Part shown: piece after piece, positions 1-64,000 of the stretch
Layout: every line of letters begins with the position of its first letter
How positions within the stretch are numbered: position 1 is the stretch's first letter
Notes under the pieces: model-generated
Told to the model about the DNA's origin: nothing
The model's database searches: none
The model's input: only the letters and a program-made list of their open reading frames with translations
Source: Streptomyces fildesensis
Lineage (GTDB): Bacteria; Actinomycetota; Actinomycetes; Streptomycetales; Streptomycetaceae
NCBI RefSeq assembly: GCF_016107395.1
Contig: NZ_JAAIKO010000017.1
Span: 62,001 to 126,000, forward strand
Length of the DNA stretch: 64,000 bases
Direction: 5' to 3'
Program-made: the position numbers and the translations under genes

Positions 1-181
1 CGGCCAGGGTGAACATGGCGCCGGCGTGCGGGCCGCCGACGTGGTTGTGGAAGTCGGGCTGGTCGGGCAGCGTGACGACGGCACGCTCCGCGCTGGTCTC
101 CCCGAACTGCAGGTTCAGGGTGCGGACCATGGGCACAGTGGCCGCAAGCAGTTCGCCGGTCGAAGGCAGGGTCTCGGACAT
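1..181 (-). CDS. PaaI/DUF4442-type hotdog thioesterase, 3' end cut by window
   Basis: Only the first 60 residues are present; the rest lies left of the window. The translation starts MSETLPSTGELL and carries the typical hotdog-fold segment with HNHVGGPHAGAMF, the conserved helix entry of PaaI-like/DUF4442 thioesterases, which hydrolyse acyl- or aryl-CoA thioesters. The ATG is preceded by TAACAT ending six bases upstream, with no Shine-Dalgarno sequence, so translation is probably leaderless. A perfect TTACTG-n2-CAGTAA palindrome about 60 bases upstream may control it. The family call is good; the substrate cannot be told. Confidence 0.7.
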   Translation of the reverse strand, partial: MSETLPSTGELLAATVPMVRTLNLQFGETSAERAVVTLPDQPDFHNHVGGPHAGAMFTLA

Positions 182-243
182 GCCTGGATGTTACCAGCGA
201 GTAGCAACCCTGCCCAGGGCATCCGTGGGCCTGTCAGCAGAAA

Positions 244-257
244 TTACTGACCAGTAA
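244..257. promoter_or_regulatory. TTACTG-n2-CAGTAA palindrome, candidate operator
   Basis: A perfect 6-bp inverted repeat with a 2-bp spacer lies between the divergent thioesterase and P/Q-rich membrane-protein genes. The size and symmetry fit a TetR- or GntR-type operator. No regulator gene is adjacent, so the controlling protein is unknown. Confidence 0.4.
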
Positions 258-292
258 CGAGGGGCGGCGTGGAACCGGAAGCCCTCACCCCC

Positions 293-298
293 TAGTGT
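293..298 (+). promoter_or_regulatory. -10 element (TAGTGT) of a leaderless promoter
   Basis: TAGTGT fits TANNNT and ends eight bases before the ATG at 307. This places the start of transcription on or next to the start codon. No Shine-Dalgarno sequence precedes that ATG, which supports leaderless translation and the choice of 307 over the in-frame GTG at 295, which overlaps the -10. Confidence 0.45.
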
Positions 299-306
299 TT
301 CTGGCC

Positions 307-1389
307 ATGTGGCCAGGAGAGCAGCAGCCCGGGGGACAGCAGTACCCACAGCAGAACCCACAGGGGCAGTACCCGCAGGACCCGAATCAGCAACCGCCGT
401 ACCAGGCGCCGTCGCCCTACCAGACGCCGTCCCCGTACCAGACACCCGGCTACGGCTACCCGCAGCAGCCGCCGCAGCAACAGCCGCCGCAGGGGCAGTA
501 CCAGCAGCCCGGACAGCCGCCCGGCCCGCCGCCGCAGTGGGGACCGCCCACCATGCCCGGCAGCCCCGGCCCCGGCGGCCCACAGCCCGGCAACCGCAAG
601 AACATGACGATCGCCGTGTCGATCATCGCCGCCGTGGCGGTGATCGCGGCCGTGGTCATCGGCGGCGTCTACCTGTCGGGGGACGACAAGAAGGACACCG
701 CCGCCGACCCGGGCAAGAGCCCGAGCGTCTCGCAGAGCGCCACGCCGACCCCGACCCCCTCGAACACCACGGCGGCGGGCACCGGCGGGACCGGCGACGA
801 CTCGCGCGGCGATCCGAACGCCGTCGAGATCAAGCCCGTGGTCCCGGGCTGGCAGGTCGTCCGGCGCACCGAACGCAACGTCGCCTTCGACGTGCCGGCG
901 AACTGGACGCTGGCCAGCGAGGGCACCCTCATCGGCTTCGAGGACAAGGGCAAGCCCGCCGTCACCATGGGCGCGCCCGCCTTCTACAAAGAGAATTGGT
1001 GCGACAAGGACGAGCGCGCCGCGGTCGGGACCAAGGGCGCCAACGGCGCCAAGAGCGTCCAGGAGGCCGCCGAGGTCCAGGCCGAGTCGTGGGCGTACTG
1101 GGGATACCAGGAGGATGGCAAGGTCACCGTCGCCAAGACGGCCGCCAAGCCGTTCAGCAACTCGCACGGCATCACGGGCTTCTCCTCCTCCGCCACCGCG
1201 AAGAACGTGCCCAAGAAGAACAAGTGCACGTCCGACGGTGTCGTCTACACGGTCGCCTGGGTGGACTCCACCAAGGCCCTGACCGTGTGGGTGCTGTACG
1301 CCGACCGGGGCGCGGGCGTCACCGACGGCCTGCCGGACGCGACCATCACCACCATCATGGGCAGCATCCGCGAGCTGAAGAAGAAGTGA
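307..1389 (+). CDS. Membrane-anchored protein with Pro/Gln-rich cytoplasmic head
   Basis: The 360-residue protein has three parts. Residues 3 to about 95 are Pro/Gln/Tyr-rich low complexity (PYQTPSPYQTP-type repeats) and presumably cytoplasmic. One hydrophobic helix follows at about 100-124 (MTIAVSIIAAVAVIAAVVIGG). After a Ser/Thr/Pro linker comes an extracytoplasmic domain of about 190 residues with two or three cysteines. This architecture is common in streptomycete membrane proteins annotated as hypothetical; no enzymatic motif is visible. The start was chosen from a -10 hexamer just upstream. It is a single gene with an MFS gene 80 bp downstream on the same strand. Function unknown. Confidence 0.75.
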   Translation: MWPGEQQPGGQQYPQQNPQGQYPQDPNQQPPYQAPSPYQTPSPYQTPGYGYPQQPPQQQPPQGQYQQPGQPPGPPPQWGPPTMPGSPGPGGPQPGNRKNMTIAVSIIAAVAVIAAVVIGGVYLSGDDKKDTAADPGKSPSVSQSATPTPTPSNTTAAGTGGTGDDSRGDPNAVEIKPVVPGWQVVRRTERNVAFDVPANWTLASEGTLIGFEDKGKPAVTMGAPAFYKENWCDKDERAAVGTKGANGAKSVQEAAEVQAESWAYWGYQEDGKVTVAKTAAKPFSNSHGITGFSSSATAKNVPKKNKCTSDGVVYTVAWVDSTKALTVWVLYADRGAGVTDGLPDATITTIMGSIRELKKK

Positions 1390-1468
1390 CCGCCGACGGC
1401 GGTGGGCCGGGCGGGCCCACCGCCGAAATCCGGTGGCACCGCGGCGGACGGGCCGCGATAGTCGCCGG

Positions 1469-2818
1469 GTGACTCCCGACGCCGCGCTCCGGTCCCCCGG
1501 CCGCCCGCCCCGACTGCCCTCCTGGGCCGGGCGCGACTTCCGGCTGCTCACCGCGGCGTCGATCATCACCAGCCTCGGCAACTCCGGGGCCCTGATAGCG
1601 GCCGCCTTCGCGGTCATCGAGTCCGGCGGCAGCGCCACCGACGTCGGCCTCGTGGCCGCCGCACGCACCCTCCCGCTGGTGGTCTTCCTGCTCATCGGCG
1701 GAGCGCTGGCCGACCGGCTGCCCCGCAACCAGGTGATGGTCGCGGCCAACGTGCTCAACTCCGCCTCCCAGGCGGTCTTCGCCACCCTGATCATCTCGGG
1801 GCACGCGCAGCTGTGGCAGATGGCCGCGCTCACCGCGGTCGGCGGCACCGCGCACGCGTTCTTCGCCCCCGCCTCCGAGGGCATGCTGCTGGCGACCGTC
1901 GACCCGGCCCACGCCAACAAGGCGTTCTCGGTCTTCCGGGTGGGCATGAACGGCGCGAACATCGGCGGCGCGGCGCTCGGCGGCGCCCTGGTCGCCGCCA
2001 TCGGCCCCGGCTGGGTCCTCGCCGTCGACGCGGCGGCCTTCGCGGTCGCGGCGGCGCTGCGCTCGTTCCTCACCGGCACCGCGAACCTGCGCGCCGAGGC
2101 CGGCGGGGGCATGCTGCGCGATCTGCGCGACGGCTGGCGGGAGTTCGCCTCACGGCGCTGGCTGTGGGGCATCGTCCTGCAGTTCTCCGTCGTCAACGCC
2201 GTCTTCACCGCCTCCGAGGCGGTCTACGGGCCGCTCGTCTCGAACGAACGGCTGGGCGGCGCAGGCCCCTGGGGCCTGGCACTGGCGGCGTTCGGCGCGG
2301 GCACGGTGAGCGGCGGTGTGCTGATGATGCGCTGGAAGCCGCGCCGCATGCTGCTGGCCGGCACGCTCGCCGTCTTCCCGATGGCACTGCCGCCCGCCGC
2401 CCTGGCCCTGGTGGTGCCCGCCGCCGGGCTGGCGGCGCTGATGTTCGTGACCGGCGTCGCGATCGAGGTCTTCGCCGTCGGCTGGATGCTCGCCCTGCAC
2501 CAGGAGATCCCCGGCGACAAACTGTCGCGGGTCTCCTCGTACGACTGGTTCGGCTCGGTCGCGATGATCCCGGTCGCCACGGCGCTCGCCGGACCCGTCA
2601 TGAACGCGGTCGGCCGCTCCGCCGCCCTGTGGGGGTGTTCCGGTCTCATCGTGCTGCTCACCGCCGCGGTGCTCCTCCTGCCCGAGGTCCGCCGGCTGAC
2701 CCGCCGCGAGCCCGCAGCCGTCACCGGGACTGCGCCGGAACAGCCCGCCGAACCGGCTCAGCCGACGGTGAAGGCGCCGTCCGGCGGCTCTGGCGACGGC
2801 ACCGCCGTGGCGTCGTAG
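1469..2818 (+). CDS. MFS transporter
   Basis: About 449 residues with roughly 12 hydrophobic helices. The MFS cytoplasmic-loop motif is seen as GGALADRLPRNQVM after helix 2. Proteins of this group (MFS_3/enterobactin-exporter-like) act as proton-driven drug or metabolite exporters in the cytoplasmic membrane; the substrate is unknown. The start is taken as the GTG at 1469, giving MTPDAALRSPG; an in-frame GTG at 1433 is also possible. The 3' end overlaps the convergent spermidine-synthase-like gene by 61 bp, so both C-termini are encoded by the same DNA. The Pro/Ala/Gly-rich tail after residue ~420 is read from that shared segment. Confidence 0.85.
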   Translation: MTPDAALRSPGRPPRLPSWAGRDFRLLTAASIITSLGNSGALIAAAFAVIESGGSATDVGLVAAARTLPLVVFLLIGGALADRLPRNQVMVAANVLNSASQAVFATLIISGHAQLWQMAALTAVGGTAHAFFAPASEGMLLATVDPAHANKAFSVFRVGMNGANIGGAALGGALVAAIGPGWVLAVDAAAFAVAAALRSFLTGTANLRAEAGGGMLRDLRDGWREFASRRWLWGIVLQFSVVNAVFTASEAVYGPLVSNERLGGAGPWGLALAAFGAGTVSGGVLMMRWKPRRMLLAGTLAVFPMALPPAALALVVPAAGLAALMFVTGVAIEVFAVGWMLALHQEIPGDKLSRVSSYDWFGSVAMIPVATALAGPVMNAVGRSAALWGCSGLIVLLTAAVLLLPEVRRLTRREPAAVTGTAPEQPAEPAQPTVKAPSGGSGDGTAVAS

Positions 2819-3606
2819 ACCGGGGACGCCCCGGCCGCGAGCCGGGCCAGGGCCTTCCCGTCGACCACCCGGGCGGGAAACGCGTCGGCCGCCGCCAGCC
2901 GGGCGAGCCGGTCCAGCGAGAGCGGGCCGTGCGAACCGAGCAGCACCGCGTTGCCGAAGCGCCGGCCGCGCAGCATCCCCGGCTCCGCGATCACGCAGAA
3001 GTGCTCGAAGACCTCGCGCACGGTGGCGATCTGCGAACCGAGGAACGCGAACGGCGCGGCGTCGGCGAGGTTGGCCAGATACAGGCCGCCCTCCGCACGC
3101 ACCACGGACGCGGCCGACCGCAGGAACTCCACCGACGTCAGATGCGCCGGCACCCGCGAGCCGCCGAACACGTCCGCCACCAGGACATCGGCGCTGTCCG
3201 GCGCCGCCCGCTCGAGCCAGCCGCGCGCGTCGTCGGTGTGCACGACGACCGCCGGATCGTCCAGCGGCAGATGTTCCGACACCAGCGCCACGAGTCCCCG
3301 GTCGGCCTCCACCACGTCCTGCCGCGATCCGGGACGGGTCACGGACAGCCGGCGCGGCAGGGTCAGCGCACCCCCGCCGAGATGCACCACGTCCAGCGGC
3401 CGGCCCTCGTCGAAGACCGCGTCCACGGCGTGGGCGAGCCGACGCACGTACTCGAACTCCAGGTACACCGGGTCGTCGAGGTCCACGTACGACTGGGGCG
3501 CGCCGTCCACGGTGAGCAGCCAGGCCCGCGCCCGGTCCACATCGGGCAGCAGCTTGGCGGTGCCGAAGTCCACGGCACGGGTCACCGGTATCGGTTCTGG
3601 ATCCAC
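2758..3606 (-). CDS. Spermidine-synthase-like SAM/aminopropyl-transferase family protein
   Basis: 282 residues with a Rossmann methyltransferase fold of the spermidine synthase superfamily. The glycine-rich nucleotide loop is VVHLGGGALTLPRRL, followed by an acidic strand end (DVVEAD) and the DVLVADVFGG strand that in polyamine synthases carries the catalytic Asp. Streptomycetes often encode such stand-alone homologues, annotated as spermidine synthase or fused MFS/spermidine synthase; true aminopropyl transfer is unproven. The start is the GTG at 3606, downstream of the patatin stop; an in-frame GTG at 3642 would overlap that gene. It probably shares a transcript with the patatin gene upstream. 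Confidence 0.75.
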   Translation of the reverse strand: MDPEPIPVTRAVDFGTAKLLPDVDRARAWLLTVDGAPQSYVDLDDPVYLEFEYVRRLAHAVDAVFDEGRPLDVVHLGGGALTLPRRLSVTRPGSRQDVVEADRGLVALVSEHLPLDDPAVVVHTDDARGWLERAAPDSADVLVADVFGGSRVPAHLTSVEFLRSAASVVRAEGGLYLANLADAAPFAFLGSQIATVREVFEHFCVIAEPGMLRGRRFGNAVLLGSHGPLSLDRLARLAAADAFPARVVDGKALARLAAGASPVYDATAVPSPEPPDGAFTVG

Positions 3607-3632
3607 CGCGTCATTGTCCCAAGCCGGACAGG

Positions 3633-4475
3633 TCAGCCGCACCACACGGCGCGGACCTGCTCGGCGTGCGCGGCGCTCTGGGCGCGGCCGGCCCGCGCGG
3701 CGCCGGCCCGCCGCGCCGGATCGAGCACGTTGCGTCCGAACGCGGTCCGCGACGCCTGGTCCGGGGTGATCAGCACCACCTGGGCGCCGGCCGCCGTCAG
3801 CTCGGCGGTCTGCGTCCGGGGCGCCGGGACGGGGCCGCCGCCACGGGCCACCGGCGCGAGGACCACCACCCGCTCGTAGCCCGCCGCGAGATCGGCGTTG
3901 GCGCTGGACCGCACGCCGCCGTCGATCCAGCGCCGCCCTCCCGCGGTGATCGGCGGCCAGACGCCGGGCACGGCGCAGCTCGCGCTCACCGCGTCGACGA
4001 CCCCGATGCCCGCGGCACTGTCGAAGACGGTGAACTCGCCGTTCTCCGCGTCGACCGCGGTGACCAGCAGCCGCTGTTCCGGCCAGTCGTGCGAGACCAG
4101 CCGCCCGGCGATGGCGGCCCGCCGCTCCGACTCGGGGGCGGTGCGGGCGGTACGCGCGATGTGGCCCATGCGCAGGAGGTAGCCCTGGACGTCGTGCGAG
4201 CGCGCCGCGGCCCAGACGTACCGGGAGATGAGCCGGCGGCTTATCCGGGCGACGGTCTCCCCCCGCGGATCGACGAGTTGGCGCTCGTACAGCTCCTCGA
4301 CCCCGAGCCGGCCGGAGGTGAGCTGCGCCCCGACGATGGATCCGGCGGAGGTGCCGACCACCAGATCGGCCGTGCCGAGATCCACCCCGGCCGCCGCGAG
4401 ACCGGCGATCATGCCGATCTCCCACCCGACGCCGGTCAGTCCGCCGCTGCCCAGTACGAGCGCTGTGCCCTTCAT
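3633..4475 (-). CDS. Patatin-like phospholipase
   Basis: 280 residues. The N-terminus has the patatin oxyanion loop GSGGLTG (residues 9-15). The nucleophile elbow is GTSAG (41-45, catalytic Ser43), and the DGG motif supplying the dyad Asp is in WIDGGVRSS near residue 190. The family hydrolyses acyl esters of lipids; no signal peptide is present, so the protein is probably cytoplasmic or membrane-peripheral. The ATG at 4475 is preceded by GAGAGGA at good spacing, which excludes the longer upstream reading frame. The spermidine-synthase-like gene follows 27 bp after the stop on the same strand. Confidence 0.9.
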   Translation of the reverse strand: MKGTALVLGSGGLTGVGWEIGMIAGLAAAGVDLGTADLVVGTSAGSIVGAQLTSGRLGVEELYERQLVDPRGETVARISRRLISRYVWAAARSHDVQGYLLRMGHIARTARTAPESERRAAIAGRLVSHDWPEQRLLVTAVDAENGEFTVFDSAAGIGVVDAVSASCAVPGVWPPITAGGRRWIDGGVRSSANADLAAGYERVVVLAPVARGGGPVPAPRTQTAELTAAGAQVVLITPDQASRTAFGRNVLDPARRAGAARAGRAQSAAHAEQVRAVWCG

Positions 4476-4639
4476 GCCCAGGATCCTCTCGCCACGGGCC
4501 GCGGCCGATGCGCTCCCGGGAACAGGTGTGAGGAGCAGTGTGCCGTGTGCGTCACGCGACGAACAGACGACGGGCCGTGTCCCCCGCACCGGATGGTGCG
4601 GGGGACACGGATCGGGACGGCTCCGGCGACCGTTACCGG

Positions 4640-5812
4640 TTAGCCGTCGATGGCGGTAACGGTCCCCGCGCCGACCGTCCGGCCGCCCTCGCGGATCGCG
4701 AAGCCGAGCCCGACCTCGAGCGGTACGGGCCTGCCCAGCTCCACCGTCATCTCGGCGGTGTCGCCCGGCAGCGCCATCCCGGCAACACCGAGGTCCACGT
4801 CGCCGACCACGTCCGCGGTGCGGATGTAGAACTGCGGCCGGTAGCCGGTAGAGACCGGGGTACGGCGCCCACCCTCGGCGGCCGGCACCACGTACACCCG
4901 CGCGGTGAAGCGCGTGCTCTGCGTCACGCTGCCCGGCGCCGCCACGATGTGGCCACGCCGCACGACGTCCCGCTGCACCCCGCGCAGCAGCAGCGCCACG
5001 TTGTCGCCCGCCTGCGCGGACTCCATCGGCTTGCCGAAGGTCTCCAGACCGGTCACGACCGAGGCCGTGTCCGCGCCGAGCACCTCGACGCGGTCGCCGA
5101 CCCGCACGGTCCCCCGCTCGACGGCGCCCGTGACGACCGTGCCCCGACCGGTGATGGTCAGCACGTTCTCCACCGAGAGCAGGAACGGCGCGTCGGTGTA
5201 GCGCACCGGCATCGGCACCTGGGTGTCGACGGCGTCCAGCAACTCACCGACCGCCGCCGTCCACCGCGGGTCGCCCTCCAGCGCCCGCAGCCCCGACACC
5301 CGCACCACCGCGGCCGACTCCCCCGGATATCCGTGCGCGCTGAGCAGGTCGCGCACCTCCAGCTCGACCAGGTCGGTCAGCTCGGGGTCACCGGCGTCGG
5401 CCTTGTTGAGGGCCACGACGATGTGCTCGACCCCCACCTGCCGGGCGAGCAGTACGTGCTCGGCGGTCTGCGGCATGACGCCGTCGAGCGCCGAGACGAC
5501 CAGGATCGCCCCGTCGAGCTGCGCCGCACCGGTGATCATGTTCTTCACGTAGTCGGCGTGCCCGGGCATGTCGACGTGCGCGTAGTGCCGGGTGGCGGTC
5601 TCGTACTCGACGTGCGAGATGGTGATCGTGATCCCGCGGGCGGCCTCCTCCGGCGCCCGGTCGATCCGGTCGAACGGTACGAAGGTGCCGGTCCCCCGGT
5701 CGGCGAGCACCTTGGTGATCGCGGCCGTCAGCGTCGTCTTGCCGTGGTCGACGTGGCCCATCGTGCCGATGTTGAGGTGCGGCTTGGTGCGCACGTATGC
5801 CGTCTTGGACAT
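4640..5812 (-). CDS. tuf3: Divergent second elongation factor Tu (EF-Tu3-like)
   Basis: 390 residues and a full EF-Tu layout: G domain with GHVDHGKTT (P-loop), a DMPGHADY switch II and NKAD base-recognition motif, then two beta-barrel domains. EF-Tu carries aminoacyl-tRNA to the ribosome. Several otherwise near-invariant positions differ: DMPGH instead of DCPGH and NKAD instead of NKCD. Insert regions are short. Such divergence is characteristic of the accessory streptomycete tuf3 gene, known from S. coelicolor and S. ramocissimus, rather than the major tuf1 of the str operon. No fusA or rps genes are adjacent, which agrees. Low expression or use under stress or antibiotic exposure is inferred from the family. 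Confidence 0.9.
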
Positions 5813-5951
5813 GGTTGGTTCGCTTCTTCCTCGGAATTCTGCGCGCGGCGGCACGACGGCATGGTCGGGTGGCTCGGCCGGGCGGCCTGGCCTGGTGACC
5901 GGATGACGTGGTGATCGCGCACGGGAACGCGGGGACCCCCTGGGCCGGACC

Positions 5952-5994
5952 GACCCTCCCCCTGCGGGGTCCGCCGGAATGTCCGGGGAGGGTC
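5952..5994 (-). terminator. Inverted repeat, probable transcription terminator
   Basis: GACCCTCCCC and GGGGAGGGTC are perfect complements separated by 23 bases. On the minus strand the stem starts inside the stop codon of the small 29-codon frame, a layout expected for a terminator ending a short transcript. It could also shield tuf3 from read-through. Confidence 0.4.
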
Positions 5995-6082
5995 AGCTTC
6001 GGGCGCCGTCGAGGAATGAAGCGAGGGCAGCCTCCAGCGCGTCCGCGACTGCGGACGTATCTGCGAAGGCATACCGGTTCAT
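5993..6082 (-). CDS. Possible 29-aa small protein
   Basis: The frame begins MNRYAFADTSAV and ends FLDGARS. It is alanine-rich and amphipathic in the middle, uses mostly G/C third positions, and its stop lies in the stem of a perfect inverted repeat. No convincing Shine-Dalgarno sequence was seen. It could be a real small gene with its own terminator or chance coding in GC-rich DNA. Function unknown. Confidence 0.25.
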   Translation of the reverse strand: MNRYAFADTSAVADALEAALASFLDGARS

Positions 6083-6130
6083 GGCGTTGATGATCCGTCA
6101 CCCGGCGGCCCGGCGTCGAACGGTTTTCCG

Positions 6131-6195
6131 CCTGCGGGGACGGTGCGGGAACCCTGCGGGGACGGTGCGGGACCGTGCGGGAACCCTGCGGGGAC
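6131..6195. repeat. Degenerate ~21-bp tandem repeat
   Basis: The unit cctgcggggacggtgcggga recurs about three times with small changes just upstream of the VTT-domain gene. It may affect its promoter or be a replication-slippage product. Confidence 0.6.
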
Positions 6196-6240
6196 CCCCG
6201 CTCGCTCCGCACGTTCACCGGTCTCGGTTAGGCTCCCTGG

Positions 6241-6948
6241 ATGCTCGACCGCCTCCCGACGTCCGACGGCCCCGCCGTACGGTGCACCCGTGCGCTGCTC
6301 TCGCCGTGGGCGCGGCTGGCCCTGCTGGTCGCGCTGCTGACGGGTGCGGCCACGGCCGTGCTGGTCTGGCAGCCGCAGCACCTGGTCATGGACGGCTGGC
6401 CCCAGCTGTCGGGCGGCGGCGCGGTGGTGCTCTTCGCGGCCGCGTACGGGGTGTGCGCGTTCGCCTTCGTGCCCCGCCCGCTGCTCAACGTCGCGGCCGG
6501 CGCGCTGTTCGGGACGCAGGCCGGGCTGCTCTCCTCACTGGCCGGCACCGTACTGGGCGCCGGGCTGTCCTTCTGTCTGGGCCGGGTGCTCGGCCGCGAC
6601 GCGCTCAGACCCCTGCTGCGCGGGCGCCTGATCACCTCGGTGGACCGGCAGTTGAGCCGGCACGGCTTCCGCAGCATGCTCGCGATCCGACTCTTCCCCG
6701 GTGTGCCCTTCGCCGCCGCCAACTACTCGGCGGCCGTCTCGCACATGCGCCTGGGCCCGTTCCTGCTCGCCACCGCGATCGGCAGTATCCCCAACACGGC
6801 CGCCTACGTCATAGCGGGCAGCCGCGCGTCGTCACCGACCTCACCGGCCTTCCTGCTGGCCATGGGGTTCATCGCGGTGACCGGCCTGGGTGCCGTCCTG
6901 GTCGCCGTCCGGGCCCGCCGTACCCAGAGCTCCAGGTCGGCCGCCTGA
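6241..6948 (+). CDS. TVP38/TMEM64 (VTT-domain, DedA-related) membrane protein
   Basis: 235 residues with about five or six hydrophobic segments. The VTT/SNARE-associated core is recognisable: FVPRPLLNVAAGALFG, then a Gly-rich helix (GTVLGAGLSFCLGRVLGR), an amphipathic stretch with RLFPGVPFAAANYSAA, and a following re-entrant-like helix. VTT proteins include DedA members that move undecaprenyl phosphate across the membrane and eukaryotic lipid scramblases. A lipid-carrier role is plausible but inferred. It is followed within 170 bp by a broken undecaprenyl-diphosphatase gene on the same strand, which also belongs to carrier-lipid recycling. Confidence 0.85.
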   Translation: MLDRLPTSDGPAVRCTRALLSPWARLALLVALLTGAATAVLVWQPQHLVMDGWPQLSGGGAVVLFAAAYGVCAFAFVPRPLLNVAAGALFGTQAGLLSSLAGTVLGAGLSFCLGRVLGRDALRPLLRGRLITSVDRQLSRHGFRSMLAIRLFPGVPFAAANYSAAVSHMRLGPFLLATAIGSIPNTAAYVIAGSRASSPTSPAFLLAMGFIAVTGLGAVLVAVRARRTQSSRSAA

Positions 6949-6974
6949 CCTTCCTGCACCGGCCGATGTCCAGC

Positions 6975-7105
6975 ACAGGCTGCCGTCCCAGCCGTTCCAG
7001 CTGTTCCGGCACCGGCTGACGCTTCAGCACGGACCGACGTTCCGGCACCGGCGAACGTGTCCCACGCGGACCGACGTCCCGGCACCGCTCTCCACCGCCC
7101 GACGA
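6975..7105. repeat. Degenerate repeats at the uppP truncation point
   Basis: The motif (a)cggaccgacgtyccggcacc appears twice and shorter pieces (ttccggcaccgg) appear again nearby. The repeats sit exactly where the 5' half of the uppP homologue should be. They may be remnants of the rearrangement that removed it. Confidence 0.5.
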
Positions 7106-7115
7106 CCTGATCGTC

Positions 7116-7622
7116 ATGGGCCTGGTCCTCGGCGTCACCGACCGCCTCGCCGCCCGCGGCGGCCCCGCCGACCAGGGCGGTCGGCACCGCGCCGCACCGC
7201 CCCGCAAGACGCTGCGCGACCTCACCACCCGCGACGGCCTGGTCTACGGCCTCTGCCAGGCGATGGCCCTGATCCCGGGCGTCTCCCGCTCCGGCGCCAC
7301 CATCAGCGGCGGCCTCTTCCTCGGCTACACCCGCGAGGCCGCGGCCCGGTACTCCTTCCTGCTCGCCATCCCCGCGGTCCTGGCGTCCGGGGTCTTCGAG
7401 CTCAAGGACGTCGGTGGTGACTCACATCTCTCCTGGGGACCGACGATCCTCGCCACCGTCATCGCGTTCGGCGTCGGATACGCCGTCATCGCCTGGTTCA
7501 TGCGGTACATCTCCACCAAGAGCTTCATGCCCTTCGTGATCTACCGCGTCGTGCTCGGCGTCGTGCTCTTCGCACTGGTGGGAGCCGGTGTGCTGGACGT
7601 CAAGGCCGCCGCGTTCGAGTAA
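7116..7622 (+). pseudogene. uppP: 5'-truncated undecaprenyl-diphosphatase (UppP/BacA) remnant
   Basis: The frame encodes only the C-terminal ~165 residues of an UppP-type enzyme, which is normally about 270-280 residues. UppP dephosphorylates undecaprenyl diphosphate so the carrier can be reused in wall synthesis. The second conserved block is present (ALIPGVSRSGATISGGL with the catalytic Ser/Arg segment), plus the last transmembrane helices. The first block, normally carrying the Glu-rich E-x3-E and TEFLP-like motif, is missing. Homology begins abruptly near position 7101 (DLIVMGLVLGV) after a run of short repeats. No Shine-Dalgarno sequence precedes the ATG. An inactive remnant is most likely; a functional full copy is expected elsewhere in the genome. 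Confidence 0.75.
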
Positions 7623-7766
7623 CCGGATCCGTGAGGTCCGCGCCGCACGGGCCCCGGCCCGGGCCACCGGCCGCGGGGCGCCGCTCCGACCGGGCGACCT
7701 TCCGCAGCGTGACCATTCGCACACGCAATTCCTGCTGGATTGGTCGGAGCGGCCACCGGCGCACCG

Positions 7767-7772
7767 TAACCT
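7767..7772 (+). promoter_or_regulatory. -10 element (TAACCT) of a leaderless promoter
   Basis: TAACCT lies seven bases before the ATG of the 52-aa gene and no ribosome-binding site is present. The paralogue at 11.69 kb has the same arrangement. Confidence 0.5.
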
Positions 7773-7779
7773 GATCGGT

Positions 7780-7938
7780 ATGCATGCAACACCTGTGGCC
7801 GAGGCGAACGACGCCCTCCGCGCCTACCTTCACGCGCACGGTTCCCGTGCCTGGACCCCGGCCGAGCTCGCCGAGCTCGAACGCCTGCGGTCCGCGTTCC
7901 TGGCAGCGCAGCGCGCCCATTACCGGAAAGCCGCGTAG
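7780..7938 (+). CDS. 52-aa small protein, paralogue A
   Basis: The protein (MHATPVAEANDALRAYLHAH...) is charged, helical and Ala/Arg/Glu-rich with a central WTPAEL motif. That motif resembles the opening of a DNA-binding or coiled-coil helix pair, but no known domain can be named. A paralogue of identical length lies at 11690-11848; by my ungapped count 31 of 52 residues match, centred on AHGxRxWTPAELxELxRLRxA. Transcription is probably leaderless. A strong hairpin follows 60 bp after the stop, so the gene is a self-contained unit. Similar short proteins are widespread in streptomycetes as hypotheticals. Confidence 0.75.
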   Translation: MHATPVAEANDALRAYLHAHGSRAWTPAELAELERLRSAFLAAQRAHYRKAA

Positions 7939-7997
7939 CGACTGACCCTCCTGCCGGGCCGCCGTCCACCGGCCGCCCCGCACCCGACGACCGTCCC

Positions 7998-8028
7998 GCC
8001 GCCCACACCGCCAGCCGGTGTGGGCGGC
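7998..8028 (+). terminator. Rho-independent-type terminator hairpin
   Basis: A perfect 13-bp stem (GCCGCCCACACCG with CGGTGTGGGCGGC) closes a 5-base loop and is followed by TTCTGTCT. It ends the 52-aa gene transcript. Confidence 0.75.
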
Positions 8029-8050
8029 TTCTGTCTGCGGGGCCTACGCG

Positions 8051-8152
8051 ATGGGACAGCCCGCGGGCGTCAACACACCCCACATCGACAACCTCTGGTA
8101 CACCGGCGATCCCACCTCCGTCCTCGGCGGACAGGACGGAGAGGAGAAATAG
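8051..8152 (+). CDS. Possible 33-aa small protein
   Basis: The frame reads MGQPAGVNTPHIDNLWYTGD... and ends GGQDGEEK. Its mixed, non-repetitive composition, with Trp, Tyr and acidic residues at the C-terminus, looks more like protein than a chance frame. No clear Shine-Dalgarno sequence is seen. It may be a small gene or the tail of a deleted one. Function unknown. Confidence 0.35.
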   Translation: MGQPAGVNTPHIDNLWYTGDPTSVLGGQDGEEK

Positions 8153-8316
8153 GACGGAAGGCGCACCCGGCGCCGGCCCCTTTGACGGGCCCCGCAGATC
8201 CGGCACATCCTTGACGGGTGCCGCTCGTTGAGCTGGCCATGGGAGGTCTGGACCACGAGGACCGCAGGACCTTCTCCGATCACGAGCCTCCGTACGCCGG
8301 AAGTTGGGGAGTCCAC

Positions 8317-8784
8317 ATGACCGACGAGAAGAGCGGCCCGGGCCCCCGGGTCCTGGCGGACGACGCGCTCTCCGCGCTGCTCGCCACGCATCAGTTCGGG
8401 GTCCTGGCCACCAACAAGCGCAGCGGGCACCCGCATCTGACGACCATGCTCTACCACTGGGATCCCGAGTCCCAGATCGTCCGCTTCTCGACCACCGCCG
8501 ACCGCGTCAAGGTGCGCCAGCTCAGGAACGATTCACGGGCCGCGCTGCACGTCTCCAGCGAGGACCACTGGTCGTTCGCCGTCGCGGAGGGCGAGGCCGA
8601 GGTCTCGGAGATCACGACCGAGGCGGGCGATGCCGTCGGGCGCGAGCTGCTCGCCATGCTGCCGGCCTCGGCCCGTCCGGCGGACGAGGGGCCGTTCCTC
8701 GCACAGCTCGTAGCGGAGCAGCGGCTCGTCATCCGGCTCAAGGTCGACCGGCTCTACGGCACCGCTCTCGACGTGACCGGATAG
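8317..8784 (+). CDS. Pyridoxamine-5'-phosphate-oxidase-family (PPOX split-barrel) protein
   Basis: 155 residues of FMN/F420-binding split-barrel type. Typical segments are FGVLATNKRSGHPHLTTMLY near residue 30, then FSTTADRVKVRQLRNDSRAALHV, where the Arg/Lys contact flavin phosphate, and a VAEGEAEVSE strand. In actinobacteria such proteins are usually F420H2-dependent reductases or heme-degradation-like enzymes; the cofactor cannot be told from sequence alone. The ATG is preceded by GGGGAG. It stands alone, convergent with the pentapeptide gene. Confidence 0.85.
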   Translation: MTDEKSGPGPRVLADDALSALLATHQFGVLATNKRSGHPHLTTMLYHWDPESQIVRFSTTADRVKVRQLRNDSRAALHVSSEDHWSFAVAEGEAEVSEITTEAGDAVGRELLAMLPASARPADEGPFLAQLVAEQRLVIRLKVDRLYGTALDVTG

Positions 8785-8828
8785 GACGGGCCTGAGCCTC
8801 GTCCGAGGCAGGCAGTGCGGCGTGGGGC

Positions 8829-9698
8829 CTACCAGCGTTCCGGGTGGCTGAGCGCGGGCGGCAGCTTCGTTCCGGCGTCCCCGCGCGCCGCGTCCAGTTG
8901 GGACTGGATGAGGAAGATGGCCCCGGTGAGGTCGGCGCCGCGCAGGTCCGCGTCCCGGAAGTCGGCGCCGATCACGTCGGCCGTCCGCAGATCGGCGCCC
9001 GAGAGGTCGGCCCCGATGAGATACGCCCCGCGCAGGTTGGCGCCCCTCAGGTCGGCGCCCTTGAGCCGGGCGCCGATGAGGTCGGCTCCTCTGCGGTCCT
9101 TCTTCTTGCCCCGGACCTCGGCACGCACGAGTTCGCTGGCCCGCAGCAGCAGGGCGTTCACGTCGCTGCGGTGGGCCGGAACGTCCAGCTCCACGAGGAG
9201 CTCGGGGTTGTACCGGGTGAGGCGTTCGGTCTCCTCCAGCGCGGCCCCGAGCTCCGCGTGCAGCGAGCGGGCCGGCCGCAGCGTCAGCGCCTCGGTCAGG
9301 TACCAGAGCAGCTCATGCAGATCCCGCATGACGGGGAAGACCTGGAACATCTGCTTCGCCGTGCGCGGTGCCTGCCGCCAGTCCTGGCCACCGAAGGTGA
9401 CCTGCGAGACCTTCTGCCCGGCGCCGAAGCAGTCGTAGACGGTGCAGCCCCGGAAGCCCTTGTCCCTGAGGCGGGTGTGCATGCCGCAGCGGAAGTCCTG
9501 CTGCAGGTTGGGGCAGGCCTGGCCGGCGTTCTTGTTGATCGCGAAGTCGACGGAGGCGGAGAACGCCGGCACGACGCAGCACAGCGCGAAGCAGCTCCCG
9601 CAGTCGGCGCGCAGAGCGGCCGGCCCGCCACCGGGGCCGGCCTCCGGCCCCGAACCGGGCTCCGGCTCGGCCTGTGTACGTTCGCGGTTCTCAGACAA
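8829..9698 (-). CDS. Pentapeptide-repeat protein with cysteine-rich N-terminal domain
   Basis: 289 residues. After an acidic/Pro-rich start comes a cysteine-rich block of about 70 residues (CGSCFALCC, ACPNLQQ, RCGMH, GCTVYDCFG) with eight cysteines. It resembles the metal-binding CxxCxxCC-type module of the YkgJ family. The C-terminal ~70 residues are pentapeptide repeats of the A(D/N)LxG type (for example GADLRGANLRGAYLIGADL), which form a right-handed beta-helix. The role is unknown; the repeat may bind a protein partner and the head a metal ion. The start appears to be TTG with AGGAG ten bases upstream. Confidence 0.85.
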   Translation of the reverse strand: MSENRERTQAEPEPGSGPEAGPGGGPAALRADCGSCFALCCVVPAFSASVDFAINKNAGQACPNLQQDFRCGMHTRLRDKGFRGCTVYDCFGAGQKVSQVTFGGQDWRQAPRTAKQMFQVFPVMRDLHELLWYLTEALTLRPARSLHAELGAALEETERLTRYNPELLVELDVPAHRSDVNALLLRASELVRAEVRGKKKDRRGADLIGARLKGADLRGANLRGAYLIGADLSGADLRTADVIGADFRDADLRGADLTGAIFLIQSQLDAARGDAGTKLPPALSHPERW

Positions 9699-9853
9699 CG
9701 TGCTCGGTCTCCTGGTACGCAGCGGCGGTGCCGACCGCGGCCGCCGGCACGGTGGCTGCGTCTCCGCATCGCTGAACGACTGGGTCCGGCACTCTCACCT
9801 CGCACATTATCCGACCTCGTCCCGCACAGCCGCCTCCACCGAGAACGCTCGGA

Positions 9854-10675
9854 TCACTTCGCCCGGAGGCCGTAGGCGACCTCGTACGCGTACTGCCACG
9901 TCCTGGGACCGGTGAGCCCGTCGGCCGGGCCCAGGACGGAGAGGTAGTGCTGCTGCAGCGCCTTGACCTTGATCAGGTCCAGCTGGGACATGGTGCGGCT
10001 GGGGCCGACCTTGTACGGCGGCCCCCAGTCGCCGCGCTGCAGCCACGTCTGCAGCTGCAGGGCGTAGTCGCTGCTCGCCCCCAGTACGAAGTACTGCCGC
10101 CCGGGAAACGCGGGCGCTCCCGGTGTCGACGGTGGTGTCCAGTGGTACGAGGCGACGGCCTTGCCGCCGCGGTGATCGCTGGGGTCGGCGGTGGGCGGGC
10201 ACACGCCGTCCGGGAAACGCGGGGCGAAGTACCCGACGACGCGGGACGAACGGCGGGCGGTGGTGTGCGACCAGACACCGTTGCCCTGCCCGTTGTCGGC
10301 GGCACCCTCCTTGATCGAGTTACCGCCCTTGGTGCGGATGTTGACGGCGTCGAAGCCCGTCACGATCTCGGTGTGGGCGCCGTTGCCGAGGTTCACCCAG
10401 GCACCGATGCTCGGATACTCGCTCCACTGGCCGCGCTGCTGCGCCCAGGCGGTGAAGGCCGAGACGTTGTCGACCTTGGGCACGATCGCGTCGAGCCCCA
10501 TGTCGTGGTACATGTCCCATTCCCACATGACGCACCAGGAGTACCCGTCCTCGCCGAACTCCACCCCGAATTCGGTGTGGTTGTCCCAGCCGTCGCGACT
10601 GTTCCAACCTTCGTAGGTCCGCTCCGGGACCGCCATGACGTGGTCCATCAGCCGATTCCACTGCGCTGCTGCCAT
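9854..10675 (-). CDS. CHAP-like amidase with C-terminal peptidoglycan-binding-like domain
   Basis: 273 residues. The N-terminal half has a CHAP-type pattern: a cysteine in SWCVMWEWDMY near residue 47 and a histidine in GAHTEIVTGFD near 101, the expected Cys/His pair of NlpC/P60-related amidases. The C-terminal ~75 residues (YALQLQTWLQRGDWG, then LDLIKVKALQQHY and GPRTW) resemble a PG_binding_1 fold. No signal peptide or membrane helix is visible, as in phage endolysins or effectors delivered by contractile injection systems. The ATG at 10675 has GGAGCGAG upstream, which excludes the longer frame. No phage genes are adjacent. Confidence 0.75.
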   Translation of the reverse strand: MAAAQWNRLMDHVMAVPERTYEGWNSRDGWDNHTEFGVEFGEDGYSWCVMWEWDMYHDMGLDAIVPKVDNVSAFTAWAQQRGQWSEYPSIGAWVNLGNGAHTEIVTGFDAVNIRTKGGNSIKEGAADNGQGNGVWSHTTARRSSRVVGYFAPRFPDGVCPPTADPSDHRGGKAVASYHWTPPSTPGAPAFPGRQYFVLGASSDYALQLQTWLQRGDWGPPYKVGPSRTMSQLDLIKVKALQQHYLSVLGPADGLTGPRTWQYAYEVAYGLRAK

Positions 10676-10916
10676 CTCGCTCCTACGAACTACGAGCCGA
10701 ACATACGTACTTGTGCGCGACAGAAATTCGAACGGTGCACCGGATCCGGCGATCACCACTCCACGAATTAACGCGCCACCCACAGATCCTGCCCAGAAGG
10801 TCCCGCTGCACAATCCCAGATCGACGGCATCGATTTCCCGCCCTCCGGCGAATATCGTTCCCTCGCAGCCGCCGTGGTGTTAACTGGAATGTTGGGCCAG
10901 GGGTCGGTTGCAGGTT

Positions 10917-11633
10917 CTAGGCAGAGACGTTCCAGGTCGAGACGATCGAACTCAGATCGGTCAGGGAACCGATGCGCCAGTCGGCCACCCGGACCGTCTC
11001 CGGATCGTCCGCCCACAGATGTCCCCACGGCCCGCGCCGCAGATGCGCGACCCGCAGTCCGGCGTGCTTCGCCGGGAAGACGTCGTTGGCCGGATGGTCC
11101 CCGACATAGACGATCTCGTGCGGCTCGGCCTGCGCCAACTCGACGACCCGGGCGAAGAATTCCGGGCTGGGCTTGGCGACACCCCACTCCTCGGACGTCG
11201 CGATCACGTCGGCAGGCAGGTCCAGACCGCGCAACAGCTCACCGGCGCACGCCGATTGGTTACCCGCGACCAGCACCCGGATGCCGAGCTTCCGCAACCC
11301 GCCCAGCGCCGGACGCACATCCGGGTAGAGATCGGATTCGTCGAGGAACTCGCCGCGGCCAGCGGTCCGGCGGGCAGCGTGGGCGGCCGGGAGATCGAGC
11401 CCGGGACGAATGAGCCGCAACGCGTCCGCGTTGTCGCGGCCTTGGGACACAACGGCGCCGACCAGGGCGGACATCGTATGCCGCGGAATTCCGAGCCAGT
11501 CGGCCCATGACTCCCAGTACCGGGTATCACTGATGAGAGTCTCGCCGATATCGAACACCATTGCCTCGATCACCTTGTCAGCGTACGAGGGTTCCGGCCG
11601 GGCCCGGAATGCCGCGCCGTTCCGAGGTCGCAT
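10917..11633 (-). CDS. HAD-superfamily hydrolase
   Basis: 238 residues. Motif I is VFDIGETLI with the nucleophile Asp followed by Glu in a DxGET variant common in actinobacterial HAD-IA phosphatases. Motif II appears as VLVAGNQS, Lys of motif III in WGVAKPSPEFF, and motif IV in VYVGDHPANDV. The likely activity is hydrolysis of a small phosphate ester; the substrate is unknown. The ATG at 11633 has AGGAA six bases upstream; a GTG at 11573 nearer the domain is the alternative. It is divergent from the second 52-aa gene, 56 bp away. Confidence 0.85.
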   Translation of the reverse strand: MRPRNGAAFRARPEPSYADKVIEAMVFDIGETLISDTRYWESWADWLGIPRHTMSALVGAVVSQGRDNADALRLIRPGLDLPAAHAARRTAGRGEFLDESDLYPDVRPALGGLRKLGIRVLVAGNQSACAGELLRGLDLPADVIATSEEWGVAKPSPEFFARVVELAQAEPHEIVYVGDHPANDVFPAKHAGLRVAHLRRGPWGHLWADDPETVRVADWRIGSLTDLSSIVSTWNVSA

Positions 11634-11654
11634 ATGCCGTTCCTGGCAGCTGGA

Positions 11655-11683
11655 TTCCGATCGCCGCTGAGGACCCATAGTCT
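11655..11683 (+). promoter_or_regulatory. Leaderless promoter of 52-aa paralogue B
   Basis: TTCCGA and TAGTCT are separated by 17 bp; the -10 ends six bases before the ATG and no Shine-Dalgarno sequence is present. Confidence 0.45.
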
Positions 11684-11689
11684 TATCGC

Positions 11690-11848
11690 ATGCGCGGCAC
11701 ACTCTCGACCCATGCGAATGATCGACTGCGCGCCTATGTCCAGGCGCACGGCGACCGATCCTGGACACCCGCCGAACTCACGGAACTCGCCCGCCTCCGG
11801 GACGCCTATCTGACGGCGCGCCGCGCCGAACGCGCGAACGCCGCGTAA
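11690..11848 (+). CDS. 52-aa small protein, paralogue B
   Basis: The frame encodes MRGTLSTHANDRLRAYVQAH... with the AHGDRSWTPAELTELARLR core. It is the same length as the protein at 7780-7938 and about 60% identical. Both are preceded by a -10 element abutting the ATG. Conservation of length, core motif and leaderless layout argues strongly that both are real genes. A short helical protein that may dimerise or bind a partner is a guess; no function is known. Confidence 0.75.
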   Translation: MRGTLSTHANDRLRAYVQAHGDRSWTPAELTELARLRDAYLTARRAERANAA

Positions 11849-12082
11849 CCAGCGCTCCCGGCCATCCATTTCCCGTCCATCCGCCCAGCCCATCCATCTG
11901 AACCGTCGGACCGTCGGACCCATGGAAAGGCCACGGTCCACCCTGCCTTGATCCGGTCTGTCTTGGTGCACCCTGTCTTGGGTCCACCCTGTCCTGGTCC
12001 GCCCCCACTACTCCCCCGGGCGTAGATCGGGTGCCTTCGGCCGGACGACGACACCCGGACGGCCGCTCGGGATTCTTGGGGT

Positions 12083-12457
12083 ATGGAAACCCATCGCGGA
12101 CCCGTCAAGATCACCCTCGCCCTGCTGGTCCTGATGGCGGCGTCGATTCCCGTACAGATAGCAGCGGGCGCGGACTACCCGGTCGTGCCGCCCGGCGCCG
12201 TCATTCCGGTGGTCGCGGCCGGGCTGCTGGCCTGGCGTCCGCGCCTCTGGACCGCCGCGATCGCGACGGCCGTCGGCCTGTTCATCGGCATCGGATCGTT
12301 CACGACGCCGAACACGGGCGATCACCTCGGGTCGGGCAACGGCCTCCTCATCGCCTCGACGGTGGTGCAGCTCGCCGCTCTGCTGGGCATCGTCATAGCC
12401 GGCGCCGTCTCCGTACTGCGGATGAGCCGCCGCACGGAGTCCACGGTCCGCTTCTGA
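12083..12457 (+). CDS. Small four-helix membrane protein
   Basis: 124 residues with hydrophobic segments at about 9-28, 37-50, 57-75 and 89-112, short loops and a basic C-terminus (RMSRRTEST). No family motif is recognised. The layout fits a small integral membrane protein of unknown role. It is followed 93 bp later by another membrane protein on the same strand, possibly co-transcribed. The preceding 230 bp contain short direct repeats but no other gene. Confidence 0.65.
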   Translation: METHRGPVKITLALLVLMAASIPVQIAAGADYPVVPPGAVIPVVAAGLLAWRPRLWTAAIATAVGLFIGIGSFTTPNTGDHLGSGNGLLIASTVVQLAALLGIVIAGAVSVLRMSRRTESTVRF

Positions 12458-12550
12458 CATCGCGCCCTGTCTCCCGGCTCGCCCTGTCTCCCAGCTCACC
12501 CGGCCTCCGGCCCACCCGGCCCCCTCCCACGTTCCGCCAGGAGTTGTCCC

Positions 12551-13393
12551 ATGCACGCTCGAGCGGCAGTGCCCCAGCCCGACCCTGCGACGCGCACGAA
12601 CCCGCCGGGAGCGACCGGAGCGCCGCCCGCGATGCGGCGGGGAGAAGGGTGGCGGGTGGCGAGGAGGAGCGAACGGCTCTGTTACGTGACCGGCGCCGTT
12701 CTCATCGTCTCCGGGCTGGTGCACCTGGGGGTGTTCGCCGTCGACGGGGGTCCGTGGGAGGGGCCGGTCTCCTGGCGGAAGCCCTTCACCTTCGGGCTCT
12801 CCTTCGGTCTGACGCTGATCGCGATCACCTGCGTGACGTCGTATCTGCGGATGGCCGCACGCACCCGCGCCGTGCTGCTCACCCTGTTCGCGGCCGACTG
12901 CGTACTGGAGGTCGGCGGCATCACGCTCCAGGCGTGGCGCGGCGTGCCGTCGCACTTCAACATGAAGTCACCTTTCAACACCTCGGTGTCCATGTCCCTC
13001 GCCGTCGGCGGCGCGCTGCTCGTCGTCATCCTCTCCGCGTTCGCGGTCGTCTCGTTCACCCGACGCCCCGAGGGGCCGACCGGTATGCCGCTCGCGCTGC
13101 GCACCGGTTTCGCCATCCTGCTCATCGGACTCCTGTCGGGCGCGGCGATGATCGCGCGCGGCGTCGTCCTGACCCGCACCGGCCACCAGGCAGCCGGCTA
13201 CCGCAGCACCGCGTCCGTCAAGCCGCTGCACGGCGTCAGCCTGCACGCCATCCTGGTTCTCCCGGCGCTGGCCTGGCTGTTGTCGCTGACTTCCTGGAGT
13301 CCGACCGCCCGGTACCGGGCGGTCGTCACGGCAGCGGGCTGCTACGCCGCGGCCGTCGCCGGCGCGCTGGTGTGGGCGGTCCTGAAGTACTGA
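12551..13393 (+). CDS. Polytopic membrane protein
   Basis: 280 residues. After a ~45-residue basic/Pro-rich cytoplasmic lead come about seven hydrophobic segments (for example LCYVTGAVLIVSGLVHLGVF and SMSLAVGGALLVVILSAFAV). A WRKPFTFGLSFGLTL segment and HFNMKSPFNTSV loop are distinctive, with several His residues near membrane ends, but I cannot assign a family. The ATG has CAGGAG upstream. Homologues are usually labelled hypothetical membrane protein in streptomycetes. Confidence 0.7.
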   Translation: MHARAAVPQPDPATRTNPPGATGAPPAMRRGEGWRVARRSERLCYVTGAVLIVSGLVHLGVFAVDGGPWEGPVSWRKPFTFGLSFGLTLIAITCVTSYLRMAARTRAVLLTLFAADCVLEVGGITLQAWRGVPSHFNMKSPFNTSVSMSLAVGGALLVVILSAFAVVSFTRRPEGPTGMPLALRTGFAILLIGLLSGAAMIARGVVLTRTGHQAAGYRSTASVKPLHGVSLHAILVLPALAWLLSLTSWSPTARYRAVVTAAGCYAAAVAGALVWAVLKY

Positions 13394-13441
13394 CGGGAGG
13401 GCGGAACACGAAAGGGTGGAGAGCGGACGTCGCCGCGCGCC

Positions 13442-14425
13442 CTACGGCACCAGCACCCACCGGCCCCGTACTCCGCCCTCCGACATCCGCGCGTGCGCCT
13501 CGGCCGCGCGCTCCAGCGGCAGCACCCCCGCGACGCGCGGGGTGAGCGCGCCCGTCTCCGCGAGCCGGGCCAGTTCGGCGAGCCGCGCGCCGTCCGCCCG
13601 CACCCATACGTCGCGGACATTGATTCCGCGCAGAGGCACCGGCGCGGCGCCCGCGTTGACGGAGGCGAACGCGCCGCCGCCACGCACCGCGTCCAGGGCA
13701 TCGGCCCGCAGCATCGCCGCGTCCAGTGCGGCGTCGGCCCCGCCCGGTACCAACTCCCTGACCCGGTCGGCCAGTTCTGGTCCCCGTTCGGCGAAGTACG
13801 CGGCCCCCAGCGCCCGGACCGAGAATTCGTCCGCCGCACCCGCGACCGCGACGACCCGCAGCCCCCGGAGTGCCGCCAACTCGACGGCGTACCCGCCCAG
13901 GGCCCCGGCCGCCCCGGTGACCAGCAGTGTTCCGCCGGATGTCAGACCGAGCGCGCCGAGCACGTCGAGCGCCAGATCCGCGGTCAGTGCGTTGAGCGGC
14001 AGGGTCGCCGCGGCCTCGGGCGGAATCCCGGCGGGAGCGGAGGCGACGGCGTCCGCGTCGAGGACGACGAACTCCGCCTGGGCGCCGGTGCGGACGTCCA
14101 GCCGGTCCTGGAGTCCGATGACCCGGTCGCCGGGCGCGAACGCCGTCACGCCGGGGCCCACGGCGTCGACCGTCCCGGCAACGTCCCAGCCGAGGCCGAA
14201 GGTCGGCCGGGCACCGACGAGCCCGGCGGCGACCGGCGCCCCGGCCGACACGAGGAGATCGACGGGATTGACGGCGGCGGCCTCGACCGCGATCCGCAGC
14301 TGCCCGGCGCCGACCTTTGGCACCGGCGCGTCGACGACCTCAAGCGTCCCGTGAGAGCCACCGGAACCGCCGGAACCATCGGAGCCGTCGGAGCCGTCGG
14401 TAAATCGGGCGATCAGTGCGCGCAC
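13442..14425 (-). CDS. Zinc-independent MDR-family NADP-dependent oxidoreductase
   Basis: 327 residues of the quinone-oxidoreductase branch of medium-chain dehydrogenases. The N-terminal GroES-like part has AAAVNPVDLLVSAG and GWDVAGTVDAVG. The nucleotide-binding domain has LLVTGAAGALGGYAVELA, an NADPH motif. Catalytic zinc ligands are absent. The reaction is probably NADPH-dependent reduction of a quinone or enone. Near the N-terminus is an unusual Gly/Ser/Asp repeat (DGSDGSDGSGGSGGSHG) encoded by a 9-bp tandem repeat between strands 1 and 2, probably a tolerated loop expansion. It is divergent from an HxlR regulator, which probably controls it. Confidence 0.88.
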   Translation of the reverse strand: MRALIARFTDGSDGSDGSGGSGGSHGTLEVVDAPVPKVGAGQLRIAVEAAAVNPVDLLVSAGAPVAAGLVGARPTFGLGWDVAGTVDAVGPGVTAFAPGDRVIGLQDRLDVRTGAQAEFVVLDADAVASAPAGIPPEAAATLPLNALTADLALDVLGALGLTSGGTLLVTGAAGALGGYAVELAALRGLRVVAVAGAADEFSVRALGAAYFAERGPELADRVRELVPGGADAALDAAMLRADALDAVRGGGAFASVNAGAAPVPLRGINVRDVWVRADGARLAELARLAETGALTPRVAGVLPLERAAEAHARMSEGGVRGRWVLVP

Positions 14426-14515
14426 GGCGAACCTCCGTAGATCAATGACGAGGAAACGGCCCGCGCAGGGCCTCTATCACCAACCTAGAGAGAGCTACTC
14501 TCCTTCAGGAAGTAC

Positions 14516-14529
14516 GCACTTGTGAGTGC
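14516..14529. promoter_or_regulatory. GCACT-n4-AGTGC inverted repeat, candidate HxlR operator
   Basis: A perfect 5-bp inverted repeat lies in the intergenic region between the oxidoreductase and HxlR genes. A second element, gagag-n5-ctctc, is just left of it. Either could be the regulator's binding site. Confidence 0.35.
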
Positions 14530-14553
14530 CCAACGCACCCTGAGGGACGCACC

Positions 14554-14958
14554 ATGCCGACACGAACCGCCGCCGAGGTCCGGGCCGAGGCCCGGCAGGA
14601 GTACGACGCCTACCTCGCCACCTGCCCGGCGCGGCGGCTGCTCGACCGCATCAGCGACAAGTGGGTCAGCCTGCTGCTCAGCGCACTCGCCGACGGCCCG
14701 ATGCGGTACGGCGATCTCGCGCGCCGTGTCGCGGGCGTCAGCCAGAAGATGCTCACCCAGACGCTGCGCGCCCTCGAACGCGACGGTCTCGTCAGCCGGA
14801 CCGTCACGCCGACCGTGCCGATCCGCGTCGACTACGAACTGACACCACTCGGTGAGACTCTGCTGCCCGTGATGCGCGCGGTGAAGGACTGGGCCGAGCA
14901 GCACATCGAGGCGGTCGACGCGGCGCGCGAGTCCTACGACAGCCGTGCCGACGCCTGA
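14554..14958 (+). CDS. HxlR-family winged-helix regulator
   Basis: 134 residues. The HxlR signature is clear: the Cys near the N-terminus ([16 protein letters not shown]), then [20 protein letters not shown], followed by the recognition helix ([20 protein letters not shown]) and wing. Members often sense electrophiles or quinones through the N-terminal Cys. The divergent oxidoreductase gene is the expected target, giving a small redox-detoxification switch. Confidence 0.92.
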
Positions 14959-14974
14959 CGAACCACGGGGCGGA

Positions 14975-16354
14975 TCAGTGCGGGAGCGCGGCGGATCGGG
15001 TGCCGGACAGCGGTGAAGTCGGCAGGTCGCGGGTACTGCGCACCGGCGAGAAGACCAGGATCAGACCGGCGAGCGGGACCCCTGCCGTCGTGATCCACAT
15101 GGCGGCACGGAGGCCGAGTACGGTACCCAGCGTGCCGCCGAGCAGCGCCCCCAGCGGGATCGTACCGAAGTTGATGAACGACGTGCTAGCGGTGAGTCGG
15201 CCGAGCAGCTCCGGCGGGCAATAGCTCTGCTGGAAGCCCGCTTTGATGACATTGCCCGCCACCACCCCGGCGGAGACGCAGAAGCCGCCCGCCACGTAGA
15301 GCAGCACCCCCGCACCGCCGACGGTGAGCGGGATGAGCAGCGCGAACACCGCGAACCCCAGCTCGAACAGCAGCGTGGCGCGCGCCGTACCGACACGGGC
15401 GGCGACCCGGCGGGCGGCGAACGCACCGGCGACCCCACCGCTGCCGGCGGCCGCGATCAGCGCGCCGACCGTACCGGAGCCCACGCCGACCTCCCGCACC
15501 AGGAAGACCACCAGGATCGACTGGAAGCCCATCAGCGCGAGGTTGGAGGTCGCTCCGAAGAGCGTCAGGCTGCGGATCCAGGGATCGCGGGTGGCCAGCC
15601 GAAGCCCCTCCCCGACCTCCTTGAGCAGCGCCCTGGGCGGACGTTCGGTCCTGACGGGGCGCGGTTCGCGGTGCCGGATGCCCGACAGGCAGAGCAGCGA
15701 GACGAGAAACGTCGCGGCGTTGGCGAACATCCCGTTGACCGCGCCCGCCAACTGGGCGATCAGACCGCCGGATCCGAGACCCGCGATCTGCGCGGCCGAC
15801 GCACTCCCGTGCAGCTTGGCGTTGCCTTCGGGTTGGTCGGCCGGCGCCAGGATGCTGGGAAGGTAGGCCGTGTAGGCGGTCTGGAAGAAGACCACGGCCG
15901 TACCCGTCAGCAGGGCGACGGCGAGCAGCAGCCCGATGCTCAGCGCACCGGACCATGCGGCGACCGGGATGCTGAGGTAGAGGAGCAGGGAGACCGCCGC
16001 CGCTATGAGCATGATCGGGCGGCGCCGCATCCGGTCCACCCAGACGCCGACGGGAAGGCCGATGATCAGCCATGGAAGCCAGGTGGCGGCTGTCAGCACG
16101 CCGACCTGGAAGGTGGTTGCGTGCAGCGTGGTGACGGCGACGAGTGGCATCGTCACTCCGGTGACGGACGCGCCGAACTTGCCGGCCGTCTCACCGCACC
16201 ACAGCAGCCGGAAGTCGCGGTGCCGGCGCAGCAGCCCACCGCGTATGCCGTCGTCGGAGCGCGTGGTGCCGTCCGAATGAAGCTCGTCGTCCGGGCGCGT
16301 GTCTTCGTCGGAGCGCCTGTTTTCGCGCAGACCGTTGTCCGTGCCCTGGTTCAT
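14975..16354 (-). CDS. MFS exporter
   Basis: 459 residues with about 12 membrane helices. A charged ~45-residue head precedes the first helix (LLRRHRDFRLLWCGETAGKF, typical of the MFS_3 drug-exporter group). The motif-A loop is GLPVGVWVDRMRRRP. It probably exports a drug or metabolite. The ATG overlaps the stop of the upstream ArsR-type regulator (ATGA), so the two are translationally coupled and share the operator upstream of that regulator. Confidence 0.88.
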   Translation of the reverse strand: MNQGTDNGLRENRRSDEDTRPDDELHSDGTTRSDDGIRGGLLRRHRDFRLLWCGETAGKFGASVTGVTMPLVAVTTLHATTFQVGVLTAATWLPWLIIGLPVGVWVDRMRRRPIMLIAAAVSLLLYLSIPVAAWSGALSIGLLLAVALLTGTAVVFFQTAYTAYLPSILAPADQPEGNAKLHGSASAAQIAGLGSGGLIAQLAGAVNGMFANAATFLVSLLCLSGIRHREPRPVRTERPPRALLKEVGEGLRLATRDPWIRSLTLFGATSNLALMGFQSILVVFLVREVGVGSGTVGALIAAAGSGGVAGAFAARRVAARVGTARATLLFELGFAVFALLIPLTVGGAGVLLYVAGGFCVSAGVVAGNVIKAGFQQSYCPPELLGRLTASTSFINFGTIPLGALLGGTLGTVLGLRAAMWITTAGVPLAGLILVFSPVRSTRDLPTSPLSGTRSAALPH

Positions 16355-17007
16355 GCGCCGCCACGCTCCTTGCGGGGGAACGACTGGAGCTGAACGATGA
16401 CGGGCAGCGCGTCCTCGCCGCGCTCCGCGTCGGGAGCCGGGGTGTGCCGGTCGATGACGGACATCAACTCCGCGTTGAGCACGGACAGCTGAGCAGGCGT
16501 CAGCCGCAGATCGGACCGGTCGACGAGCGTGCCGATGCCCTGCCATGGGCCCTCCCAGTCGTCGGCGAGGTAGTCGGCGACCCGGGAGAACGTCTGCTGG
16601 ATCAGTTCGTGCATGTAGACGGAGAGCGCGCCCCGGGTGTCGGGGTCGTAGCGGAACTGCGTGGTGTCGAGCGTGCGCCGCTCCTTGACCGCCTGCCACC
16701 AGCGCTCGCGCTTGGTGCCCCGCCCCACCACCTCCTCGATGAAACCGTGCTCGGCGAGCTGACGCAGATGCCAGCTGACGGTGCCGGTGTTCTCACCCAG
16801 CCGTTCGGCGAGCCCGGTCGACGTGGCGGGCCCGTCGAGGTTCAGCAGTTCGAGCATCCGCATGCGCAGCGGATGCGCGAGCCCGCGAAGGCTGCGGGCG
16901 TCGATGTGCCGGACGGTCTTCTCCGGATCGGACGCGGATTCGGAAGGGGACCCGGACTCGGGCGCGGCCTCGGACGGGTGCGATGGACGTGCGGATTCAT
17001 CGGCCAT
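16351..17007 (-). CDS. ArsR-like winged-helix regulator
   Basis: About 218 residues. The DNA-binding part is near residues 35-110: LRGLAHPLRMRMLELLNLDG, then STGLAERLGENTGTVSWHLRQLAEHGF, a classic ArsR/HTH_20 helix-turn-helix. The C-terminal ~110 residues have no cysteine metal site; they form a helical effector region. An ATG at 17019 is an alternative start. A 17-bp inverted repeat directly upstream is its likely operator, so it would repress itself and the coupled MFS exporter. Confidence 0.88.
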   Translation of the reverse strand: MADESARPSHPSEAAPESGSPSESASDPEKTVRHIDARSLRGLAHPLRMRMLELLNLDGPATSTGLAERLGENTGTVSWHLRQLAEHGFIEEVVGRGTKRERWWQAVKERRTLDTTQFRYDPDTRGALSVYMHELIQQTFSRVADYLADDWEGPWQGIGTLVDRSDLRLTPAQLSVLNAELMSVIDRHTPAPDAERGEDALPVIVQLQSFPRKERGGA

Positions 17008-17024
17008 GGCCGCAATCATAGGTT

Positions 17025-17068
17025 GCAGAGGCTTCTCTGCAAAGGGATATCTGCAGAGAAGCCTCTGC
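17025..17068. promoter_or_regulatory. 17-bp perfect inverted repeat, operator of the ArsR/MFS operon
   Basis: The arm gcagaggcttctctgca (17025-17041) is mirrored exactly at 17052-17068 with a 10-bp spacer. Each arm is itself near-palindromic (GCAGAG-n4-CTCTGC), so the site looks like two dimer-binding boxes. It begins six bases from the upstream ATG, so binding would block transcription of the regulator and exporter. Confidence 0.7.
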
Positions 17069-17117
17069 CTATTTGCTCAGCCGTGCTCCCCGCGGCACCG
17101 GCCGTTCGCAAGGCCGA

Positions 17118-18065
17118 CTACCGGGCCACCGCCCCTGGCGTCATCAGCACCATGGGGTCCCCGGTCACGGCGTCGAGCACGGTCCGGGTGCCCAGTGGGC
17201 GCGACAAGCGGAACTGCACGGGCGTCACTCGCAGATCCGCGTTGCACATCGTGCCCTTGGGCAACTGCCCGACACGGCCGATGAGGACGACGACGTCCTT
17301 CGTCTCGTACACCTGGCCGGGCAGGGCCTTCACGCACGACCCGTGCGACACCCCGACGTTGAGGACGAGGCCGTCGGACGAGAGTCCGTTCCAGCCCCCC
17401 GCCGAGCTCACACCGTCGATGCGAGGCGCTGGACGGTCCGACCGCGGCGGCTGATCGGGGGCCACGGCCGGATAGGCGAACGGCTGAGCGTAGCCCTCGA
17501 TCGTGAACTCCCAGACGGGGAGGGTGGCCCGGCCGCGACTCGTCGCCAGCGTTCGGGTGGCCGCCTTGACTCCGGTCACCCGCAGCCGCCCGTTGCAATC
17601 CGCTCCCTGACACGCCGACTTGTTCCGCACGATCCCGTCGAATACCTGACGCGCCGACAACAACGGTCGCTTCGCCGACGATCCGTCCGGCCACGTCACC
17701 GTTCCCTCCGGGCCATCGGGCCCGGACGCCGGGAGCTGCGTGGCGAGGTCGAGGTGCCCGCTGGCGAACGCGGCCTTGTCCTCCCCGCTGCGGAACGCGT
17801 CCGGCGGAAGCCACTCCGCCCGGTCGAGCGGTCGGTATCCCTCGCGCCACGCGCGTTCCGCCGCCGATCCCGCCCAAGCCTTGGCCACTTCGGCCGCCCT
17901 CCGCGCGCCCGCTCCGTCCGGACGCCCGGCGCCCTCGGTCACCAGCACGTCCTTGCCGGCGGGCGCGTCCGACGCCGTCCGCACCCCCTCGGCGCCACAC
18001 CCCGCGACCGTGAGAGACACACCTAACAACAGAGCTGAACTGACAAGAGCGGCACGGCTGCGCAT
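17118..18065 (-). CDS. Secreted lipoprotein of unknown function
   Basis: 315 residues. A short signal peptide ends in the lipobox LTVAGC (Cys near 23), so the mature protein is lipidated and membrane-anchored outside the cell. The rest is a mixed globular domain with four cysteines, including ACQGADCNG and the pair in SHGSC and GTMCNAD, which may form disulfides. No enzyme motif is recognised. The ATG is preceded by GGAGG. It is divergent from the alpha/beta hydrolase gene. Confidence 0.75.
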   Translation of the reverse strand: MRSRAALVSSALLLGVSLTVAGCGAEGVRTASDAPAGKDVLVTEGAGRPDGAGARRAAEVAKAWAGSAAERAWREGYRPLDRAEWLPPDAFRSGEDKAAFASGHLDLATQLPASGPDGPEGTVTWPDGSSAKRPLLSARQVFDGIVRNKSACQGADCNGRLRVTGVKAATRTLATSRGRATLPVWEFTIEGYAQPFAYPAVAPDQPPRSDRPAPRIDGVSSAGGWNGLSSDGLVLNVGVSHGSCVKALPGQVYETKDVVVLIGRVGQLPKGTMCNADLRVTPVQFRLSRPLGTRTVLDAVTGDPMVLMTPGAVAR

Positions 18066-18203
18066 GACGGTTCCTCCATGACCACGCCCCGGCGGCGTAT
18101 CCCTTCGACGTGAGTCGGGTAACGGCGGTTCCAGGTACCGTGGGCCGACAGGAACGGATCATGGGGTTCGTAGCCAGTGATGTGACGATGCGGGGGTAGC
18201 GCC

Positions 18204-18947
18204 GTGACGGCGGACGTTGATGTGGTGACCGAGCTCGGCTACGGGACCAGTGGCCGGCGCATGGATGTCCACTGTCCCGCGCCCTCGTCGTCGGCTGCAC
18301 CCGTGGTGCTGCTCTGGCACGGTCGCGGCCCCGATGAACGGGACGTGCTCGCGCCGCTCGCCCGGAGCGCCGCGCGGCTCGGAGTCGTCACCTTCGTACC
18401 GGACTGGCGTCCCGACGCTCCTGACGGCGGCCGGACGCAGTTGGCCGAATCGGTGGCGTTCGTGCGCGAGAACGCGGCCCGCTTCGGCGGGGACGCGGAG
18501 CGGATGGTTCTGGCGGGCTGGTCGCTGGGCGCCAACGCCGTACTGGGCGTCGCCCTCAACCCCGCCGCGCTCGACGGCTGGCGGCCGCGAGCCGTCGTGG
18601 GCATCGCCGGCGGGTACCGCTCCGCGGCGCCGACCACGGGCACCGTCCCGATCGAGGACGCATCCCGGGCCGGTGACCCGGTGCCGCCGATTCCGGTCCA
18701 CCTGGTGCACGGCACCACCGATCCGATCACGGACATCGAGCAGTCACGTGAGCTGCGCGACGCGCTGGAGGAACGCGGCTGGCCGGCGCCGCTCGAAGAG
18801 CTCGCGACCGACCACGCCGGCATCGTCCTGACCGAGTACAGCGTGGAACACCAGCGCTGCCTGCCCAGTACGGGCGCTCACGCCGTCGATGCCGGAACGC
18901 GGACCGCCCACCTGCTGGCCCGCGCCGCCGGGATCGCCGTCTCCTGA
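18204..18947 (+). CDS. Alpha/beta hydrolase (dienelactone-hydrolase/esterase-like)
   Basis: 247 residues. Visible elements are the oxyanion strand VVLLWHGRG, nucleophile elbow GWSLGAN (Ser near 116), an acid in HGTTDPITD and histidine in TDHAGI. This is a complete Ser-Asp-His triad. No signal peptide is present, so it is cytoplasmic. The substrate is unknown; the BAAT/DLH-like order suggests an esterase or lipase. It starts with GTG. A short tandem repeat (tggctac) follows its stop. Confidence 0.82.
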   Translation: MTADVDVVTELGYGTSGRRMDVHCPAPSSSAAPVVLLWHGRGPDERDVLAPLARSAARLGVVTFVPDWRPDAPDGGRTQLAESVAFVRENAARFGGDAERMVLAGWSLGANAVLGVALNPAALDGWRPRAVVGIAGGYRSAAPTTGTVPIEDASRAGDPVPPIPVHLVHGTTDPITDIEQSRELRDALEERGWPAPLEELATDHAGIVLTEYSVEHQRCLPSTGAHAVDAGTRTAHLLARAAGIAVS

Positions 18948-18952
18948 TCCCC

Positions 18953-18977
18953 TGGCTATTGGCTACTGGCTACTGGC
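18953..18977. repeat. 7-bp tandem repeat (TGGCTAC/T)
   Basis: Three and a half units of tggctay lie between the convergent hydrolase and CapA-like genes. Confidence 0.6.
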
Positions 18978-18997
18978 CCCAGACTCCCGAGACGCAG

Positions 18998-20164
18998 TCA
19001 GGGGACCATGGTGAGCCCGGCGGCGGCACCGCCACGGCTCAGGACCATGGTGCGGATGTGATCACGAGCCCTGAGGTAGTCGGCGCGGTGCGGGTTCTGG
19101 CGCAGCACGTCATTGAGGGTCACGACGCGGTACGGCGCTCCGAGGTCCATCAGTTGCGGAATGAACTCTGCCTTGCGCACGGTCCACCGCTGTCCGGCCG
19201 TCGCGGGCGGGGCGAAGGTGAACCGGGCGATGGACCCCATGTTGCCGCGCGGGTCCTGCTTGTCGTCGTAGTTGAACATCTCCCCGGCGACCTGGTCGCC
19301 CATCCCGTAGACGACCCAGGTGCCGTTGACCTTCTCGTACGCCTGCGGAATGTGGGCATGGGTGCCCAGGATCAGATCGATGTCCGGGCGCCCGCCGGTC
19401 CGCGCCGCGGTGAGCTGCTTGGCGACGGTCAGCTGCATCTCGTCCGGATCGTCCTGCCACTCGGTTCCCCAGTGCAGACTCACCAGCACCACGTCCGCCC
19501 CGGCCTTCCGGGCGGCCCGCGCGTCGGCGATGATCCGGTCGGGATCGATGAGATTGACCGCCCACGGGTGACCCTCGGGCTGCGGGAACCCGTTGGTGTC
19601 GTAGGTATAGGCGAGCTGCGCGACGGTGGCACTCCCCGCCTTCAGCAGCGCCGGCTTGCCGGCCTCGGCGGCGGTACGGGCCGATCCGGCGTGCCGGACC
19701 CCGTCCGCACCGTCGTCCAGCGTGTGGTTGGAGGCCGTGGAGCAGGAGTCGTACCCGGTGTCCTTGAGCGCCTGGGCGACCTGCGGCGGCGACTTGAACG
19801 TCGGATAGCCGGTGAAGGGACCGTCCTTCCCGCCGTACACGGTCTCCATATGACAGACCGCCAAATCTGCCGTGCTGACCACCGGCTTCACGCCCGCGAG
19901 CATCTTGTGGAAGTCGTAGCCGTGTCCTCCGGCATCCTTCTGCGCCTGACGGATGATCACCGCATGGGGCAGGACGTCCCCGGAGGCGACAAGCGTGAAC
20001 CCCTTGAGCTGCGACGCGGCACCGGACGAGCCCGCCTGCCCGACATCCCCCTTCGATACCGGCCCGGCCTGCGGCCCGGCAGCACCGCCACAGGCACTGA
20101 CAGCAACGGTTCCGAGCAGAGCGGCGGCCATGGCCAGTGCCCCGTGTCGTGTGCGGATCGTCAT
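18998..20164 (-). CDS. CapA-family lipoprotein (PGA_cap metallophosphatase fold)
   Basis: 388 residues. A signal peptide ends in the lipobox VAVSACG, so it is an extracellular lipoprotein. The body is of the CapA/PGA_cap type: LVASGDVLPH with the metal-binding Asp, then a region with CSTASNHTLDDG (Asn-His), VVLVSLHWGTEW and GTHAHIPQ, all with conserved metal-ligand residues of calcineurin-like phosphoesterases. CapA proteins take part in poly-gamma-glutamate capsule formation in bacilli; in streptomycetes the role is unknown. The ATG at 20164 has a GGAG ahead of it. Confidence 0.88.
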   Translation of the reverse strand: MTIRTRHGALAMAAALLGTVAVSACGGAAGPQAGPVSKGDVGQAGSSGAASQLKGFTLVASGDVLPHAVIIRQAQKDAGGHGYDFHKMLAGVKPVVSTADLAVCHMETVYGGKDGPFTGYPTFKSPPQVAQALKDTGYDSCSTASNHTLDDGADGVRHAGSARTAAEAGKPALLKAGSATVAQLAYTYDTNGFPQPEGHPWAVNLIDPDRIIADARAARKAGADVVLVSLHWGTEWQDDPDEMQLTVAKQLTAARTGGRPDIDLILGTHAHIPQAYEKVNGTWVVYGMGDQVAGEMFNYDDKQDPRGNMGSIARFTFAPPATAGQRWTVRKAEFIPQLMDLGAPYRVVTLNDVLRQNPHRADYLRARDHIRTMVLSRGGAAAGLTMVP

Positions 20165-20300
20165 CGACGCGACTCCATCATCAGGAAATCCGACTGTCGT
20201 TTGATCCCACCACGCATCTGTGGGATCTGCGACAGCAGTCACCCATGGGAGGCAACCGCGTCAGCCCAACCGGGCTACGGGCGATCCATGTGACGCACGC

Positions 20301-20915
20301 TCAGCCGCAGGCACCTGGCCAGTCCTCGAACCGGATCCGGGAGATCTCCAGGATCTCCCCGAGCGCACCCCACTCGTCCTTCCCCAACCGCGACAACGGC
20401 TGCAGCTTCCGCACCTCAGGATGACCGTCGACCAGCACCGCCTCGGACACCGCCGCATGCACGACCCGCCCGAACACCACCGTCGAGTCCCCCATCCGCA
20501 GCATGCTGTGCATCTCGCACTCCAACGCCACCGGCGACGCCGCCACCCGCGGCGGCTTCACCCGCAGACTCGGCTCCCGAGCGATCCCCACCGCATCGAA
20601 CTCACTCACCCCGGCCGGAAAGTCCGTCGCCGTCGCATTGATCTGCTCGAAGAGATGCTCCGGCGCAAAGTTCACAACGAACTCCCCCGTCCCCTCGATA
20701 TTGCGCAACGAGTCCTTCCGCCCGACCGACGTGAACTGCACGATCGGCGGACTGACACAGGCCACGGTGAAGAAGCTGTGCGGCGCGAGATTGTCGGTCA
20801 GGCCGTCCGGGCTGACGGTCGACACCCAAGCGATCGGCCGAGGCACAACCACCGAGGTCAGGAGCTTGTAGAAGGCGGTCCGGTCCACGACTGCAGGATC
20901 AAGGTCGATGCGCAT
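20301..20915 (-). CDS. Flavin-reductase-like FMN-binding split-barrel protein
   Basis: 204 residues. The family core is visible as the strand VVPRPIAWVSTVSPDGLTDN and an APHSFFTVACVSPP loop, then SLRNIEGTGEFVVNF and EFDAVGIARE, as in FMN-dependent flavin reductases and related FMN-binding proteins. It probably reduces or binds FMN for a partner oxygenase; none is adjacent. It lies at the border of the decayed mobile region. Confidence 0.87.
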   Translation of the reverse strand: MRIDLDPAVVDRTAFYKLLTSVVVPRPIAWVSTVSPDGLTDNLAPHSFFTVACVSPPIVQFTSVGRKDSLRNIEGTGEFVVNFAPEHLFEQINATATDFPAGVSEFDAVGIAREPSLRVKPPRVAASPVALECEMHSMLRMGDSTVVFGRVVHAAVSEAVLVDGHPEVRKLQPLSRLGKDEWGALGEILEISRIRFEDWPGACG

Positions 20916-21048
20916 GCCAGCCAGTATCCATACAACGCAGCCGTGAACCTCAACCCTGGATCACGGCGCGGCCAAGCCCCTGTGTTCGACGGAAAGTGCC
21001 CGGTGTCGGAACGACACGAGCACCCGGAGCCGAACCGCTATATCCACA

Positions 21049-21453
21049 TTGTTCCCCTGGGACGACTTCGAGATTCCCTCGCAGGCCTGCAAGGGTAGCG
21101 TCACCCTCAACCTGTACGACCAGTTGTCCGCGTACGTGCCCAAGCGCCCCGGCGCGTACCTTCGCATCTCCTCGGACCGGTTCGGCCTGGAGGCGGGCGT
21201 CGACCGCCAGAGCGAGGACGCCGCCGACACACGCGGCCATCTGCGTTGGGGGAAATTCGCGAAGGTCTACAAGGAGAACGACACCTCGGCCTTCAAGAAG
21301 CGCAAGGTCGTGCGGGAGGACGGCACGATCGACTGGATCGTCATTCGCCCCCAGTTCCGCCAGCTCCTGGCCGACCTCGCCAGCGGTGTCATCGACGGCA
21401 CAACCTTGAGTTGTGGGGCGGTGGGTTCCCTCGATCAGGTGTCATCCCTCTGA
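21049..21453 (+). pseudogene. 5' fragment of a large serine recombinase
   Basis: The frame includes RPGAYLRISSDRFGLEAGVD, matching the catalytic start of serine integrases (Y-L-R-x-S with nucleophile Ser). It continues through FAKVYKENDTSAFKKRK and FRQLLADLASGVIDG, the end of the resolvase fold. Homology then stops after ~120 residues where a full integrase would run to 450-600 residues. No recombinase or zinc-ribbon domain follows. The start (TTG) is uncertain. It is a non-functional remnant of an integrated phage or conjugative element. Confidence 0.7.
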
Positions 21454-21461
21454 GGACGACG

Positions 21462-22088
21462 TCATCGGTTCCTTTCCAGGCGGTGCTCGGCGCTCTCATC
21501 GGCGAAGACGCAGAGCTGGCTGATGTTCTCGCGATAGCTATCTGGCGTGCCGTGGTGCTCCTTGCGGGGCGGTCCGTCGATCCACTGATGCCAGAGGCCG
21601 TCCGCGGTCAGGAACCGGGCTGCTTGGTCGGCACGGAGCTTGGCGTCGAGGTGGAGGAGCGCGCCCATGGCGGTCGGCTGGTCGTAGTAGAGGTCGGGGC
21701 GTCGCAGGTAGCGATCGAGGTAGGCAGCCAGCAGATCCGCGTCGGCGGGAGTCGCGAACGTGGCGAAGGTGACGCAGTAGGCCGAGCCTGCGAAGCAGAC
21801 CTCGCTGGCGAGCAGCATTTCGCCGAGGCGTTCGCGGAACTCAGTTCTGCGGGCGACGGCGATGAGCCAGGCGGCGGTTTTGCGTTCGCGCCACGTGCCT
21901 TCAAGCAGGATGGTCAGCTCGCGGGGCGTGATATCGCCGGCGGCTTCGCCGAGCTCCCGTGTGAACTTGGTGCGTTCAGGCTCGGTCATGCGCGTGAGAG
22001 GGCCGCCGAGTTTGAGGTAGCGCCGGTTTGGCCTGACGTAGCGGTGGACAAGAGCGAGCAGCTCGGGGTCCTCGTTGGGGTAACGCAT
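21462..22088 (-). CDS. DUF6000-like protein
   Basis: 208 residues, beginning MRYPNEDPELLALVHRYVRP. It is rich in Leu, Arg, Tyr and acidic residues with no signal peptide, and I believe it belongs to the DUF6000 family seen in streptomycetes. Segments such as RELTILLEGTWRERKTAAW and ADADLLAAYLDRYLRRPDL suggest an all-helical protein. No catalytic motif is visible. It appears intact although surrounded by broken recombinase genes; it may be cargo of the former element. Confidence 0.65.
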   Translation of the reverse strand: MRYPNEDPELLALVHRYVRPNRRYLKLGGPLTRMTEPERTKFTRELGEAAGDITPRELTILLEGTWRERKTAAWLIAVARRTEFRERLGEMLLASEVCFAGSAYCVTFATFATPADADLLAAYLDRYLRRPDLYYDQPTAMGALLHLDAKLRADQAARFLTADGLWHQWIDGPPRKEHHGTPDSYRENISQLCVFADESAEHRLERNR

Positions 22089-22145
22089 AGCCGCATCCTG
22101 TCCTGGGCGAAGCCGCTCGACCAGTGTTTTTCTCAGTCGCACTGG

Positions 22146-22640
22146 TCAGTCGTGTGGTTCGCCGAGGTCGTCGAGGAGGCTGGTGATGCGGTCGGCGACG
22201 CGCTGGTGGCGATCAATCTCCCGCTCCCATCCGCGGTCCGTTGCGTCCGTGATCAGTTGCCGCTCGACGCAGAGGCGTTCACGCAGGCGTGTCGCATACT
22301 GGGGTGTGGTGACGAACTTCGCGCAGCTGAGGTAGAGGTCGCACTCGCAAGGGCCCTCCTGGGGCAAGCGAAGGCAGCGTCCAAGCTCGAGTTCAGTCTT
22401 GTAAAAGTTGGTCTTGAGCCAGTCCAGCGCGTCCTGGTCGAGTTGCCCGGAACGCAGGGTGTCGGCGAGGGGGCCGGCGATGGTGGCGCCGGGCTGGAGC
22501 ACGGCCTGGTAGTCGGCCAGGACGGTGGGGTCGGAGATGTGCGTGTAGGTCATCGACATGCCGGGGCTCTTGTGGCCGAGGACCTTCATGATGGTCTGGA
22601 CCCGAGCACCCTTCTCGGCGAGTTGGGTGCCACGGCCGCG
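22146..22640 (-). pseudogene. 3' fragment of a tyrosine integrase
   Basis: The frame holds the end of an integrase: GTQLAEKGARVQTIMKVLGH followed by KSPGMSMTYTHISDP, i.e. the segment after the missing catalytic HxLRH box, with the LGH and tyrosine region. A ~110-residue Cys-containing helical tail (ECDLYLSCAKF) follows, as in other streptomycete integrases. Homology breaks just upstream near 22640, where the sequence changes to the DUF317 fragment on the opposite strand. The catalytic core is lost. Confidence 0.75.
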
Positions 22641-23380
22641 TCCGCTCTGGGCGATCTCGCGCCCGACGCCGTTCTGCGGGTCTGCCCCGTCTACCTCGCC
22701 GGTCGCGGGGACACCGCACAGATCTACGAGACCTTGTCCGCGCACCGTTGGGCCACAGCAGCCACCGACAGCGGCCGAATGTTCACCAGCCCACGCCAGC
22801 ACGCCCAGATCGCCCGCCTGCCGGAGGGCAGTTATCGCGAGTGGAAGGCCGTGAAGTACCGCGAGCCGTTCGGCATGCCGCTCTGGTCAGCAACCTTCAG
22901 CCGCAATACCCCAGCCGAGATCACTGCCGCCTTCGCTACCGCCCTCGCCAAGGGACTGCCCAGTCGTCATCGGGACTTCCTGTCCGGCGGCACTCACTAC
23001 CAGTCCCCGAACAGCCCCGCCCGCGTGCTGGCCGTCCGTGGATGGGAGACCACAGACGCCGCCCGGCACCTGTACCAGACCTCCCGGACGAACACGCGGC
23101 CTTCGTCCTGCGCAAGAACCACCTCGACGCATACGCCGAGCTCGAAGGAGCCGAACCTGCCCAGTGGGCGATGTACGGCGGCCTCGACCAGGCAAACCCT
23201 GAGAGCTGGCATGCCAGCTTCACCAGCGCCACCCCCCCTGCACCTGGTGCGGGCAGCCGTAGTGGCCCTCACCAGCGCAGACCCGGTCGAACGCACCAGG
23301 GGTGAGATCCCCGAACGGCACCTGCCGTGCGTCGATGTCCAACCCGTCGAAGAGGCACCCGACCCGCGCCGGTCATCCGC

Positions 23381-23386
23381 CCTAGC
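23381..23386. repeat. Left target-site duplication CCTAGC
   Basis: The same six bases occur immediately outside the right end of the IS (24452-24457). The following T is also shared, so the duplication may be 7 bp. Confidence 0.75.
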
Positions 23387-24451
23387 TATAAAACTGCCGG
23401 ACGTTGGTTACACATGGGTCTCCGACCTTGACGGAGATCTGCCATGCCCCCTTCACCGCAACAGCAGCAGGACCGCCAAGCTCAGCACCGCCTGGCGGTC
23501 CTGCGACACGCCGAAGAAGTCACAGGAAACGTTGCGCTGACCTGCCGCTACTACGGCATCAGCCGCTCCTGCTTCTACAAGTGGCAGCGCCGCTACCAGG
23601 ACGAAGGTCTCAACGGCCTGCGCGACCGCTCCAGCAAACCGCACCACTGCCCTCACGCCACCGAGGCCGACGTCGTCAACAAGATCGTCTACTTGCGGCA
23701 GCATTACCACTTCGGTCCGATGAAGATCAAGATGTACCTCAAGCGCTACCACGACGTCGATATCGCCTGCTCAGCCGTCTACCGCATCCTCAAGAAGCTC
23801 GGGATGAGCCGGCTGCCGGCCTCCCAACGCTACAAACGGCACGACAAGCGCTACACCCGATACGCGAAGCAGCTACCCGGCAACCGAGTCCAGATCGACG
23901 TGAAGTTCATCGAACCGCTCGGCCTCCCTGAGCAGGCCCCGGCCACAGCGCCGGTAACCGGGACTCTTCCGAAACGGCGGCGCCGGGCGAAGTTCTACCA
24001 GTTCACCGCCATCGATGACTGCACCCGGCTGCGGGTCCTGCGTATCTACCCACGGTGCGACCAGAAGACCGCCGTCCAGTTCCTCGACTACGTCCTCGAG
24101 CGCCTGCCGTTCCGCGTCGAGGTCATCCAGACCGACAACGGCGCAGAGTTCCAGTCCGCCTTCCACTGGAACGCCCTCGATAAAGGCATCGCCCACAGCT
24201 ACATCAAACCCGCATCACCCCACCTCAACGGCAAGGTCGAACGCTCCCACCGCATCGACGCCGAGGAGTTCTACCGAATGCTCGACGGCGTCGTCATCGA
24301 CGACACAGGCGTCTTCAACGACAAGCTGCGAGAGCGGGAGGACTACTACAACTACCACCGCCCCCACGGCGCCCTCGGCGGCCAGACACCCTACGAACGC
24401 CTCAAGCAGAAGACTCAGGCCCCGGTGTAACCAAGCTCCGGCAGTTGCACA
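23387..24451 (+). mobile_element. IS481-type insertion sequence, intact
   Basis: About 1065 bp with one transposase gene. Ends carry imperfect inverted repeats; the inner part TGCCGGAnnTTGGTTACAC (23395-23413 against 24425-24443) has two mismatches in 19, and similarity continues outward to TGT/TAT-like tips. It is bracketed by CCTAGC duplications, and the unit plus one target copy is 1071 bp, divisible by three, so the host DUF317 frame is preserved around it. The intact transposase and direct repeats indicate a recent insertion. Confidence 0.85.
23444..24430 (+). CDS. IS481-family DDE transposase
   Basis: 328 residues. An N-terminal helix-turn-helix domain (TGNVALTCRYYGISRSCFYKW) is followed by an rve-type catalytic core. 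DDE residues are seen in VQIDVKF, IQTDNGAEFQ and NGKVERSHR. A basic insert lies between the first Asp and the strand FYQFTAIDDCTRL. It cuts and joins the IS ends. The stop codon lies in the right inverted repeat. It appears complete and potentially active. Confidence 0.93.
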   Translation: MPPSPQQQQDRQAQHRLAVLRHAEEVTGNVALTCRYYGISRSCFYKWQRRYQDEGLNGLRDRSSKPHHCPHATEADVVNKIVYLRQHYHFGPMKIKMYLKRYHDVDIACSAVYRILKKLGMSRLPASQRYKRHDKRYTRYAKQLPGNRVQIDVKFIEPLGLPEQAPATAPVTGTLPKRRRRAKFYQFTAIDDCTRLRVLRIYPRCDQKTAVQFLDYVLERLPFRVEVIQTDNGAEFQSAFHWNALDKGIAHSYIKPASPHLNGKVERSHRIDAEEFYRMLDGVVIDDTGVFNDKLREREDYYNYHRPHGALGGQTPYERLKQKTQAPV

Positions 24452-24457
24452 CCTAGC
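24452..24457. repeat. Right target-site duplication CCTAGC
   Basis: Matches 23381-23386 exactly and joins the downstream DUF317 tail in frame. Confidence 0.75.
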
Positions 24458-24576
24458 TCGCACCCCGAACGCCCCAGGGCCCCGTGTGGCCGAACTCGCA
24501 GCATCGGCCGCCGCCGCGAGTCTGCCCCTGCCCGCACCGTCACGCCGCCACTGACCACGTCCTTTACGGAGATGTC

Positions 24577-25466
24577 ATGTCCGATCAGCAGGACTCTGAG
24601 CGGTGGCGCGAGTACCACGTCACCCCCCGCTACCTCGCCGGATCGACGTTCACTGGTGGTCCCGCCTTGCGGCCCCTGCTCGACCTGGGTTGGAAGCTGA
24701 ATCACGATGATCTGGGCAACGTGTATGTCAACGCCCCGGACCAAACCGTCCGCCTGAGTTACCTGCCCGAAGGCGATGATGACGCCCTGTGGAAGATCAC
24801 GGCGTTCTCTGATCCCTTCGCGATGCCGCGCTGGTTGGTCACCTACCAGGACAGCACCCCGACCGAGATCGTCGCCGGGTTCACCACCGCGCTCGCCGCC
24901 GCCTACACCGAGGGGCCCGACGCCTACCTCTACTACGGCAACAGCACGCTGGCCGCGCTCGATGTGGGCACACGGCTGGCAGCGGCAGGCTGGAGCCACC
25001 ATTTCGGCACGACCGACGTGTCCTTTCGCTCCCGGACGGCTTGGCCGAGGTGCACCTACGCCGCAGCCAACTCGACCACACAGCCGAGATGACCGGTCGC
25101 CAAGAGCGGTGGCTCACCAAGACTTCCGGCAAGAAGAAGCCCCTTCCCGAGGACCTGAAGTTGCTGGATGCCGACCTGGCCATGGCCGCTGGCATGATCA
25201 CCGACCATGCGGCCGCCAGCCTGCGCGACGGCCGCTGGGTGGACCTGATCGCGAACCTGGCCGAGGCCAACCGGCGTGCCCAGATCAACCTGCACGAAGC
25301 GGTCGAGAAGGCGCTCGCCCACGGTCAGAGCTTCGAGTCTCTGGCAGGTGGATCCCATCTGTCGGCCGAGTATCTGCAGGAGGCGTACGAGCAGTTCGAC
25401 CGTGCAGCGGTGGCACGATCTGGTCCCGACAAGGACGGCAGGGAGCCCTGGCGGGTCCTGGGCTGA
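24577..25466 (+). pseudogene. Second DUF317-family gene with one frameshift
   Basis: The first part begins MSDQQDSERWREYHVTPRYL and includes PRWLVTYQDSTPTEIVAGF, a DUF317 block. Near 25035 the frame breaks: the expected FRSPDGLAEVHLRRSQLDH is split so that SR is read in one frame and AEVHLRRS in the next, as if one base were lost. The second part continues to a stop at 25466 with TEMTGRQERW-like DUF317 sequence (here AEMTGRQERW) and then a helical tail. One-base sequencing error cannot be excluded; otherwise the gene is dead. It lies 22 bp after the first DUF317 remnant on the same strand. Confidence 0.65.
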
Positions 25467-25482
25467 GGGCCGTACCGTCGAA

Positions 25483-25519
25483 AGGCGACCGCACCCAGCC
25501 CCCTGGGCTGCGGTCGCCT
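25483..25519 (+). terminator. Hairpin terminator after the DUF317 gene
   Basis: AGGCGACCGCACCCAG pairs with CTGGGCTGCGGTCGCCT with one bulged base and a short loop, 16 bp downstream of the stop. Confidence 0.65.
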
Positions 25520-25590
25520 GTGTCGTACCGCATGCTCAGACGGCCAACAGCAAGGCGAGCGGGATATCCCGCCCGGGCTTCTCCGGCCGC

Positions 25591-25692
25591 TTACAGGCCG
25601 ATCCCCTCGGTCGCGGCATCGTCCCGCTTCTCACCCTCGTCCACGTACTCCCAGAACACCGGGGAGTTGGCGGACCAGAGATTCAGCCGTGC
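25591..25692 (-). pseudogene. C-terminal fragment of an unknown gene
   Basis: On the minus strand a frame without start reads LNLWSANSPVFWEYVDEGEK and ends EGIGL before a TAA stop. The composition is protein-like but the family is not recognised. It may be a leftover of the mobile-region decay. Confidence 0.3.
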
Positions 25693-25780
25693 GTCGCAAC
25701 TGCTGCGGGCGTATCGAGCACCGGGCCCGGGGCATCGTCAGCGGTGATCGAAAGCACCTTTGCCCGGTGGGGGATCCCGC

Positions 25781-25786
25781 TAGGGT
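25781..25786 (+). promoter_or_regulatory. -10 element (TAGGGT) of the kinase gene
   Basis: TAGGGT ends eight bases before the GTG start and TTGCCC lies 15 bp upstream of it, an arrangement that suggests a leaderless kinase transcript. Confidence 0.4.
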
Positions 25787-25794
25787 GGCTTCCC

Positions 25795-27219
25795 GTGGAA
25801 GCAGTGAGCGGGGCGCTGATCGGGGGCCGGTACCAGCTTGTCGAGCTGATCGGTCAGGGCGGTATGGGCCGGGTGTGGCGGGGGCGGGACAAGGCTCTCG
25901 AGCGGGACGTGGCAGTGAAGGAGGTGCTGCTCCCGCAGGGCCTCACCAGTGGGGAGCGCGACCACTTCCTCCAGCGCGTGGCGCGCGAGGCGCGCGCCGC
26001 GGCGAGGCTCAACCACCCCGGGATCATCACCGTGCACGACGTGGTCGAGCACGAGGGCGCGCCCGTCATCGTCATGGAACTCGTCACCGGTACGTCGCTG
26101 GGGGCGCTGATCGCCCAGGACGGCGCGCTGCCGGTTCAGCGGGTCGCCGAGATCGGCGCGGCGATGCTGAAGGCGCTCCAACTGGCCCACGCGGCGGGCA
26201 TCATCCATCGTGACCTCAAGCCGGACAACGTTCTGTTGATGGGCGACAGGGTGATCATCACCGACTTCGGCATCGCGCACATGGCCGACGCGACCACAGC
26301 CCTCACCCGCACCGGCGCGGTCATCGGCACCCCGGCCTACATGTCCCCCGAGCAACTGGAAGGCAAGCCGCCGGCCCCCGCAGGTGACCTGTGGTCGCTG
26401 GGCGCGACGCTCTACAGCGCCGTCGAGGGCGCGCCGGCGTTCCACGGGGACACCTTCAGTGCGCTCGTCATAGCCGTCGTCACCAAGGAACCGCGCCCGC
26501 CGGTGCGAGCGGGCGCGCTGCAGCCGCTGCTTGCCGCGCTGATGACGAAGGACCCGGCCCGCCGTCCCACGGCCGAGCAGGCGCTTTCCGCGCTCGACGA
26601 GGTGGCACGAACGGGAGCAGCCGTGCTTGCTCCGATCCCGACACCGACACCGACCGCGGTCGTGTCTTCGGCGGCGCCTGCGCCCGCCGGGGCGTGGCTC
26701 CCTCCGCAGCCGTCCCACGCACCGTCGGTCGGCGGCCGGCCGCCGGCCCAGTCCTTGCGGCCCGCCGGCCCTGGCCTCCACTTCCAGCCGACGGCCGCCG
26801 CCGGAGCACCGACCGGGGCCCGGGCAGGCTCGGCGGTCAGCCCCTTCGGGGCGGTGGTGCTGCGTTTCATCGGCTGCATGGCGCTGTTGTGGGCCATCGG
26901 CTCCGTACTGCCGTGGAACTATCTCGACACGGTGCCGTCGGAGTTCCTGCCCACGGTTCTGGCGATCACCGGCGCGTTCTCGCTCATCAACGCGGTGCCC
27001 CGGCCCCGGTGGCACCCGGCAGTGGCCTGGCTGGTCTTCGTCCTGTTCGATCTGGCCCTTTACTTCGCCGTCAAGCAAGTTGTCGTGCCGGCGCTGTTCC
27101 ACGGCGAGACAGAAACCGGCTTGAGCGAGGTCCCGAGCGAGATGGTGATCAACCTGCTGCTCTACGGCACCGGCGCCTGGCTCCTGTGGTGGAAGATCCC
27201 CGGCAGCCGCTCCACCTGA
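25795..27219 (+). CDS. Membrane Ser/Thr protein kinase (PknB-like catalytic domain)
   Basis: About 474 residues. The N-terminal ~270 residues are a Hanks-type kinase: GQGGMGRVW P-loop, VAVKEV with the ATP-binding Lys, HRDLKPDNVL catalytic loop near 138, DFGIAH near 156, and the GTPAYMSPEQ P+1 loop. A Pro/Ala/Ser-rich linker follows. The C-terminal ~120 residues contain four hydrophobic helices instead of the usual single helix plus PASTA domains, so the sensor is buried in the membrane. It is convergent with a gene pair for a membrane-anchored binding protein and a small membrane protein. A GTG at 25804 is an alternative start. Confidence 0.9.
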   Translation: MEAVSGALIGGRYQLVELIGQGGMGRVWRGRDKALERDVAVKEVLLPQGLTSGERDHFLQRVAREARAAARLNHPGIITVHDVVEHEGAPVIVMELVTGTSLGALIAQDGALPVQRVAEIGAAMLKALQLAHAAGIIHRDLKPDNVLLMGDRVIITDFGIAHMADATTALTRTGAVIGTPAYMSPEQLEGKPPAPAGDLWSLGATLYSAVEGAPAFHGDTFSALVIAVVTKEPRPPVRAGALQPLLAALMTKDPARRPTAEQALSALDEVARTGAAVLAPIPTPTPTAVVSSAAPAPAGAWLPPQPSHAPSVGGRPPAQSLRPAGPGLHFQPTAAAGAPTGARAGSAVSPFGAVVLRFIGCMALLWAIGSVLPWNYLDTVPSEFLPTVLAITGAFSLINAVPRPRWHPAVAWLVFVLFDLALYFAVKQVVVPALFHGETETGLSEVPSEMVINLLLYGTGAWLLWWKIPGSRST

Positions 27220-27295
27220 CGAAGGACTGGCCGACGGGTCGACAGGTCGGCGGACAGAGCCGTCCCGTGGGTCTCCTGGATTCAGCCGGCACGGC

Positions 27296-28432
27296 TTACA
27301 GCGTGGGGGTCAGGAAAGCGTCCTCCAAGCCCCATTTCTCGAGCAATCTGGAGTAGCTCCCGTTGTTGTAGACGACGACAAGGGCGTCCAGCAGAGTGTT
27401 GCTGAGCTCGGTATCTCTCAGTCGGACCGCCATGCCGGCAGGGCCGACGGCGAGCTGCTCGCCGGCGATCTCGGTCGTGCTGCCGGGGCCCTTGGCGGCG
27501 TGGGCGGCCGACGGGAAGTCGGTGATCGCGGCGTCCGCCCTGCCTTCGTGCACAGCCGCCAGGGCCGCCGAGGCGTCGGCGAACTGCATGAGCGTGGCGC
27601 AGGACGGGCGGTTGTTCCGGAGGAGTTCCGCGCCGGTGCTGCCGCCGATGACGGCAATATTGCCGCACGCTGTAGAGAGTGACCTGACGTTCCGGGGGTT
27701 GTCCTTGGGCACACTGATCGACGACCCGAAGCTGAGGTAATTGACGAAGGTGACGGACTTGCGACGCTCTTCAGTGGCGCCCTTCGTCATGACGACGTCG
27801 TATCGCCCCTCGGTGACCCCGGAGATCAGCTGGGCAGAAGGGGCCTGCAGGAACCGGAACGACACTCTGAGCTGCGCGCCGAGGAGCTGGGCGAGATCGG
27901 TGTCGAAGCCGACGAGCCTGCCCTGCGAGGTGAAGGCGAACGGAGGCTGTGCGGGATCCACTCCGACCACGATGAAGCCTCTGGCCTGGATCGATGCCGG
28001 CAGCTGCTGGTGAAGCCGGTAGGAGTCCTCGGGGTCCCGGGGGGCGGAGTCGCCGATGGGCGACAGGGACAAGCCGACCGCGACGCAGGCCGCGGTGGCG
28101 ACACTTGCCAGCATCACGACGACGGACCGACGACCGGGACGCCTGTGCGCGGGACCCGGGGCCAGGACCACGGTGGGCAAGATGTCGCGGCCCGTGGCCT
28201 CCGGCCCGACCCGGACCCGGCCCCGGCCCCGGACCGCGGCTGGCGCAGGAAGCTGCCGTGCGGGTTCCGCAAGGGGCAGCGACATCCCCAGGATCGCGGC
28301 GACGCAACGACGGACGACGCTGTAGCCGCCGTGCGGCCGGGGCCCTGCCGTGGCGGCGCCCCGGTGGTTCCGGCCCAACACGGCGGCGGCCGTGCGCTTG
28401 CCGGTACTTCCCCTGCTTCCCTCGGCCGTCAA
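27296..28432 (-). CDS. Membrane-anchored periplasmic-binding-protein-like domain (SBP_bac_3)
   Basis: 378 residues from a TTG start that overlaps the upstream stop (TTGA) with AGGAG eight bases before it. A basic cytoplasmic region of ~105 residues precedes one membrane helix (VVVMLASVATAACVAVGLSL). The outer ~250 residues match amino-acid-binding SBP_bac_3 proteins: GFIVVGVDPAQPPFAF, GFDTDLAQLLGAQL, YDVVMTKGATEERRK and a final GSYSRLLEKWGLE. No permease or ATPase is adjacent, so it may be a sensor domain rather than a transport component. A GTG at 28171 would give a shorter form. Confidence 0.75.
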   Translation of the reverse strand: MTAEGSRGSTGKRTAAAVLGRNHRGAATAGPRPHGGYSVVRRCVAAILGMSLPLAEPARQLPAPAAVRGRGRVRVGPEATGRDILPTVVLAPGPAHRRPGRRSVVVMLASVATAACVAVGLSLSPIGDSAPRDPEDSYRLHQQLPASIQARGFIVVGVDPAQPPFAFTSQGRLVGFDTDLAQLLGAQLRVSFRFLQAPSAQLISGVTEGRYDVVMTKGATEERRKSVTFVNYLSFGSSISVPKDNPRNVRSLSTACGNIAVIGGSTGAELLRNNRPSCATLMQFADASAALAAVHEGRADAAITDFPSAAHAAKGPGSTTEIAGEQLAVGPAGMAVRLRDTELSNTLLDALVVVYNNGSYSRLLEKWGLEDAFLTPTL

Positions 28433-28896
28433 GGAGTGCGCTCCTGCCGCGGTCCCTCGTCCGGGACACCGGCCAGCTGTGGACGATCCGGCTCAAGGGC
28501 CGTCCGCTGCGGCCCGGCGACCGCGTCGTTGACGCTCTGCACCTGGCCCAACTGCGTCAGCAGGGCGGGGGCGGAGAGCCCGACCGCGACCGCCGCGTAG
28601 GCGCCGGTGATCTGCCCCGTCAGCCCGAACATCGCGGCGCAGGCGGCGCCCAGCACCATGTGACAGGCGATCGCGACCGCATCGGGCACCGGGTCGAAGT
28701 ACTCGGCGAAACGGGGCAGGGGGCGTGGCACGACCTCGGGCGTCGGGTCGAGGACCGGATCGGGGCTGAGTTCGGAAGAGGCCTTGCGCTGCTCGCGGCG
28801 CGCGGTCTGCCAGGCGATCGTCTGGCTGTACGCGTCGACCAGGCCGCGCAGCGATCCGCCACCGGCGCCCAGCGTGATCAGTAAGGTCGTGTCCAC
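28429..28896 (-). CDS. Small membrane protein coupled to the SBP-like gene
   Basis: 155 residues. A hydrophobic N-terminal segment (TTLLITLGAGGGSLRGLVDA) precedes a charged stretch with QTARREQRKASSEL. Two hydrophobic helices at about 73-112 (AIACHMVLGAACAAMFG and TGAYAAVAVGLSAPALL) follow, then an acidic/Arg-rich tail. No family is recognised. The GTG start has GAGGGGG upstream. Stop and start overlap with the SBP-like gene, so both proteins are likely made together and may interact. Confidence 0.7.
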   Translation of the reverse strand: MDTTLLITLGAGGGSLRGLVDAYSQTIAWQTARREQRKASSELSPDPVLDPTPEVVPRPLPRFAEYFDPVPDAVAIACHMVLGAACAAMFGLTGQITGAYAAVAVGLSAPALLTQLGQVQSVNDAVAGPQRTALEPDRPQLAGVPDEGPRQERTP

Positions 28897-29707
28897 TCAG
28901 CCCCCTCGCGGAATTTTCCACTTCCCGCTCCATTGAGGACATTAGGGGTTCGCGGGGTGCACCAAAGCGACATGGTGAAATATCTCCGGACTTGCCTGGC
29001 CGGCCGCGCCGCCGGCGTCGGAGGAGCTCAGCCGTGCGGCGAGAACCGGTCCCGATCGGCCCGTCCACGGCCGACCCCGCCCGAAGCGGCGACCGATCCG
29101 CAGCAGGATCGGGTGGGGCGGTAACGCCTGGATGACACCCATCGTGCTAACCGACTGACCAGCAGACATAACGCAGCGTCAAGTCTCGGCCAGCGCCCGC
29201 GAGTTAAATGCGGATTGGCGTCCGTGGAGGCGAGTTGTCGACTGGAAAGGGTTGACTCCCCAAGCTGGTCTAGTCCAATGTTGTGCCCAGGGTCCGTGCG
29301 CGTGTTCATCCTCGCGAGGGGTGCGGTCCGCCGCCCTCCGACCGCCATGAGCTCCGCGGGCCCATGAAGGTAGTGAAACCAACACGCCCGCAGCGAGCTG
29401 CCTGTCGGCAGCCAATCCTGGATTCGCTGTGCCCTCGATCCGCCCCGCCACCGAAGATCCGAGCCTGGAAGGACCGCATGACCGAGTCCGACCGATACCA
29501 CCTCCACCCCTCCCGCAGGGCATCGCGCGCACTTGCCCCAAGAAAGCCGTCCAGGCGGCGGTCCGGGACCTTGCGCAGGTGTCTGCCTCCGCAGGGAACG
29601 AGAGCATGTCGCGTCCTGGCGGCGAGCGGAATCCGAGGGGCTGGACCACCGGCCCGGACGGCCGGAGCCACGAGCACCGGAGCCACGGGCATCGGCCGGG
29701 TGCAGCG
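28897..29707. other. ~810-bp non-coding region upstream of the decarboxylase cluster
   Basis: It contains a DasR-like site, a possible short upstream frame ending at the decarboxylase start, and otherwise Arg-rich GC shadow frames on both strands. No larger gene is convincing. The long leader may carry regulatory RNA structure, but none was assigned. Confidence 0.5.
29264..29279. promoter_or_regulatory. DasR-like (dre) binding site
   Basis: The sequence gctggtctagtccaat matches the streptomycete DasR consensus ACTGGTCTAGACCAGT at 13 of 16 positions by my count, with the TGGTCTAG core intact. TTGACT, a good -35, lies just upstream at 29252, so the site would overlap the -35/-10 spacer as in chitinase promoters. 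DasR is a GntR-type repressor relieved by glucosamine-6-phosphate. Confidence 0.5.
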
Positions 29708-29711
29708 ATGA
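29478..29711 (+). CDS. Possible 77-aa upstream reading frame coupled to the decarboxylase
   Basis: An ATG with a strong GGAAGG five bases upstream opens MTESDRYHLHPSRRASRALA and runs, Arg-rich, to a TGA that overlaps the decarboxylase ATG (ATGA). Only the first ~13 codons have good codon use; the middle reads better in another frame (TCPKKAVQAAVRDLAQVSAS). It may be a translated leader, a decayed gene or an artefact. Confidence 0.3.
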   Translation: MTESDRYHLHPSRRASRALAPRKPSRRRSGTLRRCLPPQGTRACRVLAASGIRGAGPPARTAGATSTGATGIGRVQR

Positions 29712-30937
29712 GCAGCACGGGACCGGCCCCGATCAGCGCAGCTCTGCGTGCCGCCCTCGCCACCGCGTCCGAGGACCGGATCATCTACGACCTCGCCGGG
29801 ATCGGCGAGCGGTACAGGTCCCTGACCGAGGAACTGCCGGGTGTCGACATCCGGTTCGCCATGAAGGCGTGCCCCGTCGACGAGGTGTTGGCCCATCTGG
29901 TGGCCCAGGGTGCCGGCTTCGACGCCGCGAGCCCCAACGAGATCGCCCAGGCGGTCAGGACCGGCCTGCCGCCGGGTCGGATCCACTACGGCAACACCGT
30001 CAAGTCCGACCGGAACATCGCGGAGGCGTACCGCCTGGGTGTCAGGGACTTCGCCACGGACAGCCTGGAGGACGTTGCCGCAATCGCAGCCCACGCTCCC
30101 GGCGCCCGGGTGTTCTGCCGGCTGGCCACCACCGGGGAGGGTGCGCTCTGGGGGCTCAGCCGGAAGTTCGGTTGCTCAGCCGACGATGCGGTGCTCGTCC
30201 TGGAAGCCGCGCGGGCGGCCGGCCTGACGCCGGCCGGCCTGTCGGTGCACGTCGGCTCGCAGCAGATGACGTCCGGCGCCTGGCGGGAAGCCTTCGATCA
30301 CCTCGGCGACCTGCTGGTGAGCCTGCGGCAGAGCGGCATCGTGCTGGACCACGTCAACCTCGGCGGCGGCCTGCCCGCCCTCGGCTATCTGGACCGGCGG
30401 GGCAACCCGCTCGACCCGCCGCTGGACAAGATGTTCGTGGTGATCCGGGAGGGCATGCAGCGGCTGCGGGAGATCTCGGGCTCCGAGCTGGACTTCGTCA
30501 TGGAGCCGGGCCGCTACCTGGTCGCCGACCAGGGCGCGATCAAGGCGCACGTCCTGCGCCTGACGTCGCGCCGGCAGCTCGACGGCGGCCGCGAGTACTG
30601 GCTCTACCTGAACTGCGGGAAGTTCAACGGCCTCTACGAGATGGACGAGCTGCAGTACCGGCTGGTCTTTCCGTCCCACCCGGACGGGGAGTACGTTCCG
30701 GCCGTCGTCGCGGGCCCCAGCTGTGACAGCGACGACGCCTACGCCCAGGAACACAGTCGTGTCCAGGTGCCGAGGGCGGTCGCCTCCGGAGATCCGGTGT
30801 GGATCCTCTCCAGCGGCGCCTACGCGACCAGTTACATGACCCAGGGGTTCAACGGCTTCGATCCGCTGCCGTGCGGTTGGACGTCCGGTGAGCCCGAAAG
30901 ACCCGCGGCGAGGGATGACGAGGCGAGTCCGCGGTGA
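29708..30937 (+). CDS. Fold-type-III PLP-dependent amino-acid decarboxylase (ODC/LDC-like)
   Basis: 409 residues. An alanine-racemase-like barrel carries the PLP lysine in FAMKACP (near 52), HVGSQ near 180, a phosphate-binding NLGGGLP near 216, EPGRYLV near 267, and a C-terminal beta domain. The last part has CDSDD near 337, resembling the CDGxD loop of ornithine/lysine decarboxylases rather than the CESGD of diaminopimelate decarboxylase. It should decarboxylate a basic amino acid to a polyamine-type amine. An in-frame ATG at 29606 with AGGGA upstream is an alternative start. It heads a run of five genes that likely use or modify its product. Confidence 0.85.
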   Translation: MSSTGPAPISAALRAALATASEDRIIYDLAGIGERYRSLTEELPGVDIRFAMKACPVDEVLAHLVAQGAGFDAASPNEIAQAVRTGLPPGRIHYGNTVKSDRNIAEAYRLGVRDFATDSLEDVAAIAAHAPGARVFCRLATTGEGALWGLSRKFGCSADDAVLVLEAARAAGLTPAGLSVHVGSQQMTSGAWREAFDHLGDLLVSLRQSGIVLDHVNLGGGLPALGYLDRRGNPLDPPLDKMFVVIREGMQRLREISGSELDFVMEPGRYLVADQGAIKAHVLRLTSRRQLDGGREYWLYLNCGKFNGLYEMDELQYRLVFPSHPDGEYVPAVVAGPSCDSDDAYAQEHSRVQVPRAVASGDPVWILSSGAYATSYMTQGFNGFDPLPCGWTSGEPERPAARDDEASPR

Positions 30938-31060
30938 CGGACGACGAGGCGAGTCCGCCGGCCTGATCCCCCGCGGGCACGCTCGCACTGTTCGCCGTCA
31001 CCGGCGCGGAGTGCGCGTGCCCTACACCCACCTGACCCACCCGGTTTCTGGAGTTCATAC

Positions 31061-32167
31061 ATGCCCGCCCCCGATCAGCATCTTCACCGAGCCGCCTCCC
31101 GCCGCCCGTATTTCAGTGCGGACGGTGAGACGTACCTGGCGCCGACCCCGCTCAGGGACCTCCGTAAGGAGCAGCCCCTGCGCGTGCTCTCCGAAGCGGA
31201 CTTCGCCTTCTGGCGGACCTACGGGTATGTCGTGGTCAAGGAGGCGATCCCCGCCGAGTCCGCCGGCCGCCTGCTGGACTTCGCCTGGGACTTCCAGGGC
31301 CTCGACCCGCACCGTCCGGACAGCTGGTACGAGCAGCGGCCCTACCGTGACGAGCTGGACCGCCATCTGCACGTCTACGGCTTCGTCGAGGCGTACCACC
31401 ACCAGCTGATCTGGGACAGCCGGCAGACCCAGCGCGTCTACGACGCCTTCGCCGACGTGTGGGACTGCGAGGAGCTCTGGGTCACCCTCGACCGTCTCAA
31501 CCTCAACCCGCCCAACATCAAGAACCGCGACCGCGCGCTCATCGAACCCACCGAAGAGGGCTTCGACATCGAACTCCACTGGGACATCGACAGCACGCTC
31601 GGTGTCATACCGCAGCGGGTCCAGGGCATCATCGCGCTCACCGACACCCAGCCGGACCACGGCGGCTTCCAGTGCAACCCCGAGCTGTTCCGCCGGTTCG
31701 ACGAGTGGAAGCTCGGCCAGCCGGCCGGCCGCGATCCGATCCGGCCCGCCGTCGACCGGGACGAATACCCCGTGGTCCGACCGGAGTTGTCCGTCGGCGA
31801 CCTGCTGATCTGGAACGGCGCCCTGGCGCACGGCGTCGCCCGCAACACCTCAGAACGCGGCGTCCGGGCGGTCCAGTACGTCTCGATGATGCCCGCCCTG
31901 GAGGAGAGCGAGCAGATACGCCGCTCCCGGATCAGCTCCTGGGAGACCCTCAGCACTCCGGACTGGAACGGAACCCTGGTCGGCGACGCCGTCACGCACG
32001 AGTCGCTCCGGTACAAGGCCGCCGAACTCAACGAACTCGGAGAGAAGCTGCTGGGCCTCACCTCCTGGCACGGAACCTCCGGGCACGCAACGTCAGATCG
32101 CGAAACCTCAGGGCACGGAACCTCAGGTCACGGAACCGCCCGGCACGGAGCGGAGTCCGCACAGTGA
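31061..32167 (+). CDS. Phytanoyl-CoA-dioxygenase-family Fe(II)/2-oxoglutarate hydroxylase
   Basis: 368 residues. A PhyH-like start (LSEADFAFWRTYGYVVVKEA) leads to the iron-binding HWD in ELHWDIDST near 172 and the distal His in LAHGVARNT near 255, with a following Arg in RGVRAV for 2-oxoglutarate. Such enzymes hydroxylate or halogenate small molecules; a free or carrier-bound amino acid is likely here. The last ~45 residues are a His/Gly/Ser/Thr tandem repeat (HGTSGHGTARHG). The ATG has GGAG eight bases upstream. Its stop overlaps the next start (GTGA). Confidence 0.88.
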   Translation: MPAPDQHLHRAASRRPYFSADGETYLAPTPLRDLRKEQPLRVLSEADFAFWRTYGYVVVKEAIPAESAGRLLDFAWDFQGLDPHRPDSWYEQRPYRDELDRHLHVYGFVEAYHHQLIWDSRQTQRVYDAFADVWDCEELWVTLDRLNLNPPNIKNRDRALIEPTEEGFDIELHWDIDSTLGVIPQRVQGIIALTDTQPDHGGFQCNPELFRRFDEWKLGQPAGRDPIRPAVDRDEYPVVRPELSVGDLLIWNGALAHGVARNTSERGVRAVQYVSMMPALEESEQIRRSRISSWETLSTPDWNGTLVGDAVTHESLRYKAAELNELGEKLLGLTSWHGTSGHATSDRETSGHGTSGHGTARHGAESAQ

Positions 32168-33507
32168 GTCGTCGTACCGCTCTGCGCAGGATCTGCCTGA
32201 CCCTTCCCACCAACCGGGCCTGCACCCCGGCCATCGCCGACGTCGGCGAGGAGGCCGCCTACGCCGCCGGGGAGTTCGGCGTCGAGGTCCACCTGCTGAT
32301 CCTCGACTCCTCCGAGGTCTCGACGTTCGCCGATCACGCCAAGGCCGTCGACGAGCTCCCCGCGGTGCCGAACGTGATCGTGCACCACCTCGACGAGGGG
32401 CGGCAGCGTGACTTCCTGCGGGAGGTGATCGAGCGCTCCGGTCATGCCGAACCCGAGCTGCTGCTCGACCTGATGCTGCCGGACGCCGTCTCCTACGGAG
32501 CCTGCACCAACCGGGCCTTCCTGCTCGCCGCCGCACTCGGCTGCGAGTCGATCCACCGCCGGGACTCGGACAGCGGCTACCAGTCCCTGGACGGCAAGCC
32601 GGTCTTCCCGGTCCACCACGAGCTGCTCTCACTCGGGAGAACGGGAACCGACGCGGCCGACGGCGTCACCGAGAACACTCTGGACCCGGTGCACGGCCGG
32701 AAGCCGGTATCGATGGTCGGTGGCTCGTTCGTGGGCGAACTGTCGGTCGACGTCAGCGAGATCAAGGAGGCCGACCCCGGGATCTACCACGACGTGGTCA
32801 GCCTGTGGGCGCCGCCCGAGTGGCCGGCGGAGGAGGTTCAGGGCCTGGTCCAGGAGTCGTTCATCGGCGCCGGCACCGAGCCGTTCAGCGTCGACCGGTC
32901 GGTGCTGGACGTCCCGGACATCTGGCGGTTGGACATGTGCAACATCGGCTTCGACCGCGAGCTGTACGAGCGCGTCCCGCTGCCGCCCGCGACCGACACC
33001 ATCGGCAGTGACTACTTCCTGCTGCACGTCGTCCGCCACGCCCCGCTGCCCGCGGTCGTGCACAACCGCCACATCGTCAACTTCTACACCGCGGAGCGGC
33101 GGACCGGCAGCGGATTCACCGCCTACCAGATGCGGTTCGTGAAGTTCCTGCTGTCGATGCTCTACCTCCATCCCGTCTACTTCGACCTCGAGGAAGCCGG
33201 TCCGGCACTGCTCGACCCGCAGCACCATGTGCGGGCCGACACGATCGCCGGCTTCGTGCGGCGATCCACCAGCGAGGACCGTGCGGAGAACATCCGGCGG
33301 CTGGATGTCATCGACCGCCGCTACCGTCAACTCGGCGGCAGGTACGCCGAGTTCGCCGATCATCTGATGCCGCTGCGGCAGGACCTGCTCGACCGGGCCC
33401 AGATCGACATGGAGCACTTCGCGCTGTTGATCGACGCGTGGCGTCCACTGGTGGCGGCGAGCAGGGCCATCGCTCCATCCAACGGTCCATCCATCGGAAG
33501 GGCCTGA
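32164..33507 (+). CDS. DUF6271-like protein, probable GT-A-fold transferase
   Basis: 447 residues. It begins MSRRTALRRICLTLPTNR, the first strand of a nucleotide-sugar-binding fold, and has HRRDSDSGYQ near 130, a DxD-type motif within a RxDxDS context. NTPs or nucleotide sugars are typical ligands. A later GGSFVGELSVD and NFYTAERR region and helical C-terminus complete the protein. I recognise it as DUF6271-type; a glycosyl- or nucleotidyl-transferase role is inferred from the motif, not known. It is coupled to the dioxygenase by a 4-bp overlap and followed 3 bp later by a GNAT gene, so all three are one operon. Confidence 0.72.
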   Translation: MSRRTALRRICLTLPTNRACTPAIADVGEEAAYAAGEFGVEVHLLILDSSEVSTFADHAKAVDELPAVPNVIVHHLDEGRQRDFLREVIERSGHAEPELLLDLMLPDAVSYGACTNRAFLLAAALGCESIHRRDSDSGYQSLDGKPVFPVHHELLSLGRTGTDAADGVTENTLDPVHGRKPVSMVGGSFVGELSVDVSEIKEADPGIYHDVVSLWAPPEWPAEEVQGLVQESFIGAGTEPFSVDRSVLDVPDIWRLDMCNIGFDRELYERVPLPPATDTIGSDYFLLHVVRHAPLPAVVHNRHIVNFYTAERRTGSGFTAYQMRFVKFLLSMLYLHPVYFDLEEAGPALLDPQHHVRADTIAGFVRRSTSEDRAENIRRLDVIDRRYRQLGGRYAEFADHLMPLRQDLLDRAQIDMEHFALLIDAWRPLVAASRAIAPSNGPSIGRA

Positions 33508-33510
33508 CGA

Positions 33511-34008
33511 GTGGCCGACGACACCATCCGCCTCCGCCGGCTGGCAGACACCGACTGGGACGAGGTCGTGGCGCTGGAAGCGCGCGCCTACGCCGAGAGC
33601 GGTCTGTCCGAAGGACGGGAGGTGCTGCGGTCCAGGGGCCGCGTATCACCCGCCACCTGCTTCGTACTGGAGCACGACGGGCAGTTCGGGGGCTATCTGC
33701 TGGCCCTCCCCTACCCGCCGGGCCAGTGCCCGGACCTCACGTCGGCAGAAGCATCCGACCACAAGTCGGCGAATCTGCACGCGCACGACTTCGTGATCAC
33801 CGAGGCGCTCCGCGCCAGGGGCCTGTCACCGCACTTCGTGCGCCAGATCGAGCAGGAGGCGCGGTCGCAGGGATTCGACCGGATCTCCATGGTGGCCGTC
33901 CAGCGCAGCCATGTCCTCTGGCGTCGCCTCGGCTACGCCGCCCACGCGGAGGTCGGCCTCCCCGAGAGCTACGGCACGGAGGCCGTCTACATGTCCAAAG
34001 CGCTGTAG
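33511..34008 (+). CDS. GNAT-family N-acetyltransferase
   Basis: 165 residues with a GNAT layout: TIRLRRLADTDWDEVVALE, then FGGYLLALPYPPG. Later LHAHDFVITEALRARGLS substitutes for the acetyl-CoA pyrophosphate loop, and the final VQRSHVLWRRLGYAAHAEV is the typical end. It probably acetylates an amine; the decarboxylase product is a natural candidate. The GTG start follows GGAAGG and lies 3 bp after the upstream stop, so it is operonic. Confidence 0.85.
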   Translation: MADDTIRLRRLADTDWDEVVALEARAYAESGLSEGREVLRSRGRVSPATCFVLEHDGQFGGYLLALPYPPGQCPDLTSAEASDHKSANLHAHDFVITEALRARGLSPHFVRQIEQEARSQGFDRISMVAVQRSHVLWRRLGYAAHAEVGLPESYGTEAVYMSKAL

Positions 34009-34076
34009 AGCGCGCCCAGGACCGGGACAGAAGTACCCAGCGGATCCGCCGCGCGGATCACCATCGTCGGACGAAG

Positions 34077-34082
34077 TAGGCT
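34077..34082 (+). promoter_or_regulatory. -10 element (TAGGCT) upstream of the MFS exporter
   Basis: TAGGCT ends nine bases before the ATG, so the exporter may have its own near-leaderless promoter besides read-through. Confidence 0.4.
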
Positions 34083-34091
34083 GATTCACTC

Positions 34092-35297
34092 ATGATTCGC
34101 ATGCACGACCCCTTCCGCAGAGCGCAGTTGGCCATCGCGGCGCTGTTCCTCTTTCTCGGGTTCCAGTACGCCACCTGGGTCTCACGGCTGCCCGCGCTGA
34201 AGACGGACCTCGACCTGAGCGCGGCGCAGGTCGGCCTGCTGCTGATGGCAGGTGGTGCGGGGGCGGTGATCTCGTTCCCGCTGGTTCCGCCGGCGATGAA
34301 GCGGCTGGGCTCCCGGCTGGTGTCGCTGCTGTCCGCCCTCGCCCTGGGCCTGATCCTGCTGGTCCTGGCCGTGACGCCGAACTACCCGGTCACCCTGCTG
34401 GTCATCTGCCTCGACGGCGTGGCGGTGGGCTTCCTCAACGTCGCGATGAACGCGCAGGGAGCCGCGCTCGAAGTCCAGTACGGGCGGACCGTGATGGCCA
34501 GGTTCCATGCCACGTTCAGCGCGGGCTCGCTCTCCGCGGCGCTGCTCGCCGTCGGCGTGAACCTGTTCACCTCGTCCTTGGCGGTGCACTTCACGGCGGC
34601 CGCCCTGCTGTTGCTGCTCGCGGTGGGCCTGACGCAGTCCGGGCTGCTGCCGCAGGACCAGCAGCCGGACGCCACGCCGGAGAAGGCGGCGGAGCAGGCG
34701 GCGGACTCCGCGTCGGAGCAAGAGGAGCAGCCGAAGCGCCGGCTGGTCCTGCCGACCCGGGTGACCATCTGGATGGGCCTCGCCATGGTGTTCGGCACCG
34801 TGACCGAAGGTGCGATGAACGACTGGTCCTCCCTCTACCTGAAGGACATCGCCGAGGCGGGACCGAAGGTGACACCGCTGGGGATCGCCGTGGTCTCCGG
34901 AATGATGGTGCTCGCCCGGATCTTCGCCGACGGCTGGCGCGCCCGCTGGGGCGACGGACGGATCGTCGTGGCCGGCAGCGCACTTGCGGGCGCCGGCCTG
35001 GCGGTCGCCCTGCTGGCCGGCGGTGTGCTCCCCGCGCTCCTGGGGTTCGCCTGCGTGGGCCTGGGCGTCGCGGCCGTCACACCGTGCGTCTACGTCGCCG
35101 CGGCCCGGCAGGGGCCGGACGCGTTGGCCCTGGTCGCCGCGATGGGGACGATCGGCCTGCTGGCCGGACCGCCCGTGATCGGCTTCATCGCGAGCGGCAG
35201 CAGTCTGACGTGGGGCATGGGCGCCATCGCGGTCTCAGCGGCACTGGTCTCCCTGTGCGCCACCCGGATCCGCTGGTCCGCCTTGGTCCCCGCCTGA
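34092..35297 (+). CDS. MFS transporter of the decarboxylase/hydroxylase cluster
   Basis: 401 residues, 12 hydrophobic helices. The N-terminal helix contains FLFLGFQYATWVSRLPALK, as in the YbjJ/FucP-like MFS group, and the central loop is acidic/Gln-rich. Lying 83 bp after the acetyltransferase on the same strand, it is the best candidate for exporting the cluster's product or giving self-resistance; this is inferred from position. It has a possible own promoter. Confidence 0.86.
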   Translation: MIRMHDPFRRAQLAIAALFLFLGFQYATWVSRLPALKTDLDLSAAQVGLLLMAGGAGAVISFPLVPPAMKRLGSRLVSLLSALALGLILLVLAVTPNYPVTLLVICLDGVAVGFLNVAMNAQGAALEVQYGRTVMARFHATFSAGSLSAALLAVGVNLFTSSLAVHFTAAALLLLLAVGLTQSGLLPQDQQPDATPEKAAEQAADSASEQEEQPKRRLVLPTRVTIWMGLAMVFGTVTEGAMNDWSSLYLKDIAEAGPKVTPLGIAVVSGMMVLARIFADGWRARWGDGRIVVAGSALAGAGLAVALLAGGVLPALLGFACVGLGVAAVTPCVYVAAARQGPDALALVAAMGTIGLLAGPPVIGFIASGSSLTWGMGAIAVSAALVSLCATRIRWSALVPA

Positions 35298-35354
35298 CCG
35301 GCTCCCACCGCGCGGCCCGGCACTGCGACCCTGCGACATCGTCGAAGCCGCCTC

Positions 35355-38300
35355 TCAATCACCCTCCGGGCAGCGGGCATCCGCTGCCCGGAGGCGTCCC
35401 GCCAGCGTGTGCGCACCCCCTCCGGAATCCGCCACGGTCTTCAGCTGCCGGTCGAGGTCCGCACGGGCGGTCAAGGACATCACCCATCCGAGCGGAGCCT
35501 GGGCTCCGGGGCCCCGGACATTCGCGAAGCGCAGGTAGTTGCGGCAGCCGAAGGCCTCGTAGACACGCTGGCGGGCGTTCGCGTCCTTGGTGGCGGCGGC
35601 CTGCCGCAGGCTCTGGACAGGGACCGACAACTCATGGGGGCGTCCGGGCGCCGCCGTTGCGGCCACGCTGTTGTAGCCGTTGTCGATCTGTACGAACACC
35701 AGCCTGACCTTGTGGGCCGGCGGTGCGCTCAACGGGCAGGCAGCGGGCTTCCTCTGGTGGTACACCATCGCGTTGCCGCAGTCCACCAGCTCCTTGAGCT
35801 CCTGATGGAGGTCGATGGCCGTCAGGCTGCCGGTGCCCTCCACGTAGCCGCCGTCGACCACCGACATCGAGGCATCCGTCCCACATTTTCCGGCGGTGAG
35901 CCGGCCGGAAGGAGTGATGTACGGAAAGCGTGCCGACAGCATCGCCGCGGTGGAGCGGTTGATCTCCTGCGGGGCGCAGAGGAATCCACCTCGGACATCG
36001 ATGAGGGTGGGCCCGCCATCGTTCCGCTCGCCGGGACTCAGGTCGCTGGAGCTGGTTTCCTCAGGGCGCCGGGTGCAGGAGGTCGGACCGATCGGCCGGT
36101 CGAAGGCCCCCAGCTGGACGGGGGCCGTGAGGACCCGGCAACCGCTCTCGACGGCCGTGCCGTTGAGGAGGGCGAGCGGGGTCCAGGCGGTCCCCGGCTG
36201 CTGCCAGGTGGCGTAGAAGGAGCCTGCCAGCTCCCCCTGGCTGCGCTCCCAGGACTCCTCCATCACGGCAGCCCGGTCCTTGCCGGGGAATCCGATGAAC
36301 GAGCGCGGCAGGTCCACGAACGTCATCCAGGCCAGCGCCCCGGAGAGGTGGTCGGTGCCGAAGACCCGCTCGTGACTGTGGGGGTCGGCCTTCCGGGGGC
36401 GGGACAGCCAGGAGACCGCGCCGAGGCTTCCGCCGGAGATGCCGCTGACCGCGAACACCGGCGCGCGGCCGTCCGTCCGGGCGCACCCGGAGCCCTTGGG
36501 CGGCTCGACCGGCGTCGGCGGGAACAGCTTGTCCAGAACCCCGCTCGTCCAGTACGCGGCGCGGATGCCGCCGCCGGACGCGGCAACGACCACCAGCGGC
36601 AGACGGCCTGCCTGCGGGGCGTTCGCGCAGTTGGCGGCCAGCCACTTCTCGAACTGTCCGGCCAATTCCCGCGAGGGGGCCAGCGGGGCCCTGCTTTCTC
36701 TCACCCGCACATCGTGGTTGCCCGTCGTGTCGAGGACTGCGGCGAGCACGAACCAGGCGAGGAGGAGGGTGAAGGCCGGAGTGCGGGACAGGCCGAGGGC
36801 CCGGAACCCGGCCACCGGCGTGTTCAGCTCCGCCCAGCGCTGCATTTCGTTCAGCACGACCAGCGCGAGACTCAGGAAGAGTGTCACGACCGCGAGGGGT
36901 CCGACATGGGAGGGCAGGAACCCGCTCCGTCCCCAGGTCAGCGTGGAGAGGCACACCACCGCGAAGACCGCGCACCCTCCAGCGAGCAGGAAGTACAGTC
37001 CTGACCGGCCGTTGCCCGCGTCAGGCGGTTGGGCCCAGCCTTGGTTTCCGCCCTCGAACCCGTTCAGGATGCTCGGCATCGCGATGCCGAGCACGACGCT
37101 CCCCGCGCCGACCACGATCAGCGCGATCGCGGCAGAGCGGCGCGGGCCGACCACCGCGGTGGCCACGGCCGCCCGAACGGCGAACACCCCGAGAACGACG
37201 AACGGTAGTGCAGCAACGCGGCGGGCCGTTCGCCGCAGTGCGTCCCGCCGTTCGCCTTCGGGGATCCCGGCCCGGTCGTCCGCGTCCGCTCTCGCGGCGG
37301 TGAGCCCGGGCTCACCGCCGCTGGGCCGCCGCAGCCTCGCACCCGCCAGCAGAGACAGGACGAAGACCAACCCGAGCAGGGCTGCCGGGGCCCACAGCCT
37401 GTGCCAACTCGCCCCCAGGAGCAAGCCCAGACAGGCCAGGGCGAAGGCAAGGACCAGGATGGTCAGCTGGCGCACGGGCGGCCGGCCCTCGTCATCGGTC
37501 AGGACAGTGCGGTGCACGCTGCGCCAGAGCAGCAGCGAGAAGACGAGTACGGCCACCGGAGTCCACACCGCGGTGCCACAGTGATCCAGCAGGCCGAGCA
37601 GGGCGTCCTGCACCTGGTCGGTGCCCGCCCCGGTCAACAGGATCAGCAGGACGGCCGTGACGGCCAACTGGAGGCGGACCGGGACCACGTCCTTCCAGCG
37701 ATACCAGCCCCGGCAGACCCTGCTGTGGACGGTCAACATCGCCAGGAGCAGCACCGCCAGGAAGACGGCCGCCCACTTGACGATCGCCGCGAAGCCCGCG
37801 ATGTCGTTGAGGAGATCGATACGGTATGGGGTCAACGACTTGAGGGACAGCGCGAACTGACAGGCGTCCTCGACGAGTTCCGATCCCACCAGTAGCGCCA
37901 CCAGCACCCACAGCCATGGACGGGCGGTGGCCCTTTCCAGTGCGGTGGCCGTCGAGACGTTCGCATCGGCGACAGAGGGCGGGATCCGCCGCAGATACGA
38001 CATGACCCGGACGAACAAGAACGTGTACAGAGCAACCAGGCAAAGGTCCAGGACGACATACGTCCGCATCAGCAGCCGGGCCTTGGCACCGAAGGGACCC
38101 GCCTTGATGTGGTCGTGCGCCGAGGCGTTCTCGAAGGCCTTCACGCACTCGCTCACCCGGTCGAACGGACCCGGATCGCCGTTCGCTGCGCGGGCGGTGG
38201 CGGCGTCCTCCGCGTTCGGGATGTCCTGGGTCCACACGCACCAGGCCGTCCGCCGGTCGTTGCGTACGTCTCCGGACAGGGTGTCGATCCGGAATTGCGA

Positions 38301-38453
38301 GCCCAAGGTGGCCGCCGGATAGCCGGGCGCCTCGATCCTCCCGAGAGCACTGTCCAGCTGGAGCACCGCGACGATGAGCAGGAGCAGGAGAACCACCGCG
38401 CCGGGCAGCCACCCCCTTCGCCACGCGGCCCGAATCCAGGTGAACAGGGCCAT
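35355..38453 (-). CDS. Very large membrane protein with C-terminal patatin-like domain
   Basis: 1032 residues. The first ~590 residues contain about ten or more hydrophobic segments with loops. The last ~430 form a patatin-type hydrolase: SGGGIRAAY oxyanion loop near 626, GISGGS elbow near 671 (Ser nucleophile) and VVDGGYVEG near 866. Several cysteines in the catalytic half (GCARTDG, GCRVL, SCTRR, KCGTD) may form disulfides, suggesting it faces outward. The role is unknown; phospholipase activity on the membrane is plausible. The ATG at 38453 is chosen over the GTG at 38459 because GAGG is spaced five bases ahead. Confidence 0.82.
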   Translation of the reverse strand: MALFTWIRAAWRRGWLPGAVVLLLLLIVAVLQLDSALGRIEAPGYPAATLGSQFRIDTLSGDVRNDRRTAWCVWTQDIPNAEDAATARAANGDPGPFDRVSECVKAFENASAHDHIKAGPFGAKARLLMRTYVVLDLCLVALYTFLFVRVMSYLRRIPPSVADANVSTATALERATARPWLWVLVALLVGSELVEDACQFALSLKSLTPYRIDLLNDIAGFAAIVKWAAVFLAVLLLAMLTVHSRVCRGWYRWKDVVPVRLQLAVTAVLLILLTGAGTDQVQDALLGLLDHCGTAVWTPVAVLVFSLLLWRSVHRTVLTDDEGRPPVRQLTILVLAFALACLGLLLGASWHRLWAPAALLGLVFVLSLLAGARLRRPSGGEPGLTAARADADDRAGIPEGERRDALRRTARRVAALPFVVLGVFAVRAAVATAVVGPRRSAAIALIVVGAGSVVLGIAMPSILNGFEGGNQGWAQPPDAGNGRSGLYFLLAGGCAVFAVVCLSTLTWGRSGFLPSHVGPLAVVTLFLSLALVVLNEMQRWAELNTPVAGFRALGLSRTPAFTLLLAWFVLAAVLDTTGNHDVRVRESRAPLAPSRELAGQFEKWLAANCANAPQAGRLPLVVVAASGGGIRAAYWTSGVLDKLFPPTPVEPPKGSGCARTDGRAPVFAVSGISGGSLGAVSWLSRPRKADPHSHERVFGTDHLSGALAWMTFVDLPRSFIGFPGKDRAAVMEESWERSQGELAGSFYATWQQPGTAWTPLALLNGTAVESGCRVLTAPVQLGAFDRPIGPTSCTRRPEETSSSDLSPGERNDGGPTLIDVRGGFLCAPQEINRSTAAMLSARFPYITPSGRLTAGKCGTDASMSVVDGGYVEGTGSLTAIDLHQELKELVDCGNAMVYHQRKPAACPLSAPPAHKVRLVFVQIDNGYNSVAATAAPGRPHELSVPVQSLRQAAATKDANARQRVYEAFGCRNYLRFANVRGPGAQAPLGWVMSLTARADLDRQLKTVADSGGGAHTLAGRLRAADARCPEGD

Positions 38454-38545
38454 GGGCACCTCTTGGTCGTCGTCGCGCTCGGCTGTCCGATGGCCTCAGT
38501 CTGGCGGCGAAAACGGTGGAATCAAGGATGAAACACCGAGAGACG

Positions 38546-39940
38546 TCACGGACGTGGCGCGGTCTCGCTGTGGTCCTCGTGCGCGGTAGCGCGTCCACCC
38601 GATCTGCGCGGTGCGCGCAGTGCGTGGAGTCCGGCGGCGGCTGTGCCGAGGCACAGTGCGGTGGCGCTGTACGCCAGTGACGTGCGGACGCCGATGACGG
38701 CGCCCAGGAGGCCGACGGTGAAGCCGCTGCCGGCGCGCAGGCCGTTCGCGGACATGCCGTAGACGCCGAGGACCCGGCCGCGGTCGGCGGCCGGTGCGAG
38801 CAGTTGAACGACGGTCTGGCCGATCGACATCGAGGCGAGGTTGGCGACGCCGCCGACCAACAGGAGCGCCAGGGCGAGGGGGTAGCTGGTGGTGAGCGCG
38901 AAGAGGATGCTGGTCACGCTGTAGAGGACGGTGCTGAGGACGGCGGCGGCCACACGGGGCCTGACCCAGCCGGTGGCTTCCAGCACGATGCCGCCGATGA
39001 CGCCGCCGGCGCCGTTGGCGAAGAGCAGGACACCGTAGGCGGTGCCCGCGCCGCCGGCCCCCAGGTCGTGGGCGAAGATCGGCATTGAGGACTGTATGGA
39101 CGAGCCGACGAAGAACGAGCCCAGGCCGGCCAGGATGATCATGCTGACCAGGGTGGGGTTGGATCCGACTTCCCGGAGTACACGCAGTGATTCGAGGGCT
39201 CCGACCCGGGGGCGGCTGTGCCGGTCCCGGGTGTGGCCGGTGAACTTGGTGCGGAAGAGGAAGAGCGTGAGCGGCAGGTAGAAGGCGATGTTGGCGAAGA
39301 TGCCGGCGGTCGGGCCGAGCCCCAGCAGCAACGCCGACCCGATCACCGGCCCGAACAGCACACCCAGGCTGCGGAACGTCGCGTTCAGGCGCACCGCACT
39401 GGGCAGTTCCGACGGGCCGACGAAGTCGTGGAGCATCAACTGCTCGCCCGGACCCCACAGTGATCCGGCCAGGCCGTGCAGGACGAGCAGCACGCACGCC
39501 TCCCACATGTGCAGCGTGCCGGTGAGGAACAGGATTCCCCAGGCGGCGGAGACGCCCATGAAGACCACCTGGGCCACCTGGATGACGCGGCGGCAGTCGT
39601 AGCGGTCGGCCAGCGAGCCGAACCACATCGAGAGCAGCAGGAACGGCACCCAGTGGCTGATCACCTGAAAGCCGGTCAGCGCCGGTGAGTGGAACGTCTG
39701 CCAGAGCACCCAGTACGTGATGACGTGTTCGATGTTGTCGGCCATCATCGCCAGCATCGAGCCGAGGAGGTAGGGCCGGCAGTCACGGTTGCGCAGGGCG
39801 GCGAACCGGCGGGACGTGTTCGCCGGGGGTGGTGGTGCCGCGACCGATGGTGCTGCAAGCGACGGTACGGCGAGCTCCGCGTCGGGCGCGGTCGCTTCCC
39901 GCTCGGATATGTGGGTGGAGATTCCGCAGGCGGCACACAT
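38546..39940 (-). CDS. MFS transporter (DHA-type)
   Basis: 464 residues. A ~60-residue N-terminal tail begins MCAACGISTHISE, with a CxxC pair, then Pro/Ala-rich linker. The membrane part has 12 helices and the motif GSLADRYDCRRVIQVAQ. The ATG at 39940 has GGAGGAG nine bases upstream; the longer frame from 40009 is less likely. It is transcribed with or just after the O-methyltransferase and before the large patatin gene, all on the minus strand. An efflux role is inferred. Confidence 0.86.
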   Translation of the reverse strand: MCAACGISTHISEREATAPDAELAVPSLAAPSVAAPPPPANTSRRFAALRNRDCRPYLLGSMLAMMADNIEHVITYWVLWQTFHSPALTGFQVISHWVPFLLLSMWFGSLADRYDCRRVIQVAQVVFMGVSAAWGILFLTGTLHMWEACVLLVLHGLAGSLWGPGEQLMLHDFVGPSELPSAVRLNATFRSLGVLFGPVIGSALLLGLGPTAGIFANIAFYLPLTLFLFRTKFTGHTRDRHSRPRVGALESLRVLREVGSNPTLVSMIILAGLGSFFVGSSIQSSMPIFAHDLGAGGAGTAYGVLLFANGAGGVIGGIVLEATGWVRPRVAAAVLSTVLYSVTSILFALTTSYPLALALLLVGGVANLASMSIGQTVVQLLAPAADRGRVLGVYGMSANGLRAGSGFTVGLLGAVIGVRTSLAYSATALCLGTAAAGLHALRAPRRSGGRATAHEDHSETAPRP

Positions 39941-40017
39941 CCTCGGTCTCCTCCTCTCGGGATCGGCCCACCGCGGGATCGCGGCGGAACGGGTGAGCGC
40001 CGCGATCACCCGGTGAG

Positions 40018-40087
40018 CGGGTCGGCCTGTACGGGGCCCGGGTCGGCCTGTGCAGGGGCCGGGTTCGGCCTGTACGGGGCCCGGTTC
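40018..40087. repeat. ~23-bp tandem repeat between MFS and methyltransferase genes
   Basis: Three imperfect units of ggtcggcctgtacggggcc with spacer variation lie in the leader of the MFS gene. They may be slippage products. Confidence 0.65.
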
Positions 40088-40193
40088 GGCGGATTCCGTT
40101 GGCCGGGACCATGATCCGTCCCGTGGGACGTGATGATGACAGCGGGGTACCGCCGGCGGCTATCGGCCCGGTGGTTGTCCGCTCAACCGCCGT

Positions 40194-40856
40194 TCAGAGG
40201 CGGCAGCTGATCTCCATGCCGTCCTCGACGGGGAAGGTCACGCTCTGGTAGCCGTTCGCCGGCGTGCGCACGTACTCCAGGTACGGGCCCAGGGCGGGCA
40301 GGTCGACGTCATCGGCCACGACGAGGGTGCCGGGCTTCAAGTGCGGTTCCAGTAGCCCCAGTACGGGAAGACAGAGGTCCTTCCAGCCGTCGAGCAGGAC
40401 GAAGTCGGCGGGGACGCCGAGCCGGCCGAGGGTGTCGCGGGCGTCGCCCTCCAGCACGGTCACCACGTCCTCCAGGCCGGTCCCGGAGAAGGTGAGGCGA
40501 GCTGCCGCGATCTTGGCCTCGCTCAGTTCCGTGGTGACGACGCGCCCGGTGCCGTTGTCCCGGACTGCGGCCGCCAAGTACAGCGTGGAGATCCCGAAGG
40601 ACATGCCGAACTCGACGACGGTGGCCGGCCGGATCGCCCTGACCAGGTTGTAGAGCAGTTGGCCACCCGCTGCGGAGATCGGCATGTAGACCTCGGCCAC
40701 GGCGTCGGCGTGCTCCTGCGGTGTCGGCCATCCGCGGTCGCCGTGCCGCCCGGCCATGATGCGGGCCACGGTCGCGTCGTCCTGCGCCGCCTCCGCGAAC
40801 ATCCGGCGCAGGGCGGCCTCGACACGGGGGTCGGTAAGGGTGCTGGTGTGCGTCAT
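40194..40856 (-). CDS. SAM-dependent O-methyltransferase (class I, catechol-OMT-like)
   Basis: 220 residues. SAM-binding motif I is VVEFGMSFGISTLYLAAA, then TTELSEAK, and GDARDTLG with FVLLDGWKDL as motif III. This resembles the Methyltransf_24/COMT-type small-molecule methyltransferases. It is divergent from a TetR gene and a strong 27-bp palindrome lies between them, so induction by a ligand is likely. Downstream on the same strand is an MFS exporter, a common resistance arrangement (modify and export). Confidence 0.88.
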   Translation of the reverse strand: MTHTSTLTDPRVEAALRRMFAEAAQDDATVARIMAGRHGDRGWPTPQEHADAVAEVYMPISAAGGQLLYNLVRAIRPATVVEFGMSFGISTLYLAAAVRDNGTGRVVTTELSEAKIAAARLTFSGTGLEDVVTVLEGDARDTLGRLGVPADFVLLDGWKDLCLPVLGLLEPHLKPGTLVVADDVDLPALGPYLEYVRTPANGYQSVTFPVEDGMEISCRL

Positions 40857-40865
40857 GGTTCTAGG

Positions 40866-40892
40866 CTAGACGCACCGTTGCGTTGCGTCTAG
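40866..40892. promoter_or_regulatory. 27-bp palindrome, TetR operator
   Basis: CTAGACGCA and TGCGTCTAG are perfect complements with a 9-bp centre. The site lies ten bases from the methyltransferase ATG and about 90 from the TetR start, so the divergent TetR protein should bind here. Confidence 0.72.
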
Positions 40893-40980
40893 GGCGAGGT
40901 CTATCCTGGGGCAAAGCACAGGCGGCACAGCAGGTTCGGCAGAAACCGCCGAGGAGAGCACCGCCGAGGAGGACACCGTC

Positions 40981-41661
40981 GTGACGAGCAGTGGCGTGGC
41001 GGGCAGTGACCTGACGGGCAATGACCTGGCGGGCCGAGTTGCAAAGGGCGCCGCACCGGACAGCTCCGTCGGCACCGCGGGCCGGGGCCACCACGGGAAC
41101 CGTCACGGGAGGAGCGCGAAGGCCCGGCAGTCGGTACTGGAAGCGGTCGACGACCTGCTCGCCGAGAAGGGGTTCGCGGGCGTCACGGTGGAAGGCATCG
41201 CGGCGCGTGCCGGCGTGGCCAAGCAGACGATCTACCGCTGGTGGAACACCAAGACCGACATCCTCATGGAGGCTTTCCTCCAGGACGTGACCGAGGAACC
41301 CGCCCCGCCGGACCACGGCGACGTCGCCCGCGATCTGCGCGACCACCTGAGCTGGCTCGCCGCTTTCCTCAGCCGGTCCGATTCCGGAGCCGTCCTCAAG
41401 GCACTGATGGCCCAGGCACAACTCGACCCGGTCTTCGCCGCCGACCTCCAGGGCCGGTACCTGGACGAACAGCGCCGCCGCGACCGCCTCCCCCTGGACC
41501 GCGCCGTGGACCGCGGCGACCTGCCCGCCGGCCTGGACGTCGCAGCCGAGACGGACCAAATCGTGGGCCCCGTCTACTACCGCTTCCTGGTGGCCGGCGA
41601 ACCGATCGACCGCGCCTTCACCGACCGGCTCGTGGACGCCTTCCTTCACCGCGCGCACTGA
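40981..41661 (+). CDS. TetR-family regulator
   Basis: 226 residues. A Gly/Ser-rich low-complexity head of ~40 residues precedes the HTH near 48-95 (VLEAVDDLLAEKGFAGVTVE and AGVAKQTIYRWWNTKTDIL). The C-terminal ligand domain resembles TetR_C_11. It starts with GTG; a later start, for example nearer KARQSV, is possible. It probably represses the divergent O-methyltransferase and perhaps the MFS gene through the palindrome between them. Confidence 0.9.
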   Translation: MTSSGVAGSDLTGNDLAGRVAKGAAPDSSVGTAGRGHHGNRHGRSAKARQSVLEAVDDLLAEKGFAGVTVEGIAARAGVAKQTIYRWWNTKTDILMEAFLQDVTEEPAPPDHGDVARDLRDHLSWLAAFLSRSDSGAVLKALMAQAQLDPVFAADLQGRYLDEQRRRDRLPLDRAVDRGDLPAGLDVAAETDQIVGPVYYRFLVAGEPIDRAFTDRLVDAFLHRAH

Positions 41662-41706
41662 CTCTGCGCGCACTGACACCGCCCGCACTGACACCGCGCG
41701 CACTGA
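41655..41706. repeat. ~16-bp tandem repeat after the TetR gene
   Basis: gcgcgcactgacaccg-like units recur about four times directly after the TetR stop. Confidence 0.6.
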
Positions 41707-41754
41707 GCGGACCGCGCGGACAGCACGGGCTGAGGCTGCAGAACACAGCCTCCG

Positions 41755-42099
41755 CTAGACGGTTCCCGACCCCCGACCCCCTTGCGGACAGGGGTCACGG
41801 GGCGGCCAGTTGGCTTCCCTCAGCGCCGCGATCGCGTGCAGGGTCTCATCGGTGCAGGCGGCCAACAGGCCCCGGGGAGTGCGGACGCTCCACAGATTTC
41901 CCGAGCGGGGTTCGGCTCTACCCAGAGGGAGCGGACGCGTGATGTCGGTGACGTCCTGGATGACCACCGCACCGTCGGACCGTGCGGCACTGTAGCTGCG
42001 GCCCATGCACTTGAGAGCCGTGGGCCGCGAGGTGATCTCATCGAGCCCCAGGCTGCGCATCCCTGACTCGGCTTTCGCTCCAGGAACCAGACCCAGCAT
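41755..42099 (-). CDS. Hypothetical protein, 114 aa
   Basis: The frame begins MLGLVPGAKAESGMRSLGL and includes GRSYSAARSDGAVVIQDVTD and SVRTPRGLLAACTDETLHAI. It has no signal peptide or membrane helix and no recognised family. The ATG at 42099 is chosen because GGAGG lies seven bases ahead; an ATG at 42141 or 42153 would add 14-18 residues. It sits alone between the TetR and glpD genes. Composition and codon use are protein-like. Confidence 0.6.
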   Translation of the reverse strand: MLGLVPGAKAESGMRSLGLDEITSRPTALKCMGRSYSAARSDGAVVIQDVTDITRPLPLGRAEPRSGNLWSVRTPRGLLAACTDETLHAIAALREANWPPRDPCPQGGRGSGTV

Positions 42100-42238
42100 C
42101 ACGCCGCCTCCATTACCTTGTGTGATCGACTGGTACCTCATAGTAGTCGCCACGAATTGGCCGGACGCATCCCCCGCGTGCTCGCCCGTCCACGACGCCT
42201 GCGCGTGAGTCCACGCCCAGGCCCGTGGTGACCGACCC

Positions 42239-43843
42239 TCAGGTGGAGAGCCGATCCGACGCGTTGCCCCTGGCGAGTGCTTCGTTCGCCGCGCCCACGG
42301 CCGCCTCCCGGTCGGCAGGAACCAGGCCGGTGCGAGTACGGCGATCCAGGAGGTCGGACGCGTCCAGTGCTCCTTCGTGGAGCACCGCCCAGACCAACTC
42401 GGCTGCTGTGACGGTGTGGCCGGGGGCGACGGGGGTGCGGAGTTCGGGTTCAGCGGCGCCCAGGGCGTGGACCGCCGGTGCCTCGATTCCGTAGCGCTCG
42501 ATCAGGCGGGCGGGGGCGTCGAGCGTCGTCAGGGTTCGCGGCGGCGCCGCTCCGACCAGCGGAATGGATGCGGTGCGGCACGGTCCGGCGGCGAGGCGGC
42601 GGGTGGTGACGGCGGCGTCCACCGCGTCCTGGGCCATCCGCCGGTACGTGGTGAGCTTGCCGCCGACGATCGTCGTGACGCCCTGGGGCGAGGTCAGCAC
42701 CGCGTGTCGGCGGGAGATGTCGGCGGTGCGATCCGGTCCGTGGGAGCCCGGCTCCGAGGTGGTGATGTCGAGCAGCGGACGCAGGCCGGCGAACGCGCCC
42801 ACGACATGCGTACGGTCGAGGGACACCTCGAGAGCTGATCCCAGGACGTCGAGCAGGAAGCCGACGTCCGTCTCGGGCACGTCCGGGACATCCGGGACCG
42901 GTCCCTCGATGGGCTCGTCGGTCAGTCCGACGTAGACGCGTCCGTCGCCCTGCGGCAGCACGAGGGCGAAGCGGTTGCTCTCGCCGGGAATCGGGATGTG
43001 CATCCCGGCGGTCATCATGCCGAGGTCCTGGGATCGCAGCACGAGATGGGTTCCGCGGGACGGGCGCAGTCGTACCTCCTCGACGAGACCGCCTGCCCAT
43101 ACTCCTGCCGCGTTGATCACGGCGCGGGCCCGTATCTGCGTTTCCTCACCGGTCAGTTCGTCCCGCACCCTGGCTCCGGCGCCGGTGAGCTCCAGCGCAC
43201 GGACACGGGTCAGGATCCTTGCGCCGCGGGTCGCGGCGGTGCGGGCGAGAGCGGTCACCAACCGGGCGTCGTCGCTCAGTTGGCCGTCCCAGGACAGGAG
43301 TCCGCCCCGCAGCCCGGACTGGCGCAGAGCGGGGGCGAGATGCCGGGTCTCCACCGCGGACAGATGGCGGGGGGCGGGCAGGGCGCGGCGGGAGGTGCCG
43401 GCCGATGCGCGGAGCAGGTCACCCGCTCTGAATCCGGCCCAGGTCAGTGCGGCCTGCTGCCGTGTGACCAACGGTGTCAGCGGCAGAACGAAGGGCTGGG
43501 CATGGACGAGGTGCGGGGCGGTGCGCTCCATCAGCACCCCCCGCTCGACCGCGCTTTCGTAGGCCACGTCCAGCTGGCCGGAGGCGAGGTAGCGCAGGCC
43601 GCCGTGGATCAGCTTCGAGCTCCACCGGGATGTCCCGAAAGCGAGGTCGTGGGCGTCGATCGCGGCCACCGACAGGCCGCGGGACGCTGCGTCGAGGGCG
43701 ACGCCGGCGCCGGTCGCACCGAGCCCGACGACCAGGACGTCGACTTTCATGCCGTCGGCGACCTCGGCCAGTTCCCGGGACCGGCGCCCGGCGTTCAGGG
43801 AGGAGGAGGCTCGGGCCGGACGGGGCAGCGGGTGGGAGCTCAT
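42239..43843 (-). CDS. glpD: Glycerol-3-phosphate dehydrogenase (FAD-dependent, GlpD)
   Basis: 534 residues. The FAD-binding VLVVGLGATGAGVALDAASRG lies after a ~30-residue lead. WSSKLIHGGLRYL, the GlpD signature with the substrate-binding His/Arg, follows. A C-terminal GlpD/DAO_C domain begins after NTTIVGGKLTTYRRM (seen as TTIVGGKLTTYRRMA). The enzyme oxidises sn-glycerol 3-phosphate to DHAP at the membrane, passing electrons to quinone. It is translationally coupled (ATGA) to the TetR gene upstream. With the alkyl-DHAP-synthase-like and DAG-kinase genes opposite it forms a glycerolipid module. Confidence 0.93.
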   Translation of the reverse strand: MSSHPLPRPARASSSLNAGRRSRELAEVADGMKVDVLVVGLGATGAGVALDAASRGLSVAAIDAHDLAFGTSRWSSKLIHGGLRYLASGQLDVAYESAVERGVLMERTAPHLVHAQPFVLPLTPLVTRQQAALTWAGFRAGDLLRASAGTSRRALPAPRHLSAVETRHLAPALRQSGLRGGLLSWDGQLSDDARLVTALARTAATRGARILTRVRALELTGAGARVRDELTGEETQIRARAVINAAGVWAGGLVEEVRLRPSRGTHLVLRSQDLGMMTAGMHIPIPGESNRFALVLPQGDGRVYVGLTDEPIEGPVPDVPDVPETDVGFLLDVLGSALEVSLDRTHVVGAFAGLRPLLDITTSEPGSHGPDRTADISRRHAVLTSPQGVTTIVGGKLTTYRRMAQDAVDAAVTTRRLAAGPCRTASIPLVGAAPPRTLTTLDAPARLIERYGIEAPAVHALGAAEPELRTPVAPGHTVTAAELVWAVLHEGALDASDLLDRRTRTGLVPADREAAVGAANEALARGNASDRLST

Positions 43844-44439
43844 GGCGTGAGGGTCCTCTCCAGGATCGTCCGCAGTTCATCGTCGAAAGCTGCCGCGGTC
43901 AGGTCGGGGTCGGTCTCGTCGGACATCGTGCGCAACGAAAGCGTGAAGGCCTGGGCGATGAGCAGCAGGGAACGGGCCTGCCGGACCGGGTGGTCCGCAC
44001 GGACCGATCCGTCGGCGTGCCCTTCCCGCAGGGCCGCGACGAGGAGCTCCAGCAGTGCGTCCTGACTGGCCCCCCGGCGGTCGAGCACATACGGGAGCAG
44101 CAGTTCGGGATCGACGTCGATGATCTTGTGGAAGAGCGGATGGGCGCGGAACGCCCGTACGCCGGCCGTCAGGCCGTCGACCAGCCGCACGAGGGTGGGA
44201 GCCGAGGGGTCGTGCCCGGGCAGGGCGTCCGTTGCGACGGCGACCCACTCGCGGGTCATCAGGTCGCCCACGAGTGTCCGTACGTCCGGCCACTTGCGGT
44301 ACAGCGTCATACGCGAGACCCCGGCACGCCGGGCCACGTCGGTCAGGGTGGTCCGGCGAACGCCGACGGCCAGAACGCAGTCGCGTGCCGCGTCGAGTAC
44401 AGCGCTGCTGTCCGAGTGCTTGTGACGAATGGGCGTCAT
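43840..44439 (-). CDS. TetR-family regulator of the glycerolipid module
   Basis: 199 residues. The HTH is near residues 15-58 (LAVGVRRTTLTDVARRAGVSRMTLYRKW). The C-terminal domain has WVAVATDAL and a helical ligand pocket. It lies in the same operon as glpD (4-bp overlap) and divergent to the flavoprotein gene. Its own promoter is leaderless with a -10 inside a TTACACTGTGACA palindrome-like site, consistent with autoregulation. The gene order equals mycobacterial Rv2250c next to glpD1. Confidence 0.9.
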   Translation of the reverse strand: MTPIRHKHSDSSAVLDAARDCVLAVGVRRTTLTDVARRAGVSRMTLYRKWPDVRTLVGDLMTREWVAVATDALPGHDPSAPTLVRLVDGLTAGVRAFRAHPLFHKIIDVDPELLLPYVLDRRGASQDALLELLVAALREGHADGSVRADHPVRQARSLLLIAQAFTLSLRTMSDETDPDLTAAAFDDELRTILERTLTP

Positions 44440-44443
44440 CTGT

Positions 44444-44460
44444 CACAGTGTAATGCCAGC
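44444..44460 (-). promoter_or_regulatory. Leaderless promoter and operator of tetR-glpD
   Basis: On the minus strand TACACT (TANNNT) ends seven bases before the TetR ATG. It is part of TTACACTGTGACA, an imperfect palindrome centred on CACTGTG, so repressor binding would cover the -10. Confidence 0.5.
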
Positions 44461-44510
44461 GGGGGCCGAGGAACACAGCGCCCGCGGATCCGATCGGTAA
44501 GGAAGCACTG

Positions 44511-46109
44511 ATGGTGGACATGTTGTGGAGTGGCTGGGGCGACCCGGCCAAGGCGGCACCGCTGCCCGACTCAGCGCTCGGCCTGCTGCGAGACCTGCTC
44601 GGCGTCAAGCCCCGAAGCGCCGAGGCAACCGTGCTCGGCGACATCGTCGTGCCGGAGTCCGGCCTCGGTGCCGAGGCCCGCCGGGCTCTCGCCGACTGCC
44701 TCGGCGACCCGGCCCAGCTGCGGACCGACGCGGAGACCCGGATCCGGCACACCCGTGGCAAGTCCACCCCCGACCTCCTGCGGATCCGCGCCGGCGAGGT
44801 CGACGACCTACCGGATGCCGTGCTGCTGCCGGGATCCCACCAGGACGTCCTCGACGTTCTGCGGGTCTGCGCCGAGCACGGCGTGGCGGTGGTCCCCTTC
44901 GGCGGCGGCACATCGGTGGTCGGTGGACTTGCTCCCACCGGACCGGGCCCCTTCGTCGCGCTGGACCTGCGCCGCCTGGACAGCCTGGTCTCCGTCGACG
45001 AGGTCTCCCGCACCGCGACCCTGCAGTCCGGGCTCCGCGCACCGCAGGCGGAGGCACTGCTCGCCGCACACGGCTTCACCCTGGGGCATTTCCCGCAGTC
45101 CTACGAGTGGGCGACCATCGGTGGATTCGCCGCGGCCCGCTCCAGCGGGCAGGCGTCGGCCGGCTACGGCCGGTTCGACGAGATGGTGCTGGGCCTGACG
45201 GTGGCCACGCCTGAAGGCACCCTGGAAGTGGGCCGTGCGCCCCGGTCCGCCGCCGGCCCGGACCTCCGCCAGCTGATCCTGGGTTCCGAGGGCGCGTTCG
45301 GCGTCATCACCTCGGTGACCGTACGCATCCGACCGGTCCCCGTGGTCAAGGTGTACGAGGGCTGGAGATTCGCCACCTTCGAGGCGGGCGCAACCGCACT
45401 GCGCCGACTCGCCCAGGACGGCCCGCTGCCCACCGTGCTGCGCCTCTCGGACGAGACGGAGACGCTGGTCGGACTGGCTCAGCCGGACAGCATCGGCGGA
45501 CAGCCGGCCGCCCCCCAGCCCGCCGGCGTCATGGCCGTCGCCGGGTACGAGGGCACCGCCGAGGACACGGAGAACAGGCGCGCCCAGGCAGCCGCCGTCC
45601 TGCGCTCCTGCGGAGGCGAACTCGTGGACGCGGCCGGCGAGAAGTGGGCCCATGGCCGCTACTCCGCGCCCTACCTCCGCGACTCGCTGCTCGACGCGGG
45701 TGCGTTCGCCGAGACCCTGGAGACCGCGGCCTTCTGGTCCCGCATCCCGGCCCTCTACGAAGCCGTGCGCAAGGCGCTCAACGACACCCTGACCGCGGCG
45801 GGAACCCCGCCGCTCGTCATGTGCCACATCTCCCACGTCTACGAGACCGGCGCGTCCCTCTACTTCACCGTGGTCTCGGCCCAGGGCGAGGATCCGGTCG
45901 CCCACTGGGCACCGGCCAAGCGCGCCGCCAACGACGCCATCCTCACGGCCGGCGGCACCATCACTCACCACCACGGCGTGGGGACCGATCATCGCGACTG
46001 GTACACCCAGGAGATCGGCCCGCTCGGGGTGCACGTCCTGCAGGCCGTCAAGGCGGCCCTCGACCCCGCGGGCATCCTCAACCCCGGCATCCTGCTTCCC
46101 ATCCGCTGA
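44511..46109 (+). CDS. FAD-linked oxidase, alkyl-DHAP-synthase-like
   Basis: 532 residues. The FAD-binding PCMH fold is seen in VVPFGGGTSVVGGL near 128, then VDEVSRTATLQSGL and FPQSYEWATIGGFAA. The C-terminal cap ends ITHHHGVGTDHRDW near 484, the histidine-rich loop typical of alkyldihydroxyacetone-phosphate synthases that swap acyl for alkyl on DHAP to start ether lipids. Known mycobacterial homologue: Rv2251. Whether it makes ether lipids in Streptomyces is unknown. GGAAG precedes the ATG. It is followed by a DAG kinase and faces glpD, which supplies DHAP. Confidence 0.88.
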   Translation: MVDMLWSGWGDPAKAAPLPDSALGLLRDLLGVKPRSAEATVLGDIVVPESGLGAEARRALADCLGDPAQLRTDAETRIRHTRGKSTPDLLRIRAGEVDDLPDAVLLPGSHQDVLDVLRVCAEHGVAVVPFGGGTSVVGGLAPTGPGPFVALDLRRLDSLVSVDEVSRTATLQSGLRAPQAEALLAAHGFTLGHFPQSYEWATIGGFAAARSSGQASAGYGRFDEMVLGLTVATPEGTLEVGRAPRSAAGPDLRQLILGSEGAFGVITSVTVRIRPVPVVKVYEGWRFATFEAGATALRRLAQDGPLPTVLRLSDETETLVGLAQPDSIGGQPAAPQPAGVMAVAGYEGTAEDTENRRAQAAAVLRSCGGELVDAAGEKWAHGRYSAPYLRDSLLDAGAFAETLETAAFWSRIPALYEAVRKALNDTLTAAGTPPLVMCHISHVYETGASLYFTVVSAQGEDPVAHWAPAKRAANDAILTAGGTITHHHGVGTDHRDWYTQEIGPLGVHVLQAVKAALDPAGILNPGILLPIR

Positions 46110-46140
46110 CTGGTCACTCATGCCTTTCGGAGGCACTCTC

Positions 46141-47022
46141 ATGCGACAGTTCACAGCGGTCGTCAACCCCACCGCCGGGGGCGCCACCGGAACAGCAGCC
46201 CTGCTCCCGCTGGCCCGCCTGCTCCGGCAAGCGGGAGCGCAGCTCGACACGCAGTACAGCCACAGCTTGGAACACGCGCGGGAAATCGCGCTGAAGGCAG
46301 CCGAGCAGGGGCACATCGTCCTCGCCGTCGGCGGCGACGGAATAGTGGGCTGCGTCGGCGGCGCCCTCAGCGGCACCGACGCCGTCCTCGGAATCGTCCC
46401 CGCCGGCCGCGGAAACGACTTCGCACGAGCCCTCGGTCTTCCCAACGAGCCCCCGGCGCTGGCCAAACTGCTCCTGAAGGGCACACCGCGCCGCATCGAC
46501 ACGATCGCGGTCGAGTCGGCGGCCCACACCAGAACCGTCGTCCTGGGCAGCGTCTACGCGGGCGTCGACGCGCTGGCCAACCGTCACGCCAACACCTCAC
46601 GCCTCCTGCGGGGTTCCGCCTCCTACTACGCGGGCGGCCTGCGCGCGGTGGCCACCTGGTGGGCTGCCGACTTCAGCATCACCGTGGACGGCGTCTCCCG
46701 CGAGCGACGCGGCTACACGGTCGTGGCGGCCAACTCCGCCTACTACGGCTTCGGCCGCCTCATCGCCCCGGACGCGAGCCTCGACGATGGGCTGCTGGAC
46801 GTCGTCATCATCCGCGAAGCGCCCAAGCGCCTCTTCTTCACCATCATGAACGAACTGAAGACCGGCGCGCACATCAACCGCCCCGAGATCGAGGTCCTCC
46901 GTGGCAAGGAAGTCCGCATCGTGGCGGACCGCGAGATCCCCTACGGCGCGGACGGCGAGGTCGATAACATCCTCCCCATGACGGCAAGGGTTCAGCCCGG
47001 GGCGCTTCGCGTCCTGTGCTGA
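46141..47022 (+). CDS. Diacylglycerol/lipid kinase (DAGK_cat)
   Basis: 293 residues. The start MRQFTAVVNPTAGG and the nucleotide motif LAVGGDGIV near 64, followed by LGIVPAGRGNDFAR, identify the DAGK/YegS family. The C-terminal half has ASLDDGLLDVVIIRE, a family hallmark. It phosphorylates diacylglycerol or a related lipid at the inner membrane face. The ATG has GGAGG eight bases ahead; the ATG at 46120 is less likely. It lies 31 bp after the alkyl-DHAP-synthase-like stop, so both are one operon (cf. Rv2252). Confidence 0.92.
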   Translation: MRQFTAVVNPTAGGATGTAALLPLARLLRQAGAQLDTQYSHSLEHAREIALKAAEQGHIVLAVGGDGIVGCVGGALSGTDAVLGIVPAGRGNDFARALGLPNEPPALAKLLLKGTPRRIDTIAVESAAHTRTVVLGSVYAGVDALANRHANTSRLLRGSASYYAGGLRAVATWWAADFSITVDGVSRERRGYTVVAANSAYYGFGRLIAPDASLDDGLLDVVIIREAPKRLFFTIMNELKTGAHINRPEIEVLRGKEVRIVADREIPYGADGEVDNILPMTARVQPGALRVLC

Positions 47023-47055
47023 TGCGTCGCTGACGCACCGTGCGGGGCGCTCGCA

Positions 47056-47102
47056 CCGATGCGTTCGGCCGGGGCCGGTACGGCCCCGGCCGAACGCATC
47101 GG
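47056..47102. terminator. 22-bp perfect hairpin, bidirectional terminator
   Basis: ccgatgcgttcggccggggccg is repeated as its exact complement after a 3-base loop. It lies between the convergent DAG-kinase and glycolipid-binding-domain genes and can stop both transcripts. Confidence 0.8.
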
Positions 47103-47144
47103 CGATCTCCTGCGATCCAGGGCGGTCGGCGGAGCAGGAGGCAC

Positions 47145-47693
47145 TCACCTGCGCTGAGCCAAACCCGGGTACGTGACGACGAGACCGTCGGCGTCCAGAG
47201 TGAGATCCGCCCGGTACGTGCCCGAGGCGTAGCGCACGCGGTTCGCGCCGAGGTGGGTGTAGGTCTGTCGGTTGGGCTGGACCGTGAGGTCCGGGACGCG
47301 GATCCAGGCCATCAGGAAGTCCTGCTCGCCCGGGACGCGGTGCAGGGCATGGCGCAGCACCGGCATGGTGTTGGTCAGCGGGGACAGGCCGAGGTCGCAG
47401 TCGAGCGCGCTGCCCAGGTCGGGCGCCGGTTCACCGTTCACCGTCCATCGTCCGTCCTGGGTGCGACGCAGGTCCAACTCGACGGTCCTGCTCGCCATTT
47501 CGGAGGTGGCCCGCAGTCGGCGGGTCACGAAGTCTTCCGTGGTGTCGAGTTCGTACGTGATCCAGTAGGGCTCGGGCACTGTGCCGACCACGCGGCCACG
47601 TGCCCGCAGTGAGGTGTCGTCGACCTCGATCCACGCTGTCTCGTAACCGTCGCTCTCGCTGACCGCCCAGGTCAGGACATGAGATGTGGTCAT
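47145..47693 (-). CDS. Putative glycolipid-binding domain protein
   Basis: 182 residues with the features of the glycolipid-binding family (PF06475): YETAWIEVDDTSLRARG, ITYELDTTEDFVTRRLR, DGRWTVNGEPAPDLGSALDC and later FLMAWIRVPDLTVQP. The fold is a beta barrel; direct binding of glycolipid is known for a few relatives only. No signal peptide is present. It overlaps the upstream TetR stop (ATGA), so it is coupled to that regulator. Confidence 0.82.
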   Translation of the reverse strand: MTTSHVLTWAVSESDGYETAWIEVDDTSLRARGRVVGTVPEPYWITYELDTTEDFVTRRLRATSEMASRTVELDLRRTQDGRWTVNGEPAPDLGSALDCDLGLSPLTNTMPVLRHALHRVPGEQDFLMAWIRVPDLTVQPNRQTYTHLGANRVRYASGTYRADLTLDADGLVVTYPGLAQRR

Positions 47694-48433
47694 CGTTCCA
47701 TGCTAGCGAGAGGCGGTGACGGCCTGCCGGTCGTCAGGGTGTCGAGGCGGGCCGCTGCCGCGTCCAGGACGAGGTCCAGGGTTTTGGTGTAGGCGCTGCG
47801 GCCCATTTCGGCCTGCAGCAGGCGCGTGGTGGCGGCGATGTGGGGGTGGGTGGTGCTCGGCAGGGAGGCGTAGGTCCGCTCCCAGACCTGCCGCTCGGCC
47901 TCCCGGGCCTGCGGCGGGAGCGCGGCGCTGGCGGCGTCCAGGGCCGCGTAGGCCAGGCCTGTGTCGACGAAGGTGTGGTACATCCGGACCGCCTCGGGGT
48001 CCGGGAAACCGCCGCGGCGCAGTACGCCCAGGATCGACTCGATGGCGAAGGCCTCGTGCGGCCGTCCGGTGACCCGGTAGGCCGCCAGCATCGCGGCCTG
48101 CGGGTGCTCGAGATAGGCGGAGTGGATCCGCAGGCCCAGTTCGCGCAGGTCGGCGCGCCAGTCGCCGACCGGGGCCCAGCCGGCGAAGGCCTGGCCGATC
48201 AGCTCGTCGGCGACGGCGAGCAGCAGGTCGTCGGTGTTGCGGAAGTACCGGTAGAGCGCGCTGGGGTCCGCGCCCAGTGCCGCGCCCAGCCGCCGTACGG
48301 TCAGCGCGGCCGATCCGTGCTGGCGGATCAGCCGCAGCGCGGTCTCGACGATCAGTGCTTCGGACAGCACCGTGCCCTGCTTCGTGGGGCGGCGGCGCGG
48401 CCGCGCGGTCCCGGGGATCTGCCGGTCGGTCAT
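47690..48433 (-). CDS. TetR-family regulator with TetR_C-type domain
   Basis: 247 residues. After a basic lead (RPRRRPTKQG) the HTH is ALIVETALRLIRQHGSAALT then LGADPSALYRYFRNTDDLL. The C-terminal half resembles TetR_C proteins that bind tetracycline-like ligands. It is divergent from an amino-acid permease and coupled to the glycolipid-binding gene. A GTCAA-n5-TTGAC site lies 14 bp upstream and is its likely operator. Confidence 0.9.
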   Translation of the reverse strand: MTDRQIPGTARPRRRPTKQGTVLSEALIVETALRLIRQHGSAALTVRRLGAALGADPSALYRYFRNTDDLLLAVADELIGQAFAGWAPVGDWRADLRELGLRIHSAYLEHPQAAMLAAYRVTGRPHEAFAIESILGVLRRGGFPDPEAVRMYHTFVDTGLAYAALDAASAALPPQAREAERQVWERTYASLPSTTHPHIAATTRLLQAEMGRSAYTKTLDLVLDAAAARLDTLTTGRPSPPLASMER

Positions 48434-48446
48434 GGCCGGAGCTTAT

Positions 48447-48461
48447 GTCAACACCATTGAC
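48447..48461. promoter_or_regulatory. GTCAA-n5-TTGAC palindrome, TetR operator
   Basis: A perfect 5-bp inverted repeat overlaps a second one (AACAC-n7-GTGTT). It lies in the 51-bp gap between divergent TetR and permease genes; TTGACG inside it may also be the permease -35. Confidence 0.6.
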
Positions 48462-48484
48462 GTGTTAAGAGCCCGCAGGATTGC

Positions 48485-50020
48485 ATGTCGCTCCAACCCA
48501 GTCCCGAGCGAAGCGGTGGCCCGATGGCAACAGACATGAGACGGTCGCTCGGCGTACTGGACGGCGTGGTCATCGCCGCGTCCACCACCGCCGCGACCAC
48601 CAGCATCGGCCTCGGGATGGGGCTGCTCACCGGGATCGTCGGCTTGCATCTGCCGATCATCATGCTGCTCGCCTTCCTGCCGATCCTGGGGATCGCCGCG
48701 GCCTACTCCCGGCTCAACCGGGTCGAGCCCAACTGCGGCAACAGCTACGTCTGGGTCGGCCGCTCGGTCAGCCCCTGGCTGGGGTTCCTCTCCGGCTGGG
48801 TGAACGTCGTCGGAACCGTCGTCTTCCTCGCCTACACCACGACCGTGACCGGATCGGCCCTGATCCAGCTCGCCGGCCAGGCGGGACTGCACCGCCTGGC
48901 CGGACTGACCCTGAATCCCGACAGCACGCTGCAATCGACGCTGCTCGGGATGACGGTGCTGGTGGCCGCCACGCTCGCCGCCGTCACCGGGGCCGACGTC
49001 GCCGCGCGCTTGCAGCGCTATCTCCTGGGCTTCGAGTACTTGGTGCTGCTGGGCTTCTGCGGGTACGGCCTCTTCGCCGGCACCCAGCCGTTCAGCCTCG
49101 ACTGGTTCAACCCCTTCACGATCCCCTCGCTCGCCGCGCTGGCCCAGGGCATGGTGGTGGCGGTGTTCTGCTACTGGGGCTTCGACGCCGCCTTCAGCGT
49201 CAGCGAGGAGGTGCGCGACCCGCGTGACGCCTCCCGCAGCGGCCTGATCACGGTGTTCACCATGCTCGGTCTGTTCCTTCTCGGCGCGGTGGCCTTCCAG
49301 CGGGTCCTCTCCTCCGGCCAGCTCGTCGACAACGGTGCGCAGGGGCTGACCTACTTCGGCAACCAGCTGGCCCACCAGCCGCTCGCGGCACTGCCCCTGG
49401 TCGCGCTGACCTTCTCCGCCGTGGCCTCGCTGCAGGCCGGAGTGATCCCCACGGTGCGCGGGCTGTTCGCCATGGGCCGCGACCGCACCGTCGGCCCGGT
49501 CTGGACCCGCATCCACCCGAAGTACGGGACGCCCGCGGCGGGAACGCTGCTCCTCGGTGCGATCGCCGCCGTGGTCGCGGCGCTCTCCCTGGTCATCCCG
49601 AAGGTCAGCGAGCTGATCAGCGCCTCGGTCAGTGCCATCGGCATCGTCGTCGCGCTCTCCTACGGTCTGACCGCCGTCGCCGCCGCCGTGCGCTTCCGCG
49701 GGCTGCTGCGCAACACCCTCTGGGAGGGCGTGCGGGCGGTCGTGCTGCCGGTGCTCAGCGCACTGGTCCTGTTCGCCCTCGCCGGGTACATGTGCTGGGG
49801 GTACGCCACCTCAGCCGACCACTTCGCACTGCGGGCGGACAACGGCTGGTTCCTGCTGCAGATGCCGGTGCTGATGATCCTCTCCGGGCTGCTGGTCGCC
49901 GGCTGGGCCAAGTGGGGCCGCAAGTCGCCCTACTTCGCCGCCGGCCAGGCCACCGATGCCGGCGCGGCGGACCTGCTCTCCGCCGAGCCCACCACCGTCC
50001 CAACCTCCGCGACCATCTGA
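48485..50020 (+). CDS. APC-superfamily amino-acid/amine permease
   Basis: 511 residues, 12 predicted helices. Features typical of the APC family are GVVIAASTTAATTSIGLGMG in helix 1 and YWGFDAAFSVSEEVRDPRDA between helices 5 and 6. It imports an amino acid or amine with cation symport. An ATG at 48524 is an equally possible start. It is followed 59 bp later by an amidohydrolase, so the pair may take up and hydrolyse one substrate, under the adjacent TetR. Confidence 0.88.
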   Translation: MSLQPSPERSGGPMATDMRRSLGVLDGVVIAASTTAATTSIGLGMGLLTGIVGLHLPIIMLLAFLPILGIAAAYSRLNRVEPNCGNSYVWVGRSVSPWLGFLSGWVNVVGTVVFLAYTTTVTGSALIQLAGQAGLHRLAGLTLNPDSTLQSTLLGMTVLVAATLAAVTGADVAARLQRYLLGFEYLVLLGFCGYGLFAGTQPFSLDWFNPFTIPSLAALAQGMVVAVFCYWGFDAAFSVSEEVRDPRDASRSGLITVFTMLGLFLLGAVAFQRVLSSGQLVDNGAQGLTYFGNQLAHQPLAALPLVALTFSAVASLQAGVIPTVRGLFAMGRDRTVGPVWTRIHPKYGTPAAGTLLLGAIAAVVAALSLVIPKVSELISASVSAIGIVVALSYGLTAVAAAVRFRGLLRNTLWEGVRAVVLPVLSALVLFALAGYMCWGYATSADHFALRADNGWFLLQMPVLMILSGLLVAGWAKWGRKSPYFAAGQATDAGAADLLSAEPTTVPTSATI

Positions 50021-50079
50021 ACCACCCACCCGACGACCTGACGCCCTCCGCCCCACCGAAACGACATATGGAGCAGTCC

Positions 50080-51726
50080 ATGACCCACGCCGCAGACCTC
50101 GTCTTCACCGGCGGCCCCGCCCTCACCACGGATCCGGCCCGCAGCCGCGCCACGACCGTGGCCGTCCGCGGCGGGCGCATCGTCGCCGTCGGGCACGACG
50201 AAGTGCGCGAACTGGTCGGTCCGAAGACCGAGGTGGTGGACCTCGCCGGGCGGCTGCTGATCCCCGGTTTCCAGGACGCCCACGTCCACGCGGTCTACGC
50301 GGGCGTCGAGCTGGGCGAGTGCGATCTGACGGGCACCACCAGCCTTGCCGAGTACCAGCGCCGGATCGCGGCCTACGCCGAGGCGTACCCGGAGCGAGAA
50401 TGGATCACCGGCAGCGGCTGGTCCCTGGAGAGTTTCGAGGGCGGGGTGCCGACCCGCCACCTCATCGACGCCGTCGTCGCCGACCGGCCGGTGTTCCTCT
50501 TCAACCGCGACCATCACGGTGCGTGGGCCAACACCCGCGCCCTGGAGCTCGCCGGGCTCACCGCCGACAGCGCCGACCCCTCCGACGGCCGGATCGAGCG
50601 CGAGGCCGACGGCGCCCCCGGCGGCATGCTGCAGGAGGGGGCGACCGGGCTCGTCGCGCGCCTGGTCCCGAAGACCACCGCGGCCGACCGCCTCGCCGGA
50701 CTGCTCCGCGCCCAGCAGGTGCTGCACGGCCTCGGCATCACCAGTTGGCAGGACGCCATCCTCGGCGTCTTCAACGGTCAGCCCGACCCCTCCGACGCCT
50801 ACTTCACCGCCGCCGCCGACGGCCGTCTCACCGCCCGCGTCAACGGCGCCCTGTGGTGGGACCGCTCACGCGGCGCGGAGCAGATCGCCGAGCTGGTCGA
50901 GCGTCGCGAGCAGCTGCGTGCCGGGCGCTTCAGGGCCGATTCGGTGAAGATCATGCTGGACGGCATCACCGAGAACTTCACGGCCGCGATGACGGCGCCC
51001 TATCTGGACTCCTGCGGCTGCGCCACCGCCAACAGCGGCCTCAGCTTCGTCGACCCGGCGGCGCTGCGCGACCATGTCGTGGAGCTGGACGCCCTGGGCT
51101 TCCAGGTCCACTTCCACGCGTTGGGCGACCGCGCCGTGCGCGAGGCGCTGGACGCCGTCGAGGCGGCCCTCGCCGCCAACGGCCGCCGCGACAACCGGCA
51201 CCACCTCGCCCATCTGCAGGTGGTCCACCCCGACGACGTCCCGCGCTTCGCCCGCCTCGGCGCGGTCGCCAACCTGCAGCCGCTCTGGGCCACCCACGAA
51301 CCGCAGATGGACGAGCTCACCATCCCGTTCCTGGGAGGTGAACTGGCCTCCTGGCAGTACCCGTTCGGCGACCTGCTGCGGGCCGGTGCCACGCTGGCGG
51401 CCGGCAGCGACTGGCCGGTGAGCAGCCCCGACCCGATGCAGGGCATCCATGTCGCGGTCAACCGCGTCGGCCACGGCGAGGACCGCCCGGCCTTCCTGCC
51501 CGGGCAGCGTCTCGACCTGGGCACCGCGCTGACGGCGTACACAGCGGGTTCCGCCTACGTGAACCACCTGGACGACACGGGCACGATCCGCGTCGGCGCG
51601 CTGGCCGACCTGGTGGTCCTGGACCGTGATCCCTTCGACGGCCCGCCGGAGGCCATCGGTGACACCACCGTGGCACTGACCTATGTCGGCGGCGAGCGCG
51701 TCCACGCGGCGCCGAACGCCCGCTGA
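50080..51726 (+). CDS. YtcJ-type amidohydrolase
   Basis: 548 residues. The N-terminal beta domain (ADLVFTGGPALTTD) leads to the metal-binding HxH in FQDAHVHAVY near 72. Later come HFHALGDRAVREALDA, HHLAHLQ and AAGSDWPVSSPDPM, which give the remaining metal ligands and catalytic Asp. YtcJ-like enzymes hydrolyse amides or formamides of small molecules. The start ATG at 50080 has GGAG six bases ahead; an ATG at 50068 is possible. It is coexpressed with the upstream permease. Confidence 0.9.
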   Translation: MTHAADLVFTGGPALTTDPARSRATTVAVRGGRIVAVGHDEVRELVGPKTEVVDLAGRLLIPGFQDAHVHAVYAGVELGECDLTGTTSLAEYQRRIAAYAEAYPEREWITGSGWSLESFEGGVPTRHLIDAVVADRPVFLFNRDHHGAWANTRALELAGLTADSADPSDGRIEREADGAPGGMLQEGATGLVARLVPKTTAADRLAGLLRAQQVLHGLGITSWQDAILGVFNGQPDPSDAYFTAAADGRLTARVNGALWWDRSRGAEQIAELVERREQLRAGRFRADSVKIMLDGITENFTAAMTAPYLDSCGCATANSGLSFVDPAALRDHVVELDALGFQVHFHALGDRAVREALDAVEAALAANGRRDNRHHLAHLQVVHPDDVPRFARLGAVANLQPLWATHEPQMDELTIPFLGGELASWQYPFGDLLRAGATLAAGSDWPVSSPDPMQGIHVAVNRVGHGEDRPAFLPGQRLDLGTALTAYTAGSAYVNHLDDTGTIRVGALADLVVLDRDPFDGPPEAIGDTTVALTYVGGERVHAAPNAR

Positions 51727-51781
51727 CGGACCGACGGCCGGGTGACCGGCCGTCTTTCGGGGAGCACTTGCGGTGCTGCGC

Positions 51782-52696
51782 TCAGCCCTTGCTCGATCCC
51801 AGGGACAGGCCCGCGATGAACTGCTTCTGCAGCAGGACGTAGACCACCAGGGTGGGCACGGCCGCGATCAGTGCCGCGGCCGCGATCAGGTTCTGATCGC
51901 TGACGAACTGGCCCTGCAGGTTGGCCAGTGCGGAGGTGACCGGTCGTTTGTCACCCGACGACATCAGGGTGATCGCCCAGAAGAAGTCGTTGTAGATCCA
52001 GGTGGTCAGCAAGGTGGCGAGGGCTGCCAGCGCGGGGCGGCACAGCGGCACGGTGAGCTTCCAGAACCGGGTCCACAGGCCGGCGCCGTCGACCAGCGCC
52101 GCCTCGTACATCTCCTCCGGGATCGACTTCATGTAGTTGCTCAGCACGAAGACGCAGAAGCCCTGCTGGAACGCCACGTTGATGAGGATCAGGCCGAAGG
52201 CCGAGTTGTACAGCAGACCGCTCTCGCTGAGGAATTCCGGCAGCGGGACCTTCAGGAAGAGCCGGTACAGGGGGGTGATGATGACCTGCTGCGGGAGCAG
52301 GTTTCCCGCGGTGAACAGGATGAGCAGGGCGACGTTCAGCTTCACGTTGACCCGGGTCAGTATGAAGGCGACCCCGGTGGAGAGCGCGAGGGCGACCACC
52401 ACCGCCGGAACCGTGATCAGCACCGAGTTCAGGAAGTAGTGCAGCATGTCCGACTGCGTCCACGCCTGCGAGAAGTTCTTCAGCGTGAGGTGGTGCGGCA
52501 GTGAGACATAGCCGTACTTCTGCGTCTCGGCGTACGGCCGCAGCGCGATGTACAGGGCGAACAGTATCGGGAGCAGCCACAGCACCGAGGCGCTGACGAG
52601 GAACAGCTGAGCGCTGACCTGCCCCCAGGGGCGGGACTTCGGCCGTTCGCCGGAGCTCTGCTGCGCTGTGACGCGGGGCAGGGTGTCGGTGGTCAT
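51782..52696 (-). CDS. Sugar ABC importer permease (MalG-like)
   Basis: 304 residues, six membrane helices. The EAA loop that contacts the ATPase is EEMYEAALVDGAGLWTRFWK. The short periplasmic region and C-terminal helix end match MalG/UgpE-type permeases. Its start overlaps the stop of the MalF-like gene (ATGA). The operon lacks an ATPase, as is usual in streptomycetes where MsiK serves many importers. Confidence 0.92.
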   Translation of the reverse strand: MTTDTLPRVTAQQSSGERPKSRPWGQVSAQLFLVSASVLWLLPILFALYIALRPYAETQKYGYVSLPHHLTLKNFSQAWTQSDMLHYFLNSVLITVPAVVVALALSTGVAFILTRVNVKLNVALLILFTAGNLLPQQVIITPLYRLFLKVPLPEFLSESGLLYNSAFGLILINVAFQQGFCVFVLSNYMKSIPEEMYEAALVDGAGLWTRFWKLTVPLCRPALAALATLLTTWIYNDFFWAITLMSSGDKRPVTSALANLQGQFVSDQNLIAAAALIAAVPTLVVYVLLQKQFIAGLSLGSSKG

Positions 52697-53676
52697 GGGG
52701 TGTCCTCACGGCGGAACGTCTGGAACAGGAAGATGCTGATCGGGACCAGTGAGATCACCAGGAGCACCACGCCCAGCGCCGATCCGAAGCCCACCCGCTG
52801 GGTCTCGCCGACGATGTTGGAGGTGACCAGCACCGAGAGCAGTTCCAGGCCGTTGATTCCCTTGTTGGTGATGTAGACGAGGTCGAACGCGCGCAGCGAC
52901 TCGATGACGGTGACGACCATGATGACGATGTTGATCGGCTTCATCACCGGGAAGACCACGCGCCAGAACGTCTGCCAGGCGTTGGCCCCGTCGACCTTGG
53001 CGGCCTCCCGCAGCGTCGGGTCCACCGCCTTGAGTCCGGCGAGGTACAGGACCATCACATAGCCGGACTGACGCCACGTCGCCTCGACCAGGACGGCCCA
53101 GAGGTTGAGGTGTGGATCGCCGAGCCAGTCGATGGCGTTGCTGTCGCCGTTGCGTCCGATGACCGTGTTGATCAGCCCGAAGTTCTGGGAGTACATGAAC
53201 TCCCAGATGATGCCGATCAGCGCGAGGGAGAGCATCACGGGGAGGAAGAGGATGCTCTGGTACATCCGGCTGCCCTTGATGCCGTAGTCGATGACGACGG
53301 CGAACAGCATGCCCAGCGGGGTCGCGAAGAGGATGAAGACGGCCAGCCAGATGAGGTTGTGCTGGACGGCGGGCCAGAACTCGGGGTAGATCGTGGCGGC
53401 CTGGTGGTAGTTCTGCACCCCGTACAGGCAGCCGTTGTTCATGATCGAGGGCACGTTGGGCAGGCACGACTTGGTGCCGAGGCTGCCGACGCCGTTCCAC
53501 TTGGTGAACGACAGCAGGACGGTGCCCAGTGCCGGGAACCAGATGAAGACCAGTTCTATCAGCAGCGGGATGCCGAGGAGCAGTGCGACGACGAGCTTGT
53601 CGCGTCCGGAGAGTTTGCGCACGCCGCCCCGGCGGCGCTGCTTCGCCGCCGGGGGTCGCGCTTGGGTGGTCGTCAT
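52693..53676 (-). CDS. Sugar ABC importer permease (MalF-like)
   Basis: 327 residues, six to seven helices. The EAA motif is LREAAKVDGANAWQTFWRV. A larger periplasmic loop between helices 1 and 2 contains CLPNVPSIMNNGCLYG, possibly a disulfide. It couples to the MalG-like gene downstream and the binding-protein gene upstream by 4-bp ATGA overlaps, so the three proteins are produced in fixed ratio. Confidence 0.92.
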   Translation of the reverse strand: MTTTQARPPAAKQRRRGGVRKLSGRDKLVVALLLGIPLLIELVFIWFPALGTVLLSFTKWNGVGSLGTKSCLPNVPSIMNNGCLYGVQNYHQAATIYPEFWPAVQHNLIWLAVFILFATPLGMLFAVVIDYGIKGSRMYQSILFLPVMLSLALIGIIWEFMYSQNFGLINTVIGRNGDSNAIDWLGDPHLNLWAVLVEATWRQSGYVMVLYLAGLKAVDPTLREAAKVDGANAWQTFWRVVFPVMKPINIVIMVVTVIESLRAFDLVYITNKGINGLELLSVLVTSNIVGETQRVGFGSALGVVLLVISLVPISIFLFQTFRREDTP

Positions 53677-55013
53677 GAGGTGTAGATGGCCTTTGCCTGG
53701 CTCTCCGCGCTCTTCTGCAACGAGGCGATGTTGCCGGAACTCGGGTCGGCGATGAACTTCTGGATGATGGAGATCATCGCGTTGGACATGGCGGGGTCCG
53801 CGTCGCGGTCCATGTACTGGGCGACGGCCTTGCACTTGGCGATCTCGGCGACCGACTTCGTCTGGATCGCGTTGTAGGACGGCACCTTCAGTCCGGTGGC
53901 CAGGCCGACGTCCCACTGGTCGGTCTTGAGGAACTCGGCTTCGGCCGCGCCGGTGCCGATGTACTCCAGGATCTTCTTGGCGGCGACGGTGTTCTTGGCC
54001 TTCTTGCTGAGCATGAAGCCGTCGGTGGGCGCGTCCATGTAGTCCGTGCCGTAGGCCGGGTTGATCTCGGGGAAGACGAAGAAGTCCAGGTCGTCGAGGT
54101 TCGCCTTGTCGGTGACGTACTGCGCGGCGACCTGGTTGGTGCCCTGGAACATCATGCCGGCCTGCTTGGTCTCCAGGGCCTTGGCGGCGTCCTGCCAGAT
54201 CCGGCCGTTGGCGCCGCTCTGTACGTACGGCATGAGCTGGGCCCAGTGATCGAACACCTGGGTCACCCCCGGGTCGGTCCAGGGGATCTCGTGCTTCATC
54301 AGCTTCATGTGGTAGTCGTAGCCGTTGATCCTCATGTTGAGGATGTCGAAGGTGCCCAGCGCGGGCCAGCCGTCCTTGTCGGCGAAGGCGATCGGGATCA
54401 TGCCGTCGGTCTTCATCTTCTTGGCCAGGGCGAGGTACTGGTCCCAGTTGGTGGGGACGGTGTAGCCCTTCGCGCTGAACACGCTCTTGTTGTAGAAGAC
54501 CACCCAGGGGTAGTTGTACATCGGCACCAGGTACTGGTGGCCGTCCAGACCGGTCGACAGCTTCTTGGCGGCGGGGCCGAAGTTGCCGCCGATCTTCTCC
54601 CAGACGTCGTCGATCGGCAGCGCGAGGCCCTGGGCCGCGAAGTACTGCATGCGGTAGCCGGCGAACCAGGTGAACAGGTCGTCCGGCGTGCCCTGCAGAT
54701 AGCTGGTGATGTTGGTCTGGAAGGTGTTGTGGTCGACCGTGTTGATCTTGATCGGTGAACCGGACGCCTTGGTGGCCGCGCCCGCCAGCGCCGCGAACGC
54801 GGTCTTCGCTGCGGGGTCCGAGTAGTTGGAGCCGAAGGTCACCTGACCCCCGGCCGAACCGCTGTCGCTCGGTGTGGACGAGGAGCTGTCACAGGCCGAG
54901 AGCAGTCCGCCCGCGACGGAGAGACCTGCGATGCCGGCCATTCCCCTGAGCAGGGTGCGGCGACTCGGCGATGACCCCGGATTGTTGCTGCCCGGCGAGC
55001 CGACATCCGACAT
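53673..55013 (-). CDS. Sugar ABC importer substrate-binding lipoprotein
   Basis: 446 residues. A twin-Arg-like SRRTLLRGMAGIAG segment precedes the lipobox LLSACD, so it may be exported by the Tat system and lipidated. The rest is an extracellular family-1 solute-binding protein: GSPIKINTVDHNTFQTNI, FTWFAGYRMQYFAAQG, YNYPWVVFYNKSVF. It binds an oligo- or monosaccharide and hands it to the two permeases in its operon. GGAGG lies four bases ahead of the ATG. No LacI regulator is adjacent; a secreted ricin-lectin protein is the nearest gene upstream. Confidence 0.93.
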   Translation of the reverse strand: MSDVGSPGSNNPGSSPSRRTLLRGMAGIAGLSVAGGLLSACDSSSSTPSDSGSAGGQVTFGSNYSDPAAKTAFAALAGAATKASGSPIKINTVDHNTFQTNITSYLQGTPDDLFTWFAGYRMQYFAAQGLALPIDDVWEKIGGNFGPAAKKLSTGLDGHQYLVPMYNYPWVVFYNKSVFSAKGYTVPTNWDQYLALAKKMKTDGMIPIAFADKDGWPALGTFDILNMRINGYDYHMKLMKHEIPWTDPGVTQVFDHWAQLMPYVQSGANGRIWQDAAKALETKQAGMMFQGTNQVAAQYVTDKANLDDLDFFVFPEINPAYGTDYMDAPTDGFMLSKKAKNTVAAKKILEYIGTGAAEAEFLKTDQWDVGLATGLKVPSYNAIQTKSVAEIAKCKAVAQYMDRDADPAMSNAMISIIQKFIADPSSGNIASLQKSAESQAKAIYTS

Positions 55014-55027
55014 GGTGCCTCCATGGG

Positions 55028-55077
55028 TGGTCTGTGGTCTGTGGTCTGTGGTCTGCGGTCTGCTGTGGTCTGCGGTC
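55028..55077. repeat. 7-bp tandem repeat (TGGTCTG)
   Basis: About six units of tggtctg or cggtctg lie 15 bases before the binding-protein start, i.e. in its mRNA leader. Confidence 0.7.
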
Positions 55078-55745
55078 ACGATGCGGTGCATGGGATGCGG
55101 TGCGGCGAAGAGACGGAAGGGGGGTCCCGCTGGGGACCTCCTAGCACCTGATGGTTTCGAACAAAATTCAACAGGATTAACCGGGACCTCGCTCGCAGGG
55201 GTAGTTCTACGCCCCCTTACCCAGGGGCGTCAACGCTCCGACCCGGTGGTGTTGTGGGACCGTGATGTAGCGGTACGAGCCGCTCCGGACTGCGGAAATC
55301 GACATCCGGCCTTCCCCGGAGCACTCACGGGGGACGGGAAAGGGGGTCAGGACACGCCCTGACCGGTCAAACAAGTTCACATACGTTGCTTCAAGATGCA
55401 CCATGGATCGCGGTCGCCACCCCTGGGCATCCGGGCCGGCCAGGGCGCACGGCCGATGTGTCGAGGCCGGACCCGTCTTCCGCCGACGTTCCGGGAGGGC
55501 GATCCGGCCTTCCTCAGGAGCGGGCCATCGTTGCGTTCGTCCGTTACCCAAGGGCGTCACGCCGAGCACGACCCCCGGCACGGAGCCGGCCGCCGGATGC
55601 GGCACCCCGGAGGGCACGCCGACGGCACCTCGGCCCCGGTCCGCGCCGCCGCCACCCGTGGAGAGCCCGCACCGGGCCGGGACCCCCGGCTTCCGCCCTC
55701 GGCGCCGCCCGTTGAGTTCCGCAGCATTTTGTTGGAACATGAGCA

Positions 55746-55782
55746 AAGCGCACCCGATCGGTGGTACCGATCGGGTGCGCTT
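55746..55782 (-). terminator. 17-bp perfect hairpin after the lectin gene
   Basis: aagcgcacccgatcggt is followed by a 3-base loop and its exact complement, 46 bp downstream of the ricin-lectin stop on the minus strand. Confidence 0.78.
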
Positions 55783-55827
55783 CCCTGGCTCAGTGCGATG
55801 CCGGCCGATGGCCGACTCGGTGCGGGG

Positions 55828-58050
55828 TCAGGCGATGGTCCAGTGCTGCCGCGGCAGATCGGTGTCCGTCTGCTGGGTGACCGTGCCACCGTCGGAGGTC
55901 GACGAGGTCGTCAGCAGGAGTCCGCTGTGGACGTTGGTGATCGTGTAGGCGCCGGACGCCAGCTTCGTCACCCGCCACTTCTGGTTGGCACCGCCGGTGC
56001 AGGTCCACTGGACCACTGCCGTGCCCGGTGCGGTGGCGCCTCCGTCATCGTCGGCGCACAGGTTGGAGTGGGCGTTGACGAGGGTGTAGGAGCCGTCGGA
56101 CTGCTGGGTGAAGACCCAGTTCTGGTTCTTGCCGCCGTTCAGCGACCAGGTGTCGAGCTGGACGCCGGGCTCCGTGTGCCAGTCGGGATCATCGAGAGCC
56201 TTGCCGGACACGGAGATCGTGTGCGTGCCGTTCAGGTTGCTCGCGGCCGCGGTGGCGGTCAGGGTCAGGGCCTGCTCGGCGGCGGTACGGGAGCCGCCGA
56301 CCGGGTTGCCCGTGCCGTTGGTCCAGGTGCGGGCCGGGGTGGTCTCGGCGAGCCGGCCGGTGTCGGACGACATGCCGAGGACGAGACCGCTGTACCGGTT
56401 GACGATGCGGTATGTGCCGGTCTGCGCGCCCGCGGAGTTCACGTTCTTGATGAGGAACCACTGCTGGCCGACGGTGGGACCGCCGGACCCCACCGTGGTG
56501 GCGGTCGGCTTGGTGGCCCAGGCACGGTTGGCCGTCGCAGCGGAGTTCACCCCGAGCAGTTGGCCGGTGGCGGCGTTGGTGATGCGGTAGGAGCCGTCGC
56601 CGTTGCCGGTGAAGCTCCACGATTCGAGACTTGACCCGGTCGCGGCCGTGACCGAGGTGGTGGCCGAGCTGCCGGTGGCCTGGGCGAGGACGCGGCCGGA
56701 CCCGCTGCCGATCGTGTAGGTCTTCGCCGGGTCGACCGGTGACGGTGCCGGGGCGGACGAGTCGATCGTGAGGTTGACGTACTCGCCGGAAGCGCCGCCG
56801 GAGCATCCGAAGGAGCAGTACGAGCGGAAGTTCTTGCCGACGATCGTCGAACTGGTCCTGTTCGCGCTGTCCAGGAACCACCGGTACCACGAGGCGGTGT
56901 GGTGGCTGCCGGTGTCGCCGATCAGCGTCCACTTCTGGGTGGAGAGGTCGTCGGTGGCGTAGATCTGCTGTGGGGCGTTGCCACTCTGGTCGACCGCCTG
57001 CGGTTCACCGATGTACAGGCCCAGATAGGCGTTGTAGGTGATGTCCATGACGAACAGCGGCGAGGTCGGCGGCATCTTGCCTGCCGCGACCTGCTGGTCC
57101 ACGGTGCCGGTGTTGGCCGGATCGTACTCGGCCGACGCGGGGGTGTATCCGGTGCCGCCGGCGGAGGTCACCGGCACCTCGTTGCTCTCCAGGCCGCCCT
57201 GTCCGGGCTGCGACCAGGAGCCGTTGTACCACTTCTGCCAGGAGCCGGGCGCCATCTTGGACGAGATGGGAGCGCGGGCGGCATGGGCGTAGAACGCCTT
57301 CCAGCCGCCGTTCTTGTCCACGATGCGCGAGCCGTAGGTGATGTAGAAGTAGCCGGACGCCGTGTCGACGAAGAGCCGCTGGTCGCCGTCACCGTAGTCG
57401 TACGTCTGGTTCGGGAAGGCCGTGGTGTCGGCCCGTGCGGTGCTGTACGGCGAGGTGATCGCGTGGCCCAGGATGTTCCAGACCTTGCCCTGGTTCGTCG
57501 AGCGCGCGTAGTCGATCGCGTCGTAGTGCAGGCCGTCGCCGAACGGCTGCGGGGTGAACTCGTTGTGCACCAGGCCGTACCAGTCACCGGTGTCCGGATC
57601 GACCCACACCCCGGTCAGGTCGCAGTAGTTCTTCTGCGCGTACCCCGAGCCCGAGGGCGCGGCGGTCGCCGTCACTCCGGTCGGGCTGTTGTTGCAGCGC
57701 CAGGTCGTGTCGTTGTTCTTGTCGCTGGAGTTGGCCGGGTTCACCGCGTTGCTGATAGCACTCGACCGCGAGGCGTCGTCGAAGTTCGTACCGGTGAAGA
57801 AGTCCCAGTAGCGGGGGTCCGTGGCACCGTACAGGGCGGCGGACTGCTGGAAGTAGAACGCGCCGTCCTTGTCGATGTAGGGGACCGCGGAGGTGTCGGT
57901 CGGATGGGCGTAGGAGGCCTTCGAGCCGACGGAGACCGTGTACGTGGCGCCGGGCGGGAGCGCCGACGCCGTTCCCGGTGCGAGCAGGCCGGCGGTGAGC
58001 AGCGGGAGGGTCACGGCGAGCGCCGCGAGGACTCTTCGGGGACGGGACAC
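55828..58050 (-). CDS. Secreted protein with catalytic-like head and ricin-type lectin repeats
   Basis: 740 residues. A Sec signal peptide (RVLAALAVTLPLLTAGLLA, ending ASA) exports it. Residues ~35-420 form a Tyr/Trp/Asp-rich domain with YITYGSRIVD, WVDPDTGDWYGLVHNEF and DITYNAYLGLYIGEP, reminiscent of five-bladed propeller glycosidases, but I cannot name the family. From ~438 on there are ricin-type beta-trefoil repeats with QxW motifs (QQWFLI, QNWVFT, QKWRVT, QHWTIA). It probably attacks or binds an extracellular polysaccharide. The sugar importer operon next to it may take up the product; this is inferred. Confidence 0.8.
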   Translation of the reverse strand: MSRPRRVLAALAVTLPLLTAGLLAPGTASALPPGATYTVSVGSKASYAHPTDTSAVPYIDKDGAFYFQQSAALYGATDPRYWDFFTGTNFDDASRSSAISNAVNPANSSDKNNDTTWRCNNSPTGVTATAAPSGSGYAQKNYCDLTGVWVDPDTGDWYGLVHNEFTPQPFGDGLHYDAIDYARSTNQGKVWNILGHAITSPYSTARADTTAFPNQTYDYGDGDQRLFVDTASGYFYITYGSRIVDKNGGWKAFYAHAARAPISSKMAPGSWQKWYNGSWSQPGQGGLESNEVPVTSAGGTGYTPASAEYDPANTGTVDQQVAAGKMPPTSPLFVMDITYNAYLGLYIGEPQAVDQSGNAPQQIYATDDLSTQKWTLIGDTGSHHTASWYRWFLDSANRTSSTIVGKNFRSYCSFGCSGGASGEYVNLTIDSSAPAPSPVDPAKTYTIGSGSGRVLAQATGSSATTSVTAATGSSLESWSFTGNGDGSYRITNAATGQLLGVNSAATANRAWATKPTATTVGSGGPTVGQQWFLIKNVNSAGAQTGTYRIVNRYSGLVLGMSSDTGRLAETTPARTWTNGTGNPVGGSRTAAEQALTLTATAAASNLNGTHTISVSGKALDDPDWHTEPGVQLDTWSLNGGKNQNWVFTQQSDGSYTLVNAHSNLCADDDGGATAPGTAVVQWTCTGGANQKWRVTKLASGAYTITNVHSGLLLTTSSTSDGGTVTQQTDTDLPRQHWTIA

Positions 58051-58233
58051 AGATAGTCCTTTCCGTCCGGGTGTGCTGGTCCGGCGGTGGGGGCCGGATC
58101 AGGGCAAGCGGGGGGTCGCCCTGATCCCACCGCCTGCGCGAGCCGGAGTACATGTGTTTTTGTTCGCCTCCACTTGGGTTTTCCTCACCGGGTGGGCCCC
58201 GTTCATCACGGAATGCCCCAGCACGGGCCCCGG

Positions 58234-59853
58234 TCAGGTGACCGGGACGGGCGGGGCCGGTTCCACCCGGAGGTGCGCCGTCCCGGAGCGCACGGCCCAG
58301 CCGAACACGGCGAGCGCGACGGCACCGACCACGATCGTGTCGTACGGCGCGGGCAGCCGGCCCGAGCCGCCGAAGGTGCCCAGCCAGGACAGCAACGTCA
58401 GCGCGGCCAGCTGGCAGACCAGCCAGGCGCCGTCCCGCAGCTCCTCGCGCACCGGCCGCCCGGCGGCGTCGCGGCGCAGCAGCAGGAACAGCGGCACACC
58501 GGCGAGAACCAGCGGCAGCGCGAGGCGCAGATCGTGCCAGCCCGACCAGTAGACGAATTCGGTGGCCACCACGAAGCTGATCGGCGCGATCCAGCGCACC
58601 CCGGGTACCTGGCCGTCCTTGCGGGTCACCCCCTGCTCCCTGTCCCGCGCCCGGAACACGGCGACGGCGACCGCGGACGCCGCGTAGATGAGCAGATACA
58701 TGTCGCCCATCACGCTGACGATGTCCTGCCAGCCGCCGAACGGCAGCATGAACAGGACGATCACGACGAGGTTGAGCAGCAGCGCCCGGTGGGCCATGCC
58801 GGAGCGGGCGTCGATCCGCATGAAGAAGCGCGGCAGCAGGCCGTTCTTGGCCAGGGCGTAGGTGTGCCGGGCGTCGATCGCGACCCCGACGTAGGCCGAG
58901 CCGCCGGGCGAGACCACCGCGTCGGCGTAGAGCAGGGTGGCCAGCCAGTGCAGGTTGAGCACCAGGGCGAGCTGCCCGAACGGTGACTCGAAGTTCACGC
59001 CCTGCCATCCGTGGCCGAGCAGCGAGTCCGGCACCGTGAAGAGGAAGGCGAGCTGCAGTCCCAGGTAGACCAGCACGGCCAGCCCGATGCCGGTGAGTAC
59101 CGCGCCCGGCACATTGCGCCGGGGGTTGCGGGCCTCGCCGGAGAAGTCGAGCGGCGCCTGGAAGCCGTTGACGGAGTACACGATGCCGCCGCTGGCGAGC
59201 GCGGTCAGACAGGCCGCGTAGCCGTACGGTGCGAAGCCGCCGTGGTCGGTGAGCCGCCCGGAGTGCGTGCCGGAGAGGAACAGCGCCACCACGGTGACGA
59301 CGGGCACGACGACCTTGAACAGCGACACCAGGTTGTTCAGCCGCGCGAAGGTGCGTACCGCGAACCAGTTGAGCGCGGTCAGCAGGATGCTCAGTCCCGA
59401 GGCCACGGCCAGGCCGGACGCGGTCAGCCGGCCGTTGTCGTAGAGGCCGGGGAGGTAGTGCGCGGCGTACTGCATGATCGCGCTGATCTCCGCCGCCGTG
59501 CCGCCGACCGACAGCAGGACCGACCAGCCGATCACGGTGCCCACCAGCCGGCCGCTCGCGTAGAGCGGCCAGCGCACGGTTCCGCCGCCCTCGGGGCGGG
59601 TGGCGCCGAGCTCCACCATCACCAGCGCCACCAGGCCGCACAGCACGCCCGCCGCGACCCAGGACAGCAACGAGGCGGGCCCTGCGGTCTGCGCGGCGAA
59701 CATGGCCGCGAACAGCCAGCCGGAGCCGAGGATGTTGGAGAACCCGATCGCCGCCAGGCTCCAGAACCCGAGCTCCTTGCGGAGCCGGCGTTCCTCGCTC
59801 AGTACCGTGGGGGCGTCCGGAGCACGCTGCGGCTCGCTCTGCGGCACGTGCAC
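58234..59853 (-). CDS. APC-superfamily amino-acid permease
   Basis: 539 residues. The first helix has LAAIGFSNILGSGWLFAAM, typical of APC amino-acid transporters, and 12 helices follow with a conserved FQAPLDFSGEARNPRRN loop. It imports an amino acid with a proton or cation. The GTG start has a strong GAGGAGGTG three bases ahead. It lies upstream of the lectin gene and 99 bp downstream of the NHLP exporter genes; functional linkage to either is unclear. Confidence 0.9.
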   Translation of the reverse strand: MHVPQSEPQRAPDAPTVLSEERRLRKELGFWSLAAIGFSNILGSGWLFAAMFAAQTAGPASLLSWVAAGVLCGLVALVMVELGATRPEGGGTVRWPLYASGRLVGTVIGWSVLLSVGGTAAEISAIMQYAAHYLPGLYDNGRLTASGLAVASGLSILLTALNWFAVRTFARLNNLVSLFKVVVPVVTVVALFLSGTHSGRLTDHGGFAPYGYAACLTALASGGIVYSVNGFQAPLDFSGEARNPRRNVPGAVLTGIGLAVLVYLGLQLAFLFTVPDSLLGHGWQGVNFESPFGQLALVLNLHWLATLLYADAVVSPGGSAYVGVAIDARHTYALAKNGLLPRFFMRIDARSGMAHRALLLNLVVIVLFMLPFGGWQDIVSVMGDMYLLIYAASAVAVAVFRARDREQGVTRKDGQVPGVRWIAPISFVVATEFVYWSGWHDLRLALPLVLAGVPLFLLLRRDAAGRPVREELRDGAWLVCQLAALTLLSWLGTFGGSGRLPAPYDTIVVGAVALAVFGWAVRSGTAHLRVEPAPPVPVT

Positions 59854-59952
59854 CGCACCTCCTCATGGGACGGGGAACGCTGGGTTCCCCAGCGTGTCAC
59901 GCCGGGCGCCGCGGACCGCAGAGGAGCGCTCCCCGGCGGGCGCGTGGCTCGT

Positions 59953-62868
59953 TCAGCGCATCTGACGGCGCACCAGCTCATGGAACATGCCGCCGGTGTC
60001 GGCGAGGAGTTCCGCGGGTGGACCCTGCTGGAGGACCCGGCCCTCCGACATGACGATCACGCGGTCGGCGTCCATGACGGTGGACAGCCGGTGGGCGATG
60101 ACGACGCGTGTCGAGCGCAGTTTGCGGGTGCTCTCGGTCACGACGCGCTGGGTCTCGTTGTCGAGGGCGCTGGTGGCTTCGTCGAAGAACAGGATGCGCG
60201 GGTGGCGGATCAGGGCCTGGGCGATCATCAGGCGCTGCCGCTGGCCGCCGGAGACGGTGCCGCCGCCGTCGGAGAGGACGGTGTGCATGCCCATCGGCAT
60301 GGCCTTGATGTCCTCGGTCAGGCCCGCCATCGCGGCCGCCTCCCAGGCCTCTTCCAGGGAGAACGTCTCGGAACCGCAGATGCAGTCCAGGATCGAGCCG
60401 GTGAACGGCTGCGCGTTCTGCAGGACGACCCCGCACTGGCGGCGCACGGCCGCCGGGTCGAGGGCCGTCAGGTCCTGACCGTCGTAGAGCACGCTGCCGG
60501 AGACCGGCCGGTCGAAGCCGATGAGCAGCCGGAGCAGCGTCGACTTGCCGCAGCCGCTGGACCCGACGATCGCGACGAACTCGCCCGGCAGGATCCGGAA
60601 CGACACGTTGTCGAGCACCAGTGGCGCGTCGTCGGCGTACCGGAACGACAGCTGCTTGACCTCGATCTCGCCGGACAGGACGCCCGGCTGTATGGTGCCG
60701 CCGCCGACCTCGGGCACCTCGTCGAGCAGCGGTTTGATCTGCTCGAACAGCGGCAGGACGGAGACGGCGGAGATGAGTGCGCCGGTCAGCTGGGTCACCG
60801 ATGTCAGCAGCATGGTCACTGCGGTGTTGAAGGTGAGGAAGCTGCTGGCCGACAGGGTCCCGCGGGCCGGACCTGCGAGCAGCATGAACATGACGAGGGT
60901 GCAGAGCGGCAGATAGACCGCGTTGACGACCGTGATCAGGTTCTTGATCCGGCCCACGCGCTGCTGCAGCTCGCGGCTGCGGGCGAACTCGCGGGCCCAG
61001 GACGCGTAGGCGAAGCTCTCCGCCGCGGCGACACGCAGTTTGGGCAGTCCGCGCAGCGTCTGGAACGCCTGGTTGTTGAGCTTGTTGCCGAGCGCGATCA
61101 GCCGGCGCTGCCACCGCAGTTGCCACAGCCCCAGGCCGAGGAACACCGCGCCGATCACGGTGAGCATCGCCATCGCCAGCAGGGCCAGCATGGGGCTGTA
61201 CCAGAGCAGCAGAGCGAGGTTCACGGCGCCGACGGTGCCCGCCTGCACGGCCACCGAGCTGATGCCGGACAGCACGCGGCGGATGGCACTGATGCCCATG
61301 GCGGCGCTGGCCAGCTCTCCGGTGGAGCGCCCGGCGAAGAACTTCGTCGGCAGGCGCAGCAGCCGGTCCCAGACGGCCGGCTGGAGTGTGGACTCGATGC
61401 GCCCTTCCATGCGCAGGATGGAGATGTTCTCCAGCAGCATGAAGGCGGCCGAGACGATGGTGGTGGCGACGATCGCCAGCGAGGTCTGGACGATGAGGCT
61501 GTTCTCGGCGTTCGGTACGTAGACGCCGAGCACCTGTCCCGTCGCGATGGGCACCAGCGCGCCCAGTCCGACCGCGACCAGACCGCCCAGGATCAGGTTG
61601 CGCAGGTCAGCCCGGGTGCCGCGCAGACTGAAGCGGAGCAGCCGCCAGGCGGCTATGGGCTGGTCGGGCAGCGGACGGTAGAACATGACGGCGCGGGGCT
61701 GGAACGCGGCCGCGGCCGCGCCCCCGCCCGTACTCCCGATGCGCGTCCGCTCGCCGGTGACCGGATCCACCGCCTCGTATCTGCCGCGCCGCCACAGCAG
61801 CGCGACCGGGGCGCCCGTACCGGCCCGGTGGCCCAGCAGGGGGCCGGAGTTCTCCCGCCACCAGCGGCCGTCGAGTCGGACCGTGCGGGTGCGGAAGCCC
61901 GAGCTCACCGCGATGCGCTCGACCGGGCTCGACCGTCCGTTCGCCGAGCCGCCCTCCACGGGCGCCGAGACGGTGATCCCGGCCGCGTCGGCGACTCTGC
62001 GGCAGGCGGCGAGTGTGGCGTCGTCGGTGCCCTCGGCCGGGTGGGACGGGGCCCTGCCTCCCGGCCTGTCGATGGAGGCCAGCAGCGCCTGGTCCGCCTG
62101 CGCGCGCACCGTCCGGCCGGCCTCGATGCCGGCCGCTGTCCGGTTCTCATGGGCGCGCTCGATGCGTTCGATCCAGCGGTCCAGCGCGAACAGCAGCCGG
62201 GACTGCTGATTGACCACCCGCTGCCACATCGCACCGTCGATGAGCAGGTCGGCGGCCGCCTCGCTGCTGAACGCGGCGCCGTACTGCACGCTGCCGGGGG
62301 CCACCGGCATCCACAGGATGTTGTCGTCGGCCGCTTCGTACTCCGCGGCCGGCTCCGCCGTTCCCGGTCCATGGCCCGGCTGACCGTCGTGGGGCGCCTC
62401 GAACAGGACGCGCAGGCTGCGTCCGACCCCGCGGGCGAACGCGTCCTCCAGCGGGCTGAGGGGCACTTCGTAGCCGCTGTACGCCTGCTGGTCCGGGTAT
62501 CCGGCGTACCCGCCTCCGCCGTACCCGGGCCCGAACAGTTCCCGCAGCTGGATCCGGCGCAGTTCGCACCCTTGCAGGGGCCGTCCGACGAGGGTGTGGC
62601 GCGGGCCTTCCGCCGGTCCGAGCACCAGGGTTCCCGTTTCGAGCCGGCCGAGGAAGTGCCAGTGCCCCTGGTTTCCGGCGTCGACCGCGAACAGGTCCAT
62701 CGCCCCGCCCACGACGAGCCACAGCACATGGGGCCCCTCGAGGCTCATGCTGCGGGCGCCGGCGCAGTCGACGGGCTGTCCCAGACCGCCGAGGGCACCG
62801 ACCACCACATCGCCGGGCACGGCGCCCGGCACGGCGTCGGCGATCACGGGGTTCTGGACGGATGTCAT
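59953..62868 (-). CDS. NHLP-type bacteriocin ABC exporter, permease/ATPase protein
   Basis: 971 residues. The N-terminal ~430 residues include a cNMP-like/adaptor region with ADDNILWMPVAPGSVQYG; no C39 peptidase is present. Helices follow at about 430-720. The ATPase has Walker A GSSGCGKST near 770, signature VSGGQRQR and Walker B ILFFDEATSAL. This matches the second exporter subunit of NHLM/NHLP bacteriocin systems (TIGR03797-type), which work with a peptidase-type partner to cleave and export leader peptides. Its start overlaps the partner stop (ATGA). A precursor peptide was not found inside the window. Confidence 0.9.
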   Translation of the reverse strand: MTSVQNPVIADAVPGAVPGDVVVGALGGLGQPVDCAGARSMSLEGPHVLWLVVGGAMDLFAVDAGNQGHWHFLGRLETGTLVLGPAEGPRHTLVGRPLQGCELRRIQLRELFGPGYGGGGYAGYPDQQAYSGYEVPLSPLEDAFARGVGRSLRVLFEAPHDGQPGHGPGTAEPAAEYEAADDNILWMPVAPGSVQYGAAFSSEAAADLLIDGAMWQRVVNQQSRLLFALDRWIERIERAHENRTAAGIEAGRTVRAQADQALLASIDRPGGRAPSHPAEGTDDATLAACRRVADAAGITVSAPVEGGSANGRSSPVERIAVSSGFRTRTVRLDGRWWRENSGPLLGHRAGTGAPVALLWRRGRYEAVDPVTGERTRIGSTGGGAAAAAFQPRAVMFYRPLPDQPIAAWRLLRFSLRGTRADLRNLILGGLVAVGLGALVPIATGQVLGVYVPNAENSLIVQTSLAIVATTIVSAAFMLLENISILRMEGRIESTLQPAVWDRLLRLPTKFFAGRSTGELASAAMGISAIRRVLSGISSVAVQAGTVGAVNLALLLWYSPMLALLAMAMLTVIGAVFLGLGLWQLRWQRRLIALGNKLNNQAFQTLRGLPKLRVAAAESFAYASWAREFARSRELQQRVGRIKNLITVVNAVYLPLCTLVMFMLLAGPARGTLSASSFLTFNTAVTMLLTSVTQLTGALISAVSVLPLFEQIKPLLDEVPEVGGGTIQPGVLSGEIEVKQLSFRYADDAPLVLDNVSFRILPGEFVAIVGSSGCGKSTLLRLLIGFDRPVSGSVLYDGQDLTALDPAAVRRQCGVVLQNAQPFTGSILDCICGSETFSLEEAWEAAAMAGLTEDIKAMPMGMHTVLSDGGGTVSGGQRQRLMIAQALIRHPRILFFDEATSALDNETQRVVTESTRKLRSTRVVIAHRLSTVMDADRVIVMSEGRVLQQGPPAELLADTGGMFHELVRRQMR

Positions 62869-64000
62869 CTCAGTGCTCCCTGACGAGCTCGGCGTACGGC
62901 CCCCCGGCCGCGATCAGGTCCTCGTGCCGACCGCGCTCCACGACCGTGCCGTGGTCGAGCACGACGATCTCGTCGCTGTCGCGCACCGTGCTCAGCCGGT
63001 GCGCGATCACCACGCAGGCACAGCCCCGCCGCCGCAGATTGTCGATGATCACCTGCTCGGTCTCGGCGTCCAGGGCGCTGGTCACCTCGTCGAGGACCAG
63101 GACGCTGGGGCGGCGGACCAGGGCCCGGGCGATCTCCAGCCGCTGCCGCTGGCCTCCGGAGAAGTTGCGGCCGTCCTGCTCGACCCGGCTGTGGATGCCG
63201 CCGGGACGCCGGGCGACCGTGTCGTGGATGGCGGCGTCCTTGAGCGCGGCGATGACGTCGTCGTCCGGTATCGACGGATCCCACAGCGCGACGTTGTCCC
63301 GGACGGTGCCCTCGAAGAGGAAGACGTCCTGATCGACGAAGGAGACCGAGGCGGACAGCGCGCTGCGGGAGATCTCGTCGAGCCGCTGCCCGTCGATGCG
63401 GATCGCGCCCTCCCACGGGTTGTAGAGACCCGAGATCAGCCGGGACACCGTGGACTTGCCGCTGCCGGAGCCGCCGACCAGCGCGACCTGCCGGCCGGGG
63501 CCGACCGACAGCGAGAAGTCGGTGAGCAGCGGTTTGTCGAGCGGGCTGTAGCCGAAGGTGACGTTCTCCAGTGTCACGTGCCCCTTGAGCCTGCGGGTGC
63601 TCGCGGCCGGCTCGCTGCGGGAGTACAGGCCGTCCACCGGGAAGCTCTCGACGTCCTTGAGCCGGGCCACGTCGGCCGCGAAGTCCTGGATCCGGCCGGC
63701 CACCCCGTTGAGCCGGGTGACCGGTGCGGTGAAGCTGGTCACCAGCGCCTGGAAGGCGACGAGCAGACCGATGGAGATGTGGCCCTCCACCGCCCGCAGC
63801 CCGCCGATCCACAGGATCAGTGCGCTGTTGAGCGCCGCGAGGGTGGGCGCGACGACGGCGAGTACCGCGCTGGGCACGCCGAGCCGCTGCTGCCCGTCCA
63901 GGGTCGTGGCGTGCTGGCCGGCCCAGCGGCGGAAGTAGCCGTTCTCGGCGCCGGTCGCCTTCATCGTCTCGATGAGCTGGAGCCCGCCGTACGAGGTGTT
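62865..64000 (-). CDS. NHLP-type bacteriocin ABC exporter, peptidase-type subunit (5' part outside window)
   Basis: The last ~378 residues of a larger protein are seen. They hold membrane segments (ALNSALILWIGGLRAVEGH and GLLVAFQALVTSF), then an ATPase with GGSGSGKST, FSGGQRQR and VLVLDEVTSAL. The missing N-terminus should carry a C39 double-glycine peptidase if it is the TIGR03796-type partner. It cuts off NHLP leaders during export. Translationally coupled to the downstream subunit. Start lies beyond 64000. Confidence 0.88.
   Translation of the reverse strand, partial: HLVRRAPAHRDDEGDRRRERLLPPLGRPARHDPGRAAAARRAQRGTRRRRAHPRGAQQRTDPVDRRAAGGGGPHLHRSARRLPGAGDQLHRTGHPAQRGGRPDPGLRGRRGPAQGRRELPGGRPVLPQRAGREHPQAQGARDTGERHLRLQPARQTAAHRLLAVGRPRPAGRAGRRLRQRQVHGVPADLGSLQPVGGRDPHRRAAARRDLPQRAVRLGLLRRSGRLPLRGHRPGQRRAVGSVDTGRRRHRRAQGRRHPRHGRPASRRHPQPGRAGRPQLLRRPAAAAGDRPGPGPPPQRPGPRRGDQRPGRRDRAGDHRQSAAAGLCLRGDRAPAEHGARQRRDRRARPRHGRGARSARGPDRGRGAVRRARQGALR

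Follow-up and report, generated by a model that had tools for sequence, protein, structure and literature searches.

Export cassettes of the NHLM/NHLP kind, represented by the families TIGR03794, TIGR03796, and TIGR03797, are described in the passages of Haft et al. (2010) consulted here (PMC2887384). HlyD/C39 bacteriocin clusters are known from cyanobacteria, and the sections of Wang et al. (2011) drawn on here name LanM for only part of them (PMC3140520). For the C39 peptidase, the excerpted text of PMC6363468 gives a Gln as candidate oxyanion residue, a triad of Cys, His, and Asp, and contacts with leader positions -4, -7, and -12.

NHLM transporter genes are usually read as signposts of modified peptides. 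The original prediction for the window, the whole 64,000-nucleotide stretch of Streptomyces fildesensis DNA that was analyzed, was a RiPP cluster with its precursor beyond the right edge and its type of modification open. The sequences show which genes are present and in what order, how far they are conserved, which catalytic residues and leader motif they carry, how the core is composed, and how the exporters group. Read together, the locus is probably a self-contained four-gene secretion cassette for an unmodified peptide and not a RiPP cluster.

Organization of the Locus

58234-59853: amino-acid permease, left of ABC2 (Pfam AA_permease_2, 143 bits)
59953-62868, minus strand: ABC2, NHLM permease/ATPase with no peptidase (971 aa; TIGR03797 NHLM_micro_ABC2)
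62870-65155 (contig 124870-127155), minus strand: ABC1, NHLM peptidase/permease/ATPase with a C39 domain (761 aa; TIGR03796 NHLM_micro_ABC1)
65152-65958, minus strand: HlyD of NHLM type (TIGR03794)
65995-66029, minus strand: hairpin with a 15 bp stem and a 5-nt loop, between the precursor gene and HlyD
66108-66326, minus strand: precursor gene, 2.1 kb past the window edge (72 aa, double-glycine leader)
66569-66588, minus strand: upstream block A, conserved sequence block 5′ of the precursor
66771-69593, minus strand: LuxR-type regulator, next gene upstream of the precursor

The cassette genes are all on the minus strand, and the right of the window is therefore their upstream side. Since the contig extends 21.3 kb beyond the window, the right flank could be checked.

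The two coupled NHLM ABC subunits of the original prediction are real. ABC2 scores 890 bits against TIGR03797 (curated cut-off 709) over residues 282-970, with about 280 aa preceding the matched part, and also matches Pfam PF00664 and PF00005. Among 83 places in the genome that match TIGR03797, it alone exceeds the cut-off. One base separates ABC2 from ABC1, of which the window holds only the C-terminal part (62870-64000). ABC1 scores 1011 bits against TIGR03796 (curated cut-off 853) and 116 bits against Pfam Peptidase_C39, both computed on the longer open frame 62870-65980 before the start was picked; this start is likely the GTG that overlaps the HlyD stop codon. HlyD reaches 175 bits against TIGR03794 (curated cut-off 156). 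By these curated NCBIfam cut-offs, ABC2, ABC1, and HlyD are members of the NHLM exporter families. The C39 domain of ABC1 aligns with 6mpz over its full length (E 9e-42) and retains Gln21, Cys27, His101, and Asp117 in the numbering of that alignment.

The permease was correctly placed to the left, and the cluster does extend to the right, where the 21.3 kb read supplied the expected HlyD partner and a precursor. However, by the models this precursor is not of the NHLP type, no modifying enzyme adjoins the cassette in the own locus, and the predicted RiPP cluster is not supported. The LuxR-type regulator, possibly a local regulator of the cassette, is followed by an MFS transporter gene. Beyond both, at 7-17 kb from the precursor, lie a P450, a radical SAM protein (the radical SAM motif gene is 10 kb away), ATP-grasp proteins, and a methyltransferase. 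Among 29 loci clustered with the own locus, the P450 family occurs in 2, the LuxR family in 5, and the radical SAM family solely in the own locus, in a comparison whose stretches mostly extend about 10 kb to either side and, for a near relative (L058), stop at the P450.

The Precursor Peptide

The own precursor carries GG at residues 24-25, followed by a Cys-free core of 47 aa. Core statistics refer to 106 peptides (78 plus a genus set of 28, with two loci counted twice) that were split at the GG alone. The leader has V or I at -4, L at -7, and I or L at -12 in all 106. Together with the GG and the Cys, His, and Asp of the C39 domain, these hydrophobic positions mark the precursor and ABC1 as a predicted double-glycine peptide with its C39 peptidase. 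The precursor does not match TIGR03793 (NHLP, nitrile-hydratase-related leader) at E 0.001, and neither TIGR03793 nor TIGR03798 (Nif11-related) is among the 10 families matched by 23 members at E 1; by these models it is classed as neither NHLP nor N11P.

Cores are about 40-60 residues long, and their length and sequence vary between lineages. Cys is absent from all 106, Lys occurs in 1 and Arg in 13, net charge is below zero in 103, and mean GRAVY is +1.0 (71 cores). Together, Ser and Thr account for about 20% of core residues, a value obtained with a leader pattern requiring hydrophobic residues at -4, -7, and -12, which set aside 8 of 78 peptides. Aromatic residues do occur: of the 28 genus cores, 3 contain Trp, 4 contain Tyr, and 7 contain Phe, and the lack of Trp and Tyr in the pattern-selected peptides does not extend to this genus set. 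Helix-like periodicity in the mean of the cores is modest (z 2.1); for the own core, z is 1.06 at 100 degrees and 2.1 at 170 degrees, and a helix signal is not clear. The dN/dS ratio is modest as well, with medians of 0.51 for the whole gene (100 pairs) and 0.60 for the core (106 pairs). An AlphaFold model of the precursor from 42 rows is poor (pLDDT 60, pTM 0.20), the peptide profile finds two matches among PDB sequences, both at E 0.3, and PADLOC on 42 members returns a single weak match in one of them. No account of the peptide family or the cassette was found in the titles, abstract openings, and opened passages of the literature. Passages of PMC13047742 mention a Streptomyces gene cluster with both a "type A2 lantipeptide" and a Peptidase_C39; this peptide may or may not be of the same family.

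Conservation of the Cassette

The unit precursor-HlyD-ABC1-ABC2 is common to many Streptomyces and close relatives. A search via HlyD gave 80 named loci, the best-scoring 80 of at least 492 stretches encoding a relative of this HlyD. In 78 of the 80, an intact precursor lies directly before HlyD, 58-331 nt from its start (77 by gene call); in the remaining two, the locus is cut by a contig end (L136) or the precursor copy is frameshifted (L186). The full order is found in 74 of the 78, with 66 distinct neighbor pairs around the cassette. There is no recurrent fifth gene in the 78 loci, and any other family within three genes appears in at most 9. The peptide is present in 125 of 249 Streptomycetaceae genomes sampled, about half. 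In a class sample, the precursor and a cassette-type HlyD (>430 bits) share the same 22 of 28 listed genomes of this family, and the precursor occurs in 0 of 268 genomes of other families. A PLSDB search returned a plasmid match that carries no annotation.

A maturase encoded elsewhere in the genome and acting in trans on the peptide would make it a RiPP after all, and would be compatible with the lack of an adjacent maturase. The passages seen of PMC2887384 place NHLM exporters together with RiPP maturases, the own genome carries a second NHLM-like exporter that adjoins YcaO and LanM, and YcaO is nearby in 4 of the 5 nearest outside HlyD relatives. The Ser and Thr content also fits, as do weak lantibiotic-model matches among 23 members (PF04604 in 6, best E 0.05; TIGR03898 in 3, best E 0.017). 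Nevertheless, the cores have no Cys, and YcaO and LanM queries over 109 loci match only L064, the source of the queries. The radical SAM motif matches the own locus only. This test comprised one YcaO query, one LanM query, and one radical SAM motif, with other maturase families judged from neighbor clustering. Furthermore, the cassette exporters group apart from YcaO-linked exporters: in an ABC1 tree, a branch with support 95/96 sets off the 59 cassette rows. A maturase in trans is improbable. Across the 80 named loci, a whole group of NHLM exporters pairs with a precursor that lacks Cys and has no maturase adjoining it.

The hairpin 3′ of the precursor gene is conserved in relatives. Its pair types were taken from best-chosen stems and are therefore not counted as proof of covariation. 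Sequence blocks upstream of the precursor are also conserved among relatives. By eye, block B resembles an extended -10 promoter (TGnTTnnAT); in the own locus it looks degenerate, and no claim is made there. Because of this resemblance the blocks are read as a putative promoter and regulator site, and an interpretation as leader RNA was dropped. Rfam gave nothing at gathering threshold in the stretches L009/L010 or five relatives.

Proposed Mechanism and Possible Functions

In the unmodified-peptide reading, the C39 peptidase of ABC1 would recognize the leader through its hydrophobic -4, -7, and -12 positions and would cut behind the GG. Export of the core of about 40-60 residues, without modification, would then fall to ABC1 and ABC2 as a pair, with HlyD outside. 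The hairpin might let more precursor than exporter be produced. The NHLM exporter would be reserved for a peptide that is hydrophobic, anionic, and unmodified.

Strongly hydrophobic, anionic, Cys-free, and almost without basic residues, the core favors action at an interface over that of a cationic antibiotic. An interface role (cell surface, membrane, or air-water) is put forward tentatively as the most likely function, though at less than even odds. Chaplins and SapB are surface peptides that serve as a comparison. If the peptide, like these, were surface-active or formed a coat during growth of the hyphae or sporulation, this would suit the hydrophobic, anionic cores, the occurrence in 125 of 249 genomes of the family, and the absence from the 268 genomes of other families in the class sample, and would need no immunity gene. 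Against this, helix-like periodicity is modest, and chaplin models have no match in scans of 23 members; such a role is a tentative option too.

A positive charge is common among class II bacteriocins. That the peptide is an unmodified bacteriocin resembling class II is suggested by the double-glycine leader and C39 exporter, likewise found in such bacteriocins, and by weak matches among 23 members (PF04369 Lactococcin in 3, best E 0.0056; PF10439 in 2, best E 0.12; TIGR01847 in 7, best E 0.026). The anionic cores argue against it, as does the absence of a recurrent fifth gene as immunity candidate among the 78 loci, although immunity could sit elsewhere. An antibacterial function is doubtful, and functions of some other kind are equally so.

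Double-glycine pheromones are exported by ComA-type transporters. ABC1 residues 56-759 align with one of these transporters (8hf7), and the conserved upstream blocks suggest regulation, which would fit a signal for cell-cell communication. However, the cassette has no recurrent neighbor of any kind as receptor candidate, the adjoining LuxR family is found in few of the clustered loci, and a pheromone would have to accommodate the variation of the cores between lineages. A signaling role is improbable.

A wider proposal is that Streptomycetaceae use a re-dedicated RiPP exporter to secrete a widespread class of peptides that are hydrophobic, anionic, and unmodified and that work at the surface of hyphae or spores. 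These would join chaplins and SapB as a third type of surface peptide, and additional, dispersed copies of the peptide would feed the same exporter. Taken as a whole, this is unlikely. If the reading as an unmodified-peptide cassette is true, such loci are wrongly labeled as RiPP clusters, and a much-studied bacterial group has a widespread secreted peptide that awaits a function.

Comparison with Known Systems

The cassette resembles the NHLM/NHLP cassettes in the passages of Haft et al. (2010) consulted (PMC2887384) in its three exporter families, all above cut-off, and in the predicted GG-type cleavage. It differs from them in a precursor that is not nitrile-hydratase-like by model, a Cys-free core, and the lack of adjoining YcaO or LanM. 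With the cyanobacterial clusters, as presented in the sections used of Wang et al. (2011), it shares HlyD and a C39 ABC transporter near GG precursors; these clusters belong to another phylum and have NHLP, N11P, and other precursors, several groups with more than one per cluster (PMC3140520).

PCAT1 works as a homodimer. The AMS/PCAT transporters with a LahT-type C39 protease (6mpz) and the bacteriocin transporter 4ry2, which we take to be PCAT1, have the same peptidase by sequence, with the catalytic residues and a hydrophobic -4/-7/-12 leader as given in the excerpted text (PMC6363468). Unlike them, the cassette has two different ABC genes and HlyD. The nearest exporter relatives found are the YcaO-linked NHLM clusters of Actinomycetes (L243-L246), which have the same HlyD-ABC1-ABC2 order. 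They differ in carrying YcaO and a second gene of about 500 aa, and two of them (L245 and L246), unlike the cassette, carry small proteins that by eye are nitrile-hydratase-like.

The Exporter Genes and the Sequence to the Right of the Window

Two coupled ABC subunits of the NHLM type had been proposed at the window edge, and both score above their curated cut-offs. ABC2, without a peptidase domain, matches TIGR03797 at 890 bits (cut-off 709), and ABC1, which carries a C39 peptidase domain and starts beyond the window end, matches TIGR03796 at 1011 bits (cut-off 853). Among the 83 sites in this genome that match the ABC2 model, the cut-off is passed at 59953-62868 alone. The genome's second NHLM-like exporter, L064 (G000:C449:125001-145000, 3-13566), has an ABC2 of 614 bits, below the 709 cut-off.

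The window is C85:62001-126000 and the contig runs to 147335, leaving 21.3 kb readable on the right (positions above 64000 continue the window coordinates). As the original prediction held, the cluster extends rightward: upstream of ABC1 lie HlyD and then a double-glycine (GG) precursor. The expectation of a modifying enzyme was not supported by the genes that come next, a LuxR-type regulator and an MFS transporter.

Features of the locus
59953-62868, minus strand: ABC2
62870-65155, minus strand: ABC1, 761 aa; GTG start chosen, overlapping the HlyD stop codon
Directly upstream of ABC1: HlyD, 268 aa; TIGR03794, 175 bits (cut-off 156)
65995-66029: hairpin, 15 bp with a 5-nt loop
Before HlyD: precursor, 72-aa ORF whose leader is of the double-glycine type
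Next after the precursor, going right: LuxR-type regulator, 940 aa
After the LuxR-type regulator, going right: MFS transporter

At greater distance on the right, 5-19 kb beyond the precursor, the genes encode one protein with no Pfam match, P450, DUF1152, radical SAM, ATP-grasp and FemAB-like proteins, a geranyl diphosphate methyltransferase and an encapsulin-cargo-type terpene cyclase (the first ATP-grasp-like and second MFS-like genes of this flank were identified by eye). The P450 family occurs in 2 of 29 clustered loci and the radical SAM family in this locus only; most clustered stretches span about 10 kb on either side, and the stretch from L058, a near relative, stops at the P450.

Consecutive genes at 75000-82546 (L009/L010, on the same contig) encode DUF1152, HemN-like radical SAM (265 bits, below the cut-off of 380), two ATP-grasp-like (one of them scanned), MFS-like (by eye) and FemAB-like proteins. 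This row is a separate small cluster. Near the contig end, at 82640-84884 (L010:4640-6884), lies what looks like a 2-methylisoborneol locus: its products match geranyl diphosphate 2-C-methyltransferase at 519 bits and the family 2 encapsulin cargo type of terpene cyclase at 417 bits, each against a cut-off of 400.

Conservation and Distribution of the Cassette

An HlyD alignment searched against named genomes found at least 492 relatives; the 80 best of these, retained for analysis, come from Streptomyces, Streptacidiphilus, Streptantibioticus, Kitasatospora and Actinacidiphila. Among these best 80, the HlyD start is preceded at a distance of 58-331 nt by a precursor in 78 (77 by gene call alone, as the gene caller missed the HlyD of L144). 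In one exception, L136, the contig ends 89 bases before HlyD, and in the other, L186, the precursor gene upstream of HlyD (at 9001) is frameshifted within the core. The order peptide-HlyD-ABC1-ABC2 is called on one strand in 74 of the 78; the remaining four reflect gene calls (L144, L162) or contig ends (L172, L211). In the same 78 loci the gene families on either side form 66 different pairs (six loci have no scored downstream neighbor), and no other family recurs within three genes in more than nine of them.

The precursor was found in 22 of 35 genomes of the genus sample, own genome counted, and a profile search of the family recovered it from 125 of 249 genomes, spread over 9 of 17 genera. 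In the class sample it occurs in 22 of 296 genomes, all from this family (28 genomes of which are listed), and exactly those 22 carry a cassette-type HlyD (>430 bits); in 11 further genomes the HlyD is more distant, scoring no higher than 211 bits.

HlyD adjoins the peptide in 21 of the 28 genus-sample peptide loci, this one included; L066 is cut off by a contig end, and the remaining six are lone copies. All three genus genomes with lone copies also carry the cassette, as do the class-sample genomes with two peptide matches. Lone peptide genes, with no HlyD adjacent, were seen at L052, L053, L054, L055, L056, L057 and L126-L131, with upstream block A (described below) at L052, L053, L056 and L057, and block B at L126, L127, L129 and L130; the core of L128 contains a cysteine.

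The Core Peptide and Its Predicted Export

A first count covered 70 of the 78 named-locus peptides with a pattern that preselects the leader; the recount took all 78 (from the best 80 of at least 492 loci) together with the 28 genus-set peptides, split at GG only.

Cores containing each residue, recount
Named set (n=78, from the best 80 of at least 492 loci): Cys 0, Trp 0, Tyr 1, Phe 4, Lys 1, Arg 11, His 19
Genus set (n=28): Cys 0, Trp 3, Tyr 4, Phe 7, Lys 0, Arg 2, His 0

Net charge is negative in 75 and zero in 3 of these named-set cores, which are 39-62 residues long, and negative in 28/28 of the genus set. The 47-aa core of this locus lacks Cys, Trp, Tyr, Phe, Lys, Arg, His and Met. Across the 70 cores of the first count (same best 80 of at least 492), Gly and Val each make up 21%, Thr 13%, Leu 11.5% and Ala 11%. 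GRAVY is +1.17 for the own core and +1.0 on average over 71 cores. Mean hydrophobicity periodicity is helix-like, with a peak near 108 degrees and a mean z of 2.1 at 100 degrees; for the own core alone, z is 2.1 at 170 degrees but 1.06 at 100 degrees. The gene has a dN/dS of 0.51 and its core region one of 0.60, and the AlphaFold model of the precursor is poor.

The C39 domain of ABC1 aligns over its full length with 6mpz, keeping Gln21, Cys27, His101 and Asp117 (numbering of that alignment), and ABC1 is alignable over nearly its full length with the bacteriocin transporter 4ry2 and with ComA 8hf7. PMC6363468 is the source for the roles of these residues and for the leader being contacted at -4, -7 and -12. 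The leader has V/I at -4, L at -7 and I/L at -12 in 106/106 peptides (78 from the best 80 of at least 492 loci, plus 28). From the residues, leader positions and alignments together, it is predicted that the C39 domain would recognize the leader and cut after GG and that the core would be exported, steps that follow from established families.

The Hairpin and the Upstream Blocks

A strong hairpin lies between the peptide and HlyD genes; measured against 20 shuffles, the best local fold is the more stable one, at z < -2, in 72 of the 78 regions, and z averages -5.6 (best 80 of at least 492 loci). Block A (TGTGAAGAAG, with one mismatch tolerated) stands upstream of the peptide gene in 69 of 106 regions, block B (CGTGCTTTGATC-like) does so in 79, and 53 have both, raw counts that are not independent because the regions come from related genomes and were counted without a shuffled control. 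With looser matching the A-B pair is found in 89 regions, at 107-108 in 64 and at 95-97 in 13, two spacing classes about one helical turn apart. By eye, block B resembles an extended -10 promoter. With up to two mismatches allowed, the own 20-base block A has a single occurrence in its genome.

Modifying Enzymes, Origin and Relation to Known Systems

The maturase search used a single query for each enzyme class and a single motif, other families being assessed through neighbor clustering. It covered 109 loci: this one, L064, 27 of the genus sample and 80 named (best 80 of at least 492), with two present twice (L065/L132, L075/L160) and six being lone-peptide loci. YcaO and LanM queries from L064 matched L064 alone among the 109, and the radical SAM motif was found in the own locus only, 10 kb away.

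In a tree of 65 ABC1 proteins, 59 cassette rows lie on one side of a branch (95/96); the other six are L064 and L243-L247. The root is unsure because the L064 branch is very long. YcaO is carried by L243-L246 and was not found in L247; among farther relatives outside the tree (L248-L252), only L252 gave a weak match. L243-L246, the cassette's nearest exporter relatives, combine YcaO, a second gene of about 500 aa and HlyD-ABC1-ABC2, and small nitrile-hydratase-like proteins were seen by eye in L245 and L246. Most simply, the cassette would descend from a maturase-linked exporter that had lost its maturase and adopted a Cys-free peptide, a direction that we infer.

Across the literature searched, which leaves most subscription journals outside its coverage, no paper printed any of five leader strings from the precursor family and no account of the cassette was found; its novelty is not thereby proven. 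Haft et al. (2010; PMC2887384) describe these exporter families alongside NHLP precursors and enzymes of the TOMM or LanM type; cyanobacterial HlyD/C39 clusters are described by Wang et al. (2011; PMC3140520).

Within the same genome, the L064 exporter is accompanied by LanM (304.2 bits, cut-off 304) and by YcaO, at 277 bits against a cut-off of 219. Its GG precursor is 53 aa long and contains a single Cys, and by eye the exporter also has a P450-like gene beside it and a PKS-like gene nearby. Judged by its genes, L064 is a putative LanM plus YcaO hybrid RiPP cluster. With LanM, YcaO and a Cys-bearing precursor, it offers a useful contrast to the cassette loci.
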